Origin: Chelatococcus reniformis
Lineage (GTDB): Bacteria; Pseudomonadota; Alphaproteobacteria; Rhizobiales; Beijerinckiaceae
NCBI RefSeq assembly: GCF_014640075.1
Contig: NZ_BMGG01000010.1
Coordinates: forward strand, 186,001 to 250,000
Reading direction: 5' to 3'
Length of the DNA: 64,000 nt
Under the pieces are notes generated by a model. It saw nothing but the letters and a program-made list of their open reading frames with translations. It did no database searches and was not told the DNA's origin. Made by a program: the position numbers and the translations under genes. Within the stretch, counting starts at the first letter, position 1. Each line of letters begins with the position of its first letter. Positions 1 to 64,000 of this stretch are shown here, in pieces.

Positions 1-1
1 A

Positions 2-1279
2 GCCACCGGCCTGCACCGGGTCGTCATTGTCGGCGGCGGCTTCGGCGGCCTGGAGGCGGCTCGCGGCCTTTCCGGCGCACCCGTCTCCATCTGCCTCGTC
101 GATCAGCGCAACCACCACATCTTCCAGCCGCTGCTCTACCAGGTGGCGACCGCGTCGCTGGCCACCTCGGAGATCGCCTGGCCGATCCGGGCCATCCTGC
201 GCAACCGCCCGGAGATCACCACCCTGCTGGCGACCGTCGTCGGCATCGACGCCGAGGCCCACGAGGTGAAGCTCGACGGCGGCCAGACGGTGCCCTACGA
301 CACCCTGGTCCTGGCCACCGGCGCCCGCCATGCCTATTTCGGCCACGACGACTGGGAGCCAGTGGCCCCCGGCCTCAAGACCATCGAGGACGCCACGACC
401 GTCCGGCGGCGCATCCTCCTCGCCTTCGAGCGCGCCGAGCGCGAGGCCGATCCCGCGCGGCGGAGGGCGCTCCTGACCTTCGTCGTGGTCGGCGCCGGCC
501 CGACGGGAGTGGAGCTGGCCGGCACGATCGCCGAGCTGGCGAGGGACACGCTGCCGCGGGACTTCCGCAACATCGACACCCAGGAGGCGCGCGTCCTCCT
601 CATCGAGGCGGGCCCGCGCGTCCTTGCCGGCTACCCGGACGACCTTTCCGACTACGCCCGGCGCTCGCTCGAGGCGCTGGGCGTCGAGGTTGAGCTCGGG
701 CGGGCCGTGTCGGCCTGCTCGGACGAAGGGGTCGTTTACGGCGAGCGGACGCTGCCGGCCAAGACCATCATCTGGGCCGCCGGCGTGATGGCCTCGCCCG
801 CCGCCGAGTGGCTTGGGGCGCCGGCGGATCGCGCCGGCCGGCTGCTGGTCGAGCCGGACCTGACGGTGCCGGGCCATCCCGACATCTTCGCCGTCGGCGA
901 CACCGCCATGGTCGCCGGTCCGGACGGCAAGCCCGTGCCTGGCATCGCGCCGGCCGCCAAGCAGGGTGGCCGCTATGTCGCCGCCGTGATCAAGGCGCGG
1001 CTCGGCGGCGCGAAGGCGCCGCCGCCGTTTCGCTACAGGCACCAGGGCAGCCTGGCGCAGATCGGCAAGCACCGCGCCGTCATCGACTTCGGTTGGATCA
1101 AGCTGCGCGGCGCCCTCGCCTGGTGGATCTGGGGCATCGCCCACATCTATTTCCTGATCAGTGTGCGCACGCGCCTTGCGGTGGCCATCAGCTGGCTATG
1201 GATCCACGCGCGCAACCAGCGCGCCGCCCGCCTCATCACTCAGGGTGGCGACGAGGATCGCGACCAGGCGCGCCGCTAA
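2..1279 (+). CDS. ndh: Type II NADH dehydrogenase (NDH-2-like), 5' truncated by window edge
   Basis: NDH-2 enzymes are single-subunit flavoproteins that move electrons from NADH to quinone at the inner membrane without pumping protons. The reading frame is open from base 2. The first visible residues already contain the FAD-binding glycine motif VVIVGGGFGGLEAA, so only a few N-terminal residues are missing. The NDH-2 hallmark NHHIFQPLLYQVAT follows. A second Rossmann motif (VVVGAGPTGVELAG) should bind NADH, and PDIFAVGDTA is the C-terminal FAD signature. The tail is rich in aromatic and hydrophobic residues (LAWWIWGIAHIYFLISVRTR), as expected for a membrane anchor. Its 3' end overlaps the convergent YCII gene by 44 bp. 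A related NAD(P)/FAD oxidoreductase with another acceptor is possible, but the motifs favour NDH-2. Confidence 0.85.
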   Translation, partial: ATGLHRVVIVGGGFGGLEAARGLSGAPVSICLVDQRNHHIFQPLLYQVATASLATSEIAWPIRAILRNRPEITTLLATVVGIDAEAHEVKLDGGQTVPYDTLVLATGARHAYFGHDDWEPVAPGLKTIEDATTVRRRILLAFERAEREADPARRRALLTFVVVGAGPTGVELAGTIAELARDTLPRDFRNIDTQEARVLLIEAGPRVLAGYPDDLSDYARRSLEALGVEVELGRAVSACSDEGVVYGERTLPAKTIIWAAGVMASPAAEWLGAPADRAGRLLVEPDLTVPGHPDIFAVGDTAMVAGPDGKPVPGIAPAAKQGGRYVAAVIKARLGGAKAPPPFRYRHQGSLAQIGKHRAVIDFGWIKLRGALAWWIWGIAHIYFLISVRTRLAVAISWLWIHARNQRAARLITQGGDEDRDQARR

Positions 1280-1613
1280 GCGCCTTGAGGCGGCGCGCAT
1301 CGAGCAGCATCGTCTCCAGGAACAGCGGGTCGTCATGCGGCACGAAGCGATCGAGGGCCTCGATGGTGGTCGTCTCGAACAGGCCGGCGCGCGCATAGGG
1401 CTCGGCGGCGAGGAACGCCTCGGCGTCGACGTGATCGCAGCCCTTCAACGTCACGAACATGCCGATTACCGTGGCCCCGTCGCGCGCCAGGAGCGCGCCG
1501 CCCTGCTCCAGCCGGTCGCGCTGCCCGATCATGTACTCCAGGTGGACGTCGCGGATGGCGAGCCGCGCCTCGGCGCCTCCGGGACGGTAAAGGCAGCGGA
1601 TGATCAGCGACAT
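1236..1613 (-). CDS. YCII-family small protein, last gene of the 2-hydroxyacid operon
   Basis: This is a protein of about 125 aa with a YCII-type ferredoxin-like fold sequence: an N-terminal strand (MSLIIRCLYRPGG), then HLEYMIGQRDRLEQGG and a central strand containing MFVTLKGCDHVDAEAFLAAEPYARAGLF. Members often sit beside oxidoreductases and their chemistry is mostly undefined. I chose the ATG at 1613 because family similarity begins there. A longer frame to 1661 would run into the upstream oxidase gene. It lies 10 bp downstream of the hydroxyacid oxidase on the same strand, so it is probably the last gene of that operon. The 3' end overlaps the convergent NDH-2 gene. Its function in the pathway is unknown. 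Confidence 0.75.
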   Translation of the reverse strand: MSLIIRCLYRPGGAEARLAIRDVHLEYMIGQRDRLEQGGALLARDGATVIGMFVTLKGCDHVDAEAFLAAEPYARAGLFETTTIEALDRFVPHDDPLFLETMLLDARRLKALSGAPGRDPRRHPE

Positions 1614-1623
1614 GCCACATCCC

Positions 1624-2772
1624 TCATGGCGCGCGGCGCACACGGTCGCGGCCGATGGCATAGGGCTGCGCCGCCCCGAGCAGCGCCATCGCGGTATCGA
1701 GCTCGGCGCGCAGGATTGCTAGCGCCTGTGCGACGCCGGCCTCGCCGCCGGCCGCCGCCGCATAGAGCGTGCTGCGGCCGAGCTGGACGGCCTGGGCGCC
1801 CAGCGCCATTGCCTTGGCCACGTCGGTGCCGCTGCGGAAGCCACTGTCGACGAGCACCGTCAGATTGCCGCCGACGGCATCCGATATCTCCGGCAGCAGG
1901 TCGATGGCGGCCGCGGCGCCGTCGAGCTGCCGGCCACCGTGGTTGGAGACGACGATGCCGTCGAAGCCACGCCGCGCCGCTTCGCGCGCATCGGCCGGAT
2001 CGATCAGGCCCTTGACCACCAGCTTGCCGCGCCAGTGGTCGCGCAGCCAGGCGATGTCGTCCCAGGTGACCGCTGCATTCAGCAGGGTGCCCATGGTCTC
2101 GGCGATGGTCGCGGTGCGCGCGTGCCCGGCCAGCAGAGAGGCGACGATGGCGAGCTGCGGCATGCCGTGGCGGGCCATGGCGAACGCCCAGCGTGGATGC
2201 GCGGCCACCGAGGCGAGCTTGCGCGGCGTCCAGGTGAACGGTAGCGAAAAGCCGTTCTTGTTGTCGCGCAGCCGTGTCCCGGGCACGGCGCAATCGACGG
2301 TGACCTCGACCAGCTCGAAGCCGAGGTCGGCGACCTGGTCGAGGAGCTGGCGCGTGAGCGCCCGGTCGCGCAGCAAATAGAGCTGGAACCAGCGGCGGCC
2401 GGCACTAGCACGAGCCACGTCCTTGAGGGGGACGGCGGCGGCGGTGCTCATCACGAAGGGCACCCCGAAGGCGGCGGCGGCGCGCGCCAGGTCGATCTCG
2501 GCGCCCGGGCGCGCGACGCCGGCGAGGCCGGTGGGGCCGATGACGAACGGCGCGGCGCTGGGGGCGCCGAACAGCTGGACCCCAGTACCGCGTACGGCGA
2601 CGTCGACCGGAGCTCGGGCCAGCAGGTGCCAGGCATCCAGAGCGGCGCGGTTGTGGCGGAGGGTGGCTTCCGAACCCGAACCGCCGTCGATGAAATCGAA
2701 CACCATGCGCGGCAGGGCGCGTCGGGCGCTCTCGCGGAAGTCGGGGATCGAGGCATGGTCGGCGATGCGCAT
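1624..2772 (-). CDS. FMN-dependent alpha-hydroxyacid oxidase/dehydrogenase (LldD/mandelate dehydrogenase family)
   Basis: It oxidises an L-2-hydroxyacid to the 2-oxo acid with FMN. The family includes L-lactate dehydrogenase, glycolate oxidase and mandelate dehydrogenase. The length of 382 aa is typical. Visible hallmarks are the N-terminal FDFIDGGSGSEATL, the FMN/substrate segment QLYLLRDR, the catalytic block VVSNHGGRQLDG carrying the active-site His and Arg, and the phosphate-binding DSGFRSGTDVAKAMALGA. I prefer the ATG at 2772, 7 bp after the upstream GlcD-like gene, although an in-frame ATG at 2805 would overlap it by 26 bp. The pairing with a D-2-hydroxyacid-type FAD oxidase suggests that both stereoisomers of the imported substrate are oxidised. 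Substrate specificity cannot be read from the sequence. Confidence 0.9.
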   Translation of the reverse strand: MRIADHASIPDFRESARRALPRMVFDFIDGGSGSEATLRHNRAALDAWHLLARAPVDVAVRGTGVQLFGAPSAAPFVIGPTGLAGVARPGAEIDLARAAAAFGVPFVMSTAAAVPLKDVARASAGRRWFQLYLLRDRALTRQLLDQVADLGFELVEVTVDCAVPGTRLRDNKNGFSLPFTWTPRKLASVAAHPRWAFAMARHGMPQLAIVASLLAGHARTATIAETMGTLLNAAVTWDDIAWLRDHWRGKLVVKGLIDPADAREAARRGFDGIVVSNHGGRQLDGAAAAIDLLPEISDAVGGNLTVLVDSGFRSGTDVAKAMALGAQAVQLGRSTLYAAAAGGEAGVAQALAILRAELDTAMALLGAAQPYAIGRDRVRRAP

Positions 2773-2779
2773 CGGCAGC

Positions 2780-4177
2780 TCAGTCGTAGGGCCGATAGGC
2801 GTCAACGCGCAGCACCTTGCCGGGGTTCATGATGCCGCGCGGATCGAGCGCGCGCTTGAGCGCGGCGAGCGTCGCCATGGCCGGGCCGCGCTCGGCCACA
2901 AGGTCCTTCATCTTGCCGGTGCCGATGCCGTGCTCGCCGGTGCAGGTGCCACCCACCGCATGGGCACGCGCCACCATGCGCCGGCCGAGTTCGGCAATGC
3001 GGCCACGCTCATCGTCGTCAGCCGGATCGGCCAGGACGCACAGGTGGAAGTTGCCGTCGCCCACATGGCCGCAGAGCGGCGCGATCAGCCCCAGCTCGGT
3101 CACATCTCGTCCGGTCTCGGCGATGACGCGCGGCAGCTCGGAGATGGGGACGCAGATGTCGGTGGGCAGGCCCTTCGCGCCCGGGCGCAGGGCCAGCGCC
3201 GCCCACCAGACATCGTGGCGCGCCTGCCAGAGGCGGCTGCGCTCCTCCGCCGCCGTCGCCCATTGGAAGGCGCCGCCGCCGTGCTCCGCGGCAATGGTCC
3301 CCATGCGGCTTACCTGCTCGTCGACACCGGCCGGCGTGCCGTGGAACTCCAGGAACAGGGTCGGCCGCTCGGCGAGTTGGAGCTTGGAGTAGCGGTTGCA
3401 GGCGCTGATCTGCAAGGCATCGAGCAACTCGGCGCGAGCTACGGGGATGGCGCTCTGGATGGCGGCGACCACCGCCGAGACGGCGGCGTCGACGCTCGGG
3501 AAGGTGCAGACGGCGGCACCGATGTGCTCGGGGATCGGCGCCAGCCGCAATGTCACCTCGGTGATGACGCCGAGGGTGCCCTCGGCGCCGACGAACAGCC
3601 GGGTCAGATCGTACCCCGCCGCCGATTTGCGAGCGCGGCTGCCGGTCTCGATGACGTCGCCGTTGGCCAGCACGACGGTGAGCGACATCACCACGTCGCG
3701 CATGGTGCCGTAGCGGACGGCATTGGTGCCGGAGGCGCGGGTGGACGCCATGCCGCCGAGCGAGGCATCGGCGCCGGGATCGATGGGGAAGAACAGGCCG
3801 GTGTCGCGCAGGGCTGCATTCAAGGCCTTGCGGGTGATACCGGCCTCGACCGTGCAATCGAGATCATCGGGCGAGATGCGCAGCACCTGCGTCATGCGCG
3901 AGAGATCAATGGTGAGGCCGCCGCGCTCGGCACTGATCTGGCCTTCCGTCGACGTGCCCGTGCCGAACGGAATGACCGGGCAACGGTGGGTGTGGCAGAT
4001 CGTCAGCGCGTCGGAAACGTCGCGCGTCGAGGTGGCGAACAGCACGGCGTCGGGCGGCCGGGTGGCGTGCCAGGTGACACCCTCGGCGTGGTGCCGGCGC
4101 ACGGCCATGGCCGTCGACAGGGTGTCTCCGAAACGCTCGGCCAGCTGGGCCAGCGCGGCAGGAGCAGCACCGTTCAT
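2780..4177 (-). CDS. FAD-linked oxidase, GlcD / D-lactate dehydrogenase type
   Basis: This 465-aa flavoprotein should oxidise a D-2-hydroxyacid to the 2-oxo acid. The N-terminal half is a PCMH-type FAD domain (VIPFGTGTSTEGQ, GADASLGGMASTRASGTNAVRYG and KSAAGYDLTRLFVGAEGTLG). The C-terminal half is an FAD-oxidase C domain with CGHVGDGNFH and GEHGIGTGKM, which hold the metal/active-site histidines and the flavin-contacting glycines of this family. Its ATG overlaps the livF stop in an ATGA, which indicates translational coupling. The FMN oxidase follows after 7 bp. Lying between a solute transporter and a second hydroxyacid oxidase, it most likely acts directly on the imported solute. Length and motifs are complete. 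Confidence 0.9.
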   Translation of the reverse strand: MNGAAPAALAQLAERFGDTLSTAMAVRRHHAEGVTWHATRPPDAVLFATSTRDVSDALTICHTHRCPVIPFGTGTSTEGQISAERGGLTIDLSRMTQVLRISPDDLDCTVEAGITRKALNAALRDTGLFFPIDPGADASLGGMASTRASGTNAVRYGTMRDVVMSLTVVLANGDVIETGSRARKSAAGYDLTRLFVGAEGTLGVITEVTLRLAPIPEHIGAAVCTFPSVDAAVSAVVAAIQSAIPVARAELLDALQISACNRYSKLQLAERPTLFLEFHGTPAGVDEQVSRMGTIAAEHGGGAFQWATAAEERSRLWQARHDVWWAALALRPGAKGLPTDICVPISELPRVIAETGRDVTELGLIAPLCGHVGDGNFHLCVLADPADDDERGRIAELGRRMVARAHAVGGTCTGEHGIGTGKMKDLVAERGPAMATLAALKRALDPRGIMNPGKVLRVDAYRPYD

Positions 4178-5033
4178 GACGCGGCTCCGATCGCGGGCCG
4201 CGTCCGGGCATGGTGCACGCCGGCATCCCGGGCCGGACGGGACGCCTCGCTGCCCGAGGCAAGACCTCCTTCGATCCGCTCGGGCGGCTCCGCGACCGGG
4301 CCTTGCGCACCCCCCGTGCGTCCCATGCCGAGATAGGCGCCGACGACGCGCGCGTCCGCCATGACGGTGGCCGCGGAACCCTGCAATTGCACCTCGCCAC
4401 CCTCCAGCACATAGGCGTGGTCGGCGACCCGAAGAGCGGCACGGGCGTTCTGCTCGATGAGCAGGATCGCCACGCCGTCGCGCTTGAGCTGCTCGATGAC
4501 GCGGAAGATCTCAGCGACGACGAGGGGCGCGAGCCCGAGGCTCGGCTCGTCGAGCATGAGGAAGCGCGGGCGCAGCATCAGCGCCCGGCCCAGCGCCAGC
4601 ATCTGCCGCTCGCCGCCGCTCAGCGTCTGGGCCTGTTGATGGCGGCGCTCATCGAGCCGCGGAAACAGGCGGGCCACCTCCGCCAGGCGCGCCTCCATGT
4701 CGAAGCCCCGCTCGGAGCGGGCGACAAAGGCCCCGAGCCTGAGATTGTCCAGCACCGTCATGGGCCCGAAGAGGTCGCGGGTCTCCGGCACCAGGCAGAT
4801 GCGGGCGCGCACCCGCGCTCCGGTCGACAGCGCGGCCTTGGGCCAAAGGGGAAAGGTGACGCGCCCGCGCGACGGGATGAGGCCCATCACGGCGTTGACC
4901 AGCGAGGTCTTGCCGGCGCCGTTGGGGCCGATCACCGTGGTAACCTCGCCCGCCCGCGCCTCGAGGCTGACGTCGCTGAGCGCAGTGAGGCGATTATAGC
5001 GGACCGACAGCCGCTCGAGATCGAGGAGAATGC

Positions 5034-5037
<4 letters not shown>
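4174..5037 (-). CDS. livF: Branched-chain-type ABC transporter ATP-binding protein LivF with long C-terminal tail
   Basis: This is the second ATPase of a LivKHMGF-type importer. It has Walker A (GPNGAGKTS), the signature LSGGERQML and Walker B (FLMLDEPSLGL), plus the LivF-typical EQNARAAL. Translation should start at the GTG at 5037, which shares a GTGA overlap with the livMG stop. The next gene starts in an ATGA overlap at the 3' end, so the transporter and GlcD-like genes are coupled. The protein is about 287 aa against roughly 235 for most LivF proteins. The last 50 or so residues, after YLGMGRTGG, form a low-complexity Ala/Pro/Arg/Glu tail with no recognisable motif. It could be a real extension or a local loss of the original stop. 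Confidence 0.9.
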
Positions 5038-6802
<1,765 letters not shown>

Positions 6803-6806
<4 letters not shown>

Positions 6807-7843
6807 TCCGCCTCCTCTTCCACATGCGGGCTGGCGAGGGAGCGCCAGAACAAGACCGGGGTGATCAGGGTGAAGACGATGACGTCCCGGTAAGCGCTGG
6901 CCCAGAAGGAGGCGAACGCCTCGACGAGGCCGACGAGCAGCGCGCCGAGGGCGGCGAGCGGATAGATCGCCAGCGCGCCGACGATGGCCCCGACGAAGCC
7001 CTTCAGGCCGAGAATGAAGCCCGAGTCGTAGTAGAGCGTCGTCATCGGGCCGATGAGGATGCCCGAGATCGCGCCGATCAGGCCGGCGACGATGAAGGCA
7101 GTGCGGCCGGCGGCCGTGGCGCTGACGCCGATCAGCTCGGCGCCGCGCCGGTTGTGGGCGGCGGCGAGCAGCGCCTTGCCGCTGAGCGAGCGGCGGAAGA
7201 ACAGGCTGAGCAAGCCGACGAGCACGAGGCTGCTCGCGATCACCCCCACCGTCTGGCGGGTGACCACGAGATCGCCGACAACGAGGGGCGGACCGGCAAA
7301 TCCAGGCGTGCGGACACCTTCGGCGCCGAAGACGTGCAGGCCGATGCTGCTGAGGCCGAAATGGGCGGCGACTGCCGCGATCAGCAGCACCAGCGGCGAG
7401 GCCGCGGCGATCGGCTCGAAGACGAGACGATAGAGAATGGGCCCCAGGCAGGTGATCAGGGCGCAGGTGACCGCCATCTTCCACAACAACGGCGCCTCCT
7501 TCGGCACCAGGAACAGCGCCGTCAGCACGATGGCGGCGGGGACGGCGCCGAACCACAGCGCGGCGGAGGCGAGGCCCGCCAGGTTGCGCTCGCCCGCCGC
7601 CTTGCCGCCGGCAAGGATCAGTGCCAGGGCCGCGCCCAAGGCGAGGATCCAGACCGTGCCCGGGGTGTGCCCGGCCTCGAAGGCCGCGAGCGTCAGCGCG
7701 CTGAACGCGATGAGGTCGCCCTGCGGCACGAAGACGATGCGGGTGACGGTGAAGACGAGCACCAGGACGGTCGCCAGCAGGACGTAGACCGCGCCATTGG
7801 CGACGCCGTCTTGAAAAAGGACGGCGGCAATATCGAAGGTCAT
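6803..7843 (-). CDS. livH: Branched-chain-type ABC transporter permease LivH
   Basis: This integral membrane permease partners the fused LivM-LivG and carries solute across the inner membrane. Of 346 aa, most lie in about eight hydrophobic segments. The LivH-type N-terminus includes DGVANGAVYVLLATVLVLVFTVTRIVFVPQGD. Family blocks near AAHNRRGAELIGVS and YYDSGFILGLKGFVGAIVGAL are also present. I chose the ATG at 7843. An alternative initiator six codons upstream is possible. It lies 64 bp downstream of the binding protein gene and overlaps the next gene by 4 bp, so it is the first permease gene of the operon. Confidence 0.92.
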
Positions 7844-7907
7844 TCGGCGTCCCCATGCCAAGAGATATGACGGGAGGCGAGCAGAGACGAGCGATCCATC
7901 GCCGTCT

Positions 7908-9068
7908 CTACTTGACGAGCTTCCAGCCGCCGTCGACGATCTGCGTCATCACGGCGGAGCGCTCGTCGAGGCCGAGGTGGTCGGTCGGCGACAACGTGTA
8001 GACGCCGTTCGGTCCGGCGACGTCCCTGGTGCTTTCGATGGCGTCGCGTAGTGCGGCACGGAAGGCCGGCGTCCCTGGCGTGGCCTTGGCGCTCGCGGCG
8101 GCGATGGCCTTGTCGAGGATGAGCTGCGCGTCCCACAGATAGGCGGCGAAGGTGGAGCGGGCACCGGCGCCGGGCAACGCCTCGTAGCGGCGGATGAAGT
8201 CGAGCGCAGGCGCCTTGGCCGCGTGGCTGTCGGGCAGTTGCTCGGCGACCAGGACGGGTCCGGCCGGCACGAAGGTGCCCGCCAGGGCCGCACCGCCGAC
8301 CCGCAGGAAGTCGTTGTTGGCGACCCCGTGCGTTTGGTAGACGACGCCCTTGTAGCCCCGCTCCGCCAGCGTGGTTTGCGGCAGCGCGGCGGGTGTGCCC
8401 GAGGCGGCGATGAACACCGCCTGTGGTTGCTTCGACATGATCTTGAGGATGGGTCCGATGACGCTGGTGTCGGTGCGCTGATAGCGCTCGGAGGCGACCA
8501 CCTCGATGCCGGCCGCCTGGGCGAGCTTGGTCATCTCCTTGATCCAGCCTTCGCCGTAGGCGTCGCTGAAGCCGATGAAGGCGACGCTCTTGAGGCCCTG
8601 ACGCTGCATATGATCGATGACGATGCGCGCCATCTGGGCGTCGCTCTGCGGCGTCTTGAAGGTCCAGTGGCGCTTGGCGTCGACGGGACTGACGATGAGT
8701 GCCGAGCCGGCCAGGCTGATCATCGGCGTGCCGGTGTCGGTGACCAGATCGAGCAAAGCGAGCGAATTGGGCGTGAGGCTCGGGCCGATGATGACATCCA
8801 CCTTGTCGTCGGTGATGAGCTTCTGGGCGTGCTTGACGGCGGTCGACGTGTCCGAGGCATCGTCGAGCAGAACATAGTCCGCCTTCAGGCCGCCTAGCGT
8901 GCTGGGAAGTATGCCCGCCGTCCTTTGCTGCGTGATGCCGACGGACGCGGCGGGGCCGGTGGCCGAGACGATGATGCCGACCTTGACTTGCGCCCACGCC
9001 GGCATGACGACGACGGTCGCAGCGGCGAGCCCGAAGATAAGCCTTCTCAAGAAAGTAAGCCTTTTCAC
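7908..9068 (-). CDS. LivK-like periplasmic substrate-binding protein (ABC, HAAT family)
   Basis: This 386-aa periplasmic receptor delivers solute to the LivH/LivMG/LivF transporter encoded just downstream. The N-terminus is a Sec-type signal peptide (MKRLTFLRRLIFGLAAATVVVMPAWAQ), cleaved after a plausible AWA-Q. The mature part starts VKVGIIVSATGPAASVG, the usual first strand of type I periplasmic binding proteins. Translation starts at a GTG at 9068, preceded at 4 to 5 nt by a very strong ribosome-binding site, AGGGAGGA. It is the first gene of the seven-gene operon ending at 1236, and a palindromic operator lies about 200 bp upstream. The downstream oxidases suggest a 2-hydroxyacid ligand, possibly aromatic. 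This is an inference. Confidence 0.9.
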   Translation of the reverse strand: MKRLTFLRRLIFGLAAATVVVMPAWAQVKVGIIVSATGPAASVGITQQRTAGILPSTLGGLKADYVLLDDASDTSTAVKHAQKLITDDKVDVIIGPSLTPNSLALLDLVTDTGTPMISLAGSALIVSPVDAKRHWTFKTPQSDAQMARIVIDHMQRQGLKSVAFIGFSDAYGEGWIKEMTKLAQAAGIEVVASERYQRTDTSVIGPILKIMSKQPQAVFIAASGTPAALPQTTLAERGYKGVVYQTHGVANNDFLRVGGAALAGTFVPAGPVLVAEQLPDSHAAKAPALDFIRRYEALPGAGARSTFAAYLWDAQLILDKAIAAASAKATPGTPAFRAALRDAIESTRDVAGPNGVYTLSPTDHLGLDERSAVMTQIVDGGWKLVK

Positions 9069-9270
9069 TGTGTCCTCCCTCTGTGCTGTCCTTTGGACAT
9101 GACCTTATGTTTGCTGAGTCTTGCGCCGGGCAGTGGCAGCATTCGCGTTCGACGCGGGAATTCGACGTGATACGGCCCCAGATCTGCTGCCGGCCCGAGT
9201 GATGAAACGGCGCGGTCGATCCTTCGGGCGCCCACCGGGGTTGGGCGATGCGGCCTCAGCTCGTAATTAA

Positions 9271-9290
9271 TAGACCAATCGTTCGGTCTA
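9271..9290. promoter_or_regulatory. Operator copy 1 of the TetR-type palindrome, in front of the transporter/hydroxyacid operon
   Basis: The sequence TAGACCAATCGTTCGGTCTA has perfect outer arms (TAGACC/GGTCTA) and matches 19 of 20 positions of the consensus formed by the copies at 13353, 15898 and 16089. Read leftward, it sits in the spacer between TTTACT and TATTAA, which are 17 bp apart. That is where a repressor would block the promoter of the operon starting at 9068. The regulator is probably the TetR gene at 13620-14255. The remaining bases between 9069 and 9360 show no gene. Confidence 0.7.
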
Positions 9291-9360
9291 GTAAATGGTC
9301 AATCGGCCATGGGCGGGCCGCGAACGGCACGGCAATGCCGTTGCCGTGGAATCGATCGCA

Positions 9361-9684
9361 TCAAACCTGCCGCTCGGGTACATCGACCAAAAGTCCGTCT
9401 AATTCGGAGGTAACCTCGATCCGGCAAGACAGTCGTGAGCGGCGTTCGTCCACGTCCAAGGCAAATTCGAGCATGCTCGCCTCGAGCTCGCCCTTCGGCG
9501 GCAGGTGGCCGATCCACGCCTCGTCCACGTACACATGGCAGGTGGAACACGCGCAGGCGCCGCCGCAATCGGCCAGAATGCCGGCCACGCCGTTGTTGCG
9601 GCCGCCTTCCATCAGCGTCAGACCCGGCGCGACGTCGACGACGATCGCCTCGCCGAAGCTGGAGCGGTAGGTAATCCTGGCCAT
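9361..9684 (-). CDS. Adrenodoxin-type [2Fe-2S] ferredoxin
   Basis: This 107-aa electron carrier has Cys40, Cys46, Cys49 and Cys87. The C-x5-C-x2-C...C spacing ([10 protein letters not shown], then LSCRI) is that of adrenodoxin/putidaredoxin-type ferredoxins that serve oxygenases. The ATG at 9684 fits the family start ([11 protein letters not shown]). The frame continues upstream only through a dispersed repeat. It lies 188 bp downstream of the fused oxidoreductase on the same strand. It is the only small ferredoxin in the window, so it may supply the Rieske dioxygenase at 16147-17923, for which no reductase gene is seen. Alternatively it could accept electrons from the oxidoreductase. Confidence 0.88.
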
Positions 9685-9721
9685 GCTTGGTCCGTTACGT
9701 TGCTGCGCCCAAGTCAAGGGC

Positions 9722-9833
9722 GTCATAGCCGGGCTTGAGCCGGCCATTCATCGAATAAAAGGGTGAGGCTCTCAGAATTGCACTTCTTGTCTTGTTCAAA
9801 GTGGATGGATGGGCCGGGTCAGGCCCGGCCATG
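9722..9833. repeat. Inverted pair of dispersed MAGLDPAIH-type palindromic repeats
   Basis: Two copies of a roughly 30-bp element lie head to head at 9722-9753 and 9803-9833. The core is a palindrome of CCGGGC-type arms flanked by CATCCATC-like ends. Related copies occur at 13448, 14463, 17927, 17988, 24946 and 25009. When read through, one frame gives MAG-x-DPAIH-like peptides, so short reading frames starting here are not genes. This fills the gap between the oxidoreductase and the ferredoxin. Confidence 0.8.
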
Positions 9834-9872
9834 GCGTGGAGATGGGCTTCGATGGCGGGCGTCGCTAGCGAT

Positions 9873-12800
9873 TTACTCGGCGGCAACGGCCGGCGTTGCA
9901 CGCTCATCCTTGATGCGTGCCAGCAGATCGAGCCGCTTCGCCGCGGCTGCGTCGATGCTGCGCTTCTTCACGTGACCATAGCCGCGGATCGTCTCCGGCA
10001 GCCGGGCCAGGACGACGGCGGCGGCGTGGTTCTCCGCGGTCAGCGCACCGGCCGCCGCCGCCATGTCCGTCTCGTATTGCGCGATCAGCGCCCGCTCCTC
10101 GCGGCGGTCGGGGTGATAGCCGAAAACGTCCAGAGGCGTGCCGCGCAGCGGCCGCAGGCGTGCCAGGAGGCGAAGGACAGGCAGGATCCACGGACCAATG
10201 CGCCGCTTGAGCGGCAGCCCCGTGACGGGGTCGCGGCGGGCGAGGATGGGCGATGCGAGGTGGAAGGCGAGCTTGGTCCCGGGCCCGAACTGCTCGTCCA
10301 CCTGCGTCCGGAAGACACCGTCGGTGTAGAGCCGGGCCACCTCGTACTCGTCCTTGTAGGCCATCAGCTTCGCCAGGTTAAGGGCGACCGCGTGCGCCAG
10401 ATCTCCCGCCGCGCCGATCGCCATCCTTTCGGCTACGGCCACGGCCTCGACCTGGCGCCGATAGCGCGCCGCATAGGCGTCGTCCTGGTAGGCGGCGAGG
10501 AGGGCGGTGCGGCGGTTCATCACCTCGTCCCATCGTGGCGCCCCGGCTGCCTCCGGCTCGGCGACGGCGGTGGGCCAGGCGGCGTAGTGGCGACCGAGGG
10601 CGAAGGCGCGCCGATTGAGCCCGACGGCCGCGCCGTTCAGCTCGATCGCCTTCAGGATGGCGGCCTCGGAGAGGGGCAGGAGGCCCTTTTGCCAGGCGTA
10701 GCCGACCATGAGCAGGCCGGCCCCGATCTCGTCGCCGAGCTGCGCGCGGGCGATGGCCCGGGCGGCCAGCAGGTCGGCGCGCTCGTCCAGCACATCGGCG
10801 ACAGCCGCCTTGAGCCGGGGGGTGGCGAAGTCGAGGTCGGGATCGCGCGTGAAGCGGCCGTCGACGGCCTGTTCGGTGCAGATGACGGCGCGCGCCGACT
10901 CGCGGTCCAGGAGGCCGAGCAGCGTGGGATCGGCGCAGACGCCGAGATCCCCGCCGATCATCAGCCGGGCCTGGCGTTCGGCGATGCGGACGCTGCCGAG
11001 CGCCTCGGGGCTCCCGGCGATGCGCACGTGGCTGTTCACGGCGCCGTATTTCTGCGCCATGCCGAGCTTGTCATGGATGGTGAAGGGCTTGCCCTCCAGA
11101 TGTGCCGCCATGCCGAGGATGGCGCCCACCGTGACGATGCCGGTGCCGCCGACGCCCGCGATGACGATGTCGTAGGTCGCGCCGGGGCGGATCGCCAGGG
11201 GCGGCGGCTCTGGCAGATCGCCGCTCGGCAGCGGCGCCGGCTCGCGCTTGCGCAGGCCGCCTTCGACGGTGACGAAGCTCGGGCAGAAGCCCTCGACGCA
11301 CGACAGGTCCTGGTTGCAGCTGGTCTGGTCAATGGCGCGCTTGCGGCCGAACTCCGTCTCGACGGGCACCACCGACAGGCAGTTGGACTTGGCCGAGCAA
11401 TCGCCGCAGCCTTCGCAGACCCGCTCGTTGATGACGACGCGCCGGGGTGCCTCGGCCATCGTGCCGCGCTTGCGCCGCCGCCGCTTCTCGGTGGCGCAGA
11501 CCTGGTCGTAAATCAGCACGCTGACGCCGGGCGCCTCGCGCAGCTCCCGCTGCACCTGGTCGAGCTCCTCGCGCGGCCTCACGGCAAGCGCCGAGGGCAG
11601 GACGACGCCGGCGTAGCGCGCGGGGTCGTCAGCGACCAAGGCGATGCGCCGGACCCCTTCCGCCTGGAGCTGGCGCACCAGCACGGGGACGGAGAACTCG
11701 CCCTCGACCGGCTGGCCGCCGGTCATGGCGATCGCGTCGTTGAACAGGATCTTGTAGGTGACGTTGACCCCGGCGGCGAGGGCAGCGCGGATGGCCAGGC
11801 TGCCCGAGTGGAAATAGGTGCCTTCGCCCAGGTTGACGAAGACGTGGCCCGTCCGGGTGAACGGGGCGGTGCCGATCCAGGGCACGCCTTCGCCGCCCAT
11901 CTGCGTGAAGGTCTCCGTATGGCGCTCCATGCCGGTCGCCATGAAGTGGCAGCCGACGCCGGCCAGCGCGCGGCTGCCGTCCGGCACCTTGGTCGACGTG
12001 CTGTGCGGGCAGCCGGAGCAGAAGTAGGGCGTCCGCGCCATGATCGCGGCCGGGCGCGGCTCGGCTGCTCGCAGCAGCAGCGTGTTGAGCAGGCGCCGGC
12101 GATCCGGATCGAGGTGGGCCGACAGTTCAGGCGCCAGTGCGCGCAGGATCGGCAGCGGGCCGAGCTCGCCCACCATGGGAAACTGCCGCTCACCGCGGCG
12201 ATTTGCGCGGCCGAGCACGACGGGGGCGGCGCCTTCGTCCTGTCCGTAGAGGGCAGTCCGCACCTGGGCCTCGAGCAGATCCCGCTTCTCCTCGATGACG
12301 AGCACCGTGGCATGGCCGCGGCAGAAGGCGCGCAGCGCCGCTTCGTCGACGGGCCAGGGCATGCCGATCTTGTAGATGGAGATCCCGAGGGATGCCGCCG
12401 CGGCGAGGTCGAGGTGGAGCAGCCCCAGCGCCTGCACGAGGTCCAGATACGACTTGCCGGCCGTGACGATCGCCAGGCGGGGGGATGCGGCGCGGGCAAC
12501 GGTGCGGTTGAGGCCGTTCGCCCGGGCGTAGGCGAGGGCGGCCGGCAGCTTGACCTCCAGCAGCCGCAGCTCGACGTCGGGCCAGGGGTCCGGCCAGCGG
12601 ATCCAGCGGTCGTTGACCGGGCCCAGGGGCTCGGGCTCCGCGGCCGTCAGCCGGTGGAGGCCCACATCGACGACAGCGGTGGAGTTCACGTGCTCGGCCA
12701 AGACCTTGAGCCCGACGTAGCAGCCGGAATAGCGCGACATCTCCCAGCCGTGGCCGGCGTAGTCGAGCATCTCCTGAATGTCTGCCGGGTAGAGCACCGG

Positions 12801-13304
12801 CATCTGCATGTCGATGAAGGTAGGCTCGGAGTGATAGGCTTGGCTCGACGACTTCAGGGCATGGTCGTCGCCGCTCACCACCAGCACGCCGCCGCGCCGC
12901 GAGGCGCCGGCACCGTGCGCATGGCGCAGGGCGTCGCCGCAGCGGTCGAGGCCGGCGCCTTTGCCGTACCACAGGCCGAACACGCCTTCGACCGTTGCGT
13001 TGGGGTCCAGGGCCACCTGCTGGCTGCCCCAGACGGCGGTGAGCGCCAGATCCTCGTTGATGCCGGGCACGAAGCGGATGTCCTCGCGGGCGAGATGCCC
13101 GGCCGCTTGCCACGCCTCGCTGTCGAGGCTGGCGAGCGGCGAGCCGCGGTAGCCGCTGAGAAAGCCGGCGGTGCGGTAGCCGCGGCGGCGATCGAGGCGC
13201 CGCTGGCGCAGCATGGCGACGAGCAAGGCCTGCGTGCCGTTGAGGACCACGGCCCCGTCCTGCGCCGTGTATCGGTCGTCGAGCGCGACGGATCTGAGCT
13301 GCAT
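9873..13304 (-). CDS. Fused indolepyruvate-type ferredoxin oxidoreductase (2-oxoacid:ferredoxin oxidoreductase)
   Basis: This 1143-aa enzyme oxidatively decarboxylates a 2-oxo acid with CoA to an acyl-CoA, using thiamine diphosphate and iron-sulfur clusters. Members act on aryl pyruvates such as indolepyruvate and phenylpyruvate. The N-terminal half is IorA-like (FLSGYRGSPLASLD, GINEDLALTAVWGSQQ and the cysteine-containing YFCSGCPHSTST), with a ThDP region around GEGTYFHSGSLAIRAALA. A cysteine-rich segment (CEGCGDCSAKSNCLSV and SCNQDLSCVEGFC) should bind clusters. The last part is the IorB-like gamma domain (IVIAGVGGTGIVTVGAILG). The length fits the fused aerobic type. A palindromic operator lies 49 bp upstream. 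With the hydroxyacid oxidases upstream in the proposed pathway and a CoA ligase nearby, it probably makes an arylacyl-CoA. A 2-oxo acid of another class is possible. Confidence 0.92.
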   Translation of the reverse strand: MQLRSVALDDRYTAQDGAVVLNGTQALLVAMLRQRRLDRRRGYRTAGFLSGYRGSPLASLDSEAWQAAGHLAREDIRFVPGINEDLALTAVWGSQQVALDPNATVEGVFGLWYGKGAGLDRCGDALRHAHGAGASRRGGVLVVSGDDHALKSSSQAYHSEPTFIDMQMPVLYPADIQEMLDYAGHGWEMSRYSGCYVGLKVLAEHVNSTAVVDVGLHRLTAAEPEPLGPVNDRWIRWPDPWPDVELRLLEVKLPAALAYARANGLNRTVARAASPRLAIVTAGKSYLDLVQALGLLHLDLAAAASLGISIYKIGMPWPVDEAALRAFCRGHATVLVIEEKRDLLEAQVRTALYGQDEGAAPVVLGRANRRGERQFPMVGELGPLPILRALAPELSAHLDPDRRRLLNTLLLRAAEPRPAAIMARTPYFCSGCPHSTSTKVPDGSRALAGVGCHFMATGMERHTETFTQMGGEGVPWIGTAPFTRTGHVFVNLGEGTYFHSGSLAIRAALAAGVNVTYKILFNDAIAMTGGQPVEGEFSVPVLVRQLQAEGVRRIALVADDPARYAGVVLPSALAVRPREELDQVQRELREAPGVSVLIYDQVCATEKRRRRKRGTMAEAPRRVVINERVCEGCGDCSAKSNCLSVVPVETEFGRKRAIDQTSCNQDLSCVEGFCPSFVTVEGGLRKREPAPLPSGDLPEPPPLAIRPGATYDIVIAGVGGTGIVTVGAILGMAAHLEGKPFTIHDKLGMAQKYGAVNSHVRIAGSPEALGSVRIAERQARLMIGGDLGVCADPTLLGLLDRESARAVICTEQAVDGRFTRDPDLDFATPRLKAAVADVLDERADLLAARAIARAQLGDEIGAGLLMVGYAWQKGLLPLSEAAILKAIELNGAAVGLNRRAFALGRHYAAWPTAVAEPEAAGAPRWDEVMNRRTALLAAYQDDAYAARYRRQVEAVAVAERMAIGAAGDLAHAVALNLAKLMAYKDEYEVARLYTDGVFRTQVDEQFGPGTKLAFHLASPILARRDPVTGLPLKRRIGPWILPVLRLLARLRPLRGTPLDVFGYHPDRREERALIAQYETDMAAAAGALTAENHAAAVVLARLPETIRGYGHVKKRSIDAAAAKRLDLLARIKDERATPAVAAE

Positions 13305-13352
13305 GCGGCGCCGCTTTCTTGCCCGGAAACTGCTGTTGCTGCAGATTGAGCA

Positions 13353-13372
13353 TAGTCCGAACGATCGGTCAA
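13353..13372. promoter_or_regulatory. Operator copy 2 upstream of the ferredoxin oxidoreductase
   Basis: TAGTCCGAACGATCGGTCAA matches 16 of 20 positions of the shared palindrome. On the minus strand it abuts a possible -10 element (TATGCT) about 50 bp before the oxidoreductase ATG. The remaining sequence up to 13619 carries no gene. It includes only a degenerate copy of the dispersed palindromic repeat at about 13448-13478. Confidence 0.6.
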
Positions 13373-13619
13373 TGATTTGATTGGCTGCCGCGTATCCGAG
13401 AGGGTCCAGCCGGCGTGCGGGCGGAGCTTCGGCGTTCAGACCGAGGCATGTCCCGGCCTGCGCCGGTCATCCATCATCTTGAATTAAAACGGACAATGAT
13501 CCAGGCGCCGACCCGATGCGGCGGCAGAGCCGCGATGGCGATCTGTCCAGTCAGGTTGAATGGCCGGGACGGTGATGACGCCGGGGCGCAGGCGCTCTGC
13601 AACGAAACCGGTGGCCCGC

Positions 13620-14255
13620 TCAGGCCTTGACGGCGACGCGCGGCGGCGCGGAAAGGGCGCCGTCGAAGTGGCTGTAGCCTTGCAGGAAGATGTCGACGCT
13701 ACGGTCGGCGATCTCCTTGGGCGAGATCGCGCCGTTGGCCACGAACCAGGTGTAGGTCCAGTTGATCATGCCGAAGAAGAGCATGGTGTCGACCTGGGTC
13801 AGGCCCGGTTCGCGCGCAAGGTCCGGCCGGATGCGGGCGAGCTCGTCGTGCACGTAGGCGACGAGCTTGCGCTCCTTGTCGAGCACGGTATCGCGGGCCT
13901 CGGGCGGCAGGAACTCCATGCAGGTCAGCAGCACGACGTGCTTGTCGCGCGAGACCGCGTAGATCTCGAGGAAGTGGCGGATCAGCTCGCGGAAGCGCAC
14001 CTCGGGCTCCTTCTTGCGGCGGACGATCTGCTTGCACTCGACGAGCAGCTTGTCCACGTGCGTGGTCATCATCTGCTCAAGAATTGATTCTTTAGAATCG
14101 AAATAATGATAAAGGCGGGACTTGGAGCATTCGCACGCCTCGGCGATGTCGCCGATGGAAGTCGCCGCATAGCCGCGAGTCGCAAATAGAGCTGCGGTCC
14201 GTTCGATGATGAACATTTGGATCGTGTCGTAGTCCGGCGACCGCGTCCTTGCCAC
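13620..14255 (-). CDS. TetR-family transcriptional regulator, probable repressor of the aromatic-acid regulon
   Basis: This 211-aa regulator has a classic TetR helix-turn-helix (ERTAALFATRGYAATSIGDIAEACECSKSRLYHYFDSKESIL) and a divergent helical ligand-binding half. I chose the GTG at 14255 because it follows directly on the mapped promoter. The more upstream frame would run through that promoter. A near-perfect half of the shared palindrome lies immediately downstream of its own TATAAT element, consistent with autorepression. The gene sits between the oxidoreductase and the CoA ligase, both preceded by full copies of the palindrome. The effector is likely an aromatic acyl-CoA or acid. That is inference from neighbours. 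Confidence 0.88.
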   Translation of the reverse strand: MARTRSPDYDTIQMFIIERTAALFATRGYAATSIGDIAEACECSKSRLYHYFDSKESILEQMMTTHVDKLLVECKQIVRRKKEPEVRFRELIRHFLEIYAVSRDKHVVLLTCMEFLPPEARDTVLDKERKLVAYVHDELARIRPDLAREPGLTQVDTMLFFGMINWTYTWFVANGAISPKEIADRSVDIFLQGYSHFDGALSAPPRVAVKA

Positions 14256-14279
14256 TATCCGAATCCCGCGAAAAAATGT

Positions 14280-14320
14280 TTGACCGATCGGATTATATGT
14301 GGCCGGGGAACACAAGGCAA
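14280..14320 (-). promoter_or_regulatory. Promoter of the TetR gene with overlapping operator half-site
   Basis: On the minus strand, TTGCCT (14320-14315) and a perfect TATAAT (14297-14292) are separated by 17 bp. Immediately downstream lies TTGACCGATC in plus-strand notation (14280-14289). It matches 9 of 10 bases of the conserved left arm of the regulon palindrome, while the right arm is degenerate. A repressor bound here would sit at the start site. Confidence 0.65.
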
Positions 14321-14462
14321 TTTGCCTTTCGGCCGCGGGGGCAGCGGCGGGCGCTTCGCGCAGGGAGGTGTGAGCGTTTCCGCCGCGTCATGGGCCCGAC
14401 CCGGCCCTCCATCCGCCTTGAAGCGCCAGCCGATACCCAGCCTTGACGCCATTTGACCGTTC

Positions 14463-14492
14463 GATGGATGGCCGGGGCAGCCCGGCCATGAC
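14463..14492. repeat. Dispersed MAGLDPAIH-type palindromic repeat
   Basis: A single copy of the GATGGATGGCCGGG...CCCGGCCATGAC element lies between the TetR promoter and the 3' end of the CoA ligase. It may act as a stem-loop 3' to the ligase transcript. No gene is seen in 14321-14509. Confidence 0.75.
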
Positions 14493-14509
14493 GAGGCGCG
14501 TGGTGCCGT

Positions 14510-15832
14510 CTACCCCGCCTCGGCCCGGTGCAGGACACGGGTGGCCTTGGCTTCGTAGCGCGGCAGGGTGCCTTCGGTGGCGCATTCGACCTCGGCGCTG
14601 ATGCCGAGCCGGGCGCGGATCTCGCGGCGCACGTCGGCGGCGATGGCGTCGGCGGGCCGGCCGGACTGCCCCTCGGCCTCGACGGCGACGCGCATGGTGC
14701 CGATGGTGCTCCGCTCCTTGTCGACATAGATCTGCCAGGCCTCCTTCACCGTGCCCGCCGTCTTGGCGACGATGTCCTCAATCTGAGAGGGGAACACGAT
14801 GACGCCCTTCACTTTGATCATGTCGTCGGTGCGGCCGATGATGCGGCTGATCTTGCGCATGCCCCGGCGGCCGGACGGGCAGTCGAACGGCGAGGCGGAG
14901 AGCCGCACGAGGTCGCGTGTCCGCCAGCGCACCACCGGCGAGGCCTCGCGGCCGAGCGTCGTGACGACGATCTCCCCGACCTCGCCCGGCCCTACCGGTG
15001 CCAGCGTCTTGGGGTCGAGGATCTCGGTGATCACGGTGTCCTCGTTGACCAGCTGGAGCTCGTCGTCGGCGTGGGTGTGGGGCGTCGAGATGGCCAGGAT
15101 CGGGCCGCCGGCCTCGGTGGTGCCGTAGATGTTGTGGCTGACGAAGCCGTCCGGCATCGCGGCCTCGAGCTGGGTGCGGAACTCGGTCGATACCGACTGG
15201 CCGCCCAGGATGCCGAGCTTCAGCCCCCACTCGCGCTTGGGATCGATGCCGAGCTCGCGGGCCGTGCTGACCAAGGTCATCAGCCACAGCGGCGACATCG
15301 ATGCGACCTCGTAGCGGTGGTCGCGCATCCACTTGACCACCAGTTCGCCGCGGCCCGGCCCGATGGGCACGGTGGCGCAGCCGAGCGCGGCGAAGCCGGC
15401 ATCGAGCGCCGGGCCGCCGATCCACAGGCCGTAGCCGTAGCCCTGATAGGCGCGCTGGCCGCGCTGCACGCCGGCCGCCGTGAGGACGCGGGCCATCTGG
15501 TAGGGCAGCAGCCGGCGGAAGTCGTTTCCCGTCATGCCGAACATTACCGGCAGCCCGGTGGTCCCCGACGTCGCCATGAAGCGCTCGATCGCCTCCATGG
15601 GTGCGGTGAGAAAGGGGAACGGATAGCGGGCGTGCAGGCTCGACTTGTCGAGGAAAGGGGCGTGGGCGAGGCCATCCGCCGCCGCCAGATCGCGCGGGTT
15701 CATGCCGGCCGATCGGAAGTGGGCGATCCACTCGTCGCTTTGGGCGAGCCGCTGACTCAAGGCGGCGAGTCGCTCGCGCTGCAGGGCGAGCAGCGCGTCG
15801 TGATCGAGCGTTTCGATCTCGGGGTGCATCAT
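14510..15832 (-). CDS. Phenylacetate-CoA ligase (PaaK)-like aromatic acid CoA ligase
   Basis: This 440-aa ATP-dependent ligase activates a carboxylic acid to its CoA thioester. It has the PaaK architecture: an N-terminal helical segment (ERLAALSQRLAQSDEWIAHFR), the ATP loop MATSGTTGLPVMFG, the acyl-pocket block NIYGTTEAGGP, RTRDLVRL, and the C-terminal hinge GRTDDMIKVKGVIVFPSQIED. PaaK enzymes are shorter than typical acyl-CoA synthetases and favour aryl acetates or aryl carboxylates. Translation begins at tandem ATGs (15832/15829). A copy of the regulon palindrome lies within its promoter. Together with the oxidoreductase it offers two routes to the same aryl-CoA pool, from the free acid or from the 2-oxo acid. 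The exact substrate is not resolved. Confidence 0.88.
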   Translation of the reverse strand: MMHPEIETLDHDALLALQRERLAALSQRLAQSDEWIAHFRSAGMNPRDLAAADGLAHAPFLDKSSLHARYPFPFLTAPMEAIERFMATSGTTGLPVMFGMTGNDFRRLLPYQMARVLTAAGVQRGQRAYQGYGYGLWIGGPALDAGFAALGCATVPIGPGRGELVVKWMRDHRYEVASMSPLWLMTLVSTARELGIDPKREWGLKLGILGGQSVSTEFRTQLEAAMPDGFVSHNIYGTTEAGGPILAISTPHTHADDELQLVNEDTVITEILDPKTLAPVGPGEVGEIVVTTLGREASPVVRWRTRDLVRLSASPFDCPSGRRGMRKISRIIGRTDDMIKVKGVIVFPSQIEDIVAKTAGTVKEAWQIYVDKERSTIGTMRVAVEAEGQSGRPADAIAADVRREIRARLGISAEVECATEGTLPRYEAKATRVLHRAEAG

Positions 15833-15891
15833 CGGCTCAGGCCTTCCTCCCGGCGCGGTGCGCTCGGCGATGTCTTGGTTGTGGTTAAGGT

Positions 15892-15920
15892 AAAACATAG
15901 ACCGATCGTTCGGGCTATGC
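15892..15920 (-). promoter_or_regulatory. CoA ligase promoter with embedded operator copy 3
   Basis: Reading the minus strand, TTGCAT and TATGTT are exactly 17 bp apart. The spacer holds the palindrome TAGACCGATCGTTCGGGCTA (15898-15917), which matches 19 of 20 consensus positions. The geometry equals that of operator copy 1, whose hexamers TTTACT/TATTAA are also 17 bp apart. The ligase starts about 60 bp downstream. Confidence 0.7.
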
Positions 15921-16088
15921 AATCGGATTCACGCTGCGGAGCCGCGCGGGCCGCGCGAGCCGCCGATGCCCGCTGAGGCCTTGCTGAGCATGGGTCCCCG
16001 CGTTTGGGTGTCGATGCTGTGCCGCTTGTCTCACGGATCCTGCGGCGTCGCATGCGGCTTGACAGGCGTAACATTGGGCGGCAATTAA

Positions 16089-16108
16089 TAGCCCGAATGG
16101 TCGATCGT
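16089..16108. promoter_or_regulatory. Degenerate operator copy 4 upstream of the Rieske dioxygenase
   Basis: TAGCCCGAATGGTCGATCGT keeps the left arm of the regulon palindrome but only about half of the right arm (13 of 20 overall). It lies 38 bp before the dioxygenase ATG. It is the weakest copy and would need binding data. The rest of the divergent region 15921-16146 shows no gene. Confidence 0.4.
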
Positions 16109-16146
16109 GCAATTGCGAGGCGAGGCGGCCGGGATGGGGAGGCCCC

Positions 16147-17403
16147 ATGAACGACATGTCACCGGTGCGCGACTATCGCCGCCTCATCGAGCCGACGCGC
16201 GTGCACAGCGCGCTCTACTACGATCCGCAAGTCTTCCAGGAGGAGCTGAGCCGGATCTGGTACCGCGGCTGGGTCTATGTGGGACATGTGAGCGAGGTGC
16301 CCAATCGCAACGACTATGTCACCAAGTCGATCGGGCCGACGCCGGTGCTGATGGTGCACGACCGCCGCGGCGACATCAGCCTGCTCCTCAACAAATGCCC
16401 GCACCGGGGCAACCAGCTCTGTGCCTACAGTCAGGGCAATCGCACCAGCTTCACCTGCCCCTATCACTCCTGGACCTTCGCCAATTCGGGCGAGCTCATC
16501 GGCTATGCCTACGCCGACGGCTACCAGGGTGCCGACAAATCTCAATTCGCCCTGGGCCGGGTGCCCCGCATCGGCATCTACCGCGGCTTCGTCTTCGGCT
16601 CGTTCGCCGAGGACGGCCCCTCGCTCGACGATTACCTGGGTGGGGCCAAGGCCTCGATTGATCAACTGCTCGACAACTCGCCGGAGGGCGAACTCGAGCT
16701 CACCGCCGGCTTCCTCCAGCACCGCACCAAGGCCAATTGGAAGTTCATGCTGGAGAACGAGACCGACGGCTACCACCCGGCCTTCGTGCACGGTTCGATC
16801 TTCCAGGTGGCGGAGAGCGGCATCGGCAACCTCTACAGCCCGGCCTCCACGGCGCTGACCCGTGACTTCGGCAACGGCCACACCGAGTTCGACCTCAGGC
16901 CCGAGTGGCGCCGGTCGGCCAAGCCGCTTCAATGGTTCGGCACCGATGCCGAGCGCCTGCCCGGCTACGCGGCGGCGATGACCGCGGCCTACGGGGCAGA
17001 ACGTGCGCGGCAGATCATGATCGACGGCTCGCCGCACACCATGATCTTCCCCAACCTGTTCATCGCCGAGATCCAGCTCTTCGTGCTGCAGCCGGTCGCC
17101 GTCGACGAGACCATCCAGCACGTCACGGCGTTGCAATTCAAGGGCGCGCCGGAGCTGAACCGTCGGCTGCGCCAGCAGACCATGGGCTCGGTCGGCCCCG
17201 CGGGATTCCTGCTGGCCGACGACACCGAGATGTACGAGCGCAATCACCGCGGCGCCCTCATCCGCGATCCGGAGTGGGTGACGCTGATCCGCGGGTTGCA
17301 TCGGGAGGGCCGCGATGCCGATGGTTTCCGCATCGGCCACGCCACCGACGAGGTGCCGCAGCGCGGCATTTGGCGCCACTACCTAGATCTGATGACGTCG
17401 TAG
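16147..17403 (+). CDS. Rieske non-heme iron dioxygenase, large (alpha) subunit, benzoate/anthranilate class
   Basis: This is the catalytic subunit of a ring-hydroxylating dioxygenase, which adds O2 to an aromatic ring using electrons from a reductase/ferredoxin. Its 418 aa hold a Rieske [2Fe-2S] site (Cys84-x-His86 in CPHRG and Cys104-x2-His107 in CPYHSW) and the mononuclear iron facial triad region NETDGYHPAFVH. Asp207 there is the likely bridging residue and His210 and His215 are ligands. The third ligand is probably an Asp in LLADDTEMYERNHRG, a segment typical of the benzoate/anthranilate group. The ATG at 16147 follows a GGGGAGG-like site. The small subunit follows within about 10 bp. No dedicated reductase is adjacent. 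The natural substrate is unknown but may be an aromatic acid or its CoA ester. Confidence 0.92.
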   Translation: MNDMSPVRDYRRLIEPTRVHSALYYDPQVFQEELSRIWYRGWVYVGHVSEVPNRNDYVTKSIGPTPVLMVHDRRGDISLLLNKCPHRGNQLCAYSQGNRTSFTCPYHSWTFANSGELIGYAYADGYQGADKSQFALGRVPRIGIYRGFVFGSFAEDGPSLDDYLGGAKASIDQLLDNSPEGELELTAGFLQHRTKANWKFMLENETDGYHPAFVHGSIFQVAESGIGNLYSPASTALTRDFGNGHTEFDLRPEWRRSAKPLQWFGTDAERLPGYAAAMTAAYGAERARQIMIDGSPHTMIFPNLFIAEIQLFVLQPVAVDETIQHVTALQFKGAPELNRRLRQQTMGSVGPAGFLLADDTEMYERNHRGALIRDPEWVTLIRGLHREGRDADGFRIGHATDEVPQRGIWRHYLDLMTS

Positions 17404-17413
17404 GGTGACGAGG

Positions 17414-17923
17414 ATGAACGCGCAGATCGACGCCGCTGCGGTGGCGGCCCGAGAGGGGCTGCACCGGCTGGTCGAGCAGTTCCTGTTCAAGGAGGCCCGC
17501 CTCCAGGACACCCACGCCTACGACGAGTGGGAGGCCCTGTGGACGGACGATGGCATCTACTGGGTGCCGGCGAACGGCCACGACACCGATCCGGAGCGGA
17601 CGATGTCGTTCATCTACGACAACCGCTCGCGTATCGGCATCCGCATCGACCAGCTCAAGACCGGCCGCCGCCACACCCAGACGCCGCGCTCGGAGCTGGC
17701 GCGGGTGCTGTCCAACATCGAGATCGTGTCGCAGTCCGGTGACGAGATCGAGGTGCGCGCCAACGCCGTCGTGTTCGAGGACAATCTACGCGGCGAGACC
17801 GTCTGGGCCACGCGCAATGAATATCGGCTGCGGCTGGTGGACGGCGCGCTCAAGATGGCGCGCAAGAAGGTGGGCCTCGTGAACAACCACAAACCGATCT
17901 TCACGCTGTCGTTCCTCGTCTGA
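17414..17923 (+). CDS. Rieske dioxygenase small (beta) subunit
   Basis: This 169-aa structural subunit has the SnoaL/NTF2-like fold of ring-hydroxylating dioxygenase beta chains. Recognisable parts are VEQFLFKEARLQDTHAYDEWEALWTDDGIYWVPA, SFIYDNRSRIGIRIDQLKTGRRH, SNIEI, and the terminal ARKKVGLVNNHKPIFTLSFLV, all resembling BenB/AntB-type proteins. It follows the alpha gene at once. I favour the ATG at 17414 because an AGGG lies 8 nt before it. A GTG at 17405 is the alternative and would leave a 1-nt gap. The two subunits should form an alpha3beta3 enzyme. Confidence 0.9.
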   Translation: MNAQIDAAAVAAREGLHRLVEQFLFKEARLQDTHAYDEWEALWTDDGIYWVPANGHDTDPERTMSFIYDNRSRIGIRIDQLKTGRRHTQTPRSELARVLSNIEIVSQSGDEIEVRANAVVFEDNLRGETVWATRNEYRLRLVDGALKMARKKVGLVNNHKPIFTLSFLV

Positions 17924-17926
17924 GTA

Positions 17927-18019
17927 GATGGATGGCCGGGTCAAGCCCGGCCGTGACGTTCCAGGTCGAGCCACGCCAGTCCAAAGTCGTCATGGCCGGG
18001 CTTGACCCTGCCATCCATC
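17927..18019. repeat. Inverted pair of dispersed MAGLDPAIH-type repeats
   Basis: Two oppositely oriented copies (17927-17957 and 17988-18019) are separated by 30 bp. They occupy most of the gap between the dioxygenase beta gene and the enoyl-CoA hydratase gene. Together they could fold as a long hairpin in the transcript. The reading frame through them is not part of the hydratase. Confidence 0.8.
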
Positions 18020-18048
18020 AGACAAGCAATAAATCCAGGTTCTTTCCA

Positions 18049-18876
18049 ATGCCGCACAGTTTATCCACCGATCCCGAGCCCTGGATCGCCCACGGCCCGG
18101 TGCTCCTCGCCTACGCCGATGGTGTCGCCACCCTGACGCTCAACCGGCCGGCCGCATCGAACGGCATGAACATCGAGATGATGCAGGGCCTGTGCGCCGC
18201 GGTGATGCGCTGTCACGGCGATGCCCGGGTCCGGGTCGTCCACCTCCGGGGCGCGGGCGCAAACTTCTGCGCCGGCGGCGACGTGCGCGAATTCGCCTCC
18301 AAGGGCGAGGCGGTCGGCGACTTTCTCCGCGAGGTCACGGCCCACTTGCAGGTGGCAGTCGGTGCGCTGATCCGGCTCAACGCCATCGTCGTCGCCGAGG
18401 TCCACGGCTATGCCGCCGGCGGCGGCGGGCTCGGGCTGGTGTGCGCATCCGATCTGGTGATCGCCGCCGACAGCGCGCGCTTCATGGCCGGCGCCACGCG
18501 GGTCGGCATGGCCCCGGATGCCGGCTCCTCCGTCGTGCTGGCGCGGCTCATCGGCCTTCGCCGCGCCACGGAGCTGTTCGTCACCAACCGGGTCGTTGCC
18601 GCCGAGGAGGCGCGGGCGCTCGGCCTGATCAATCGCGTCGTTCCGGCGGGCGAGCTCGCGGTGGAAGCCCGGCGGCTGGCCGCCGAGGTCGCGGAGGGGG
18701 CCCCCAAGGCGCTGGCTGCCACCAAGCGCCTGCTGTGGAACGGCGTCGGCCTCGGCGTCGAGGCCTGTCTGCCCGAGGAAGCGCGGACCGTGGCCGAGCT
18801 GTCGGCCACTGCCGACAGCCGCGAGGGCCTCGCCGCGGTGATCGGCAAACGCCGCCCGGTCTTCTCCGGACGGTGA
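18049..18876 (+). CDS. Enoyl-CoA hydratase/isomerase family protein, PaaG-like active site
   Basis: This 275-aa crotonase-fold enzyme acts on acyl-CoA thioesters. The oxyanion-hole segments are present (GAGANFCAGGDVREFA and HGYAAGGGGLGLV). The usual hydratase glutamates are absent. The first position is Gly/Leu (GGGGLGLV) and the second block reads APDAGSS with Asp, the pattern of PaaG-type ring-epoxide or double-bond isomerases rather than classical hydratases. The ATG at 18049 lies just beyond the repeat pair and gives the normal family length. It is codirectional with the dioxygenase genes and may process the aryl-CoA product. Family assignment is firm and function is inferred. Confidence 0.85.
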   Translation: MPHSLSTDPEPWIAHGPVLLAYADGVATLTLNRPAASNGMNIEMMQGLCAAVMRCHGDARVRVVHLRGAGANFCAGGDVREFASKGEAVGDFLREVTAHLQVAVGALIRLNAIVVAEVHGYAAGGGGLGLVCASDLVIAADSARFMAGATRVGMAPDAGSSVVLARLIGLRRATELFVTNRVVAAEEARALGLINRVVPAGELAVEARRLAAEVAEGAPKALAATKRLLWNGVGLGVEACLPEEARTVAELSATADSREGLAAVIGKRRPVFSGR

Positions 18877-18946
18877 TTCCTGGCGCGGCGCATCGGCCGC
18901 CGCCCCCGCGCTCCGCCGAACGGTCGGCGGCGTCGGGCTCGTCGCG

Positions 18947-19744
18947 TCAGACGCTCGGAACGCCGACCCCTTCGAGGAAGCGGGCGATGTGGGGTTGGCC
19001 GGTGTGGGCGGTGAGGCCGCCGTCCACGGGCACGATCGCGCCGACCATGAAGGAGGCGTCGTCGCTGGCCAGGAACGCGACGACGGCGGCGATCTCCTCG
19101 GGCTGGGCGAAGCGCCCCAGCGGCACCCGCTCGTCCCAGTGCTCGCGCAGGCCCGGCATCTCGTTGACGCGCGCGATGATCGGGGTGTCGACCGGGCCGG
19201 GGCAGACCGCGTTGACGCGGATGCCGGCGCGGGCGAGGCCGATGCCCAGGGCGCGGGTATAGTTGATCACCGCGCCCTTCGCTGCGTTGTAGGCGTCGAA
19301 ATTGAAGTCGCCGGCCATGCCCGAGATCGAGGCGGTGTTGACGATGGCGCCCGACCCCTGCGCCGTCATGATCGGGATGGCCGCCTTGCAGCCGAAGAAG
19401 ACGCTGTCGACGTTGACGGCGAACACCCGGCGCCAATCCTCCTCGGGCAGGTCGACCGTCGTGCTGTGCGAGCCGATGCCGGCGTTGTTGAACAGCACGT
19501 CGAGCCGGCCGTGCCGGCGCGCCACCTCCTGGATCGCCTCCGCCATCTGCGCCCGGTCGGCGACGTCCACACGGCGGAACGCCATGCGCTCGCCGCCGGC
19601 CGCGCGCACCAGCTCGGCGCCGCGTTCCTCGTCGAGGTCGAAGGCGACGACGGATGCGCCCTCGCCGTGCAGCCGGCGCGCCGTCGCCGCGCCGATGCCC
19701 GAGGCCCCGCCCGTGATGATCGCCACTTTGCCCGAAAAGCGCAC
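18947..19744 (-). CDS. Short-chain dehydrogenase/reductase (SDR), NAD(P)-dependent
   Basis: This 265-aa classical SDR has the cofactor motif TGGASGIGAATARRL, NNAGIG, a catalytic Ser (NTASISGMAG) and YNAAKGAVINYTRALG with the Tyr-x3-Lys pair. An acidic residue after the second strand (VVAFDLDEERG) favours NAD. I chose the GTG at 19744 because a strong GGGAGGA lies 7 nt upstream. The ATG at 19771 would place that ribosome-binding site inside the gene. It follows the zinc dehydrogenase after 63 bp on the same strand, so it likely belongs to the ThDP-enzyme operon and reduces or oxidises an alcohol or ketone made by it. Confidence 0.88.
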   Translation of the reverse strand: MRFSGKVAIITGGASGIGAATARRLHGEGASVVAFDLDEERGAELVRAAGGERMAFRRVDVADRAQMAEAIQEVARRHGRLDVLFNNAGIGSHSTTVDLPEEDWRRVFAVNVDSVFFGCKAAIPIMTAQGSGAIVNTASISGMAGDFNFDAYNAAKGAVINYTRALGIGLARAGIRVNAVCPGPVDTPIIARVNEMPGLREHWDERVPLGRFAQPEEIAAVVAFLASDDASFMVGAIVPVDGGLTAHTGQPHIARFLEGVGVPSV

Positions 19745-19807
19745 GCTCGTTCCTCCCGCTGCTTCGTCCATTCCGGCTTCGACGCCGGCCGTCCCTTTAT
19801 GGTCCTG

Positions 19808-20887
19808 TCAAAGGCGGGGATCGACGACGATCTTGGCGTGCTCGTCGGCGCGGCTCGCCAGGGCGAAGGCGTCCGCCACCGCGGCAAGCCCGACGACCTT
19901 GGTGACCAGCGGCCCGGCCTTGATTCGCCCGCCGGCGATGTTGGCAAGCGTAGCGGCGAACTCCTCGGGGGAGTAGGCGAAGACGAAGTCGAAGCTTAGC
20001 TGCTTGTTGATGGCCATCAGCGGCTCGATGGCGTCCGATTGCATGCAGGCGCCGACGACGACGATGCGCGACCCCGGCGGGGCGCCGTCGATGACCGCCT
20101 GCAGCATCCCGGGCTTGCCGACGCATTCGAAGATCGTCGCCGGGCGGGTCATGCGTCCTGTTGCGAGGGCGACCGATCGGCTGGCCAACGTCGCCGGCAC
20201 GTCGAACGTCTCCCAGCGCCCATAAGGGCTGTCGACGGCGGGATCGATGACGATGTCGGCGCCGATAGTCTCTGCCAGCTGACGTCGCGCCGGCGAGAAG
20301 TCGCAGGCGACGACCGGGCCGATGCCGCGCAGCTTGGCCGCGGCGACGGTGGCGAGCCCGATCGGCCCACAGCCGAGGACGAGGACCACGGCGTCGCCGT
20401 CGAGCCGAGCTGTCGCGACCGCATGCTCCCCGACGGCGAACGGCTCGGTCAGGCAGGCGAGGATGTCGGAGAGATGCTCCGGCACCGGCAGCAACAGCGC
20501 CTCGGTCAGCAATAGCCGCTCCGCGAAGGCCCCGGGGAAGCGGTTGGAGAAGCCGACGAGCTCCATGCCGCCGGGCCCGGCGCAGAAGGGCATGGCGACG
20601 ACCCGCGTGCCGGGTCGGATGCGGCCGCTGCTGCCCGGCCCCGCCTCGATCACCTCGGCGCAGAATTCGTGGCCGAACACCACGTCCTTGTCGCCGTCGA
20701 GCGTTGTCGCCGAGCCGCAGCGCTGCGCCAGCGCCGCAAGCTCCTCCAGGTGCTCCAGCCCGTGCAGGTCGGACCCGCAGATGCCGCAGGCGAGCGAGCG
20801 GGCCAGCACCTGCCCGGTGCCGGGCACAGGCTCGGGGAAGCCCTCGTCCAGCACGAGCCGGCGCTGGCGGCGCACGACGGCCTTCAT
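19808..20887 (-). CDS. Zinc-dependent medium-chain alcohol dehydrogenase
   Basis: This 359-aa MDR-family oxidoreductase has the catalytic-zinc and domain signatures CGICGSDLHGLEHLEE and FGHEFCAEVIEAGPG, and an NAD(P)-binding loop VLVLGCGPIGLATVAAAKLRG. The four-cysteine structural zinc lobe is not obvious. Its ATG overlaps the stop of the ThDP enzyme gene (ATGA), so the two are translationally coupled and probably act in sequence. The ThDP enzyme could make an aldehyde or 2-hydroxyketone that this enzyme converts. Threonine- or sorbitol-dehydrogenase-like activities are plausible alternatives. Confidence 0.88.
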   Translation of the reverse strand: MKAVVRRQRRLVLDEGFPEPVPGTGQVLARSLACGICGSDLHGLEHLEELAALAQRCGSATTLDGDKDVVFGHEFCAEVIEAGPGSSGRIRPGTRVVAMPFCAGPGGMELVGFSNRFPGAFAERLLLTEALLLPVPEHLSDILACLTEPFAVGEHAVATARLDGDAVVLVLGCGPIGLATVAAAKLRGIGPVVACDFSPARRQLAETIGADIVIDPAVDSPYGRWETFDVPATLASRSVALATGRMTRPATIFECVGKPGMLQAVIDGAPPGSRIVVVGACMQSDAIEPLMAINKQLSFDFVFAYSPEEFAATLANIAGGRIKAGPLVTKVVGLAAVADAFALASRADEHAKIVVDPRL

Positions 20888-22641
20888 CGCGCGGCTCCCG
20901 GCGCCCGCCGGCCCGGCGCGGGGATGTTCTCGTAGTAGGGGATGGGGATCTCGTCCTCGGCATCCAGCTTGCCGATCATCGTCGGCGTCACGGGGTGCAC
21001 GATGGCCGGATCGGTCGTGATGTTGATGCAGGCGGCGACCTTGGCCGCCTGGGCGCGCCGGATCGCCGGGGCGATGTCCTCGTAGCGCGTCACTTTCTCG
21101 CCGTGGCCGCCGAAGGCGACGGCGACCTCGTGGTAGTCGCTGGCAGCGAGCTTCACCGCCGCGAGATTCTGCCGGCCGAAGACCAGCTCCTGCCCGTGCT
21201 GCGACATGCCCCAGCAGGCGTTGTTGAAGATCACAGTCACCACGGGCAGTCGGTGGCGCACCATCGTGTCGAACTCGGCGATATGGAAGCCCGCTGCACC
21301 GTCGCCGAGGATGAGGGCGACCGGATGCTCCGGCCGGGCGCGGGCGAGCCCGATGGCGAAGCCCTGGCCCACGCCGAGGCAGCCGAGATAGCCGTTGCCG
21401 AGGCTGAGGCCGGGCCCGGGGACGCGCGCGAAGGGGCGGAACCAGCCGGGCGCCTCGCCGCCGTCCCAGGCAATGGCGGTATCGGGGCTCAAGGCTTCGG
21501 CCACGGCCCGCGCCGCGTGGAAGGGGTGCAGCAGCCCCCGGCCGTTGTCGGTCGGCGCGCTCTCGAAGGCACGCAGGAAATGGCCGGGGCAACGCTTCAG
21601 CGTGTCGATCCACTCGGCGCGGCGGCGCCACGTCCGGCCCCGGGTGCGTTCGGCCACCGCCTTGAGGAACTCGGCCGCATCTGCGGTGATGGCGAGGTCG
21701 GGCACCCGCAGGCGGCCGATCTCCGCCTCATCGATATCGATCTGCACCAGCTTGGCGCCGTGGGGGATGATCGTGCCTTGGCGACCGCCGAGGAACATGC
21801 CCGCGCGGGCCCCGAGCAGAATCACCAGATCGGCTGGCTGCCGCTCGACGAGCGCGGCCACGGCCAGCGTGCCGGCCGCTCCCGCGCTGAAGGGATGCTC
21901 ATGGGGCAGGACGCCCGCGCCCTTGTTGCTCGCCAGCACAGGGATCGCCGCCGCCTCGGCGAATGCGCCCAGCAGCGCGGCACAGGCGCGCGACGCAGCC
22001 CCGCCACCGACGATGATCGCCGGCCGCTCGGCCGCCTCCAGCAGGGCGACGAACTGATCGATGGCGGCCACCGGCACCGAGGGCCGTGCCGTGATGGCCG
22101 GCCGGACGGCACGCGAGAGCAGCGCCTCGTCTGCAACGCCGAACATGATGTCGATCGGCATCTCGATGAAGACCGGGCCGGGGCGCCCGGACCGCGCGAG
22201 ATGTAGCGCCTTCTCGATCAGATCGGGAATGCGCTCCACGTTGGTGATGCGGTGCGACCACTTGGTCACCGGCGCGGCCATGGCGACCTGGTCGAAGCCG
22301 CCTTGCAGCGGGTTGGTCGCCACCTCGCGCAGCGGCGGTGCGCCGGCGATGAACAGCACCGGCGTGGCGTCGAGCCAGGCGTTGGTCATCGACGTCAGGG
22401 CGTTGGTGAAGCCCGGCCCGGCGGTGATGACGCAGACCCCCACGTCGCCCGTGGCGCGGGCATAGGCTTCGGCCGCATGGCCCGCCGTCGCCTCGTGGCG
22501 CGTATCGGTGAGGCGGATGCCGGTGTCGGCGCAGGCGGTGAGGAAGGAATCGAGGTGGCCGCCGTGCAGCGTGAAGACCTCGCCGACGCCCAGCGCGTTC
22601 AGCGCTCTCGCCAGGGCCATGCCGCCGCTGATGTCCGCCAT
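20884..22641 (-). CDS. Thiamine diphosphate-dependent enzyme, acetolactate synthase/decarboxylase-like
   Basis: This 585-aa ThDP enzyme has three domains. The N-terminal PYR domain has the activating glutamate in TRHEATAGHAAEAYARATG. The middle domain has RPAIIVGGGAASRA. The C-terminal PP domain has the metal/ThDP motif GDGAAGFHIAEFDTMVRH...VTVIFNNACWG. Such enzymes decarboxylate or ligate 2-oxo acids, as in acetolactate synthase, benzoylformate decarboxylase and 2-hydroxyacyl-CoA lyase. I cannot tell these apart by eye. The ATG at 22641 starts the family domain. The longer frame to 22743 contains the promoter region. It is the first gene of an operon with a zinc dehydrogenase and an SDR, behind a promoter with an embedded operator. 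Confidence 0.88.
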   Translation of the reverse strand: MADISGGMALARALNALGVGEVFTLHGGHLDSFLTACADTGIRLTDTRHEATAGHAAEAYARATGDVGVCVITAGPGFTNALTSMTNAWLDATPVLFIAGAPPLREVATNPLQGGFDQVAMAAPVTKWSHRITNVERIPDLIEKALHLARSGRPGPVFIEMPIDIMFGVADEALLSRAVRPAITARPSVPVAAIDQFVALLEAAERPAIIVGGGAASRACAALLGAFAEAAAIPVLASNKGAGVLPHEHPFSAGAAGTLAVAALVERQPADLVILLGARAGMFLGGRQGTIIPHGAKLVQIDIDEAEIGRLRVPDLAITADAAEFLKAVAERTRGRTWRRRAEWIDTLKRCPGHFLRAFESAPTDNGRGLLHPFHAARAVAEALSPDTAIAWDGGEAPGWFRPFARVPGPGLSLGNGYLGCLGVGQGFAIGLARARPEHPVALILGDGAAGFHIAEFDTMVRHRLPVVTVIFNNACWGMSQHGQELVFGRQNLAAVKLAASDYHEVAVAFGGHGEKVTRYEDIAPAIRRAQAAKVAACINITTDPAIVHPVTPTMIGKLDAEDEIPIPYYENIPAPGRRAPGAAR

Positions 22642-22747
22642 CGTGTCCTCCCGTGTCGCTGGCCATCCGGCGCGGACCGTGGTCTCGCGCGGCGCCTCGT
22701 CTTGAACGCTGGTCCGGCGCGGGCCGCCGGCTGGCATCGGCATAAAT

Positions 22748-22775
22748 TTATTAGAGTGGACTCTAAATATGTCAA
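22748..22775 (-). promoter_or_regulatory. Promoter of the ThDP-enzyme operon with embedded TTAGAG...CTCTAA operator
   Basis: On the minus strand, TTGACA (22775-22770) and TAATAA (22753-22748) are 16 bp apart. A perfect 16-bp palindrome, TTAGAGTGGACTCTAA (22751-22766), fills the spacer and overlaps the -10. The same layout recurs at 23538-23565. The adjacent divergent TetR gene is the obvious candidate repressor. Confidence 0.8.
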
Positions 22776-22887
22776 TGCGCAGGTGCGGCTATTTGTGCCC
22801 GGCGCGGCGCGATCGTATTGCTGAGGCGTCGGCGAGCGGGTGTCGCCGCGGGGGGAGGGCGATCGGATGCCCCGGGCAGGAGCTTGC

Positions 22888-23541
22888 ATGGACGCCAAGC
22901 CGAACGGACACGAACTGGCCAAGCGCCGGCGGCGGGTCCGCATCGTGTCGGCGACGATGATGCTGTTGCGGGAGGTCGAGCTGGAGGCGCTCTCGATCAC
23001 CCTTGTCGCCGAGCATGCCGGCGTCAGCCCGGCGACCGTCTACAATCTGTTCGGCAACAAGTCGTCGGTCCTGAAGAGCGTGTTCGACCAGGATCTGGCG
23101 CACTTCCAGGCGGTCTTCAATGAGCGTTCCGGAGCGGATGGCCTGGACAACTTCTTCATCGCGTTGGATGTGGCGACCGAGCTTTACGACGAGCAGCCGG
23201 GTCTCTACAGGGCGATGATGTATGTGAGCGGGCGGGAGGGCAATCTCTACGCCGAGATCAGTAAGCCGCGAGTCGATTTCTGGTGCCGCCTCGTCGCCGC
23301 GGCCCGCCAGAGTGGCCGGCTGCGCCGCGATACCGACGATGCCGAGACCGGAGCGACCCTGTCCTTCCTCGCTCGCGGTGGCCTTTCGCATTGGGCCGAG
23401 GGGATGATCACGACGGACGAGCTGCGCCGCAAGCTCAAAGTCGGTTTTTCCCTCGTCCTCGCCGCCGTGGCGAAGCCCGAATCGGCGGCGCGGCTGCGCG
23501 CGCTCCGGCAAGCGAGCCTCGCTCGGCTGCAAGCCGATTGA
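22888..23541 (+). CDS. TetR-family regulator of the ThDP operon and the downstream binding protein
   Basis: This regulator of about 217 aa has an N-terminal helix-turn-helix (LVAEHAGVSPATVYNLFGNKSSVLKSVFDQDL) and a helical effector domain. I prefer the ATG at 22888, which has AGGAG five bases upstream. The ATG at 22867 is an alternative. It is transcribed divergently from the ThDP-enzyme operon, with one operator between them. A second identical-type operator follows its own stop codon, ahead of the substrate-binding protein gene. It therefore probably controls transport and metabolism of the same compound. Confidence 0.88.
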   Translation: MDAKPNGHELAKRRRRVRIVSATMMLLREVELEALSITLVAEHAGVSPATVYNLFGNKSSVLKSVFDQDLAHFQAVFNERSGADGLDNFFIALDVATELYDEQPGLYRAMMYVSGREGNLYAEISKPRVDFWCRLVAAARQSGRLRRDTDDAETGATLSFLARGGLSHWAEGMITTDELRRKLKVGFSLVLAAVAKPESAARLRALRQASLARLQAD

Positions 23542-23565
23542 CATCATTAGAGCGCGCTCTAATCT
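23538..23565 (+). promoter_or_regulatory. Promoter of the second LivK-like gene with embedded TTAGAG...CTCTAA operator
   Basis: TTGACA (23538-23543) and TAATCT (23560-23565) are 16 bp apart. The perfect palindrome TTAGAGCGCGCTCTAA (23547-23562) lies between and over them. The -35 overlaps the TetR stop codon (TGA, 23539-23541). The binding-protein gene starts about 100 bp downstream. Confidence 0.8.
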
Positions 23566-23661
23566 CCCCGGCAATTCGCGGATCGTGGCCCGCCGGCGTC
23601 GGTGCGCGCATCAACGACAAGCCGACCTGCGCAGCAGGCGGTGGCGAGGTGGGGAGGTGGC

Positions 23662-24882
23662 ATGACGGGGTTCGACCGCAGGACATTCGTGGCTGGGCTG
23701 GCCATGGCGGGGCTCATCACGGGGGGCGGGCGCCGCGCCCGTGCAGACGACCTGCCCGGCGTGACCGATGCCGAGATCAAGATCGGCAGCACGACGTCGC
23801 TGAGCGGTCCGGTCTCGGCGCTCGGCATTCAGGCCCGCTGCCAGGACGCCTTCTTCAGGATGGTCAACGAGGCGGGCGGCATCGCCGGCCGGAAGATCAC
23901 CTACATCTACTACGACGACGGCTTCAGCCCGCCGCGGACGGTGGAGCAGACGCGCAGGCTGGTTGAAAGCGACGGCGTCGCCTTCCTGTTCAACACGCTT
24001 GGCACCGCGCCGAATTCGGCCATCGTCAAGTATCTCAACCAGAAGAAGGTCCCGCACCTGTTCCTGTCGGTGAACGGCGACAAGTGGGGCGACTACAAGA
24101 CCAATCCCTGGACCATGGGCTTCGCGCCGAGCGCTCGCATCGAGGCGCAGATCTTTGCCAAACACGCGCTCCAGCAGAACCCGTCGGTCAAGTTCGCCAT
24201 CCTGTATCAGAACGACGACCTGGGTAAGGATTACGTCGCGGGGGTGCGAGATGTCCTGCAGGGTAGTTTCGAAAAGCAAGCGACCACCGTTCCGCACGAG
24301 GTTTCCGACCCCACCGTGGATTCGCAGATCGTGCAGTTGAAGCAGAGCGGGGCCGATGTGCTGCTCTCGGGCACCACGGCGAAGTTCGTCGCCCAATCGA
24401 TCAAGCGAGTCTACGAGCTCCAGTGGAAGCCGACCCACTATATCGCCAATGGCGCCGCCTCGATCGCCGGCGTGTTGATCCCGGCCGGTGCCGAGCGGTC
24501 GACCGGCGTGATCGCCTCGGCTTATCTCAAGGACGCCACCGATCCCACCTGGGCCGACGACGCGGGCACAAAGGAATATGTGGACTTCCTGGCCAAATAC
24601 TTCCCCGACGGCAAGATGAACGATTCCTACATTCTGTATGCTTACACGGTCGCCGGCGTGCTCATGAAGGTACTGGAGCAGTGCAACGGCACCTTCACGC
24701 GCGAGAACATCATGAAGCAGGCGACCAGCCTGAAGGACCTCCAGATGCCGACCATGCTGCCCGGCATCCTGGTCAACACCAGCCCCACGAACTACCACCC
24801 GATCCGCCAGGTGCAGCTGCAGCGATTCGACGGCGCCGCCTGGAAGCGCTTCGGCGGCATCATTGAGGGGGCGGAGATCTAA
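23662..24882 (+). CDS. LivK-like periplasmic substrate-binding protein, Tat-like signal
   Basis: This 406-aa type I periplasmic binding protein starts at the ATG at 23662, behind GGGGAGG. The N-terminus FDRRTFVAGLAMAGLITGG has a twin-arginine-like motif, then a hydrophobic core and an ARA-D cleavage site. The mature protein opens EIKIGSTTSLSGPVSALG, and YYDDGFSPPRTVEQTRRLVE is the binding-protein lobe signature. It closely resembles the protein at 52371-53591 in length and sequence blocks. No permease or ATPase is adjacent, so it must use a Liv transporter encoded elsewhere, possibly the one at 4174-7843. The shared operator ties it to the ThDP operon. Confidence 0.9.
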   Translation: MTGFDRRTFVAGLAMAGLITGGGRRARADDLPGVTDAEIKIGSTTSLSGPVSALGIQARCQDAFFRMVNEAGGIAGRKITYIYYDDGFSPPRTVEQTRRLVESDGVAFLFNTLGTAPNSAIVKYLNQKKVPHLFLSVNGDKWGDYKTNPWTMGFAPSARIEAQIFAKHALQQNPSVKFAILYQNDDLGKDYVAGVRDVLQGSFEKQATTVPHEVSDPTVDSQIVQLKQSGADVLLSGTTAKFVAQSIKRVYELQWKPTHYIANGAASIAGVLIPAGAERSTGVIASAYLKDATDPTWADDAGTKEYVDFLAKYFPDGKMNDSYILYAYTVAGVLMKVLEQCNGTFTRENIMKQATSLKDLQMPTMLPGILVNTSPTNYHPIRQVQLQRFDGAAWKRFGGIIEGAEI

Positions 24883-24945
24883 GGGGGGGGGTGCGCGCAC
24901 GAGGTGCAGTCGACCAGGCCAAGTCGAGGCCAAGGTTTCCAACGC

Positions 24946-25040
24946 GATGGATAGCCGGGTCAAGCCCGGCGATGACGTCGAGGGGAAGGGCCCTTCAATT
25001 CCGACTTGGTCATGGCCGGGATTGACCCGGCTATCCCATC
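24946..25040. repeat. Inverted pair of dispersed MAGLDPAIH-type repeats
   Basis: Opposed copies lie at 24946-24976 and 25009-25040, about 32 bp apart, downstream of the binding protein gene. This arrangement matches the pairs at 9722 and 17927. No gene is visible between 24883 and 25175. Confidence 0.8.
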
Positions 25041-25113
25041 GAACCGTATTGCGCCCGCCCCGTGGGCTGGCACTATTCTTTTATCTTCAGAGTCGAACGC
25101 TTCGGACCCATCC

Positions 25114-25167
25114 TAAAGCATTTTCGAGCGCCGTGGACGCCGGTTCGCGTGAAGAAAAATAAACGCG
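25114..25167. repeat. Copy of a second dispersed repeat (GCATTTTCGAGC...GTGAAGAAAA)
   Basis: The sequence contains AAGCATTTTCGAGC and GACGCCGGTTCGCGTGAAGA. The same elements occur in the opposite orientation at 49270-49375. Such elements are common in intergenic regions of Hyphomicrobiales. It ends about 10 bp from the MaoC-like gene 3' end. Confidence 0.7.
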
Positions 25168-25175
25168 GATATGCT

Positions 25176-25565
25176 CTACCCGACGTGTGCGAGGTCGACG
25201 GTGCCGACAATGACGGCCTCGCCATGCTGGTTGACGACCCGCACCGCGTAGCGGCCGGGCGCATCGGCGACCGCCTCGCCTTCCGCATGCACGGTGTCGT
25301 CCTCGCGCACCGGCTTGATGAAGCGCACGTCCATGACGGCCCCGTCCGCCACCTGACGGCCGAAGGTGGCGCGTAAGGCTTGCCAGACCAGGTTGAGCGA
25401 CAGCATGCCGTGGGCGATGATGCCTTTCATCGGCGACTTGGCAGCGAACTCCGGATCCAGATGGATCGGATTGAAATCGGTCGTCAGCTCGGCGTAGAGG
25501 CGGATGGCCTGGCGGTCGATCACCTTCTCGGCGGGGACGAGGCGGGCGGGCATGGCATCGGTCAT
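25176..25565 (-). CDS. MaoC-like hot-dog dehydratase, subunit with hydratase 2 motif
   Basis: This 129-aa protein has the R-hydratase/MaoC signature. It includes the catalytic Asp and His block TTDFNPIHLDPEFAAKSPMKGIIAHGMLS, followed by PVREDDTVHAEGEA. MaoC proteins hydrate 2-enoyl-CoA to 3-hydroxyacyl-CoA. Its ATG overlaps the stop of the neighbouring hot-dog gene by one base (TGATG). The two half-size proteins therefore probably form one heterodimeric hydratase, as in other split MaoC systems. It is the last gene of the five-gene acyl-CoA operon. Confidence 0.88.
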   Translation of the reverse strand: MTDAMPARLVPAEKVIDRQAIRLYAELTTDFNPIHLDPEFAAKSPMKGIIAHGMLSLNLVWQALRATFGRQVADGAVMDVRFIKPVREDDTVHAEGEAVADAPGRYAVRVVNQHGEAVIVGTVDLAHVG

Positions 25566-25948
25566 CACGCGGCCCACACGTTGTTCATGCGGCTGGAGAA
25601 CAGGTGCTCGCCGTCCGCCGTGGCGCTGTCGATCGCCAGCAGCACCCACTTGCGGCCACGCTTCTCCTCCTTGCGCTCGCAGCCGACCGTGGTGACGATC
25701 TCCTCGCCGGCGCGCGGCAGGCGCGACACGCGAAAGACCTGGCCACCGTGCACGCCGCCGGGAGGCGAAGGCCGCAGCGTGTGGGACACGGCGCGGCTGG
25801 TGATGACGGGCATCATGCCCGGCGGCATGACGGCGCCGTCCGCATCGGCGGGGTACAACTCACACCATTGGTCGATCAGCGCCTGCTCGAGCGTCAGGCG
25901 GTGCGAGCCGATGGCCTGGCCCGGTTGGAACGCGGCATAGTCGAACAT
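25565..25948 (-). CDS. Hot-dog fold MaoC N-terminal-like partner subunit
   Basis: This 127-aa protein resembles the N-terminal (FAS1/MaoC dehydratase N) half of two-domain hydratases, with QPGQAIGSHRLTLEQALIDQWCELYPAD, VHGGQVFRVSRLPRAGEEIVTTV and KRGRKWVLLAIDSATADGE. It lacks the catalytic Asp/His motif found in the downstream partner, as expected for the non-catalytic or substrate-binding half. It starts 1 bp after the upstream hydratase stop and overlaps the partner gene by one base. Confidence 0.8.
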   Translation of the reverse strand: MFDYAAFQPGQAIGSHRLTLEQALIDQWCELYPADADGAVMPPGMMPVITSRAVSHTLRPSPPGGVHGGQVFRVSRLPRAGEEIVTTVGCERKEEKRGRKWVLLAIDSATADGEHLFSSRMNNVWAA

Positions 25949-25949
25949 G

Positions 25950-26741
25950 TCAGGCCCCCGTGAAGCGCGGGGCGCGCTTCTCGACGAAGGCGCGCGCCGC
26001 TTCCTTGTGGTCGGCCGTCACCGTGGCGCGCGTCTGCTGCAAGGCCTCCGCATCCAGGCAGACGTCGAACGGCGCGGTCTCGGCCAGGTTGAGGTTCTGC
26101 TTCATGTAGCTCAGCGTCAGGCTGGGCCCCTGGGCCAGCCCCGAGGCGATCTCGTGCGCGACCCGCTGCAGATCCGCGTCGGCGACGACCTTTGTCACCA
26201 GTCCGTGCGCCAGGGCCTCGTCGGCGGTCAGCAGCGGGCACAGCAGGAACAGCTCCCGCGCCTTGGCCGAGCCGAGCAGGCGGGTGAGCAGGTAGGTGCC
26301 GCCGAAGTCGCCGGGCAGCGCCACCTTGGCGAAGGCGGTGGTGATCTTCGTCGACTTGGCCGCGATGCGCAGGTCGCAGGCGAGCGCCAGCGAGAGGCCG
26401 CCGCCGGCGGCGGCGCCGTCGAGGGCGGCGATCGTCGGCTTGCGCATGTCATGCAGCAGGCGCGACACCTCCATGACGCGGCGTAGCTCGCTGACCTGGT
26501 GGTCGACCGGGCCCGAGCCATGGCCGCGCTCGGCCATGCCCTTGACGTCGCCGCCGACGCAGAAGGTGCCGCCGGCGCCGCGCAGCAGCACGGCCCGCGC
26601 CTTGGGATCGGCGGCGGCCCGCGCCACCGCCGCCACCAGATCCTCGGCCAGCTCCATGCTGATGGCGTTGCGCCGGTCCGGCCGGTTGAGCGTGATGATG
26701 GCGAGACCCTGGTCGAGGTCTTCCGAGACGTAACGGGCCAT
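25950..26741 (-). CDS. Enoyl-CoA hydratase/isomerase family protein (PaaG-like)
   Basis: This 263-aa crotonase-fold protein has NRPDRRNAISMELAEDLV, the oxyanion segments GAGGTFCVGGDVKGMA and LDGAAAGGGLSLALACDLRIAA, and an Asp-containing second catalytic block (ALPGDFGGTYLLTRLLG). As in the gene at 18049, the classical Glu pair is missing and the Asp resembles PaaG-type isomerases. It lies between the nitronate-monooxygenase-like gene and the MaoC pair in one operon, so several acyl-CoA steps are encoded together. Confidence 0.88.
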   Translation of the reverse strand: MARYVSEDLDQGLAIITLNRPDRRNAISMELAEDLVAAVARAAADPKARAVLLRGAGGTFCVGGDVKGMAERGHGSGPVDHQVSELRRVMEVSRLLHDMRKPTIAALDGAAAGGGLSLALACDLRIAAKSTKITTAFAKVALPGDFGGTYLLTRLLGSAKARELFLLCPLLTADEALAHGLVTKVVADADLQRVAHEIASGLAQGPSLTLSYMKQNLNLAETAPFDVCLDAEALQQTRATVTADHKEAARAFVEKRAPRFTGA

Positions 26742-26795
26742 GGAAACTCCAGTCTAGCGCATGGTAATTCGAAGACGAACCGTCCTGCCCGGGGA

Positions 26796-27929
26796 TCAGC
26801 TGGCGAGGGTGTCGAGGTCGCCGAGGGCCTCGGCGAACTCCTCGCGGAAGTCCTGCACGACAGCGCGTGCGGAGCGGACGTTCTCGACCAGACCGACGCC
26901 CTGGCCGACGAAGTAGGTGACGAGCTCGCGGCCGCCGGCCACGCCCCGTTCGGCGGCGGCCGTCGCCTTCTGCAGGGCCGGTTCCGAGATCATCGATTGC
27001 AGCGGCATGGGCAGCGCACCCGGGCTGTCCGGCCCCTCCCAGGCGTCCGTCCACGCCGACTTGAGCTGGCGCGAATACTTGCCGGTGCGGCCCTTGCTGC
27101 GCACGGTGTCGCGCGAGCGCGCCTTGACCATCTTGTCGCGGAAGATCTCGCTGGTCTCCGATTCCGTGGTGGCGAGCCACACCGAGCCGGTCCAGGCGCC
27201 GGAGGCGCCGAGCACCATGGCCGCCGCCATCTGCCGCCCGGTCATGATGCCGCCGGCGGCCAGCACCGGCACGTCGCTGACGGCGCGCACGGCCCGCACC
27301 ACCTCGGGGATGAGCACCATGGTCGAGACCTCGCCGCAATGGCCGCCGGCCTCGCCGCCCTGGGCGACGATGACGTCGACGCCCGCCTCCACGTGGCGCA
27401 GGGCATGCTCGCGCGCGCCGGCCAGCGCCCCCACCAGCACGCCCTTGGCGCGGGCGCCCTCGAACATCTCCTTGGGCGGCAGGCCGAGCGCGTTGACGAT
27501 CAGCTTGATCGGGTGGCGGAAGGCGACGTCGAGCAGGGCGACGCCCTGGGCGCGCAGCAGCGACGGGGGCCGCGACACGCGCACCGCGTCCGCCTCGCCG
27601 CCCGGGTCGACGCCGTGCGTCTTGAGCAGATCGGCGACGAACTGGCGATGCTGCTGGGGAATGCCGCGCGCCAGGTCGGTGACGCGGGAAGGGTCTTCGC
27701 CGGCCAGCGCCATGTTCTCGGGGAACAGCAGGTCGACGCCATAGGGATGGCCGTCGATGTGCTGATCGATCCAGGTGAGCTCGGTCTCCAGCTCGTCCGG
27801 CGAGAAGCCGGCGGCGCCGAGCACGCCGAAACCGCCGGCCTTGCTGACCGCGACGATGACGTCGCGGCAGTGGCTGAAGGCGAACAGCGGGAAGGGCACG
27901 CCAAGCTTGGTGCGCAGGGTGTCGTTCAT
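26796..27929 (-). CDS. Nitronate monooxygenase / 2-nitropropane dioxygenase-like FMN enzyme
   Basis: This 377-aa TIM-barrel flavoprotein has LGVPFPLFAFSHCRDVIVAVSKAGGFGVLGA at the N-terminus, the FMN/active-site block VAQGGEAGGHCGEVSTMVLIPEVV with the family His, and the phosphate loop AAGGIMTGRQMAAAMVLGASGAWTGS. Members oxidise alkyl nitronates, but many in acyl-CoA operons have unknown roles (some relatives are enoyl reductases). The ATG at 27929 matches the family start. It follows the CoA ligase after 41 bp. The substrate is not predictable. Confidence 0.85.
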   Translation of the reverse strand: MNDTLRTKLGVPFPLFAFSHCRDVIVAVSKAGGFGVLGAAGFSPDELETELTWIDQHIDGHPYGVDLLFPENMALAGEDPSRVTDLARGIPQQHRQFVADLLKTHGVDPGGEADAVRVSRPPSLLRAQGVALLDVAFRHPIKLIVNALGLPPKEMFEGARAKGVLVGALAGAREHALRHVEAGVDVIVAQGGEAGGHCGEVSTMVLIPEVVRAVRAVSDVPVLAAGGIMTGRQMAAAMVLGASGAWTGSVWLATTESETSEIFRDKMVKARSRDTVRSKGRTGKYSRQLKSAWTDAWEGPDSPGALPMPLQSMISEPALQKATAAAERGVAGGRELVTYFVGQGVGLVENVRSARAVVQDFREEFAEALGDLDTLAS

Positions 27930-27970
27930 GGCAGTTTCCTCAAGGGTCAGCGCCGGGCCGGGCGGCTGTG

Positions 27971-29581
27971 TCAGCCGATGGCGCCGATCTTTTCGCGTTT
28001 GATGCGGATGCCCGCCTGCTCCCGGTCCCACGTGTCGGACGTGATGCCGGCGCTGCGCAGCAGGTACTTCTCGACCTTCTGCGTGGGCGTGCGCGGCAGC
28101 GCCTCCATGACGCGGATGTAGCGAGGCACCATGAAGTGGGCCATGCGCGGGATCAGGAAGGCGATCAGCTCGGCGGGATCGAGGGTCTGCCCGTCGGCGA
28201 GCGACACCACCGCGAGCACCTCGTCCTCGGAATACTCGTTGGCGACGGCGACGGCTGCGGCCTCGCGAATGGCGGGATGAGCGCACAGCTCGGCTTCCAC
28301 CTCGAAGGAGGAGATGTTCTCGCCGCGGCGGCGGATGGCATCCTTCATGCGGTCGACGAAGAAGAAGTTGCCCTCCTCGTCGCGCCGGAAGGCGTCGCCG
28401 GTGTGAAACCAGCCGTTGCGCCAGGCGCGCGATGTCGCTTCCGGGTTCTTGTTGTAGCCGTGGTTCATGGCCCACGGCCGCGCCGTGCGCACGATCAGCT
28501 CGCCGACGATGCCGGGCGCCACCTCGCAGTCGTTCTCGTCGACGAGGCGTACGTCGACCCCTGGGCGGGGCCGCCCGCAGGTGCCCTTGACCTTGGGGTT
28601 GCGCTCGGAGACCAGCGGCGTCGACACCTCGGTCATGTTGAAGCCGGTATAGACGTCGCTGCCGAAGCGGCTGGCGAAGGCCGAGGCATCCTCGGACAGC
28701 GGCACCATCAGCACCTTGCGCAGCGTGTGATCCCGGTCGGCCGGACTCTCCGGCTCCTTGAGCAGGAAGGGGGTCATCACGCCGAGCAGCGTGCACACCG
28801 TCGCCCGGTTCTCCCGGACCACCCGCCAGAAGGCGCGGGTGTCGAAGGCGTCGACGATGGCGACGGAGCCGCCCCTGGCGAGCATGCCGTAGGTCAGGCT
28901 GGCTCCGCCCACGTGGAACAGAGGCAGGGCGATGAGCTCGCGGTCGTCGCCGTCGATGAACCAGAGCGCCTCGACGGTCATCGCATGGGTCTGGATGTAA
29001 GACGTCAGCACGCCCTTGGAGGGCCCCGTCGTGCCGGACGTGTAGATGATCATCTGGGTGTCCCAGGGCGCCACGTCGGCCGGCTCGACCGTTGCCGGGT
29101 CGCCGTCGAGCGCCTTTGCGGAGAGCGCCTTCAGCGCCGGCGGCAGCTCGGCTTCGCCGCCGAGGACCACGGCCCGGGCCAGGCGGTGCAGCTCGATCCC
29201 GGCGAGTCGCGGCGCCAGATCGCGGTGTGCCACGATGAGCGCGGCGTCGGAATTCTGGATCACGTGCTCGAGGATGCGGCCCTTGTAGGCCAGGTTGATC
29301 GGCACGAAGACGGCGCCGAGATAGTTCAGGCCGAACCAGATCTGCAGCTGCTCGATGCCGTTGGGCAGCCAGCAGAGCACGCGGTCGCCGTGCTTGACGC
29401 CCAAGCCCTGCAGGGCCGCGGCGATGCGGCGGGTGTCGGCGAGCGCCTCGGCGTAGGTCCATTCGCGGCCGTCGGCGAGGCGGGCGAAGACCTTGTCCCC
29501 CTGTTCACGCGCGCGCCGTTCCAGCAGCGGGCCGAGCACGCAGTCGTCTGCGGACGGAATCCGAGCCAGCTCGGCGTCCAT
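27971..29581 (-). CDS. AMP-forming acyl-CoA synthetase
   Basis: This 536-aa ANL-superfamily ligase has the P-loop IYTSGTTGPSKGV, GFNMTEVSTPL, the GWFHTGDAFRRDEEGNFFFVDRMKDAIRRRGENIS hinge region, and a C-terminal catalytic Lys in RTPTQKVEKYLLR. It adenylates a carboxylic acid and transfers it to CoA. The ATG at 29581 is preceded by GAGGGAGGG. It is first in a five-gene operon with a nitronate-monooxygenase-like enzyme, an enoyl-CoA isomerase and a split MaoC hydratase. The promoter has a TTGACA/TTATCT pair and a palindrome. The layout suggests catabolism of a specific acid rather than housekeeping fatty acid activation. Confidence 0.9.
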   Translation of the reverse strand: MDAELARIPSADDCVLGPLLERRAREQGDKVFARLADGREWTYAEALADTRRIAAALQGLGVKHGDRVLCWLPNGIEQLQIWFGLNYLGAVFVPINLAYKGRILEHVIQNSDAALIVAHRDLAPRLAGIELHRLARAVVLGGEAELPPALKALSAKALDGDPATVEPADVAPWDTQMIIYTSGTTGPSKGVLTSYIQTHAMTVEALWFIDGDDRELIALPLFHVGGASLTYGMLARGGSVAIVDAFDTRAFWRVVRENRATVCTLLGVMTPFLLKEPESPADRDHTLRKVLMVPLSEDASAFASRFGSDVYTGFNMTEVSTPLVSERNPKVKGTCGRPRPGVDVRLVDENDCEVAPGIVGELIVRTARPWAMNHGYNKNPEATSRAWRNGWFHTGDAFRRDEEGNFFFVDRMKDAIRRRGENISSFEVEAELCAHPAIREAAAVAVANEYSEDEVLAVVSLADGQTLDPAELIAFLIPRMAHFMVPRYIRVMEALPRTPTQKVEKYLLRSAGITSDTWDREQAGIRIKREKIGAIG

Positions 29582-29627
29582 GGCATCCCTCCCTCGGCGC
29601 TCCATTTGATCGTGGACGCCCTTGCCG

Positions 29628-29669
29628 TTATCTGAGCGAGAGATAAAGCTGAACTGACTGGAGTGTCAA
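29628..29669 (-). promoter_or_regulatory. Promoter and operator of the acyl-CoA operon
   Basis: On the minus strand, TTGACA (29669-29664) and TTATCT (29646-29641) are 17 bp apart. An inverted repeat TTATCT-N7-AGATAA (29628-29646) overlaps the -10 and the start site. The spacer contains CAGTCAGTTC, a 10-mer that recurs at 30451-30460 ahead of the first orphan binding protein. The divergent TetR gene at 29733 is the likely regulator. Confidence 0.65.
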
Positions 29670-29732
29670 TTGAACGACCGCGGCACCGGCGGATCGGCCG
29701 CGCTCCGATCGGCCCGCCCCAACGAGGACCGC

Positions 29733-30416
29733 ATGCCCGCGCCGAGCCCACGCAAAGCGACCGCGCCCATCCGGCGGGGGCGCACGCGCAAGGCGGAGAA
29801 CACCGAGGCGCGGCTCATCGCGGCGGCGTTCGACGTCGTCAGCCGTCTGGGCTTTGCCAAGGCGACGATCGGCCGGATCACCAAGCGCGCCAAGGTCTCG
29901 CACGGCACCTTCTACAATTACTTCACCTCCCGGCAGGATATCTTCGACCTGCTGCCGGAGATCTTCGGGCAGAGCATGTTCGCCTTTGTCCGCCAGGGCG
30001 TGCCGGCGGAGCTCGCGGGCCTTGATCGCGAGGTCGCCCGCTTCGAGCAATATCTGGCTTTCATCGCCCGCAACCGCTGGGGCGGGCGCCTCATCTACGA
30101 GGCGGTGACCTTCGCGCCGCGCGGCTACGAGCGCTACATCGTGCAGGTTCGCGACGGTTTCCTGCGGGCGTTGCGCCGCGCCATCGCCGCCGGCGATATC
30201 CCGCCCTTGCCGGACGACGAGCTTGTCGTCATCGTCGAGATGCTGATGTCGATCCGCGAGGGCATGGCACGGCTGTACTTCACCGAGGCGACCCGGCACA
30301 CCGCCGTACCGCCGGTGCTGTCGGCGACCTACCGCAAGGCGGTGGCACGGCTGCTGTTCACGCAGGATGCCGCCGAGGCCGCGCCCATCGTGCATCATCG
30401 CGCAGCCGGCGGCTGA
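29733..30416 (+). CDS. TetR-family regulator divergent from the acyl-CoA operon
   Basis: This 227-aa regulator has a basic N-terminal arm (RRGRTRKAENTEAR) and then a TetR helix-turn-helix (ATIGRITKRAKVSHGTFYNYFTSRQDIFDLL). The long helical C-terminus should bind a small ligand, by analogy an acyl-CoA. I chose the ATG at 29733 with GAGGA just upstream. A TTG at 29670 would give 21 more residues. It is divergent from the five-gene acyl-CoA operon with an inverted repeat between them. Confidence 0.87.
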   Translation: MPAPSPRKATAPIRRGRTRKAENTEARLIAAAFDVVSRLGFAKATIGRITKRAKVSHGTFYNYFTSRQDIFDLLPEIFGQSMFAFVRQGVPAELAGLDREVARFEQYLAFIARNRWGGRLIYEAVTFAPRGYERYIVQVRDGFLRALRRAIAAGDIPPLPDDELVVIVEMLMSIREGMARLYFTEATRHTAVPPVLSATYRKAVARLLFTQDAAEAAPIVHHRAAGG

Positions 30417-30464
30417 CGCGCCGTGACCGCGTGGCCGAGAAATGACAGGGCAGTCAGTTCCTCC

Positions 30465-30493
30465 TTGACCCTGCTGCGGGCGGCGGCCAAGCT
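30465..30493 (+). promoter_or_regulatory. Conserved CTTGAC-N17-CAAGCT block before orphan binding protein 1
   Basis: CTTGACC, then 17 bp, then CAAGCT, located about 98 bp before the ATG. The same arrangement is found before the other two paralogues (33650 and 35030). A later stretch GGGACAAGAGC also recurs before copies 1 and 3. The -35 fits the alphaproteobacterial housekeeping type. The -10 match is poor. The 30417-30464 sequence holds the 10-mer CAGTCAGTTC shared with 29651-29660. Confidence 0.5.
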
Positions 30494-30567
30494 GCCCCTC
30501 ACGGATCAGCTCGGCCGCACGCTGCACGCCAGCGCGCGGGACAAGAGCACCATTAGGGAGGACGGAG

Positions 30568-31815
30568 ATGACGGAGCGCACCCTTTGGGTCGACCGCAAG
30601 CAGGGCATTGACCGCCGCGATCTGATGACCGCCGCGGCCGGCCTCTTCGCCGGCGTCATGGGCGCCCCCAGGTTCGTGGGTCAGGCGATGGCGCAGAGCG
30701 AGCCGTTCCGCGTCGGCTGGGTGCGGCCGACCACCGGCCGGCTGGTGTCGTCGTTCACCATGCTTTACGTCGGCGGCCTCGTCGCCATCGAGGAGATCAA
30801 TGCCGCCGGCGGCATCATGGGCCGGCCGATCGTCAAGCAGGAGGAAGACGACGAAGCCTCGCCCGCCAAGGAGCCGGCGATCGTTCGCAAGCTCCAGGAG
30901 AGCGGCATCAACTACATGTGCGGGCCGACCGGCAGTTCGCAGTCGCTCGCCTCCCTGGCGGCAACCACCTCCGGCAAGGTCATCCAGGCGGCCTTCGGCA
31001 ATGCGGCCGAGCTCGGTGACGCCAGCAAGTATCCCTACAACTATCAGCTGCTGTTCAACTCCAACCAGCAGGCCGAGGTCTGCGTGCGCTACCTGGCCGA
31101 GACCTTGCGGCTGAAGAAGATCGGTATCCTGCAGGAGAACACCGCCTTCGGCGAGCAGGCCACCGCCGCCTCGCTGGCGGCGATGAAGAAGATCGGGCTC
31201 GAGCCGGTGCGCATCGAGATCTACTCGCAGACGGCGCCGGATCTCTCCGCCTACCTCACCAACCTGCGCAAGGCCGGCGCCGAGGGGCTGCTGGCGTGGA
31301 TGGCGAGCGTCCCCAGCCTGGCCATGTGCTACAACGGCCTGCACGCGCAGAAATGGTATCCGCCGATTACCGGGCACAATGGCGTCTTCTACGAGTCGCT
31401 CTTCAACCTGGTGCCGGACGAGGCGCTCCGGAATGTGACGGGCACCTTGTACAAGACCCTGCTGTGGACGGACAAACGCCCGATCGGCGCGCGCCAGCAG
31501 GCCTACGCCAAGAAGCTGACGGCCTACCCGGAGACCAAAGGCTCCGCCACCGCGACCGCAGGAGCGCCGTTCTACGACTTCCTGTATCTGCTGAAGACGG
31601 TGATCGAGGCCGAGAAGTCTTTCGACGTCGAGAAGGTCAAGCGGGCGCTCGACAACGTGCAGGGCTACGACGGCATGCTCGGCAAGATCACCCTGACGCC
31701 GCAGAACCACACGGGGATCTCGATCGACCAGATCAGCCTGGGCACGGCTCTGTCCGGCAAGGACCCGCGCGCCATGGGGGTCTTCCGCGAGGAGGCGGCG
31801 GGGCTGACCGGATGA
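30568..31815 (+). CDS. LivK-like substrate-binding protein, paralogue 1 of 3
   Basis: This 415-aa periplasmic binding protein has the signal region DRRDLMTAAAGLFAGVMG (twin-Arg-like) and AMAQS as a cleavage area. The mature part begins SEPFRVGWVRPTTGRLVSSFTMLYVGGLVAIEEINAAGG. It is the same length as the proteins at 33749 and 35128 and shares long identical blocks with them (GARQQAYAKKLTAYPET and QNHTGIS). No Liv permease or ATPase is adjacent. An acyl-CoA dehydrogenase gene overlaps its stop in an ATGA, so uptake and oxidation of an acid are translationally coupled. The ATG at 30568 follows GGGAGGACGG. Confidence 0.9.
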   Translation: MTERTLWVDRKQGIDRRDLMTAAAGLFAGVMGAPRFVGQAMAQSEPFRVGWVRPTTGRLVSSFTMLYVGGLVAIEEINAAGGIMGRPIVKQEEDDEASPAKEPAIVRKLQESGINYMCGPTGSSQSLASLAATTSGKVIQAAFGNAAELGDASKYPYNYQLLFNSNQQAEVCVRYLAETLRLKKIGILQENTAFGEQATAASLAAMKKIGLEPVRIEIYSQTAPDLSAYLTNLRKAGAEGLLAWMASVPSLAMCYNGLHAQKWYPPITGHNGVFYESLFNLVPDEALRNVTGTLYKTLLWTDKRPIGARQQAYAKKLTAYPETKGSATATAGAPFYDFLYLLKTVIEAEKSFDVEKVKRALDNVQGYDGMLGKITLTPQNHTGISIDQISLGTALSGKDPRAMGVFREEAAGLTG

Positions 31816-32942
31816 ATGCGCTCGGCGCCGACGATCTCACGGCCCTGCGTGACACCATCGCTCGCTTCGTGCGCGAGCGCGTGGTGCCCCATCTCGTCGA
31901 ATGGGACGAGGCCGGCACGTTTCCCCGCAGCCTCTACGAGGAGGCGGCGGCCGCCGGCATCCTCCAGGTCGGGCTGCCCGAGGAGTACGGGGGGTTCGGC
32001 CACTGGGCCTATCGGGCCATCGTCTTCCACGAGTTCGGCCGCGCCGCCGCCGGCGGCGTCTGGGCGAGCCTCGCCACGGTGACGATCGGGGCGCCGCCGA
32101 TTGCGCTCTACGGGTCGCAGGACCTGAAGCAGCGGGTGCTGCCCGACGTCCTGGCCGGCCGCCGCATCATCGCGCTCGGCGTCACCGAGCCCGGCGGCGG
32201 CTCGGACGTCGCCGCGCTGCGGACCACCGCGCGCCGCGACGGCGACCACTACGTCGTCAATGGCGCCAAGACCTTCATCACGTCGGGGATCCGCGCCGAC
32301 TGGGTCACGACCGCCGTGCGCACCGGCGGCCGGGGCCAGCGCGGCGTGTCGCTGCTGGTGATCCCGACGCGCACGCCGGGCTTCAGCGCAACGCCGCTCA
32401 AGAAGATGGGCTGGTGGCCGTCCGACACCGCCACCCTGCACTTCGACGACTGCCGGGTGCCGGTGGGCAACCTGGTTGGACGCGAGAACGAGGGGCTGAA
32501 GCTCATCTTCGAGAACTTCAATGGGGAGCGCCTCAACATCGGCGCCGGGGCGCTCGGCGCCGCCGAGTGCTGCCTGGCGGATGCGGTCGCCTATGCGCGC
32601 GAGCGCTCGACCTTCGGCCGCAGGCTGATCGAGCACCAGGTGATCCGCCACAAGCTGGTCGACATGGCCATGAACATCAACGGCTGCCGGGCCGTGCTGG
32701 ACGTGCTGCTCGATCGTCTGGTCGCCGGCGAATCCCCGGTCGCCGAGATCTGCATGTTCAAGAACCAGGCGACACTGTGCATGGAGCACTGCGCGCGCGA
32801 GGCGGTGCAGATCTTCGGCGGCGCCGGCTTCATGCGCGGCGTCAACGTCGAGCGCATCTATCGCGAGGTGCGCGTCAACGCCATCGGCGGCGGCGCCGAG
32901 GAGATCATGCGCGACCTCGCCGCCAAGCAGATGGGCTGGTAG
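31812..32942 (+). CDS. Acyl-CoA dehydrogenase
   Basis: This 376-aa FAD enzyme should oxidise an acyl-CoA to the 2-enoyl-CoA. It shows the family blocks LGVTEPGGGSDVAALRTTARRDGDHYVVNGAKTFITSG (flavin/substrate contacts), YARERSTFGRRLIEHQVIRHKLVDMAMNI and QIFGGAGFMRGVNVERIYREVRVNAIGGGAEEIM near the C-terminus, with Glu in the usual catalytic region. The ATG at 31812 overlaps the upstream stop (ATGA), so the frame that extends back to 31296 is not used. It may feed the enoyl-CoA hydratases in the operon at 25176-29581. Confidence 0.92.
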   Translation: MNALGADDLTALRDTIARFVRERVVPHLVEWDEAGTFPRSLYEEAAAAGILQVGLPEEYGGFGHWAYRAIVFHEFGRAAAGGVWASLATVTIGAPPIALYGSQDLKQRVLPDVLAGRRIIALGVTEPGGGSDVAALRTTARRDGDHYVVNGAKTFITSGIRADWVTTAVRTGGRGQRGVSLLVIPTRTPGFSATPLKKMGWWPSDTATLHFDDCRVPVGNLVGRENEGLKLIFENFNGERLNIGAGALGAAECCLADAVAYARERSTFGRRLIEHQVIRHKLVDMAMNINGCRAVLDVLLDRLVAGESPVAEICMFKNQATLCMEHCAREAVQIFGGAGFMRGVNVERIYREVRVNAIGGGAEEIMRDLAAKQMGW

Positions 32943-32967
32943 CACGCGTCGAAGCTCCGCGTGTCGT

Positions 32968-33441
32968 TTACGCCACCAGGGGCGCGGCGACGCCGTCGAG
33001 CAGACGCAGCGCCTCGCGCGGGTCGAGCCGCACCTGCAGGCCGCGCTGGCCGGCGTTGATATAGACGCTGGCGTGCGCCAGGGCGGCTTCTTCGAGCACC
33101 ACGCGCGGCGCCCGCATCTGGCCGAAGGGGCTGATGCCGCCGACCTTGTAGCCGGTGAGGCGCTCGGCGTCGGCCGGCTTCATCATTTGCGCCGACTTGC
33201 CGCCCAAGGCGGCCGCGAGCTTCTTCATGGAGACCTCGCGGTCGGACGGCACGATCGCGCAGACCGGCTTGCCGTCGACCATCGCCATCAGCGTCTTCAG
33301 CACGCGCTCGGGCGGCTCGCCCAGGGCCTCGGCCGCCTGCAGGCCGACCCGCTCGGCGTACGGGTCGTAGGCGTAGGCATGCACCGAGAAGGCGACGCCC
33401 GCCTGCTCCAGCGCCCGTGTTCCACGTGTCGTCTTGGCCAT
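32968..33441 (-). CDS. ybaK: YbaK/EbsC-family Cys-tRNA(Pro) deacylase
   Basis: This 157-aa trans-editing enzyme should remove wrongly attached amino acids, mainly Cys, from tRNA(Pro). Family features are the substrate-loop Lys in KTLMAMVDGKPVCAIVPSDREVSMKKLAAALGGKSAQMM and the C-terminal GYKVGGISPFGQ. I chose the ATG at 33441 (MAKTTRG). The frame runs further upstream without family similarity. It stands alone, convergent with the acyl-CoA dehydrogenase, and is a housekeeping gene in this accessory setting. Confidence 0.9.
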   Translation of the reverse strand: MAKTTRGTRALEQAGVAFSVHAYAYDPYAERVGLQAAEALGEPPERVLKTLMAMVDGKPVCAIVPSDREVSMKKLAAALGGKSAQMMKPADAERLTGYKVGGISPFGQMRAPRVVLEEAALAHASVYINAGQRGLQVRLDPREALRLLDGVAAPLVA

Positions 33442-33649
33442 GGGCGGACCTTTTGGCCGAATGGCCGCGTGGGTCAACGCCCGGCCCGGGGACGTCGGTG
33501 GCGAATCATATGTCCGCTTCAGGTCGCACGCGATCTGTCCGGTTTGAACCGGAGCAGTCGGATGCTGCCGGCGGAGCTCTCGACACACTGCGGAGCGCGG
33601 CCATCACCCGGAGAGACCTCCGGCCGCTCACGCCCGGCGCTGAACCCGC

Positions 33650-33678
33650 TTGACGATGGCTGGTTGGATAGCCAACCA
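33650..33678 (+). promoter_or_regulatory. Conserved CTTGAC-N17-CAA block before orphan binding protein 2
   Basis: CTTGACG (TTGACG at 33650-33655) is followed after 17 bp by CAACCA. The block lies 93 bp before the ATG, the same position as in paralogues 1 and 3. The rest of the 33442-33748 gap shows no gene or repeat that I recognise. Confidence 0.45.
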
Positions 33679-33748
33679 TGCTGCCGCATCACGGGCCAGC
33701 CGCGCGGCTGCGCCCGCAACGAGATCCGCGCTTGGGGGAGGATGGACG

Positions 33749-34996
33749 ATGACGGAGCGCCCGCTATGGGTCGATCGCCGGTGCGGTCTCGACCGCCGTG
33801 ATTTTCTCGTGCGCGCCGCCGGGCTGTGGGCGGGCGCCATGGGTCTTTCCGGCGTGGCGGGCCGCGCCATCGCGCAGAGCGAGCCGTTCCGCGTCGGCTG
33901 GGTGCGGACGACCACGGGGCGGTTGGCGTCGTCGTTCTCTATGCTCTACGTCGGCGGCCTCATCGCCGTCGACGAGATCAATGCGGCTGGCGGCATCCTC
34001 GGCCGCCCGATCGCCCGGCAGGAGGAGGACGACGAGGCCTCCCCGGCCAAGGAGCCGGCGGTGGTGCGCAAGCTTCGGGAGGCCGGCGTCAGTTACGTCC
34101 TCGGGCCGGCCGCCAGTTCCCAGTCGCTCGCATCGCTCTCCGCCACCACGCCGAACAAGATGATTCAGGCGGCCTTCGCCAATGCCGAGGAACTGGGGGA
34201 CGGCAGCAAGTATCCCTACCACTACCAATTGTCCTACAATGCGACTCAGCAGGCGCAGGTCTGCGTTCGCCACCTGGCGGAGACGCTCAAGCTTAAGAAG
34301 ATCGCCATTCTGCAAGAGAATACCGCCTTCGGCGAGCAGGCGGCTGCCGCATCGCTCGCGGCACTGAAGGCCTTCGGCCTGACGCCGGTGGCGCGGGAGG
34401 TCTATGCGCAGACGGCGCCCGACCTCTCGGCCTATGTTAGCAACCTGCGCAAGTCCGGCGCCGAAGGGGTGCTCGCCTGGATGGCCAGCACCCCGTCGCT
34501 GGCCATGTGCTACAACGCCCTGCATGCCCAGAAATGGTATCCGCCGATCACGGGCCACATCGGTGTGTTCTACGAGGTGCTGTTCGACCTCGTGCCGGAC
34601 GAGGCGCTGCGCAACGTCACCGGCACCGCCTACAAGACGCTCCTGTGGACGCCCGACCGCCCCATCGGCGCGCGCCAGCAGGTCTATGCCAGGAAGCTCG
34701 CGGCTTATCCTGAGACCAAGGGCACCGGAGCGGCCACCGCGTCGGCGCCGTTCTACGACTTCCTGCATCTGCTGAAGGCCGTCGTCGAGACCGAGAAGAC
34801 CTTCGATACCGACAAGATCAAGCGGGCCCTCGACAATGTGCAAGGCTACGACGGCATGATCGGCAAGATCAGCTTCTCGCCGCAGAACCACACCGGCATC
34901 TCGACCGACCAGGTCAGCCTGGGCACGGTGTTATCGGGCAAGGATCCCCGGTCCATGGGGGTGTTCCGCCAGGAGGCGACCGCCACCTCCGGGTGA
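33749..34996 (+). CDS. LivK-like substrate-binding protein, paralogue 2 of 3
   Basis: This 415-aa paralogue of the proteins at 30568 and 35128 has a clear twin-arginine-type signal (DRRDFLVRAAGLWAGAMG, then AIAQS). The mature protein starts SEPFRVGWVRTTTGRLASSFSMLYVGGLIAVDEINAAGG. It differs more from copies 1 and 3 than they do from each other, for example VLGPAASSQSLASLSATTPNK in place of CGPTGSSQSLASLA-type sequence and SYNATQQAQ instead of LFNSxQQAE. These changes fall in lobe regions that could contact ligand. The ATG at 33749 follows GGGGGAGGATGG. No transporter genes are adjacent. Confidence 0.9.
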   Translation: MTERPLWVDRRCGLDRRDFLVRAAGLWAGAMGLSGVAGRAIAQSEPFRVGWVRTTTGRLASSFSMLYVGGLIAVDEINAAGGILGRPIARQEEDDEASPAKEPAVVRKLREAGVSYVLGPAASSQSLASLSATTPNKMIQAAFANAEELGDGSKYPYHYQLSYNATQQAQVCVRHLAETLKLKKIAILQENTAFGEQAAAASLAALKAFGLTPVAREVYAQTAPDLSAYVSNLRKSGAEGVLAWMASTPSLAMCYNALHAQKWYPPITGHIGVFYEVLFDLVPDEALRNVTGTAYKTLLWTPDRPIGARQQVYARKLAAYPETKGTGAATASAPFYDFLHLLKAVVETEKTFDTDKIKRALDNVQGYDGMIGKISFSPQNHTGISTDQVSLGTVLSGKDPRSMGVFRQEATATSG

Positions 34997-35029
34997 GCTC
35001 GGGCCGCGCGTGCGCGCGCGGCGCCTCGC

Positions 35030-35058
35030 TTGACGATGCATGGGCTGGCGCCCAAGCT
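35030..35058 (+). promoter_or_regulatory. Conserved CTTGAC-N17-CAAGCT block before orphan binding protein 3
   Basis: TTGACG (35030-35035) and CAAGCT (35053-35058) are spaced by 17 bp exactly as in copy 1. GGGACAAGAGC follows before the ribosome-binding site. The block sits 93 bp before the ATG, so the upstream region was duplicated along with the gene. Confidence 0.5.
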
Positions 35059-35127
35059 CCCTCGGCAATAGAGGCTCGGCCGCGCGCATTGACGCTCGGG
35101 ACAAGAGCCGTGCCTGGGAGAAACACC

Positions 35128-36375
35128 ATGACGGAGCGCCCGCTTTGGGTCGACGGCCGGGACGGCCTTGACCGCCGCGATTTTCTCGTTCGTGCCGCCG
35201 GGTTGTGGGCGGGCGCCATGGGGGCCGCCGGCTTCGCGGGGAAGGCCATAGCCCAGAGCGAGCCGTTTCGTGTCGGGTGGGTGCGGCCGACCACCGGCCG
35301 GCTGGTGTCGTCGTTCACCATGCTCTACGTGGGCGGTCTCATCGCCATCGACGAGATCAATGCCGCCGGCGGCATCCTCGGCCGCCGGATCGTCAAGCAG
35401 GAGGAGGATGACGAGGCCTCCCCTGCCAAGGAGCCGGCGATCGTGCGCAAGCTCCGGGAAAACGGCATCACCTATATCTGCGGCCCCACCGGCAGTTCGC
35501 AGTCGCTGGCATCGCTCGCCGGCACCACGTCGGCCAAGGTGATCCAGGCCGCCTTCGCCAATGCGGTCGAGCTCGGCGACGGCGGCAAATATCCCTACCA
35601 TTATCAACTGCTGTTCAATTCCAGCCAGCAGGCGGAGGTCTGCGTCCGCTACCTTGTCGAGACCTTGAAGATCAAGAAGATCGGTATTCTCCAGGAGAAT
35701 ACCGCCTTCGGCGAGCAGGCGACCGCAGCATCCCTCGCGGCGCTGCAGAAACATGGCCTCAAGCCGGTGGCGACGGAAATCTACTCGCAGACGGCGCCCG
35801 ACCTCTCAGCCTACATCACCAACTTGCGCAAGTCCGGCGCCGAGGGGCTGCTCGGCTGGATGGCCAGCGCGCCGTCACTCGCCATGTGCTACAACGGCTT
35901 GCACGCGCAGAAATGGTACCCGCCGATCACCGGCCACAACGGCGTCTTCTACGAGGTGCTGTTCGATCTCGTGCCGGAGGAGGCCCTGAGGAACGTCACC
36001 GGCACCAATTACAAGACGTTGCTGTGGACCCCCGAGCGGCCGGTCGGCGCGCGCCAGCAGGCCTATGCCAAGAAGCTCACCGCCTATCCCGAGACCAGGG
36101 GCTCGGGCGCCGCGACCGCGTCGGCTCCCTTCTACGATTTCCTGTACCTGCTGAAAGAGGTGGTGGAAGCCGAGAAAAGCTTCGACACCGAGAAGGTCAA
36201 GCGGGCGCTCGACAGCGTTCAGGGCTTCGATGGCATGCTCGGCAAGATCAGCTTCACGCCGCAGAACCACACCGGCATCTCCATTGACCAGATCAGCCTG
36301 GGCACCGCCCTGTCGGGCAAGGATCCGCGCGCCATGGGCGTCTTCCGCCAGGAGGCGACGGGCGGCGTCGGGTGA
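35128..36375 (+). CDS. LivK-like substrate-binding protein, paralogue 3 of 3
   Basis: This 415-aa binding protein is nearly the same as paralogue 1 in the mature part (VGWVRPTTGRLVSSFTMLYVGG and CGPTGSSQSLASLAGTTSAK), but has the signal peptide style of paralogue 2 (DRRDFLVRAAGLWAGAMG). That mosaic suggests recombination between copies. The ATG at 35128 is preceded by TGGGAG. The adjacent genes do not encode any ABC permease or ATPase. The ligand is probably a small organic acid or amino acid, as in other HAAT-type receptors, but nothing in the sequence identifies it. Confidence 0.9.
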   Translation: MTERPLWVDGRDGLDRRDFLVRAAGLWAGAMGAAGFAGKAIAQSEPFRVGWVRPTTGRLVSSFTMLYVGGLIAIDEINAAGGILGRRIVKQEEDDEASPAKEPAIVRKLRENGITYICGPTGSSQSLASLAGTTSAKVIQAAFANAVELGDGGKYPYHYQLLFNSSQQAEVCVRYLVETLKIKKIGILQENTAFGEQATAASLAALQKHGLKPVATEIYSQTAPDLSAYITNLRKSGAEGLLGWMASAPSLAMCYNGLHAQKWYPPITGHNGVFYEVLFDLVPEEALRNVTGTNYKTLLWTPERPVGARQQAYAKKLTAYPETRGSGAATASAPFYDFLYLLKEVVEAEKSFDTEKVKRALDSVQGFDGMLGKISFTPQNHTGISIDQISLGTALSGKDPRAMGVFRQEATGGVG

Positions 36376-36440
36376 CGACGGTCATCATGGTGCGCCATGG
36401 TGGCCCGCAATCTGATGCAGGCTTTGGGGACGGCCGGTTG

Positions 36441-36565
36441 CCCCCTCCACCATGCTGCGCATGGTCCCCCTCCCCGCTGCGCGGAGGAGGATCAATCCGC
36501 CGCCGCTGCGCCTGTTCCTCCTCCGCGCAGCGGGGGAGGGGGACCGCCGAAGGCGGTGGAGGGGG
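36441..36565. repeat. Large imperfect inverted repeat (CCCCCTCCACC...GGTGGAGGGGG)
   Basis: The left arm starts CCCCCTCCACC and ends CCGCTGCGCGGAGGAGGA. The right arm returns TCCTCCTCCGCGCAGCGG and ends GGCGGTGGAGGGGG, with roughly 25 bp of loop. It would form a very stable hairpin 3' to the third binding protein gene and could end its transcript. The type is a commonly seen dispersed intergenic repeat in GC-rich alphaproteobacteria. Confidence 0.75.
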
Positions 36566-36992
36566 CGGGGCTGTCCTGACCTGATGGATAGCCGACGAGG
36601 ATGACCTGATAGATCTTTGACAGTTTTGTGGGCGCCGGGAGGACCGGCTGATGCCCTGGAAAGAGAGCTGTCGGCTCCAGCGGAACAGCTCGACCGGATT
36701 TTGCGTGCGGCCGCACTCGTGCAGATCGAGGACGAAGCCGCTGAAGACATGGATGCCGGTGCACGGGTCGCATGGCGGCTCCGCGGCAGGGATGTCGATC
36801 GTTCTGTTGCCATCACGGCCGATACGCCCGGCCGACCGTGGAAACTCGAAAACCGCAGGAGCACGTGTCCTGCGGCAGGGTCGGTCAACCCGATGGCGTG
36901 GCGCTCCGGCGCGGAACGGCTGCTCTTCGACGGATACCGCCGATCCGGGTCGCCATCTTGAGCACGATCTCTTCCATTGGGGAGATCATGCT
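36566..36992. other. Intergenic stretch without a supported gene
   Basis: Frames are open on both strands (for example 36617-36961 on the plus strand), but none shows a recognisable domain, ribosome-binding site or typical start. It may contain remnants of an older gene or element. I see no promoter I would defend. Confidence 0.4.
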
Positions 36993-38051
36993 TTAGGCCA
37001 GTGTCTCCGCTGGCCGCTCGCGCTTGCGATAGGCTGCCGGGGTCTCTCCGACCTGGGTCTTGAAGCCGCGCGAGAAGGCGCTCGTCTCGCTGTAACCCAG
37101 CCTGAGGGCAATCGCCGTCACCGGCAGGTCGGTCTCCTCCAGCATGCATCTGGCGATCTGCGAGCGTACGTCGTTGCGCACATCGGCATAGGCGACCCCA
37201 TGCTCGGCCAGCTTGCGCTGGAACGAGCGGATGCTCATGGCGAAGTCGCCGGCAACCACGTCGATGTCGGTGGTGGCGGAGCGGCACAGAGCGGCCGCCA
37301 GCCAGGCCTCGACGCTGCCGATGAAATCGAGCCGTGATGTCTGCGCATCCATGGCGCAGGCCAGCGTCGTTTTGAAAAGCGCGTGCAGCCGCTCGTCCGC
37401 CGCGGCGAGCGGCGTACTTAGGAAGCGCGCGGGAAAGAGCAGCGCATTCTCGGCCCGGCCGAAGGCAAGCGGGCAGGCGAAGTGCTCCCGGTAGCGCCCG
37501 ACGTCGCCGCCGGCCGCATGCCGGAACTCGACGCCGCTCGGCTGCCAGCTGGGGCCCACGAGGTCGGCGAGCATGGAATGCTGGATCGCCAGCGTGAAGC
37601 TCGCATCCTGCGCCCGGAACCGCACGGTCGGGTCGAGGATGGAATAGGCGAGGCGCGCGGTGCCGTCGCTGACCGCCAGGGCGCTGCGCGTATTGGTCTG
37701 GATGGTGGGGAAGTAGCGGTTGAAGTCCTCGATCGCGCAGCCGAGCGTGGGCGCCGTCCGCATCGCGTCGACCACGGGGCCCAGCGTCGCGGTGCGGAAC
37801 TCCTTGCCGAGCTCGAGGCCGAGGGCGCTGTTGCCGAGCTCGTAGGCAGCCGTCTCCAGCATGGACGTGAAGGCGGCGAGCGGCAACGTGTCGGTCGGGT
37901 CGCGCAGGCTGGCGCCGCGAATGCCGGCCTGGCTGCTGATCTCCGCGCTGGCCGGGCGCCGCCTGGCAACGCCGGACAGGAATTCGCGTGCCGAGCCGGC
38001 GGTGATCGTCGCCGATGAACGCAGGCTCGAGATGTCCAGCGAGATGGCCAT
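36993..38051 (-). CDS. AraC-family regulator with arabinose-binding-like N-terminal domain
   Basis: This 352-aa activator has an N-terminal effector domain of the arabinose_bd type (ETAAYELGNSALGLELGKEFRTATLGPVVDAMRTAPTLGCAIEDFNRYFPTIQTNT) and a C-terminal double helix-turn-helix. The second helix-turn-helix shows the AraC signature (IARCMLEETDLPVTAIALRLGYSETSAFSRGFKTQVGETPAAYRK). It is divergent from the copper amine oxidase gene, so it probably activates amine catabolism in response to an aromatic amine or its aldehyde. That regulatory link is inferred from position only. Confidence 0.88.
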   Translation of the reverse strand: MAISLDISSLRSSATITAGSAREFLSGVARRRPASAEISSQAGIRGASLRDPTDTLPLAAFTSMLETAAYELGNSALGLELGKEFRTATLGPVVDAMRTAPTLGCAIEDFNRYFPTIQTNTRSALAVSDGTARLAYSILDPTVRFRAQDASFTLAIQHSMLADLVGPSWQPSGVEFRHAAGGDVGRYREHFACPLAFGRAENALLFPARFLSTPLAAADERLHALFKTTLACAMDAQTSRLDFIGSVEAWLAAALCRSATTDIDVVAGDFAMSIRSFQRKLAEHGVAYADVRNDVRSQIARCMLEETDLPVTAIALRLGYSETSAFSRGFKTQVGETPAAYRKRERPAETLA

Positions 38052-38457
38052 AGCGCATCACCAGCAAGAACCGGGCCACGCCGACGGCTGCACCTGGCCG
38101 CCCCCGCGGTCGTCCGGCAAGGCGGGGCGGCATGGACGCGACGAGGCGAGCCCTGCGTCGTGCCTCCGCGCGCGTCGAGCGCAGGGTCCGAGCGCCCGGC
38201 GCCGGCGAACGGAAAGACGAGCGAGCGTCCTCCACTTTGGCGTCTACTGTCAATTCTCGCCGAACCCGGCTCCCTACGCTGCCGATCCATCGCTGGCCGG
38301 TTCAGGATCGTCGTGTCGCTCGACATTCAAGTCAACGAGGGCCCGATCGACGATGGCTCGGTGAGCGACGGGCTGCCTCGCAGCGCGCTGGCGTCGCCCG
38401 TATCGTCTTCTCCGACGACCACAGCCGGCCGGACGAGGCTCCAGAGAGGAGAACGTC
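38052..38457. other. Divergent control region between AraC regulator and amine oxidase
   Basis: This 406-bp region has no supported gene. Reading frames through it have no family features. It should hold both promoters. A good ribosome-binding site (AGAGGAGA) sits at its right end. No clean direct repeats typical of AraC sites were found by eye. Confidence 0.4.
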
Positions 38458-40413
38458 GTGAACATCGCTGCCAAGATCGATTGCTGCCATGCGGCCGTCC
38501 CGTCCTCCCACAAGGACGGGCTCACGGTGCTGCATCCGCTCCAGGCGCTCACGCCCGCCGAGATCCGCGAGGCGGTCGCCGTCGTGCGCCGGGATCCACC
38601 CTACGGCACGGCGACCCGCTTCGAGCTGATCGAGCTCGAGGAGCCGGCCAAGGCGGTGGTCCGCGCCTTTGCGCCCGGGACGCCCATTGCCCGCCGTGCC
38701 CGAGTCAATGTGTTCAGCGCCGAGGCAGTCGGTGTCACCCGCCTCGTGGTCGACCTGGACGGGGGCGCCATCGTCGCTCGCGAGGAGATCGCAAGCGCCC
38801 GGCCGATGATTCAGCTCGAGCAGTTCATGGCGATCGAGGGCATCGTGCGGCAGGATCCCGCCTTCATCGCCGCCTGCGCCAGGCGCGGCATCACCGACAT
38901 GTCGACGGTGTGCGTGGACCCGTGGTCGGCCGGTAATTTCGACGTGCCAGGCGAGGCGAGCCGCCATCTCTGCCACACCTTTGCATGGCAGCGTCTGCGC
39001 GAGAACGAGAACTTCTACGCCCATCCGATCGAAGGGCTGAATGCCGTGATCGACCTCAAGACCTGGGAGGTGATCCGCGTCGACGACTACGGCGTGGTGC
39101 CGGTGCCGCAGGCGGAGGCCAACTACGAGCGCCAGTTCCTCACGCCACAGGCACCGATGCGGCCGATCGACGTCGTGCAGCCGGATGGCGTGAACTTCCG
39201 CATCGAGGGACGCCGGCTCACCTGGGGCAAGTGGTCGTTGCTGGTGGGGTTCAACGCCCGTGAGGCGCTGACACTGCACGACATCAGCTACGACGGCCGC
39301 CCGATCCTGCACCGGGCCTCGCTGGTCGAGATGGTGGTGCCCTACGGCAGCCCCGAGCACGGGCACTTCCGCAAGAACGTCTTCGACATCGGCGAATACG
39401 GCATCGGCAAGCTGGCCAATTCCCTGAAGCTCGGCTGCGACTGCCTGGGCGCCATCGAATACCTCGACGTCCATCTCAACACCATGGACGGCGACGTGAT
39501 GACGATCGAGAAGGCGATCTGCATCCACGAGGAGGATTCGGGCCTGCTCTGGAAGCACTGGGACTTTCGCACCGATCGGGCCGAGGTGCGCCGCGCGCGC
39601 AAGCTCGTGGTGTCCACCATATGCACGGTGGGCAACTACGAATACGCGCTCTACTGGTACCTCCACATCGACGGCTCCATCGAGTTCGAGATGAAGGCGA
39701 CCGGCATCATCAACACCGCCGCCTGCATTCCCGGCCAGCCCGGCAAATACGGCCGCGAGGTGCTGCCGGGCGTGGTCGGGCAGATCCACCAGCACATCTT
39801 CTGCGCCCGCCTGGACATGGCCATCGACGGCGATGCCAACAGCTTCGTGGAGTGCAACACCTACGCGGAACCCGAAGGACCGCAGAACCCCTACGGCAAT
39901 GCCTTCTACGAAGAGGAGACCGTGCTGGCGAGCGAGCAGGCGGCCGCGCGGCGTGCCAACCCGGCGAGCCAGCGCTACTGGAAGGTCGTCAACCCGGGCA
40001 AGCTGAACTACGCGGGCACGCCCGTGGCCTACAAACTCGATGCCACCAACTGTGTCACGCCGTTCGTGGCCGCGGGCTCCCCGTCGGGTAAGCGCGCCGG
40101 CTTCGTGCAGAACCACGTGTGGGTCACCGCCTTCGATCCCGAGCAGCGTTATCCGGCCGGCAATTTCATGAACCATTCGGACGGCGCGGGCGGCCTCGCC
40201 GACTTCATTGCCAACGACAAGCCGATCGAGAATGCCGACATCGTGCTCTGGCACGTCTTCGGGCTGCATCACCCGGTGCGTGTCGAGGACTTCCCCGTGC
40301 AGCCCTGCGTCACGACCGGCTTCAAGCTGATGCCGTCCGGCTTCTTCAACGGCAATCCCTGCATCGACATGGCGCCGGAGGTCAACGGCGCGAGCTGCTG
40401 CGCCGAGGCCTGA
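38458..40413 (+). CDS. Copper-containing primary amine oxidase (tyramine/phenethylamine oxidase family)
   Basis: This 651-aa enzyme oxidises primary amines to aldehyde, NH3 and H2O2, using copper and the cofactor topaquinone made from a Tyr. The topaquinone consensus T-x-x-N-Y-(D/E) is present as TVGNYE, making Tyr394 the cofactor residue. Copper ligands are visible as His-x-His in GQIHQHIFCARLD and a later His in VFGLHHPVRVEDFPV. The catalytic-base region is near VCVDPWSAGNF. No signal peptide is apparent, as in cytoplasmic or actinobacterial-type amine oxidases. The GTG at 38458 follows AGAGGAGA. The AraC gene is divergent. A decayed membrane-protein gene follows after 24 bp. Confidence 0.93.
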   Translation: MNIAAKIDCCHAAVPSSHKDGLTVLHPLQALTPAEIREAVAVVRRDPPYGTATRFELIELEEPAKAVVRAFAPGTPIARRARVNVFSAEAVGVTRLVVDLDGGAIVAREEIASARPMIQLEQFMAIEGIVRQDPAFIAACARRGITDMSTVCVDPWSAGNFDVPGEASRHLCHTFAWQRLRENENFYAHPIEGLNAVIDLKTWEVIRVDDYGVVPVPQAEANYERQFLTPQAPMRPIDVVQPDGVNFRIEGRRLTWGKWSLLVGFNAREALTLHDISYDGRPILHRASLVEMVVPYGSPEHGHFRKNVFDIGEYGIGKLANSLKLGCDCLGAIEYLDVHLNTMDGDVMTIEKAICIHEEDSGLLWKHWDFRTDRAEVRRARKLVVSTICTVGNYEYALYWYLHIDGSIEFEMKATGIINTAACIPGQPGKYGREVLPGVVGQIHQHIFCARLDMAIDGDANSFVECNTYAEPEGPQNPYGNAFYEEETVLASEQAAARRANPASQRYWKVVNPGKLNYAGTPVAYKLDATNCVTPFVAAGSPSGKRAGFVQNHVWVTAFDPEQRYPAGNFMNHSDGAGGLADFIANDKPIENADIVLWHVFGLHHPVRVEDFPVQPCVTTGFKLMPSGFFNGNPCIDMAPEVNGASCCAEA

Positions 40414-40437
40414 GCCAGCCGACCCGAAGGATGGCAG

Positions 40438-40726
40438 ATGAGCGCGGGCGACCTCGGCCCGGTGGCGGGCCTGCTCATGGGGCTCGCCAGCAGCCTGCAC
40501 TGCGCCGGACTTTGGCGGGGGGCAGCGTTCATGGTGGCTTCGGCGTCGGCACCATCCCGGCGGTCGCCGTAGCGCCTACGGTATCTCGCTGCTCGCCGGC
40601 ACGGGCCTCGGCCTGCACAACAGGCGCGCACTCAGGCTCCTGTGCGGGCTTGCGCCGATCTCGTTCGCCCTCGCAGGGCTGTGGATCCCGCTCGCGGCTA
40701 TCCCGGCGCGATGCCGCGCGCTATGA
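40438..40726 (+). pseudogene. Decayed TauE/SafE-like (DsbD_2-type) membrane protein gene
   Basis: The first frame reads MSAGDLGPVAGLLMGLASSLHCAG and then goes out of frame. Removing one G near 40515 restores HCAGLCGG, the expected metal-type motif of this family. A large internal part is missing, because the next recognisable piece is FGVGTIPAVAVA. Another 1-base shift leads to AYGISLLAGTGLGLHNRR and LRLLCGLAPISFALAGLWIPLAAI, ending at the TGA at 40726. About 96 codons remain of the usual 220 or more. The start has a good ribosome-binding site (GAAGGA) 24 bp after the amine oxidase. The intact protein may have had a role in copper or sulfur handling. That is inference. Confidence 0.7.
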
Positions 40727-40818
40727 CGTCCCTGCCGCCGGGGCGCCATTCCCGATCGCGGACGCGACGAATGCGGCGTGCCGCTCGCGCGGCGCCGGCC
40801 ACACCGGGACGAAGCGCC

Positions 40819-41883
40819 ATGATCGATTTGCGGAGTGATACCTGCAGCCGTCCGACGGTGGAGATGCGCGCGGCCATGGCCGAGGCCGAGGTCGGCGACG
40901 ACGTCTACGGCGACGATCCGACCGTGAAGGCGCTCGAGGCGGCAACCGCCGAACTGCTGGGCAAGGACGACGCGGTCTACATGCCGTCCGGAACAATGAC
41001 CAACCAGGTCGGCATCCGCACGCATACGCAGCCCGGCGACGCCGCCCTCTACGATCACCAAGCCCACGTCTACCAGCTGGAGGGGGGCGCCTCGGCCGCC
41101 ATCTCCGGCGTCCTGCCGCGGTTGCTACCGGGCGTGCGCGGCATCTTCTCGCCGGCGGATGTGGAGTCTGCCTTCGGCCGCGATCATCGCTTCGTCCCGT
41201 CCGCCGTTGCGCCGCCAGTGCGGCTGCTGTGCCTGGAGAACACGCACAACGCCGGCGGCGGCTCGGTGTGGCCGCTCGACACCCTGACCGCGGTGGCCGG
41301 CGCCGGCCGGGCTCGCGGGCTGGCGCTCCACTTGGATGGTGCGCGGCTCTGGCACGCAACGGTCGCGACCGGCGTGGCGGAAGCCGCCTATGCCGCGCCG
41401 TTCGATTCGGTCAGCGTCTGCTTCTCGAAGGCGCTCGGCGCGCCGGTCGGCTCGTGCCTCGCCGGGTCGCACGCACTCGTCGCCCGGGCACGGCGCTTCA
41501 AGCAGCAGTTCGGCGGCGGCTTTCGCCAGGCGGGCATCATCGCCGCCGGAGCGCTGCACGCCCTGCGCCATCACCGCGAGCGGCTGCACGAGACCCATGC
41601 CAATGCTCGCCGCTTCGCCGAGGGGCTGGCGGCCATGCCCGGCATCGCTCTCGACCTGGCGACGGTGGAGACCAACATCGTCCGCTTCCAGCTGACCCAC
41701 GTCGCCGCCAGCGCTTTCGTCGATGAGGCCCATCGGCGGGGCGTGCACATGCTGCCCTCCGGCAGCGACGGCGTGCGCGCCGTGTTCTATCTCGACATCG
41801 CACCCCAGGACGTGGACGACGCGCTGACGGTGGTCGATCGGACTCTGGCGGCCCTGGCGCGGAGCCCGCCGGAAGGGGCATGA
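40819..41883 (+). CDS. Low-specificity threonine aldolase / beta-eliminating lyase family
   Basis: This 354-aa fold-type I PLP enzyme should cleave L-threonine and related beta-hydroxy amino acids to glycine and an aldehyde. Family parts are the start MIDLRSDTCSRPTVEMRAAM, the block VGDDVYGDDPTVKALE, MPSGTMTNQVGI, ENTHNAGGGSVWPLD, the PLP-aspartate in LHLDGARLWHA, and the Schiff-base Lys in SVCFSKALGAPVGS. I chose the ATG at 40819. The upstream frame crosses the pseudogene. It may share transcription with the amine oxidase. Confidence 0.9.
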   Translation: MIDLRSDTCSRPTVEMRAAMAEAEVGDDVYGDDPTVKALEAATAELLGKDDAVYMPSGTMTNQVGIRTHTQPGDAALYDHQAHVYQLEGGASAAISGVLPRLLPGVRGIFSPADVESAFGRDHRFVPSAVAPPVRLLCLENTHNAGGGSVWPLDTLTAVAGAGRARGLALHLDGARLWHATVATGVAEAAYAAPFDSVSVCFSKALGAPVGSCLAGSHALVARARRFKQQFGGGFRQAGIIAAGALHALRHHRERLHETHANARRFAEGLAAMPGIALDLATVETNIVRFQLTHVAASAFVDEAHRRGVHMLPSGSDGVRAVFYLDIAPQDVDDALTVVDRTLAALARSPPEGA

Positions 41884-42209
41884 CGCGGGCAGTAAATCGG
41901 GTATCCGGGATAGGTCACGTAAAGATTATAAAAATGGCTCCGTGATCGTTATCGAGGCATCGAAAGTTCACATAAGTAGCAATTTCTGAAACCTCGTGAC
42001 GTTTGTGCAACAGCGATTGTCAAAAGTGGCTAAGCCAAGGCGCCGCGGGTCAAATCTTCGTTGCTTGGGGTGGTCTGCGGAATATGTTGGAACAACGGCG
42101 GTCGACCACGTGCCAGCCGATGCCATCATGCACGATCCACTCGTGCTAGGGCGAAAATGCCAATAAAAGGGAAGACGCCTCAAGGATCTCTAAGAATCTG
42201 GAGGTCATA
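41884..42209. other. Porin upstream region, unusually AT-rich
   Basis: This 326-bp leader is noticeably richer in A/T than its surroundings (AAAGATTATAAAAATGG and similar stretches) and contains no gene. It ends with CTGGAGG ahead of the porin ATG. A long regulated 5' region is usual for porins. I could not assign a single clear promoter. Confidence 0.45.
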
Positions 42210-43883
42210 ATGAAGCTCGTTAAGAGCCTTCTGCTTGGGTCGGCAGCAGGATTGTTTGCGGTGGCCGGCGCGCAGGCGGCGGATCTACCGATGACGAAGG
42301 CGGCGCCAGTTGAATACGTGAAGGTCTGCGCCGTTCACGGCGTCGGCTTCTTCTACATCCCCGGCACCGATACGTGTATCAAGATCGGTGGTCGCGCGCA
42401 GTTCCAGTATGAATTTGCGCAGTATCGGTCGCTCAACGGCGTCGATCGATCGAACTTCATCGGCGCCGGCCGTATCCAGGTGGATGCCCGTACCGCCACC
42501 GCGTGGGGCACTCTGCGCACCTTCATCCGCTTCGATATCGCCAGCCGCACCGGCAATCAGCACGGCTCGACGGGCGTGTTCCGTCAGTGGGGCCCGAACT
42601 CGTTCAACGCGACGGGCATCGATACCGCCAACCGCGCCAACAAGTACGTGGACGTCGACAAGGCGTTCATCCAGTTCGCCGGTCTCACCGCCGGCCGCGC
42701 CTCGTCGTTCTACGACTTCTACGCCAACGATATCGAGTTGACCGGCTTCTCGATCACCTCGGACGTCTGGTCGACCAACCTCCTGGCCTACACGTACCAT
42801 TTCGGCGACGGCTGGAGCGCCACGGTGTCGGCGGAGGATCCCTCGTTCCGCCGCATGCCGCTGTTTTCGGTCAACCCGCAGAGCGCGGTCCCGGGTGCCA
42901 ACCTCACGTTCGCCCAGCCGACGACGGGCAACATCTCCCCGTCGCTGGCGGCGCTGTGCACGGACGGGGGCGTCAATGGCTGCACTTACGGCTCGCCGGT
43001 CTACTTGTTCAACGCCGCCGGCGATCGCATCGGCTTCGCCAACGTCGATATCTCCCAGCGCCAGCAGCTGCCCGACTTCGTCGCCAACCTGCGCGTCGAC
43101 CAGGACTGGGGCTCGGCCCAGATCTCGGCCGCCGTGCACCAGGTCTCCATCGGCGGTTACAACAACCTCGGCGTCTATAACAACTCGGGCGTTCTGGTGT
43201 CGCCGGCGAACGTGGCCGCGGCGGGCGTCTACCCGCAGCGGCCCGAAGCGGCCTACGGCTACGCGGTCCAGGGCGGCGTGAAGTTCAATTTGCCGTTCCT
43301 GGCGCCGGGTGATGCCCTGTGGCTGCAGGCGGCCTATGCTCGCGGCGCCATGTCCTACACCGGCGTCAATAACCCGCTGGGCTACGACTTCTCGACCGGT
43401 GCCGGCATCGGCGGCGGCACCCGCTTCAACGTCTACACGTTGGACGGCTACGTCGACCCCAACAGCGGCGACATCAAGTTGACCAAGTCGTGGTCCGCGG
43501 CTGCCGCGTTCCTGCACTACTGGTCGCCGGAATGGCGGTCCGGCTTCGTCTTCACCTATGGTCAGCTGGACTATCCCGGCTCGGCGCGGACTGCCGGGCC
43601 GCTGGGCAACCTCTATGCCAACTCGGCCGGCAGCGTGACGGCCGCTTCGGCTGCCGCGGGCTCGACCAACATCGCCTTCAAGAGCTTCAACGAGATCGTC
43701 ACCATGGCCAATCTGGTCTGGTCGCCGGTCAAGGATCTCGATATCGGCGTCGAGGTTCTCTACCAGCGCATCGACGTGAAGGGCCGTGTGGTCGACAACA
43801 ACAAGTACGGCGCGCTCACGGGCAAGACCGTCAGCTTCGACGACAACTGGCTGACACGCTTCCGTATCGACCGCACCTTCTAG
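42210..43883 (+). CDS. Outer-membrane porin, rhizobial Porin_2 family
   Basis: This 557-aa beta-barrel porin gives passive passage through the outer membrane. It has a Sec signal (MKLVKSLLLGSAAGLFAVAGAQA) and the family-typical start of the mature chain, ADLPMTKAAPVEYVKVCAVHGVGFFYIPGTDTCIKIGGRAQFQYEF. It ends in an aromatic residue (RFRIDRTF), as required for barrel assembly. Two Cys near the N-terminus (VCAVHG and DTCIK) are characteristic of rhizobial porins. The ATG at 42210 has GGAGG upstream. The stop is followed by a dispersed hairpin repeat and a strong terminator. Confidence 0.93.
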   Translation: MKLVKSLLLGSAAGLFAVAGAQAADLPMTKAAPVEYVKVCAVHGVGFFYIPGTDTCIKIGGRAQFQYEFAQYRSLNGVDRSNFIGAGRIQVDARTATAWGTLRTFIRFDIASRTGNQHGSTGVFRQWGPNSFNATGIDTANRANKYVDVDKAFIQFAGLTAGRASSFYDFYANDIELTGFSITSDVWSTNLLAYTYHFGDGWSATVSAEDPSFRRMPLFSVNPQSAVPGANLTFAQPTTGNISPSLAALCTDGGVNGCTYGSPVYLFNAAGDRIGFANVDISQRQQLPDFVANLRVDQDWGSAQISAAVHQVSIGGYNNLGVYNNSGVLVSPANVAAAGVYPQRPEAAYGYAVQGGVKFNLPFLAPGDALWLQAAYARGAMSYTGVNNPLGYDFSTGAGIGGGTRFNVYTLDGYVDPNSGDIKLTKSWSAAAAFLHYWSPEWRSGFVFTYGQLDYPGSARTAGPLGNLYANSAGSVTAASAAAGSTNIAFKSFNEIVTMANLVWSPVKDLDIGVEVLYQRIDVKGRVVDNNKYGALTGKTVSFDDNWLTRFRIDRTF

Positions 43884-43884
43884 A

Positions 43885-43978
43885 GCGCTTCTTGATCGGG
43901 AGAATCGCTACAGTTTCAAAGGCTTGGAGCATTTCTAACCGATCAGATGATTCCATCTGGTCGGGAAATGCTCCAAGC
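43885..43978. repeat. Hairpin repeat of Hyphomicrobiales type after the porin gene
   Basis: GCTTGGAGCATTTC (43922) and GAAATGCTCCAAGC (ending 43978) are perfect inverted arms. An inner second pair, CCGATCAGATG/CATCTGGTCGG, has one mismatch. The stem would be about 27 bp long. A smaller pair, AGCGCTTC...AATCGCT, precedes it. Such repeats recur between genes of this order. Confidence 0.75.
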
Positions 43979-44005
43979 GCCGGCCCGCCCGACGCGACGA
44001 TCCAG

Positions 44006-44031
44006 AAGCCCCGGCCGCCAGGCCGGGGCTT
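44006..44031 (+). terminator. Strong hairpin terminator downstream of the porin
   Basis: AAGCCCCGGCC-GCCA-GGCCGGGGCTT has an 11-bp perfect stem with a 4-nt loop, followed by TTGCCC. The U-run is short, so termination may be partial. Confidence 0.75.
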
Positions 44032-44176
44032 TGCCCTTCGGAGCCGACATCGGTCGAGATCATTTCGGTGCCGAAGCGCTCAATCCCGCGAACGAGGCTT
44101 ATCGCGCCAGCGCTCCCGCACCGTACACGAGGCCGACTGGCGAGATGCAAGCTCGACGCCCTTCGCCGCCGGTCGA

Positions 44177-44575
44177 TCAGGTGGATTGGGGAAGGCGCGC
44201 GATGACCTTGATCTCGAAATCGAAGCCTGCCAGCCAGTTCACGCCGACCGCAGTCCAGTTCGGGTAGGGCGCCTCACCGATCGCCTTCGCACGCACGGCG
44301 AAGAACGTTTCCCATTGCGCCGAGGGATCGGTGTGGAAGCTGGTCACGTCGACCACATCGTCGAACGTGGCGCCGGCGGCCTTCAGCACGGCCGTCAGGT
44401 TATCGAAGGCAAGCTGAACCTGCTTTTCGAAGTCCGGCTCGGGCGAGCCGTCTTCGCGGCTGCCGACCTGACCCGAGACGAAGAGAAGGTCGCCGGAGCG
44501 GATCGCCGCCGAATAACGGTTGATTTCGTAGAGCGCCTGCCGGCCGGCAGGGAAGATCGCTTCGCGTTTCGCCAT
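44177..44575 (-). CDS. RidA (YjgF/YER057c/UK114) family protein
   Basis: This 132-aa trimeric RidA-type protein hydrolyses reactive enamine/imine intermediates to ketoacid and ammonia in characterised members. Recognisable segments are YSAAIRSGDLLFVSGQVG, the middle FEKQVQLAFDNLTAVLKAAGATFDDVVDVTSFHTD, and PNWTAVGVNWLAGFDFEIKVIARLP. The catalytic Arg of the RidA subfamily is not clearly in place, so it may belong to another Rid subgroup. The ATG at 44575 is the family start. It is divergent from a TetR gene with tandem operators between them. Confidence 0.88.
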   Translation of the reverse strand: MAKREAIFPAGRQALYEINRYSAAIRSGDLLFVSGQVGSREDGSPEPDFEKQVQLAFDNLTAVLKAAGATFDDVVDVTSFHTDPSAQWETFFAVRAKAIGEAPYPNWTAVGVNWLAGFDFEIKVIARLPQST

Positions 44576-44728
44576 CGGTTTGCTCCTCGACAGGGTAGAG
44601 CAGGCCATGCCTTTTCCGGGCGACGCGGCCGCGTCATCGGCGGTGCCACGTCCACGCGGTCTGGGCTTCGGGCCCTCTGCACGCACGGGGCGAGGGTTGA
44701 TATGCGCCCCATACGACGGCATATTTGT

Positions 44729-44767
44729 ACATACGCGTCGTATGTCAATACGCATACGCGGCGTATG
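44729..44767. promoter_or_regulatory. Tandem CATACG-N3-CGTATG operators between ridA-like and TetR genes
   Basis: ACATACGCGTCGTATGT (44729-44745) and CATACGCGGCGTATG (44753-44767) are perfect inverted repeats with 3-bp spacers. Their centres lie 23 bp apart, about two helix turns. The second ends 19 bp before the TetR start. They are probably bound by that TetR and control both directions. Confidence 0.75.
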
Positions 44768-44786
44768 TCACTGACAGGAGGGGCCG

Positions 44787-45383
44787 TTGGTCGCGAGGCG
44801 GCGCGCGCAGATGGTGGAGGAAACGCGTGCCAAGCTCATCCGAGCCGCCCGGACCGCCTTCGCCGCAGAGGGCTATGCGGGGGCGTCGATGGACGACCTG
44901 ACCGCCGAAGTGGGCCTGACGCGGGGCGCGCTCTACTACAACTTCGGCGACAAGAAGGGCCTGCTGCAAGCAGTGATCGATCAAATCGACTCCGAGATGG
45001 TGGCCCGCATGCGCGCCGTCCACGACCGGGCGCCGACCCGCTGGCTCGGACTTCTCGACGAGAGCGTCGCCTATATCGAGATGGCGTTGGAGCCGGACAT
45101 CCAGCGCATCATGCTGCTGGACGGGCCAGCCGTGCTCGGTGATCCGTCGCGCTGGCCCAATCAGACAGCGTGCCTTCGCACGACGACGCAGACGATCCAG
45201 GCCCTCATCGACGAGGGAACGGTCAGCCCGATGGATGCGGAGGCCGCCGCCCGGCTTCTCAATGGCGCGGCGCTCAACGCCTCGCTCTGGATTGCCGCAG
45301 CGGACGATCCACACGCCGTCTTCGCCAAGGCGGTGGAGGCTTTTCGACATCTCGCGGTCGGTTTGCTGCGAACCGGGGACTGA
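44787..45383 (+). CDS. TetR-family regulator next to the RidA-like gene
   Basis: This 198-aa regulator has a helix-turn-helix of TetR type (AARTAFAAEGYAGASMDDLTAEVGLTRGALYYNFGDKKGLLQAVI) and the C-terminal TetR_C-like part typical of LLDGPAVLGDPSRW proteins. The start is a TTG at 44787 with GGAGGGG 5 bp upstream. The first ATG at 44811 lacks such a site. It lies directly behind two palindromes, so self-control is likely. A RidA partner suggests a signal linked to amine or imine metabolism. Confidence 0.88.
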   Translation: MVARRRAQMVEETRAKLIRAARTAFAAEGYAGASMDDLTAEVGLTRGALYYNFGDKKGLLQAVIDQIDSEMVARMRAVHDRAPTRWLGLLDESVAYIEMALEPDIQRIMLLDGPAVLGDPSRWPNQTACLRTTTQTIQALIDEGTVSPMDAEAAARLLNGAALNASLWIAAADDPHAVFAKAVEAFRHLAVGLLRTGD

Positions 45384-45458
45384 TCGCCACGGCCTTGCGC
45401 TCCGTGGACGCGGCGGTGCGGGTCAAGGCGGGCCTGACGCGGTGACGGTCGTCGGGTG

Positions 45459-47117
45459 TCAGCCGACGGCCGCGGCCGCGGCGCGTCCAGCGGTGCGGCC
45501 GGAGAACAGGCAGCCGCCGAGGAAGGTGCCTTCGAGCGCGCGGTAGCCGTGCAGGCCGCCGCCCCCGAAGCCGGCGGCCTCGCCGGCTGCGTAGAGGCCC
45601 GGAATGACCTCGCGGTCCTCGCCGAACACGCGACCCTCCAGGTCCGTCTCGAGGCCGCCGAGGGTCTTGCGCGTCAGGATGTGCAGCCGCACCCCGATCA
45701 GCGGTCCGTGGGCGGGATCGAGGATGCGGTGCGGCGGGGCGGTGCGGATCAGCTTGTCGCCGAGGGAGCGGCGGGCGTTGTGGATGCCCATCACCTGCGC
45801 GTCCTTGCCGAACGGATTGGCGAGCTCCCGATCGCGGGCCGTGATCTGGCGTTCGATGGCGGCGAGGTCGAGCAACCGAGCGCCGCTCAGCCGGTTCATG
45901 CCGGCGACAAGGTCGGCCAGGCTGTCGGCCACGACGAAGTCCTCGCCCTTGTCCTTGAAGGCCTCCACCGGCCCGGTGGCCCGGCGGCCGATGGCCCGCC
46001 GTGCCGTCAGCCGCCAGCTGCGGCCGGTGAGATCCGGGTTCTGCTCGGAACCGGAGAGGGCGAACTCCTTGCGGATGATGCTCTGGTTGAGGATGAACCA
46101 GCTGTAGTCGTAGCCGGTGCTCCTGAGGTGCGTGAGCGTGCCGAGGGTATCGTAGCCCGGGAAGTTGGGCGCCGGCAGCCGCCGACCCGTCGCGTCGAAC
46201 CACATCGAGGACGGGCCGGGAAGGATGCGGATGCCGTGCCGCTCCCAGATCGGGTTCCAGTTGCGGATGCCTTCCACGTAGTGCCACATGCGGTCGCGGT
46301 TGATGAGGCGCGCGCCGGCCGTCTCGGCGATGGCGAGCATGCGTCCGTCGACGTGCTTGGGCACGCCGGAGATCATGTGGGCCGGCGGCGGACCGAGACG
46401 CTCCGGCCAAGCCGCCCGCACCATGTCCTGATTGCCGCCGATGCCGCCCGCGGCCACGATCACCGCCTGCGCGGCAATGGCGAAGTCACCGACGGCCCCG
46501 CGCGAACTCGCGGCGCCGCGCTCGACTCCGCTGGGCTCCAGGATGGTGCCCTCGGCGCCGGTGACGGCGCCGCCGGTCCGCACCAGCCGGTCGACCTGGT
46601 GCCGCCACAGGAAGCGCAGCCGGCCCGCCGCCTCGGCCTCACGGGCCCGGCGCGCGAACGGCTCCACCACGCCGGGCCCGGTGCCCCACGTCACATGGAA
46701 GCGCGGCACCGAGTTGCCGTGGCCGGTGGCATCGCCGCCACCCCGCTCGGCCCAGCCGACCACGGGGAAGAGCCGGTGGCCCATCTGGCGCAGCCAGGCG
46801 CGCTTCTCGCCTGCGGCGAAGGCGACGTAGGCCTCGGCCCAGCGGCGCGGCCACAGGTCATCCTCGCGATCGAAGCCCGCGGCGCCGAGCCAGTCCTGCC
46901 AGGCGAGCGCGGCGCTGTCGCGAATGCGCATGCGCCGTTGCTCGGGCGTATCGACCAGGAAGAGGCCACCGAGCGACCAGAACGCCTGCGCCCCGAGGTT
47001 CTGCGCGGGCTCCTGATCCACGACGATGACCGAGCGGCCGGCGTCCGCGGCCTCGGTCGCCGCCACCAGCCCGGCAAGCCCCGCGCCGATGACCAGCACG
47101 TCGGTGGATTCGCGCAT
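45459..47117 (-). CDS. FAD-binding dehydrogenase (fumarate reductase/ketosteroid delta-1-dehydrogenase-like flavoprotein)
   Basis: This 552-aa flavoprotein has the N-terminal Rossmann motif VLVIGAGLAGLVAATEAADAGRSVIVVDQE, a central VIVAAGGIGGNQDMVRAAWP and a C-terminal FAD region (VIPGLYAAGEAAGFGGGGLHGYRALEGTFLGGCLFSGRTAG). The architecture is that of fumarate reductase and 3-ketosteroid delta-1-dehydrogenase flavoproteins, but the active-site residues are not conserved enough to call a substrate. The ATG at 47117 follows a GAGGAG. It is divergent from the sigma-54 activator gene and could be one of its targets, though I saw no -24/-12 site before it. Confidence 0.87.
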   Translation of the reverse strand: MRESTDVLVIGAGLAGLVAATEAADAGRSVIVVDQEPAQNLGAQAFWSLGGLFLVDTPEQRRMRIRDSAALAWQDWLGAAGFDREDDLWPRRWAEAYVAFAAGEKRAWLRQMGHRLFPVVGWAERGGGDATGHGNSVPRFHVTWGTGPGVVEPFARRAREAEAAGRLRFLWRHQVDRLVRTGGAVTGAEGTILEPSGVERGAASSRGAVGDFAIAAQAVIVAAGGIGGNQDMVRAAWPERLGPPPAHMISGVPKHVDGRMLAIAETAGARLINRDRMWHYVEGIRNWNPIWERHGIRILPGPSSMWFDATGRRLPAPNFPGYDTLGTLTHLRSTGYDYSWFILNQSIIRKEFALSGSEQNPDLTGRSWRLTARRAIGRRATGPVEAFKDKGEDFVVADSLADLVAGMNRLSGARLLDLAAIERQITARDRELANPFGKDAQVMGIHNARRSLGDKLIRTAPPHRILDPAHGPLIGVRLHILTRKTLGGLETDLEGRVFGEDREVIPGLYAAGEAAGFGGGGLHGYRALEGTFLGGCLFSGRTAGRAAAAAVG

Positions 47118-47336
47118 GCCATGCTCCTCGTTCGGGCGGCTCTGAGGGACGGACGATTGTCCTACGAATCGTCGCCGCGCCCAAGCCTTGCTCCGCGGGC
47201 GACCCGTTCGAGTTCAGCGGCCGGCGGCCGGCGAGCTCCGGACCGAAGCCGCCGTTTCCGGCCGGAGCGGCCGCAATTGACTTCGAACAAAGCGCGATGA
47301 CACTCTTTGCCAAAGTCTAGGGTGGAGACAATCGCG

Positions 47337-49220
47337 ATGGCGAACCCTGTGGCTCGCAACCACGCCGAGCGCGTGTTCTCAGTCGCGCGGAACGTTGCGG
47401 CCGTCATCGACGATTCCGGCATCGCGAGTTCCTGGCGGCGCTGCCTTGTCGACCACAAGCTGGACCCGGCCCGTCGCGGACCGCCCCGCACCTTAAGCCA
47501 ATCGGAGTTGAGGGAGCACGTCGCGCCGGTGGACAGGCTGATCCACCTCGCCATGCCCGAGCTCGAAGAGCTTTACCGGGTCCTGCGCAGCGCCGGCTAT
47601 TGCGTCAATCTGGCCGATACGAACGCAGCCATCCTGGTCAGCCGCCTGCCGGACGGTGAGGCCGCGGCCATCCTGCGGCGATGGAAGGTCCACACCGGAT
47701 CGGTCTTCTCCGAAACCGTCGAAGGCACCAACGGGCTGGGCACGGCGCTTGCCGAGCAACGCCCCGTCCTCGTGCATCGCGACGAGCATTTCCGCGAGCA
47801 ATGGTCCCAGTTCACCTGCGCGGTGGCGCCGCTGTTCGACCATGCCGGACAACTCACCGGGGCGGTGAACATCACCTCGTGCCGCGGCGACCTCGATCGC
47901 GGGGCGCATCAGCTCGCCTTTGCCGTCATGGCGCAGTCCGTGCGCCGTCTCGAGGAGACGATTTTCCGATCGCACTTCCGCGACGGCTGGATCGCAAGAT
48001 TGCCGGCCGAAGGCGGGGGCGGCCCAGTCCTGATCGCGTTCGACGATGACCGCCGGGTGCTCGGCGCCAGCCGCGCCGCGCGCCATGCCTTCGGCCTGTC
48101 GGACACGATGATCGCGGCGGGAACACCGCTGTCACAGCTTCTCGAGCTCGACGCCGCCGTCCCGTGGCGGTCGGACGAGCCGCAGGTGCTGCACGACCGC
48201 GCCGGACGGCGCCTCGGGCACGGCCAGATCTCGAGCCCCCCGCGCGCCCGTCCGCCGACCGCGGGGCGGCCCTCGGTGGGCACCGCCCAGGTCGGGGATC
48301 AGCGCTTCGCCGCGCTCCTGCAGCTCGCCGGCGGCGACCCGGCGCTGCGGCGCGGCGTCAAGCGGCTGATGATGGTCGCCGACGAAGACATCCCTGTCCT
48401 GTTGCAAGGCGAGACCGGCAGCGGCAAGGATGTCTTTGCCCGTGCGATCCACGCCGCCAGTGGCCGCGCCCAAGGGCGTTATGTGGCCTTGAACTGCGCG
48501 GCGCTGCCCGAGAGCCTGATCGACGCCGAGCTGTTCGGCTACGAGGCGGGGGCATTCACCGGCGCCCGGCGTGACGGCTGCAAGGGATTGGTGGCGCAGG
48601 CCGACGGCGGCACGTTGTTTCTCGACGAGGTCGGAGATATGCCGCTGGCGCTGCAGACGCGGTTGCTGCGCGTGCTGGAGAACCGGGAGGTCTGGCCGCT
48701 CGGCGCCGCCAAGCCGGTCAGGGTCGACATCCGGCTCATCAGCGCCACCCATCGCGACCTCGAGCTCATGATTGCCGACGGCGGCTTTCGCGCCGACCTC
48801 TACTACCGGCTGCGCGGCTTGCGGGTCGAGCTGCCGGCGCTGCGGATGCGAACCGACAAGGTCGAGGTGATCGCCCGGATCGCCGCCGAGGAGGCGCCCT
48901 GCGCTCGCTTGTCATCGGGCGCTCGCGAGTTGCTGCTGGCCCACCCGTTCCCCGGAAACATGCGGCAGCTGCGGCATGTGCTGCGGTTGGCCGGCTGCAC
49001 CGCGGAAAACGGCCTCATCGTCGAGGCCGATCTCGACCTGCCGCCGAGCGCGCGTCGGGCGCCGCTGCCCGACCTCGAAGCGGCCGAGCGCAACGTCATC
49101 GTCGCGACGCTCCGCGTGCACCCGGGTCGCATGGAGGATGCGGCGCGGGCGCTGAACATCAGCCGCGCCACGCTCTACCGCAAGATCAAGGCCCTGAAGA
49201 TCTCCCCGCCAGGAGAGTAG
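47337..49220 (+). CDS. AcoR-like sigma-54-dependent transcriptional activator
   Basis: This 627-aa enhancer-binding protein has three parts. An N-terminal AcoR/GAF-type sensor has [13 protein letters not shown] and the [22 protein letters not shown]-like block. A central AAA+ domain has Walker A GETGSGKD at about residue 358, GAFTGA at 405-410 (the sigma-54 contact loop) and Walker [14 protein letters not shown]-terminal Fis-type helix-turn-helix has [23 protein letters not shown]. The intact GAFTGA means it should open sigma-54 promoters. The ATG at 47337 follows GGAGA. The nearest clear sigma-54 promoter precedes the LLM monooxygenase at 49378-50478, which makes that gene a likely target. 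Confidence 0.93.
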
Positions 49221-49234
49221 GGCTCGCGTGCATC

Positions 49235-49266
49235 GGCCTCTCTCCCCGCGGGCGGGGAGAGAGGCC
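49235..49266. terminator. Perfect 32-bp palindrome between convergent genes, probable bidirectional terminator
   Basis: GGCCTCTCTCCCCGC and its exact inverse GCGGGGAGAGAGGCC meet around a central GG. The hairpin lies 14 bp after the activator stop and 111 bp before the 3' end of the monooxygenase gene. The lack of a T-run makes the mechanism uncertain. Confidence 0.55.
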
Positions 49267-49269
49267 TTC

Positions 49270-49375
49270 GCTAGTGCATTTCCGCGTTTCTTCGAATCGC
49301 CGAAATGCTCTATCTGTTTGATTTGTCGCGTTTTCTTCACGCGAACCGGCGTCCACTTCGCTCGAAAACGCTCTA
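49270..49375. repeat. Second dispersed repeat, inverse copy of the one at 25114
   Basis: GCATTTCCGCGTTTCTTCGA, GCGTTTTCTTCACGCGAACC and TTCGCTCGAAAACGCTCT are the complement-oriented versions of the elements at 25114-25167, with additional sequence. It ends 2 bp before the stop of the LLM monooxygenase gene. Confidence 0.7.
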
Positions 49376-49377
49376 GG

Positions 49378-50478
49378 TCAAGCGGCCTTGTCGATGGCTG
49401 GCCTGAGGTGAGCGAGGCGCGGCAGCACCTCCTGCTTCAGAAGCCGCAGCGAATTGTGCCACGCCTCCGGCTTGTGCTTGTAGTCGAAGCCGAACACCAA
49501 GAGCGTGCCGAAGCCGCCGACCTCGTCGTAGATCTTCTCGATCTTCTCGGCCACGGTGGCCGGCGAGCCGACGATCCAGTTGTGCTTGGCGCAATATTCG
49601 ACGGTGACGTCGCTGTCCGGCACGTCCGGCGCGTGCTTGAGATAGTCCTTGAAGCCGAAGTGGCCGAGCAATTGCAGAAAATACTCGCCCATCATGCGGC
49701 CCATCATGTCGCCGACCGACAGGCGCCAGGCTTCCTCGTCGGTATCGGCGACGAACACCTCGCGCACCATCCGCCAATCCTGTCGGTTCGGCTTGCGCCC
49801 GGTCTTGGCGGCACCGAATTCGACGGAGTCCCAATGGCTCGACACGTAGGCGGGGTTGAGGTTGAGGCTCATCGGGATGTAGCCGCGTTCGCCGGCGAGC
49901 TTCAGCGTATCGGATCCCTTGCTCAGGCCGGCCACCGCGATCGGCGGATGGGGCGCCTGGACTGGCTTGATATGGGGCTTGAGAAAGTCGAACATCACGT
50001 CGGGCTTCGAGACCGTCCAGTATTTCCCGGTATAGGTCCACGGCGCGTCGTCGGCCCACAGCTTGAGGATGATCTCCAGCGCTTCGCGCGTCATGTCGCG
50101 GTTCTGGCCGGACATGCCGTCGACGTTGAACATCGCCCAGTCGCTCGGCAGCCCTGAGGCAGCAACCCCGAAATTCAGCCGCCCGCCGGAGAGGTGGTCG
50201 AGCATCGCCACGCGATTGGCGAGCTCGGCGGGATGGTGGTAGGGCAGCAGGAAGCCGCCCGGGCCGAGGCGAATGTTCTTGGTTTGCAGGAAGGCCTGCG
50301 CGAGCAGCAGGTCCGGGGCCGGATGCGGTTCCCACGGGGCCGTGTGGTGCTCGCCGATCCATCCTTCCTGGTAGCCGAGCTCATCGGCCCAGCGCAGCAC
50401 CTGGAGGTCCCAGTCGTGCCCCTCCTTCAGCCCGCACTCCGGCGGGTGCGACGGCATGGTGAAGTAGCCGATCTCCAT
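49378..50478 (-). CDS. LLM-class flavin-dependent monooxygenase (bacterial luciferase-like)
   Basis: This 366-aa TIM-barrel flavoprotein is of the luciferase-like family. Visible blocks are GYFTMPSHPPE, GYQEGWIGEHHTAPWEPHPAPDLLLAQAFLQTKNIRLGPGGFLLPYHHPAELANRVAMLDHLSGGRLNFGVAASGLP and WIVGSPATVAEKIEKIYDEVGGFGTLLV. Such enzymes use reduced FMN to oxygenate aldehydes, ketones, terpenes or heterocycles. The ATG at 50478 has AGAGGAAA upstream. A canonical sigma-54 promoter lies 62 bp upstream of the start and two palindromic upstream sites lie beyond it. Expression therefore probably depends on the AcoR-like activator. A flavin reductase is not adjacent. Confidence 0.9.
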   Translation of the reverse strand: MEIGYFTMPSHPPECGLKEGHDWDLQVLRWADELGYQEGWIGEHHTAPWEPHPAPDLLLAQAFLQTKNIRLGPGGFLLPYHHPAELANRVAMLDHLSGGRLNFGVAASGLPSDWAMFNVDGMSGQNRDMTREALEIILKLWADDAPWTYTGKYWTVSKPDVMFDFLKPHIKPVQAPHPPIAVAGLSKGSDTLKLAGERGYIPMSLNLNPAYVSSHWDSVEFGAAKTGRKPNRQDWRMVREVFVADTDEEAWRLSVGDMMGRMMGEYFLQLLGHFGFKDYLKHAPDVPDSDVTVEYCAKHNWIVGSPATVAEKIEKIYDEVGGFGTLLVFGFDYKHKPEAWHNSLRLLKQEVLPRLAHLRPAIDKAA

Positions 50479-50539
50479 GTTCGTTTCCTCTTGATAGATT
50501 GATTGTCTGCAACGCGTCTTGAGCGCGTTCCGGAAGCAG

Positions 50540-50555
50540 AGCAATCGCCGTGCCA
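50540..50555 (-). promoter_or_regulatory. Sigma-54 (-24/-12) promoter of the LLM monooxygenase gene
   Basis: Minus-strand sequence TGGCACGGCGATTGCT has the invariant GG (50554-50553) and GC (50542-50541) exactly 10 nt apart and matches the RpoN consensus TGGCACG-N4-TTGC(A/T) fully. The predicted start is near 50530, giving a leader of about 50 nt. Confidence 0.88.
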
Positions 50556-50652
50556 GCGCTCAGCTCCCCGCTGGCCACAGCATCTTCAAGTGAATTTGGC
50601 GGGCATCGCCCACCTTTGAGGTCAGAGGAGCGCTGCGGAGCTTGTATGGGAG

Positions 50653-50689
50653 TCTCAGGGCTGAGAATGACGCGTCTCAATTCTGAGAC
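50653..50689. promoter_or_regulatory. Two GTCTCA-N4-TGAGAC upstream activator palindromes
   Basis: Site 1 is TCTCAGGGCTGAGA (50653-50666). Site 2 is GTCTCAATTCTGAGAC (50674-50689). Their centres are 22 bp apart, so they lie on the same DNA face, about 130 and 150 bp upstream of the predicted sigma-54 start. A further half-site GTCTCA is at 50709-50714. This is the distance expected for an enhancer of an AAA+ activator. Confidence 0.75.
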
Positions 50690-50713
50690 ACGACGTGCCG
50701 CGCGCGAGGCGTC

Positions 50714-52336
50714 TCAGCCTGGGCGAGCGGCCGCAGCCATGTCGCGTGCCCAACGATAGTCGGCCTTGCCGTTCGGGGCACGACGGACCTCGTCGACGGG
50801 CACGATCAGCCGCGGAACCTTGTAGCCGGCAAGGCGCGACCGCGACCAGGCCTCGAGATCGGGCGGTTGTTCGACCCCGGACCGGAGCGAAACGACGGCG
50901 GCGATCCGCTCCCCGAAGCGCTGGTCCTCGACGCCCACGACCAGGCAGTCTTCGACGTCCGGATGGGCCTTGACCGCCGCCTCGACCTCCTCGGGGAAGA
51001 TCTTCTCGCCGCCGCTGTTGATGCACAGCGAACCCCGGCCCAGGAAGACCAGGCTGCCGTCGGCCGCCACCTTGGCGAAGTCGCCGGGGAAGCTGTAGCG
51101 CACGCCGCCGATATCGCGGAACGTGATGGCGCTCTTCGCCGGGTCCTTATAGTAGCCGATCGGCGTCGAACCGCCGTTGCCGATCATCCCGATCTCGTCG
51201 GATCCCGGCGCGACCTCCCGGTCGTCGTCCGCGAAGACCTTCGTGGTCAGGTTCGGCTCGATCCGTGACAGCGCGGCCGCGGGGGTGGCGCGCGTGACCA
51301 CATTGCGGCCCATGCTGCCTTCGCTCGAGCTCATGAGGTCGAAAATGGTGACGTCGAGAAACGACAGCAGGCCGCGCTTGACCTCGTCCGAAAAGGCCAC
51401 GCCGGACGACTGGATGAAGCGGAGCGAGGTCAGGTCCGGTACCGTGCCGGTCTTCTGCCACGCCAGCAGGGTGTCGAGCAGGGGCCGCGCGAGGGCGTCG
51501 CCGACGATGGTGAGGTGCGTCACGCGCTCTTGCGCCACCAGCCGCCAGACCTTGGCCGGATCGAAACGCTGGTCCCGATAGGTCACGACCGTTCCCCCCA
51601 TGTGATGGGGGATGACCGCGCCCAGGAACATGCCAGTGCCGTGCATGAGGGGACAGGCGGTGAGGCTGACCGGCGCGAGGCCGTCCCGGTGCAAGCGGGC
51701 GACGATCCGGGCCAGCTCGGCGTGCGTCTGCGGCACGTCGAGGCCCGCGACCTGGTAGCCGAAGAGGTGGTTCTGCGAGAACGCGGCCTGATCGTACATG
51801 ACACCCTTCGGCAGTCCGGTGGTGCCGCCGGTGAAGAGCATGTAGATCGCGTCGTCGCTGAGCTGACGGTGGGGCAGGGGGACCGAAGCCGCGATGATCT
51901 CCTCGTAGCGCAGTGCCCCTTGCAGATGCCTGCCGGAGCCGTCGTCCACCTCGATCAGAAGTTTGAGCTTGGGCACCGACGCGCGGACCGCGCCGACCCG
52001 CTCGGCGAAAGCGGCATCGAAGAAGAGCGCCTCCGCATCCGCGTAGTCGAGCAGGTACGTCAGCTCGGAATCCACGTAGCGATAGTTCACGTTCACTGGA
52101 ACGCCGCCCATCTTCATGATGGCATAGTGCGCTTCGAGGTATTCGTTGCTGTTGTGGGCGTAGAGACCGATCTTGTCCCCCTCGCGCAGGCCGGCATCGA
52201 CGAGGGCCGCAGCGAGGCGAGCCGCCCGCTCCTCGTACTGGCGCCAGGTGCGGCGGACGTCGCCGTTGGCCACGGCGATCCGATCCGGAATGGCCTCCCC
52301 CACGGTGCGCCACACATTCGCGTAATGCCAGGTCAT
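50714..52336 (-). CDS. AMP-forming acyl-CoA synthetase
   Basis: This 540-aa ANL ligase has the P-loop MLFTGGTTGLPKGVMYD, SSSEGSMGRNV, the hinge SFPGDFAKVAADGSLVFLGRGSLCINSGGEKIFPEEVE and the catalytic Lys in RAPNGKADYRWARDMA. It resembles fatty-acid-CoA ligases of catabolic clusters. I prefer the ATG at 52336, preceded by GGGGACC. A GTG at 52366 is an alternative. It is in one operon with the binding protein upstream (34-bp gap). The 3' end abuts the activator palindromes. Confidence 0.9.
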   Translation of the reverse strand: MTWHYANVWRTVGEAIPDRIAVANGDVRRTWRQYEERAARLAAALVDAGLREGDKIGLYAHNSNEYLEAHYAIMKMGGVPVNVNYRYVDSELTYLLDYADAEALFFDAAFAERVGAVRASVPKLKLLIEVDDGSGRHLQGALRYEEIIAASVPLPHRQLSDDAIYMLFTGGTTGLPKGVMYDQAAFSQNHLFGYQVAGLDVPQTHAELARIVARLHRDGLAPVSLTACPLMHGTGMFLGAVIPHHMGGTVVTYRDQRFDPAKVWRLVAQERVTHLTIVGDALARPLLDTLLAWQKTGTVPDLTSLRFIQSSGVAFSDEVKRGLLSFLDVTIFDLMSSSEGSMGRNVVTRATPAAALSRIEPNLTTKVFADDDREVAPGSDEIGMIGNGGSTPIGYYKDPAKSAITFRDIGGVRYSFPGDFAKVAADGSLVFLGRGSLCINSGGEKIFPEEVEAAVKAHPDVEDCLVVGVEDQRFGERIAAVVSLRSGVEQPPDLEAWSRSRLAGYKVPRLIVPVDEVRRAPNGKADYRWARDMAAAARPG

Positions 52337-52370
52337 CGGCTCGGTCCCCACAGCCGCACGGCGCACACGC

Positions 52371-53591
52371 CTAATCGGCGATCGTGTGCTCGGATAGTTC
52401 CCAGTCCTGGCCGGTATAGCGGCCCATGTAGAAGGTCGTCACGGGCTCGTAATCGGTCGCCGTCACGGCAAGCGTCAACCCCGGCAGCAGATAGGGCGTG
52501 CGCATGCCCTTGAGATCGGTCGCCTGCTTCAGCAGGTTGGCGCGGGTGAGGTCGTCGCCGCACCGGCGAAGCACCTCGCTCAGCAGCACGGCACCTGAAT
52601 AAGCATAGAAGCCGGTGTCGTCGGCGGGATCGACGGTGGGCACGTACTTGGCGCGGAACGCCTGATAGGCCTGAACCTCCGCGTCGTCGTGCCAGCGCGG
52701 GCTGCCGACGCGCTTGTTCGACTGGATGGCGATCAGACCCTTGGCATTCTCCGGCCCTGCGGCCTTGATCATCATGCCGCTCGCGGACGCGCTCATCATG
52801 TACTGGAGCGGCTTCCAGCCGAGCTCGGCCACCTTCTTGATCGACTGCGAGGCGAACTTGCCGACGGTGACGTTGAAGAAGACGTCGGCTCCCGAGTTCG
52901 ACAGCTTCACGAGCTGCGAATCCAGCGTCGGGTCGGTCGCATCGTAGGTGGCTTCGCTGACGATCATCGTCGCGGCCTTATCGCCCAGCACCTCCCTGAA
53001 GTTGCTAACGAAATCGCGACCCAGGTCGTCATTCTGCGAGAGGATGGCAACCTTCGCATCGGGCTTGTTGTTGAGCAGCCAGCGGGCGAACACCCTCCCT
53101 TCCGTCGAGTAGAGGGGTACCCCGGGCGTGGACCAGGGGAACTTGTCCGGCTGGTTCCACCTCGACGCGCCCGAGCTCACCATGAGCTGCGGGATCTTCT
53201 TTGCATTCAGATACTTCTGCACAGCGCTCTGGGTCGCCGTGCCCATCGAGTTGAAGGTGAACAGGACGCCCTCGCCTTCGATCAGCCGACGGGTGGCTTC
53301 CACGGTCTTGGGTGGACTGTAGCCGTCGTCGAGGCTGATCAGGTTCACCTTGCGACCGTTGATGCCGCCCCGCTGGTTCAACTGCTCGAAGTAGGCGCTC
53401 TGGATGCGCCCGACCACGCCGCTGTAGGATGCGGGCCCGCTATAGGCAAGCGTCTGCCCGATCTTGACCTCGGTGTCGGACGCGCCCTCGTCGTACCTCT
53501 TGTCGGCGGCTGCCGCCGGAAGGCCGGACGACAGCCCCGCAGCCAAAATGACAGACGCCAACAAACGGCGGCGACCAAGCCTCACTCGCAT
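52371..53591 (-). CDS. LivK-like periplasmic substrate-binding protein
   Basis: This 406-aa HAAT-type receptor has a signal peptide with a twin-Arg-like stretch (LGRRRLLASVILAAGLSSGLPAAAAD) and a mature start EVKIGQTLAYSGPASYSG. It shares length and many blocks with the protein at 23662-24882, for example LDDGYSPPKTVEATRRLIEGEGVLFTFNSMGTA. No transporter genes follow. A CoA ligase does, so the ligand is probably an organic acid. A palindromic operator lies just upstream of the ATG. Confidence 0.9.
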   Translation of the reverse strand: MRVRLGRRRLLASVILAAGLSSGLPAAAADKRYDEGASDTEVKIGQTLAYSGPASYSGVVGRIQSAYFEQLNQRGGINGRKVNLISLDDGYSPPKTVEATRRLIEGEGVLFTFNSMGTATQSAVQKYLNAKKIPQLMVSSGASRWNQPDKFPWSTPGVPLYSTEGRVFARWLLNNKPDAKVAILSQNDDLGRDFVSNFREVLGDKAATMIVSEATYDATDPTLDSQLVKLSNSGADVFFNVTVGKFASQSIKKVAELGWKPLQYMMSASASGMMIKAAGPENAKGLIAIQSNKRVGSPRWHDDAEVQAYQAFRAKYVPTVDPADDTGFYAYSGAVLLSEVLRRCGDDLTRANLLKQATDLKGMRTPYLLPGLTLAVTATDYEPVTTFYMGRYTGQDWELSEHTIAD

Positions 53592-53605
53592 AGCGACCTC
53601 CCGAT

Positions 53606-53641
53606 CTTACGCATGCGTAAGTTCATTGACGCCTGTGTAAC
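53606..53641. promoter_or_regulatory. CTTACGCATGCGTAAG operator and a degenerate second copy
   Basis: A perfect 16-bp palindrome lies at 53606-53621, only 14 bp before the binding-protein ATG. A second copy at 53626-53641 (minus strand GTTACACAGGCGTCAA) matches it at 11 of 16 bases, with centres 20 bp apart. The regulator is not obvious in the window. Confidence 0.65.
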
Positions 53642-53753
53642 AATGCTCCGGGGCCTGTCAATCCGGGACTACTGAGACCGCGCCGCGAGCGGGGGCGTCG
53701 AGGCCGTGGCGCGGCGGGTGGGGATTGGTCGGGGGGCTGATGCGATCGCTCGC

Positions 53754-55073
53754 CTACGCTCGCCGCAGATGCCGTTCGACCATGGCGGCGCATTGCAGGC
53801 GGATGTCCGGGACGGCGGTGATCTCCCACAGGGCTGCGCGGGTGACCGGGCCGACACCGTAGACGCGCGGCGAGACTCGGCCGTCGCGGCCGACGACGGC
53901 ACCGTCGCCCGCCACGTCGAGGCCGAGGCCGAGCGCATCGGGCCGCGCCCCGCCGCGGGAGACGAGGTCCCGCAGCACGGGGTTGGACCCGAGTGGATGG
54001 CAGCTCACGCCGGTGCAATCGAAGCAGCGGTCCACGTCGACGATGCGGACCGCGCCGGAGCCGCGCTGGCGCACGGCGACCCGCAGGCGCCCCGCCGCCG
54101 CCTCCTCGCCGGCAATGCGCCCGGCGATCACGGTGAGCTTGCCGCTGGCGAGCGCCTCTTCCACCACCTGAGCGATCTGGGGCGCCGTGCGATGGCGGTG
54201 GCTGTCCCACCAGGGCCGCAGATGGGTCAGGAAGCGTCGGCGCTGCGCCACCGACCAGCTTTGCCATAGCTTCTGGCTGTGCGGCCGGAGCCCATCGACC
54301 ACGTCGCGCCAATCGCGGCCTTGCTCGCGCGCATCACGGACGAGGCGGCGCACCCAGCCCAGGGTCTGCGACATCTCCGCTCCGAACGGCACGCCCGCGG
54401 CATCGATGGGGAGCGCTGCGCTCTGCCGGTGCACCTGCGGCAGTTGCCCGCGCCGCGACAGCGCGATGATCGGCCCACGGTGGCGGCGGGCCGCCAGGGC
54501 AATGAAGAGGTCGACCATGCCGAGGCCGGTGCCGCGGATCAGCACCGTATCGTCCGGCACGACCTCGTCGACCGAGACCGCCGAGACCGGCGCGTCATAG
54601 CCCACGGCCAGGAATGCCGTGGTGCCCGCATGGCGGCTGCCGTCCGCCAGGCGGGCTTCCACGCCGGCCTCGGTCTCGACGAGCGCCTGGCACTCGCCTT
54701 CGACGCGGCGGAAGCGGTCGCCTGCTCCGGCGAGTTGCTCCAGCGTGTGCCGCAGATAATGGGCGTAACGGCTGCGCTGGGCGAAATGGAAGCCGTCGAT
54801 GCCGCCGTCGGTCGGGCCGTCCCCGTGCCGGAGCCAGCGACTAAAGTGCTCCGGGTCGTCGGCGAACATGCTCATGCTGTGCGCCCGCACGTTGAGCAGA
54901 TGGCCGGGGTGATCGGTGGAATAGGCGAGGCCGCGGCCGACCTGCTCGCGCCGTTCGATCAGCGTGATGCGGATGTCCACCTCAGGCCGCCGCAGCAGAT
55001 GACAGGCGAGGATCACGCCGCTGGCGCCGCCGCCGATGATCAGGAGCGCCCCGGGCGCCGTCGTGCCGGTCAT
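53754..55073 (-). CDS. FAD/NAD(P)-binding protein (NAD_binding_9 type)
   Basis: This 439-aa flavoprotein has an N-terminal dinucleotide-binding motif (LLIIGGGASGVILACHLLRRPEVDIRITLIE) and GRGLAYSTDHPGHLLNVRAHSMSMFADDPEHFSRWL, characteristic of a family of uncharacterised FAD/NAD(P) proteins. A second nucleotide-binding segment is VLIRGTGLGMVDLFIALAARRH. The ATG at 55073 gives the family length; the frame continues upstream into unrelated sequence. It is divergent from the TRAP transporter operon. The function is unknown; oxidation or hydroxylation roles have been suggested for relatives. Confidence 0.8.
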   Translation of the reverse strand: MTGTTAPGALLIIGGGASGVILACHLLRRPEVDIRITLIERREQVGRGLAYSTDHPGHLLNVRAHSMSMFADDPEHFSRWLRHGDGPTDGGIDGFHFAQRSRYAHYLRHTLEQLAGAGDRFRRVEGECQALVETEAGVEARLADGSRHAGTTAFLAVGYDAPVSAVSVDEVVPDDTVLIRGTGLGMVDLFIALAARRHRGPIIALSRRGQLPQVHRQSAALPIDAAGVPFGAEMSQTLGWVRRLVRDAREQGRDWRDVVDGLRPHSQKLWQSWSVAQRRRFLTHLRPWWDSHRHRTAPQIAQVVEEALASGKLTVIAGRIAGEEAAAGRLRVAVRQRGSGAVRIVDVDRCFDCTGVSCHPLGSNPVLRDLVSRGGARPDALGLGLDVAGDGAVVGRDGRVSPRVYGVGPVTRAALWEITAVPDIRLQCAAMVERHLRRA

Positions 55074-55280
55074 TGGATCCTCTGGCCGGAACCGCCGCCT
55101 TGCAGGACCGCAACAGGTCCGCGAGGCGCCCCTCCAGCAAGAGAGATAGAGCGGGACCAGAGGAGGGCGAGAGGCCGGCCCCCGACAGCGGTCCGAAAGG
55201 CGAGGTTGAGGTGGGCGCCGCCGGCGTGGAACAATGCGGCAAAGGCCGGCGGCGCTCCGGCCCGCTGGGAGGTCTCGAAG

Positions 55281-56234
55281 ATGGACGGCAGAGGTGTGGG
55301 GCGGTTGATCGGCGTGCTCGCCGTGGCAATGCTCGGGGCGTTGCCCGCCCGGGCCGACGAGTTCGTCAATATCCTGACCGGCGGCACCTCCGGCGTCTAC
55401 TACCCCATGGGCGTCGCCATCTCGAAGATCATCGGCGAGAAGGTGCCGGGCACCCGCCCGTCCGTGCAGGCCACCAAGGCTTCGGTGGAGAACCTCGTGC
55501 TGCTCCAGCAGGGCAAGGGCGAGATCGCCTTTTCGCTCGGCGACAGCGTCGTCTTCGCTTGGCAGGGCAATGAGGAGGCCGGCTTCAAGAACAAGCTCGG
55601 CAAGCTGCGCGGGCTCGCGGCGATCTATCCCAACTACATCCAGGTCGTGGCATCGAAGGGCTCCGGCATCCGCACGCTGGCCGATCTCAAGGGCAAGCGG
55701 CTGTCGGTCGGGGCGCCGAAGTCGGGCACCGAGCTCAACGCGCGCGCCATCCTGCAAGGCGCAGGCCTGAGCTATGCAGACCTCGGCAAGGTGGAATACC
55801 TGCCGTTCTCCGAATCGGTGGAATTGATGAAGAACCGCCAGCTCGATGCGACGTTGCAGTCGGCAGGCCTCGGCGTCTCGTCGCTACGCGACCTGGCCAC
55901 GGCCGTCGACATCGTCGTCGTCGAGATCCCGCCCGCGGTCGTCGACAAGGTCGGGCAGCCCTACGTCAAGGCGGTGATACCCGCCGGCACCTATACGGGC
56001 CAGGACAAGGCGGTCGAGACTGCGGCCGTGGTCAACTTCCTGGTCACGCGCGCCGACCTCTCCGACGATGCCGTATTCGCCATGACAAAGGCGATCTTCG
56101 ACAACCTGCCGGAGCTGCAGGCCGCCCACAGCGCCGCCAAGGAGATCACCCTGGAGGGGGCGCTCAAGGGCATGCCGATCCCGGTGCATCCGGGTGCGGC
56201 CAAATACTTCGCCGGGAAGGGCGTCAGCCAGTGA
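55281..56234 (+). CDS. TAXI-family TRAP transporter solute-binding protein
   Basis: This 317-aa periplasmic receptor has a signal peptide (RLIGVLAVAMLGALPARADE) and the TAXI family start FVNILTGGTSGVYYPMGVAISKIIGEKVPG, then GKGEIAFSLGDSVVFAWQG and YIQVVASKGSGIRTLADLKGKRLSVGAPKSGTELNARAIL. TAXI receptors feed TRAP permeases with organic acids such as glutamate or 2-oxoglutarate. The ATG at 55281 follows GGGAGG. The permease gene overlaps by 4 bp. Confidence 0.93.
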   Translation: MDGRGVGRLIGVLAVAMLGALPARADEFVNILTGGTSGVYYPMGVAISKIIGEKVPGTRPSVQATKASVENLVLLQQGKGEIAFSLGDSVVFAWQGNEEAGFKNKLGKLRGLAAIYPNYIQVVASKGSGIRTLADLKGKRLSVGAPKSGTELNARAILQGAGLSYADLGKVEYLPFSESVELMKNRQLDATLQSAGLGVSSLRDLATAVDIVVVEIPPAVVDKVGQPYVKAVIPAGTYTGQDKAVETAAVVNFLVTRADLSDDAVFAMTKAIFDNLPELQAAHSAAKEITLEGALKGMPIPVHPGAAKYFAGKGVSQ

Positions 56235-58369
56235 GCCTGGCGGACGGGGGCCGGGCCGGCCCGGGAGCCGCGCCGCCCCAGCCGATCGACGATTTGGAGC
56301 ACGGGCTGCCGCCCGGATTCGGCCCGGGCGGGGCGGGCCGCGTGCTGTTCCTGATCGCCATTGCCTTCTCCACTTTTCAGATCGTCACCGCGCTCTACGC
56401 CTTCCTGCCGAGCCAGGTGCTGCGGACCGTGCACGTGGGCTTCCTCGTGCTGGTCGGTTGGGCCCTGGTCGGCAATCATGCCGGCCGCGCCGGTGTTCGC
56501 TTCGCCTGCTGGGCCGTAGGGCTGGCGGGCTTTGCGGCCGGCCTCTACCACTGGGTGTTCTACACGGACCTGGTGAATCGGGCGGGCGACATGACCACCG
56601 CCGACATCGTCGTCGGCCTCGTCGCGCTGCTGACCCTGTTCGCCATCGCCTGGCGGCTGATGGGCGCGGCGCTCCCCGTCATCTGTCTGGCGTTCGTGGC
56701 CTACGCCCTGTGGGGCCAGTATCTGCCCGCGCCCTTCGACCACCGTTCGTTCGACTGGCAGCAGGTGCTCGAGCAGATGAGCTTCGGCACCGAGGGCATC
56801 TACGGCACCCCGACCTTCGTCTCGGCCACCTACATCTACCTCTTCGTGCTGTTCGGCGTCTTCCTCGAGAAGGCCGGCATGATCCAGCTCTTCAACGACA
56901 TCGCCATGGGGCTGTTCGGCCGCGCCAAGGGCGGCGCCGCCAAGGTCTCCGTCTTCTCCTCGGCGCTGATGGGCATGATCTCCGGTTCGGGCGTCGCGAA
57001 TGTCGTCACCGTGGGCCAGTTCACCATCCCGCTGATGAAGCGCAGCGGCTACTCCTCGTCCTTCGCCGGGGGGCTGGAGGCGACGGCATCGATGGGCGGC
57101 CAGATCATGCCCCCGGTGATGGGCGCGGTCGCCTTCATCATGGCCGAGAACATCGGCGTTCCCTACACGGACATCGTCAAGGCGGCCGCCCTGCCGGCCG
57201 TTCTCTACTTCGCCTCCGCCTTCTGGATGGTGCATCTGGAGGCGGGGTTGCGGGGCCTGCGCGGGCTCAGAGCGGACGAGCTGCCGAACCCGATCGCCTC
57301 GCTCAAGCGGCGGTGGCATCTGTTGATCCCGCTCGGCGTCCTCATCTACCTTCTGACTGCCGGCTACACCCCCCTGTTCGCCGGGGCCGTCGGCCTTGCG
57401 CTGACCGCGGTGATGATCCTCGCCGCCGGCGGCTCACCGCTCATCCCCTCGTCGGCCGGCCGCATCGTGTTCTGGGTCGCCATCGGGCTTGCTGCGGGCT
57501 CCTTCGTCGAGTTCGGCCCGCTCGCGCTCGTGGCGGTCGTCGCTGCGCTGGTGGCGCTCAACGCCGTGACCCGCGGCGGGCGCGCGACGCTGGCGCTGTG
57601 CCGGGACGCGCTTGCCGACGGGGCGCGCCAGGCGCTGCCGGTCGGGCTCGCCTGCGCCATCGTCGGCACGGTGATCGGGGCCATGACGCTCACCGGCGCC
57701 GGCGCGATCTTCGGCAACTTCGTCGTCACCCTGGGCCGGGACAACCTGTTCCTGTGCCTGGTGTTGGTGATGGTGACATCGATCATCCTGGGCACTGGAC
57801 TGCCGACGATCCCCACCTACATCATCACCGCCTCGGTGGCGGCGCCTGCGCTGCTCAAGCTCGGCGTGCCGCTCATCGTCAGCCACATGTTCGTGTTCTA
57901 CTACGGCATCATCGCCGACCTGACGCCCCCGGTCGCGCTGGCGGCGCTGGCGGCGGCACCCATCGCCAAGGCCTCGCCCGACGCCATCGGCTGGCAGGCG
58001 ACGCGCATCGCCATCGCCGGGTTCCTGATCCCGTTCATGGGCGTCTACGAACCCGCCCTGATGCTGCAGGAGGGCGGTGCCGTCGCCGCGGCCTACGGCT
58101 ATCCGGTGGAGGTGGCGCTCGCCTTCGCCAAGGCGTCCGCCACCGTGGGCGTCACCGGCGTCGCTGCCATCGGCTACCTTTTCGTCCGCACGACGCTGAT
58201 CGAGCGGTTCGCGTCGGCGGCCGCCGCGCTGCTGTTCATTTCGCCGTTCGGGGGGAGCGACTGGATCGCGCTCGCGCTCGCGCTCGCCGTCGTTGCCGCG
58301 CAGTGGTGGCGGCGGCCGAGCGGCCCGGGCGCGTCGGCGGACGCGGCGCCGCTCCGGCAGGCTCCGTGA
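56231..58369 (+). CDS. TRAP transporter fused (4TM-12TM) permease
   Basis: This 712-aa membrane protein combines the small and large TRAP subunits (DctQ-like plus DctM-like) in one chain, as usual for TAXI systems. Many hydrophobic helices are present. Signature loops are GSGVANVVTVGQFTIPLMKRSGYSSSFAGGLEATASMGGQIMPPVMGAVAFIMAENIGVPY and a second half GTGLPTIPTYIITASVAAPALLKLGVPLIVSHMFVFYYGIIADLTPPVALAA. It starts at a GTG in a GTGA overlap with the receptor gene. Transport is sodium- or proton-driven. Confidence 0.93.
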   Translation: MSLADGGRAGPGAAPPQPIDDLEHGLPPGFGPGGAGRVLFLIAIAFSTFQIVTALYAFLPSQVLRTVHVGFLVLVGWALVGNHAGRAGVRFACWAVGLAGFAAGLYHWVFYTDLVNRAGDMTTADIVVGLVALLTLFAIAWRLMGAALPVICLAFVAYALWGQYLPAPFDHRSFDWQQVLEQMSFGTEGIYGTPTFVSATYIYLFVLFGVFLEKAGMIQLFNDIAMGLFGRAKGGAAKVSVFSSALMGMISGSGVANVVTVGQFTIPLMKRSGYSSSFAGGLEATASMGGQIMPPVMGAVAFIMAENIGVPYTDIVKAAALPAVLYFASAFWMVHLEAGLRGLRGLRADELPNPIASLKRRWHLLIPLGVLIYLLTAGYTPLFAGAVGLALTAVMILAAGGSPLIPSSAGRIVFWVAIGLAAGSFVEFGPLALVAVVAALVALNAVTRGGRATLALCRDALADGARQALPVGLACAIVGTVIGAMTLTGAGAIFGNFVVTLGRDNLFLCLVLVMVTSIILGTGLPTIPTYIITASVAAPALLKLGVPLIVSHMFVFYYGIIADLTPPVALAALAAAPIAKASPDAIGWQATRIAIAGFLIPFMGVYEPALMLQEGGAVAAAYGYPVEVALAFAKASATVGVTGVAAIGYLFVRTTLIERFASAAAALLFISPFGGSDWIALALALAVVAAQWWRRPSGPGASADAAPLRQAP

Positions 58370-58390
58370 CCGCGAGGGGCCGCTGAGCCG

Positions 58391-58792
58391 ATGACCGTGA
58401 GTCTGTGCCTTCTGGCGGGCGGCGTGATCGTCAGGCTCGGCGTCGAGGCGGCGACATTGGCCTGGAGCCACTCGGTCGAGAAGATTCTGTGGGAGGAGGA
58501 TTGGCGTGCGACCCCCGCGGGCCTCGTCCTCGACCAGGCCCGCGTGCGCGGCTCTGGCGCCGGCATGGAGCCGCCGCCGGACGCCCGGCTCAGCAACGAC
58601 GTCTGGTCCTGGAGGCCGACCCTCGCGCCGCTACCGCAGGTCGTTATGCGCCGATCCGGTGCCACCGCCGACTGGCGCATCTGCGCCCGCGGCGCCTGCC
58701 GCGTCGTCGGCGATCTCGTGCCGCGCGACGCAGACCCGGTGCTGCTCGAGGCGTGCGGAGACGCGCACCCGCCCCGCTCTGGTCGCCGCTGA
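58391..58792 (+). CDS. DUF1850 protein of the TRAP-TAXI operon
   Basis: This 133-aa protein contains the typical DUF1850 segments: LAWSHSVEKILWEEDWRATPAGLVLDQARVRGSGAGMEPPPDARL, and later PLPQVVMRRSGATADWRICARGAC. DUF1850 genes regularly follow TAXI-TRAP permeases and are thought to assist the transporter, but the activity is undefined. The N-terminal hydrophobic segment (LCLLAGGVIVRLGVEA) could be a signal or anchor. It begins 21 bp after the permease stop. Confidence 0.87.
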   Translation: MTVSLCLLAGGVIVRLGVEAATLAWSHSVEKILWEEDWRATPAGLVLDQARVRGSGAGMEPPPDARLSNDVWSWRPTLAPLPQVVMRRSGATADWRICARGACRVVGDLVPRDADPVLLEACGDAHPPRSGRR

Positions 58793-58877
58793 TGTGGGGC
58801 GCCGTCGCGCCGTGCAATGTCCGTCGAGGCGGAGCGTCGAGGCGGTCAGCGCACGGTGGATGCCCGCGGCGGCCGCC

Positions 58878-60440
58878 TCACTCGCTCCCGGAGTGCGGTA
58901 TCATCTTGCCGAGCCAGCGCGCGGCCTCGGCCGGCGAGATCGCCCCTTGGGGCTTGTCGACCAAGAAATTGGCCTGCCGCATCCTGCGCACGGGGACCGC
59001 TCCGATCAACGGCGCGAGAGCGGACGCGAGTTCCTCGTCGTTTGCACGCTTGGGCGAGACCATCAAGATGGCGTCGTAGGGTGGGATGCGCTGTTGCGGA
59101 TCCTCGAGCACCGTGAGGTGATCGGCTTCGATCCGGCCGTCGCTGGAGAATGCGGCGATGACATCGACATCGCCATCGGCCAGGGCACGATACATGAACG
59201 TGGACTGGAACTCGCGCGTGTGGGCGAAGCTCAAGCCATAGCCGTCGCGCAGCATCGTCCAGTCCGGTCGGGCGAAGAACTCGTAGTCGCTGCCAAGGCT
59301 GAGGCCGGGGGCATGGCGCCCGAGATCGGCGATCGAATGGACGCCCAGTTCCTCGGCGCGATCGCTGCGCATCGTCAGCGCGTAGGCGTTCTCGAACCCC
59401 AATGCTCCCAGCATGGTGATGCCGTGTTCGCGTTTGAGCCAGCTCTCGATCTCGCGCAGCATCACCTTGCGTGATGGGTGGTCGCTCCGACCCATTGCAT
59501 TGGCCCAGATGGTGCCGGAATAGTCGACGTAGACATCGATGTCGTTCTGCGCGAGGGCGCGAAAAACCACCGCCGATCCGAGGCCGCTGCGGACGGCCGC
59601 GGCATGTCCGGTGTGCGCGAGCCGCTGACCGATGAGATCCGCCAGGATATATTGCTCGGTGAAGTTCTTGGCGCCGATCACATAGTCGGTGCGCGAGGCG
59701 GGCCCGAGCACCGTAAATGCGGCCGTAAGCACACCGAGCAAAAGCGCAACTCCGGCCGACCAGATGCGCCGGCGGCGCCGCTGGGCGAGGCCGCCCTCTA
59801 TCACGGCCAGAAGCTGATCAACGGTCAAGGCTAACGCCGCCGAGACGGCGCAGCCGAACAGCACCCAGATCCAGTTCTCGGTCTGAAGCCCGGAAAAGAT
59901 GTAGTTGCCGAGGCTGGTCTGGCCGACCGGCGTGGCCAAGGTCGCGGTGCCGATCACCCAGACGGCGGCGGTACGGATGCCCGCCATCATCACGGGCGCG
60001 ATCAGCGGCAGTTCAACGCGGAGCAACCGCTGTCGGCCGGTCATGCCGACTCCATCGGCGGCTTCGCCCAGGGAGGGGTCGAGGTTGGCGATGCCGGCGA
60101 CGACGTTCCGCACGATCGGCAGCATGGAATAGAGCGTGAGGGCCAGCAGCGCCGGCAGAAAGCCCAGGGCCGAAAAGCCACCGCCGGTGAGCTTTGTCGT
60201 CAACAGCGAGAGCCCGATCAGGATCGGATAGAACAGCGCCATCAACGCGAGACCCGGAATCGTCTGCACCAGGCTGACGAAGGAGAGGAGCGGCCAGCGC
60301 AGGAGGGCGCTGCGGCTGGCGAGCAATGCGAGCGGCAAGCTCAGCGCGATGCCGATCGCCAGCGCGGCAGCGCTCAGAAGAACATGGTAGCCAAGGTACT
60401 CGGGCAGGACGCGGAGCGCGCTCGCAACGGGACCGTCCAC
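58878..60440 (-). CDS. Fused osmoprotectant (OpuB/YehZ-like) permease and substrate-binding protein
   Basis: This 520-aa chain has a permease of BPD_transp_1 type in the first roughly 220 residues (SRSALLRWPLLSFVSLVQTIPGLALMALFYPILIG and the EAA-loop region GEAADGVGMTGRQRLLRVELPLIAPVMMAGIRTAAVWVIGTATLATPVGQTSLGN). A glycine-betaine/choline-binding domain follows from about residue 250 (DYVIGAKNFTEQYILADLIGQRL, VYVDYSGTIWANAM and HSIADLGRHAPGLSLGSDYEF). I chose the GTG at 60440, 2 bp after the ATPase stop. The frame further upstream lies over the ATPase gene. Fusion of permease and receptor is known in OpuB-like systems. Confidence 0.9.
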   Translation of the reverse strand: MDGPVASALRVLPEYLGYHVLLSAAALAIGIALSLPLALLASRSALLRWPLLSFVSLVQTIPGLALMALFYPILIGLSLLTTKLTGGGFSALGFLPALLALTLYSMLPIVRNVVAGIANLDPSLGEAADGVGMTGRQRLLRVELPLIAPVMMAGIRTAAVWVIGTATLATPVGQTSLGNYIFSGLQTENWIWVLFGCAVSAALALTVDQLLAVIEGGLAQRRRRRIWSAGVALLLGVLTAAFTVLGPASRTDYVIGAKNFTEQYILADLIGQRLAHTGHAAAVRSGLGSAVVFRALAQNDIDVYVDYSGTIWANAMGRSDHPSRKVMLREIESWLKREHGITMLGALGFENAYALTMRSDRAEELGVHSIADLGRHAPGLSLGSDYEFFARPDWTMLRDGYGLSFAHTREFQSTFMYRALADGDVDVIAAFSSDGRIEADHLTVLEDPQQRIPPYDAILMVSPKRANDEELASALAPLIGAVPVRRMRQANFLVDKPQGAISPAEAARWLGKMIPHSGSE

Positions 60441-60442
60441 GG

Positions 60443-61264
60443 TCAGGATCCGTCCGTCGATCGACCATCGAGCAGAGCCCGGACCTTGCCCGCCTGGCGT
60501 AGCGGCATATCCATCAACGCCCGCACCCCGTCGTCCGGCGGGTCCGTGAGGAGCGCGTGGGGCGTCCCGTCCGCCACGATGCGGCCCTCGCGAAGGATGA
60601 CGATCCGGTCGGCGAGCAGCACGGCCTCGAAAATGTCGTGCGTGACCATGACGGTGGTGAGCCCAAGGGCCGTATGCAGCCGGCGGCACGCATGTCCCAG
60701 CGTGTCGCGCGTGATCGGATCGAGGGCTCCGAATGGCTCGTCCATGAGGAGGAGACCAGGCCGCGCGGCGAGCGCTCTGGCGATGCCGACGCGCTGGCGC
60801 TGGCCGCCGGAGAGTGCGTCGGGCATGCGTGCGCCGTAATCGGCAGGAAGCTCGACCAGCGCCAGCAGCTCGGCAACGCGATCCACGATTTCCTGTCGGG
60901 GCCAGCCAAGCAGGTCCGGCGTGATGCCGATATTCTCCGCAACGGTGAGATGCGGAAACAGACCGACGCCCTGGAAGACATAGCCGATGCGACGTCGCAG
61001 ATCGTGCGGGGGGCGATCGTGCACCGGCCGTCCGTCGACGAGGACCTCACCGCGTTCAGGCTCGACCAAGCGGTTGATGCACTTGAGGGCTGTCGTCTTA
61101 CCTGATCCGGACGCGCCCACCATCGCGACGAAGGTGCCCGGAGCTATCGAGAGGCCGACATCGCGAAGCGCAAAATGCCGCCCCTCGTCGAAGCTTTTCG
61201 TCACCCCGTCCAGCACGATGGCTGGAGCCATCTCGCCCTGCGGCGAGAGGCCGGCCACCCTCAT
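60443..61264 (-). CDS. ATP-binding protein of the osmoprotectant ABC transporter (OpuBA/ProV-like)
   Basis: This 273-aa ATPase has Walker A GASGSGKTT, the Q-loop YVFQGVGLFPHLTV, the signature LSGGQRQRVGIARAL and Walker B LLLMDEPFGALDPITR. The block LKCINRLVEPERGEVLVDGRPV is characteristic of glycine-betaine/choline transport ATPases. It lacks the CBS pair common in OpuBA. The start ATG at 61264 overlaps the methyltransferase stop (ATGA). A second ATG at 61231 is weaker. It is coupled to the fused permease/receptor downstream. Confidence 0.9.
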   Translation of the reverse strand: MRVAGLSPQGEMAPAIVLDGVTKSFDEGRHFALRDVGLSIAPGTFVAMVGASGSGKTTALKCINRLVEPERGEVLVDGRPVHDRPPHDLRRRIGYVFQGVGLFPHLTVAENIGITPDLLGWPRQEIVDRVAELLALVELPADYGARMPDALSGGQRQRVGIARALAARPGLLLMDEPFGALDPITRDTLGHACRRLHTALGLTTVMVTHDIFEAVLLADRIVILREGRIVADGTPHALLTDPPDDGVRALMDMPLRQAGKVRALLDGRSTDGS

Positions 61265-62244
61265 GTCTCCATGGCGATACGGGTGTCACCCTCGTGGCTG
61301 ACCTGCACATAGCGCGCCCCGATGGCTGCAAAGCGGCCACTGGTCACGGTGACGATGTCGTCGATCGGGAGTGCCCTCGCGGCCTCCGCGGGCCGCGACA
61401 CGAACAGCTCCGCCTGGAACAAGCCGTCGGCTTCGAAGCCCGACGTGTCGATGCCGCGTGCCTTCAGGCTGTCGAGGCTGCGCTCGAATTCGTCCTCATC
61501 GCGAAAGCGCCGCTGGACGAAGGTTGAGCCGGCCAGTTTCTCGGTCACCATGCCACGTTCGGCGAATGCGGCGATGAACTCGTCATAGGGGAACATTCGC
61601 AGCACGAACGAAATGATCCAGGGCGGGCTCGCCGTCGCATCGAGGAGCTTGCTGTAGGTCTTATGAGTAACGTAGCCGATCGCTCCGGTCGACAGCAGCA
61701 CGTTGGCCGGCGCAACGATGGCGGCGTCCGCTGCCGACAGCGAACCGGTCTCGAGATCGGCGGCGACGCCATTGGCATGAAGCCCGACGGCATTGGCGTA
61801 CCCGATCGCGGCATCGGAAGCATCGAAGCCGATGAAGCGGCCAAGTCCGATGTCGGGCCAACTGGAGTAGAAGTGTCGGTCCAGCCGGATCAACTCCTCC
61901 GGCTGGAGTTTGATCATCTCGCGACGCGCATAGCGTTGGCGCAGGCTCGCGAAATTCACGGGAAAGCGGTGTATGGCGGCGTTGATGCCGTAGGAGCAAC
62001 CGATGTCGAGCACCGTGTTCGTGCAGCCATTGTACCGGGCGTGGGCATCGAGTAGCTGGCGGATGACGGGTTCAGCGACATCGGGGATCATATAGTCGAG
62101 AGCGCCAAGTGTAGAAAAATACAATCTAGGGTCGGATAGCGTATAGATATCGTCGAATACGGCCTTGTTCTTGTTGATGCGAGCGATCGAATCGAGCAAT
62201 ATATGCCTCCTCGTGCGGCCAGCATACGTGGCGCCAGACGTCAT
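61261..62244 (-). CDS. Class I SAM-dependent methyltransferase-like protein
   Basis: This 327-aa protein has a methyltransferase motif I (TVLDIGCSYGINAAIHRF) and a later acidic strand with LGRFIGFDASDAAIGYANAVG. The C-terminal half has no domain I recognise. The N-terminal region is noticeably more AT-rich than neighbours, especially near the start. It is transcribed first in an operon with a glycine-betaine-type transporter and overlaps it by 4 bp, so it could make or modify a quaternary amine or sense one. This is speculation from position. It could equally be an unrelated protein methylase. Confidence 0.65.
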   Translation of the reverse strand: MTSGATYAGRTRRHILLDSIARINKNKAVFDDIYTLSDPRLYFSTLGALDYMIPDVAEPVIRQLLDAHARYNGCTNTVLDIGCSYGINAAIHRFPVNFASLRQRYARREMIKLQPEELIRLDRHFYSSWPDIGLGRFIGFDASDAAIGYANAVGLHANGVAADLETGSLSAADAAIVAPANVLLSTGAIGYVTHKTYSKLLDATASPPWIISFVLRMFPYDEFIAAFAERGMVTEKLAGSTFVQRRFRDEDEFERSLDSLKARGIDTSGFEADGLFQAELFVSRPAEAARALPIDDIVTVTSGRFAAIGARYVQVSHEGDTRIAMET

Positions 62245-62588
62245 TAATTCTCCGCGGATAGCTGTGTCTTATCCGCGTACCAGACGTTTTTCAACCCGGG
62301 GAGCGCAGATTGACGTCTGCTGCTTCAGAGAATGAGCGCACTAACCGTGGGCATGGCAGTTCGTTTGGGCCGATGCTGCGCCGGTTGCGAGAGGCGCATG
62401 GCCGGCAAAATCAGCGCCTCGGCCGCGACCGAGGCGCTGCGTGGAGACAGCTGACCGCGCTGGGCGGATCGGTCGCCGCGGCGCGTTCTCCATGCCTCCC
62501 GGGCACAAGAGCGGATAGCATCCGTATCGGCGAAGCGGCCGCCCGGGCGCGCTGACCCGGCGCGCGGGCCCGGACCAGGGAGACGATC
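62245..62588. other. Divergent region between methyltransferase and glutathione-reductase-type gene
   Basis: This 344-bp region has no supported gene. An 81-codon frame at 62310 shows no family features. A perfect hairpin, AGCGCCTCGG-CCGCGA-CCGAGGCGCT (62413-62438), lies here. It lacks a T-run and could be an attenuator or simply structured GC-rich DNA. The rest shows nothing specific. Confidence 0.4.
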
Positions 62589-63569
62589 GTGGGATTGCTG
62601 ATCGATGGCCAATGGCAAGACGACTGGTACGACACGGCTGCGACGGGCGGGCGTTTCGTCCGCAAGGAGGCGCAGTTCCGCAATTGGGTCACCGCGGACG
62701 GCGCGCCGGGGCCACGCGGCGTCGGCGGCTTTCGGGCCGAGGCCGGGCGTTACCACCTCTACGTCAGTCTGGCCTGTCCGTGGGCGCACCGCACGCTGAT
62801 CATGCGCGCCCTCAAGGGACTGGAGAACATGATCTCCGTGTCGGTGGTCCACTGGCGCATGCTCGACCGGGGGTGGACCTTCGCGGATGGGCCGGGCGTT
62901 GTCGCCGACGGCATCAACGGCGCCGCCTACCTGCATCAGGTCTATACCGCCGCAGCGCCCGACTATACGGGGCGCGTCACGGTCCCCGTGCTCTGGGACA
63001 AGCAGCAGAGCGCTATCGTCAACAACGAATCGTCCGAGATCATCCGGATGCTCAACTCCGGCTTCGACGGCGTCGGCGCGCGGGCGGGGGACTACTATCC
63101 GGCGGCGCTGCGTGAGGACATCGATACGCTTAACACACGCGTCTACGACACGGTCAACAACGGCGTCTACAAGGCTGGCTTCGCCACCACGCAGCGCGCC
63201 TACGAGGAGGCGGTGGGGCCGCTCTTCGACACGCTCGACTGGCTCGACGCGCGTCTTGCGGCGCGGCGCTTCCTCCTGGGCGCCAGCCTCACCGAGGCCG
63301 ACGTCCGCCTGTTCACGACGCTCGTACGTTTCGATGCGGTCTATGTCGGCCACTTCAAGTGCAACATCCGCCGCATCGCCGACTATCCCAGCCTCTCGGG
63401 CTATACCCGCGATCTGTTCCAGACGCCGGGCGTCGCCGCCACGGTGAACTTCGAGCACATCAAGCGCCACTATTACGAGAGCCACCGTACCATCAATCCC
63501 AGCGGCATCGTGCCCCTGGGGCCGGCGCTCGATTTCATGGCGCCGCACGGGCGCGACCGGCTCGGCTGA
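62589..63569 (+). CDS. Glutathionyl-hydroquinone reductase (YqjG/ECM4, Xi-class GST)
   Basis: This 326-aa Xi-class glutathione transferase reductively removes glutathione from glutathionyl-hydroquinones. The catalytic Cys is in YVSLACPWAHRTLI. Other family blocks are VNNESSEIIRMLN and the C-terminal helices FLLGASLTEADVRLFTTLVRFDAVYVGHFKCNIRRIADYP and TVNFEHIKRHYYESHRTINPSGIVPLGP. It starts at a GTG at 62589 with CAGGGAGA upstream. The enzyme fits a region devoted to aromatic compounds but is also common as housekeeping detoxification. Confidence 0.93.
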   Translation: MGLLIDGQWQDDWYDTAATGGRFVRKEAQFRNWVTADGAPGPRGVGGFRAEAGRYHLYVSLACPWAHRTLIMRALKGLENMISVSVVHWRMLDRGWTFADGPGVVADGINGAAYLHQVYTAAAPDYTGRVTVPVLWDKQQSAIVNNESSEIIRMLNSGFDGVGARAGDYYPAALREDIDTLNTRVYDTVNNGVYKAGFATTQRAYEEAVGPLFDTLDWLDARLAARRFLLGASLTEADVRLFTTLVRFDAVYVGHFKCNIRRIADYPSLSGYTRDLFQTPGVAATVNFEHIKRHYYESHRTINPSGIVPLGPALDFMAPHGRDRLG

Positions 63570-63789
63570 GCGGATGGATTGTCGCGCGATGTCGTGCGCG
63601 CGACGGCTGGCGCCGGGCGCGGACCGCGAGTAGCCTCCGAGGGAGCTGCCCGGATGCGGGGCCGGTCCGTGCCTCGCCGAGGCGAGGCGCTCGGCCTGCG
63701 GTCCGGGTACGACGAGCAGCACGGCCTATCGGCCCGGAAGCTTCTCATTCCGGGTGGAAGATGCTCGGGGAGGCCAAACCCACCGCGTC

Positions 63790-64000
63790 ATGACCATCTT
63801 TTCCGTCCAGCACACGACGATCTACCGCTACGCACGCCCGGTCTCCTTCGGCGACCACCGGCTCATGTATCGCCCCCGTGACAGCTATGATCAGAAACTG
63901 CTCAGCGAGCGCCTGGTCGTAACCCCGCGGCCCAAGCAGGTTCGCTGGATCCACGACGTCTTCGGCAATTGCGTCGCGCTCGTCGGATTCTCGGGCCAGG
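63790..64000 (+). CDS. Transglutaminase-like protein, N-terminal domain (3' end cut by window)
   Basis: Only the first 70 residues are visible. The start MTIFSVQHTTIYRYARPVSFGDHRLMYRPRDSYDQKLLSERLVV is the typical bacterial transglutaminase-like N-terminal domain. WIHDVFGNCVALVGF matches the next strand of that domain. The ATG at 63790 fits the family start. The catalytic Cys-His-Asp domain would lie beyond the edge. It follows the preceding gene after 220 bp of non-coding sequence. Confidence 0.85.
   Translation, partial: MTIFSVQHTTIYRYARPVSFGDHRLMYRPRDSYDQKLLSERLVVTPRPKQVRWIHDVFGNCVALVGFSGQ

Follow-up and report, generated by a model that had tools for sequence, protein, structure and literature searches.

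We find a set of related palindromes in a 64,000-nucleotide stretch of Chelatococcus reniformis DNA (the window), beside genes for an aromatic-acid uptake system with two 2-hydroxyacid oxidases, a 2-oxoacid:ferredoxin oxidoreductase, a PaaK-like ligase, and a Rieske oxygenase. The palindromes are real and, judged from the DNA sequence, are located as operators would be. These sites, their conservation, the gene order, and the gene families are the observed base of a scheme that we regard as moderately probable. A TetR repressor (TetR1) would control a regulon in which an aryl 2-hydroxy or 2-oxo acid, or the free acid, is converted to a CoA ester whose ring is attacked by the Rieske enzyme, with an aryl-CoA as the probable inducer.

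Palindromes and the genes beside them

The original prediction had reported a 20-base palindrome at four places, and its match counts are reproduced by our window search. The palindromes at 9271–9290 and 15898–15917 each have one mismatch to the 20-mer, that at 13353–13372 has two on the minus strand (16/20 on the plus strand), and that at 16089–16108 has seven (13/20). A shuffled-sequence control gave a mean of 0.00 matches in the window. The prediction had also suggested a genome-wide scan for the 20-mer as a check. Across 6.8 Mb, and allowing up to three mismatches, it returned three places, every one inside the cluster (two forward and three reverse matches, against 0 and 1 for a backward-read control).

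An operator matrix was built from related loci (41 distinct sites), with the window left out. The five presumed operators take ranks 1 to 5 among the 63,981 window positions: 9271–9290 (33.5 bits), 13353–13372 (29.9 bits), 15898–15917 (27.9 bits), 14276–14295 (14.8 bits), and 16089–16108 (12.3 bits). Because the 41 sites were chosen for at least 15/20 agreement with the symmetrized palindrome, the ranks of the three strong sites are partly circular; the two weak sites (14276 and 16089) are the freer test. A half-site had been proposed at 14280. It fits better as a site in register 14276 than in register 14280, which scores 8.7 bits.

Two of the palindromes had further been placed in 17-bp promoter spacers. 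The best hexamer pair around 9271 agrees with this (TTTACT-17-TATTAA, 8/12); the pair around 15898 has a spacer of 18 bases and scores 7/12. Random positions average 5.7/12, with 17% reaching 7 and 2.4% reaching 8; pairs around 46 orthologous sites average 7.9/12. A stricter promoter scan found neither the 9271 nor the 15898 pair; it finds a TetR promoter, TTGCCT-17-TATAAT (14320–14292). Overlap of the operators with −35 and −10 elements is plausible, though unproven.

The site at 9271 would be the operator of a minus-strand operon for uptake and 2-hydroxyacid oxidation. This operon comprises SBP1 (7908–9068), a periplasmic aromatic-acid binding protein by phmmer, and a branched-chain type ABC transporter (Liv; 4174–7861), whose limits are approximate, from a translation read by eye (LivH about 6803–7840, fused LivM-LivG about 5034–6806, and LivF about 4174–4900). 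Next are a GlcD-type FAD 2-hydroxyacid dehydrogenase (2780–4177; TIGR00387, 299 bits, under the GlcD cut-off of 568) and, as the last gene, overlapping its neighbor, an LldD-type FMN 2-hydroxyacid dehydrogenase/oxidase (1624–2805; NCBIfam PRK11197, 345 bits with a cut-off of 376; LldD, 298 bits with a cut-off of 550). SBP1 matches 3sg0 (E = 2e-100), 4dqd (9e-99), and 7ylt (2e-94); we take the ligands of 3sg0 and 4dqd to be benzoylformate and phenylpyruvate, and presume from the neighboring entry 7yls that 7ylt is IadK2. The aromatic-acid binding label of these matches follows a passage of PMC10374108. The predicted structure of SBP1 has a mean pLDDT of 68.

Also on the minus strand are a 2Fe-2S ferredoxin gene (9361–9747; Pfam Fer2), with its real start probably downstream of 9747, and a fused indolepyruvate-type 2-oxoacid:ferredoxin oxidoreductase gene (IOR; 9873–13304; NF009589, 1476 bits, above the cut-off of 816). 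The ferredoxin is a possible electron carrier for the Rieske enzyme. The presumed operator at 13353 stands 49 bp ahead of the IOR start. TetR1 (13620–14255, minus strand; Pfam TetR_N and TetR_C_24) lies in an open reading frame that extends to 14315, with orthologues suggesting a start near 14255; the degenerate site at 14276, presumably autoregulatory, lies over its −10 box. The palindrome at 15898 is the presumed operator of the PaaK-like aryl-acid CoA ligase (14510–15832, minus strand; TIGR02155, 267 bits, under the PaaK cut-off of 646).

The weak presumed operator at 16089 precedes the plus-strand Rieske operon: the alpha subunit (16147–17403; Pfam Rieske and Ring_hydroxyl_A), the beta subunit (17405–17923; Ring_hydroxyl_B), and a crotonase/enoyl-CoA hydratase family protein (17932–18876). 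The family matches of the latter start only near residue 57; thus, its true start is probably downstream. Residues C84/H86/C104/H107 and H210/H215/D359 of Rieske alpha are invariant in 22 alignment rows, with roles assigned by alignment with IadD. An SDR gene beside the crotonase gene lies on the opposite strand and has 40% identity to the cluster SDR. No window match was obtained for the ferredoxin reductase and the hydrolase that related clusters carry. Overall, the gene identities first proposed (LldD-like and GlcD-like oxidases, aromatic-acid ABC system, ferredoxin, fused IOR, TetR, PaaK-like ligase, and Rieske alpha and beta) prove broadly right.

Conservation of sites and gene order

The sites recur in relatives. 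We found 56 palindrome sites in 23 related loci, against 0.8 expected, and 52 of them lie at most 400 bp ahead of a matched gene. Two of the 23 group A loci lack a site of at least 15/20, and in 11 such a site lies within 100 bp ahead of RieskeA. Sites of 16–18/20 occur shortly upstream of RieskeA in L055–L059 and L076, and in L055–L058 palindromes stand 18–27 bp ahead of the TetR1 match. These orthologous sites were caught by the 20-position score; a filter of 11/12 core bases had missed them. TetR1 orthologues (identity of at least about 54%) adjoin PaaK in all five family genomes, each of which has a 15–17/20 palindrome in the TetR/PaaK region or directly ahead of PaaK. Of the places in five genomes that differ from the orthologue consensus by no more than one base, all 12 fall inside the cluster. 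With up to two mismatches, the backward-read control, unsplit by mismatch number, exceeded the pattern in each genome, and two-mismatch places were therefore left unused. This phylogenetic footprinting supports the proposal that a single TetR regulon spans these operons.

The counts carry some redundancy: L028/L076, L032/L074, and L033/L091 are probably the same contigs twice, so that the five family genomes and the 23 loci are not fully independent, and the Xanthobacter loci L062, L063, L066, and L068 are closely related, making their sites non-independent events. Gene counts record presence anywhere in a locus at 40% identity or more (TetR1 at any identity), and contig ends cut off part of some loci. 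Window LivF and LivG matches were kept out of the counts, with LivF2 of L028 as the query instead.

The six closest (A1) loci keep the order SBP1, LivH, LivM, two ATPase genes, GlcD, IOR (in L057 this stretch stops within LivH, and SBP1 was established by a separate match). In all six, the GlcD-type gene (75–78% identity) is the last of the transporter operon and stands immediately ahead of IOR; identities are 71–76% for SBP1, 67–70% for LivH, and 66–73% for LivM. All six clusters have IOR homologues (46–47%). However, the window IOR has 51–52% identity to some IORs elsewhere in A2 genomes; thus, one ancestral gene for the window and cluster IORs is not established. Ferredoxin homologues (40–49%) occur in 14 of 17 A2 loci.

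Within group A, TetR1 (20/23 loci) and PaaK (19/23; 69–79% identity) occur together with Rieske genes, and TetR1 orthologues of 54–63% adjoin PaaK/Rieske genes. Immediately after RieskeB comes a crotonase homologue (≥40%), in 20 of the 23 loci of group A and in 55 of the 57 of group B. These related loci support the chain originally proposed, from uptake through 2-hydroxyacid oxidase, 2-oxoacid oxidoreductase, and PaaK-like ligase to the Rieske enzyme. Locus L057, where no PaaK match was found, retains GlcD and IOR and carries an LldD-type homologue (56%) directly after RieskeB, as would be expected if IOR and the ligase were alternative makers of the CoA ester. More distant TetRs (31–40%; L034–L044) lie in loci with PaaK (10/11), IOR (5/11), and PaaA (5/11; 68–87%). 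An extradiol ring-cleavage gene was considered as a cluster part and rejected: searches with three queries, of type I extradiol-like or VOC type, found matches in 4 of 83 loci (L065, L070, L072, and L132), that in L065 being a fragment at the locus end.

Proposed pathway and alternatives

From these observations, we infer TetR binding, the inducer, the substrate, the order of steps, and the CoA-ester chemistry. A PaaR-like TetR1 would act on the TAGACCGAACGTTCGGTCTA-type palindrome, within or beside promoters, repressing its own gene and four units: aromatic-acid uptake with the 2-hydroxyacid oxidases, IOR, the PaaK-like ligase, and the Rieske/crotonase operon. By analogy with PaaR and MbdR, the inducer would probably be the aromatic acid in its CoA-ester form. 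The substrate imported would be an aryl 2-hydroxy or 2-oxo acid, which the GlcD and LldD types would oxidize to the 2-oxo acid. IOR would then yield aryl-acyl-CoA and CO2; starting from the free acid, the PaaK-like ligase would form a CoA ester of this kind as well. By analogy with ipf, the ferredoxin-fed Rieske enzyme would dihydroxylate the ring of this ester, and crotonase and SDR-type enzymes may process the product further.

A broader proposal, which we advance only tentatively, is that the conserved core of Rieske enzyme, crotonase, SDR, and alpha/beta-hydrolase forms an aerobic route via CoA esters that has not been described before. Here, the Rieske enzyme would replace the Paa/Box di-iron epoxidases, and ring opening would fall to crotonase, SDR, and hydrolase, with no ring-cleaving dioxygenase involved. 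The window's branch would be entered from an aryl 2-hydroxy acid via the ferredoxin-dependent oxidoreductase, sparing ATP for CoA activation.

The cluster might instead serve an auxin pathway like iad, with indole-3-acetate or indole-lactate degraded and the Rieske enzyme oxidizing the indole ring as IadDE does, a reading that we consider unlikely. IadD (9o71) is the best solved-structure match to Rieske alpha (E = 9e-57), and SBP1 has 7ylt, the presumed IadK2, among its best matches. However, Trp172 of IadK2 is apparently Tyr in SBP1, as in 3sg0 (position by sequence pattern). Identity of Rieske alpha to two iad-like Rieske proteins is only 33–35%, whereas IpfA reaches 42%; in a Rieske tree built without IadD itself, the iad-like rows separate (100/100). 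IadD pocket residues Leu211 and His311, whose roles are described in part of PMC10374108, align with Glu205 and Pro296. The genes iorB and iotA are given as markers of iad loci (PMC9613470), and in Bradyrhizobium japonicum on indoleacetate they are reportedly up 8-fold and 31-fold, respectively (PMC3788728), but the local regulator is a TetR rather than a MarR, the palindromes track the TetR, and no iad-type reductase/cyclase gene was seen among the annotated window genes.

A mandelate/benzoylformate pathway is quite unlikely in our view. The LldD and GlcD types would oxidize both mandelates, IOR would form benzoyl-CoA, the ligase would activate benzoate, and the Rieske enzyme would attack benzoyl-CoA or benzoate. 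Both oxidase types are present, and SBP1 is nearest to 3sg0 and 4dqd with their presumed ligands. BenA is the best NCBIfam match of Rieske alpha, although its 187 bits fall far under the cut-off of 781. The BoxB gene found in the genome (contig C1; 908 bits, cut-off 499) gives benzoyl-CoA another route and slightly lowered our estimate of this reading. Furthermore, IOR is described for arylpyruvates (PMC3788728), and phenylacetate is the name-giving substrate of the ligase family. Very unlikely, we think, is a supplementary phenylacetate regulon, with TetR1 as a second PaaR feeding PaaABCE and the Rieske operon a neighbor with a chance site. The window site ahead of the Rieske genes is weak, PaaA/PaaC-type genes exist in the genome, and related TetR, PaaK, and IOR genes occur in PaaA-bearing loci. 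Yet TetR1 and PaaK remain with Rieske genes in most group A loci, and better sites stand just ahead of RieskeA in L055–L059 and L076. The genome's phenylacetate region has no good site, its best score being 7.1 bits, and for this reason TetR1 as master regulator of the main phenylacetate genes was also rejected. No PaaA/PaaC gene was found on the window's contig (C10); the three PF05138 matches of the genome are on C2 and C1. Because phenylacetyl-CoA and benzoyl-CoA epoxidase genes lie elsewhere in the genome, the cluster is unlikely to act on plain phenylacetate or benzoate.

If the TetR1 regulon acts as proposed, CoA-ester-linked Rieske attack on aromatic acids would be an ordinary regulated pathway of soil and marine Proteobacteria; the repressor gene and presumed sites are kept together across a range of such bacteria. 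With a clear operator motif and named strains (for example, Bradyrhizobium elkanii, L055, and Xanthobacter autotrophicus DSM 432, L063), substrate and inducer can be tested directly, and further genomes can be searched for the regulon with the motif.

Comparison with known systems

The cluster shares with the classical PaaABCE/PaaR system the PaaK family and related TetR regulators, with IOR and Liv/SBP neighbors in several family genomes. Unlike in that system, where PaaABCE is a di-iron epoxidase, ring attack in the window would presumably be by the Rieske enzyme. TetR1 resembles PaaR (Burkholderia cenocepacia and Thermus) and MbdR in its TetR family, link to aromatic CoA pathways, and palindromic operators, and, as for PaaR, the palindrome is found at promoter regions of pathway genes and of the regulator's own gene. 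Its match to 3vpr, which we take to be Thermus PaaR, is only 61 bits. B. cenocepacia PaaR is described as acting via an inverted repeat between −10 and −35 (PMC2770484), and PaaR and MbdR as induced by aryl-CoA esters (PMC4424350).

The ipfABDEF genes (upper ibuprofen pathway; Rhizorhabdus wittichii MPO218 pIBU218 and Sphingopyxis granuli RW412) likewise combine a CoA ligase with Rieske alpha and beta. Rieske alpha has 42% identity to IpfA over 99%, beta has 43% to IpfB, and the ipf rows group with groups A and B, weakly supported (87/49). In contrast, the window ligase is PaaK-like, whereas IpfF is a longer AMP-binding protein, and the TetR regulon, 2-hydroxyacid/IOR entry, and crotonase set the window apart. 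Neither the window nor any of the six A1 loci gave a match to the SCPx-type thiolase and OB-fold (DUF35) pair typical of ipf. Some A2 and B clusters are ipf-like in having thiolase and HMGS-like/OB-fold genes (HMGS/OB in 12 of 17 A2 loci), as are all six ipf-like relatives inspected (of 12 at 39–43%), with AMP ligase, thiolase, and OB-fold near the Rieske genes. Thiolases elsewhere in the genome reach at most 44% to the L028 thiolase, and a thiolase/OB-fold pair run from elsewhere by the same operator was rejected at the level of at most one mismatch, where the 12 operator places of the five genomes all lie in the cluster. In the ipf route as described, a CoA ligase acts first, a dioxygenase then attacks the CoA ester, and retro-aldol cleavage follows; ipfA is reportedly not regulated by ibuprofen (PMC9195938). 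The retro-aldol step of an ipf-type pathway would give a catechol.

The iad locus of Variovorax, with iad-like loci in Ruegeria and Azospirillum, shares Rieske alpha and beta, an IOR-type gene, a CoA ligase, and an aromatic-acid ABC binding protein. It differs in its MarR control, separate IorA and IorB, and FMN reductase IadC, and the Ruegeria locus carries cyclase and SDR genes. To our knowledge, Rieske attack on CoA-ester-linked aromatic acids belongs mainly to drug-pollutant and auxin pathways. The original view that aerobic aryl-acetate routes do without Rieske enzymes is not supported, given the published ipf (PMC9195938) and iad (PMC9613470; Rieske IadDE, marker genes iorB/iadB and iotA/iadA) routes. 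Aerobic aryl-acid routes that combine a Rieske enzyme with CoA esters are already on record, and the original claim of novelty holds only in part. We recognized no account of this cluster among the titles and abstract openings searched, most subscription journals lying outside that search; a 2025 paper among them concerns a benzoate-type Rieske product (PMC12442788). The cluster is probably a variation on established pathways for the degradation of drugs and plant hormones. What is apparently new is the package: PaaR-like TetR control, entry through a 2-hydroxyacid and the oxidoreductase alongside a PaaK-like ligase, and a core of Rieske enzyme, crotonase, SDR, and hydrolase.

Predicted operators and their conservation

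The original prediction placed copies of a 20-nt palindrome, the presumed TetR operator, at 9271, at 13353 (before IOR, a fused indolepyruvate-type 2-oxoacid:ferredoxin oxidoreductase), and at 15898. We find all three, with one, two, and one mismatches, respectively, where chance predicts none, and a scan of the whole genome (6.8 Mb, 39 contigs, ≤3 mismatches) returned only these matches. The weaker site at 16089, before the Rieske operon, and the half-site at 14280, before the repressor gene TetR1, are also present, the latter in a better register at 14276-14295 by matrix scoring. A matrix built from 41 distinct sites of related loci ranks the five window sites 1 to 5 of 63,981 positions; for the strong sites this ranking is partly circular, since the 41 were chosen by likeness (at least 15/20) to the palindrome first proposed, and symmetrised. 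Hexamers flanking the window sites give a moderate fit to operator placement between a -35 and a -10 box. In PMC2770484, PaaR of B. cenocepacia is described as working on an inverted repeat that lies in the spacer between the -35 and -10 elements.

TetR1 has a match at E ≤ 1e-30 in 21 of 149 family genomes (own genome counted). Five genomes besides its own show about 54% identity or higher. In all five, TetR1 adjoins a gene for a PaaK-like aryl-acid CoA ligase (PaaK; 71-74% identity), and a 15-17/20 palindrome lies within the TetR/PaaK region or directly 5' of PaaK. An alignment of the Rieske oxygenase alpha subunit (RieskeA) was also used to scan named genomes, giving 258 relatives. The best 80 of these form group A (23 loci, 75-83% identity) and group B (57 loci, 65-71%). 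A first-order Markov model predicts 0.8 sites of 15/20 or better in group A; 56 are observed, 52 of them no more than 400 bp 5' of a matched gene. L073 and L077 have no such site. Across five whole genomes, all 12 places with ≤1 mismatch to the orthologue consensus fall inside the cluster, while at ≤2 mismatches the control pattern outnumbers the real one. Group B has a diverged palindrome 5' of RieskeA or SBP2 in 28 of 57 loci (>14 bits, among the locus's best three), and 19 of 57 lack any palindrome above 14 bits. The site counts and their placement argue that TetR and its candidate operator are maintained together with this gene set. By conservation, the TetR1 regulon of predicted operators is real.

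We find 11 more distant TetR loci in the family (L034-L044, 31-40% identity to TetR1), with PaaK in 10, IOR in five, and the phenylacetyl-CoA epoxidase gene PaaA in five (L034, L037, L040, L043, and L044; 68-87% to own PaaA). Crotonase and Liv/SBP genes are also often present, and several loci (L034, L035, L040, L042-L044) have TTGACCG/TTAACCG-type palindromes. Among solved TetR proteins listed, 3ccy matches TetR1 far above every other (272 bits, E 2e-80); it is named only as putative and is usable as a modelling template.

Gene content of the related loci

The proposed gene chain is borne out as a conserved module in related loci. Crotonase directly follows RieskeB, the beta subunit gene, in 20 of the 23 loci of group A and 55 of the 57 of group B. 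The cluster SDR lies 3' of crotonase in 19 and 46, and an alpha/beta hydrolase is found in 17 and 40, respectively. Group A divides by transporter. A1 (L055-L060) and the window have in common SBP1, a periplasmic aromatic-acid binding protein (71-76% identity), and all six A1 operons run SBP1, LivH, LivM, two ATPase genes, GlcD (an FAD 2-hydroxyacid dehydrogenase), and IOR. The A2 binding protein (L061-L077) differs, being SBP3 in 16 of 17 loci. HMGS/OB-fold genes occur in 12 of 17 A2 loci and a thiolase of at least 40% in five, several loci ending before its possible position.

The window IOR is a stand-alone gene with its own candidate site. It may have been recruited separately from the A1 cluster IORs, because pairwise identities place it closer to some IORs located elsewhere in A2 genomes (51-52%) than to those of A1 clusters (46-47%). 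L057 retains GlcD and IOR, with no PaaK, crotonase, or SDR match in the locus. L058 (Bradyrhizobium viridifuturi) retains Rieske genes and sites, and its crotonase and SDR frames are shortened to 184 and 98 aa (11767-12584). In these two loci (L057 11803-14613; L058 11767-12584) the lower part is possibly decaying, with the IOR route remaining.

Adjoining the Rieske operon, window 18947-24882 holds genes for an SDR, a zinc alcohol dehydrogenase-like protein, and a ThDP-dependent enzyme on the minus strand, followed on the plus strand by another TetR gene and another binding protein of the branched-chain type; this is possibly a neighbouring regulon. The ferredoxin (9747) and crotonase (17932) frames open with a like stretch (MAGSSPAMT and MAGSSPAVT...VMAGLDPAIH). 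It may be an intergenic repeat taken for coding sequence, and both genes probably start farther downstream. A second RieskeA (68%; G000:C6:385621-386868; L136 9622-10875) occurs in the window's own genome, in a group B version of the locus that also has the beta subunit, crotonase, SDR, ferredoxin, and reductase genes, and operator-like palindromes of 12-18 bits lie nearby.

Probable substrate

SBP1 hits binding proteins for aromatic acids with E values near 1e-100; PMC10374108 is the source of that label for its cluster. Two strong PaaA/PaaC (phenylacetyl-CoA epoxidase) matches occur in the same genome, and the same genes are found in 19 of the 20 group A genomes that were examined, the exception being Tabrizicola; plain phenylacetate is thus probably handled already. 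By its gene content the genome also encodes benzoyl-CoA epoxidase (BoxB; G000:C1:649906-651327, 908 bits, cut-off 499), so benzoyl-CoA is probably served likewise. The likeliest node would be the CoA ester of an aryl-acetate-type acid, phenylacetyl-CoA itself excepted; IOR could form it from an aryl 2-oxo acid, and the ligase could make it by activating the free acid. Aryl-CoA esters are given as effectors of PaaR and MbdR in passages of PMC4424350.

Relation to ibuprofen and auxin degradation

In a search among plasmid records, the window RieskeA showed 42% identity over 99% to proteins of pIBU218 (NZ_CP059320, the record named in PMC9195938) and S. granuli RW412. In each of the six records examined, of 12 listed at 39-43%, genes for an AMP ligase, a thiolase, and an OB-fold protein lie close to the Rieske genes. 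The thiolase is labelled hypothetical in two: that of L138 was identified by a 40% match, and that of L153 is the same protein accession. According to PMC9195938, in the ibuprofen (ipf) pathway a ligase acts first, a dioxygenase then attacks the CoA ester, and a retro-aldol step releases propionyl-CoA and isobutylcatechol.

The best solved-structure match of the window RieskeA is IadD of auxin degradation (iad; 9o71, named as IadDE in PMC12633357), yet the window protein shares only 33-35% identity with two iad-like Rieske proteins. The IadD pocket residues Leu211 and His311, whose roles are described in PMC10374108, align with Glu205 and Pro296. A 31-row tree sets the window protein inside group A (support 100/100), joins groups A and B weakly with ipf (87/49, long branches flagged), and places iad-like proteins apart. 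The cluster enzymes are thus, on these comparisons, close to ipf and less closely related to iad, so the idea that aerobic aryl-acid routes do not use Rieske enzymes does not hold. Searches limited to open-licence papers listed no publication on this cluster. Apparently new relative to the known systems is the combination of predicted TetR control, a 2-hydroxyacid/IOR entry, and a crotonase-SDR-hydrolase core.
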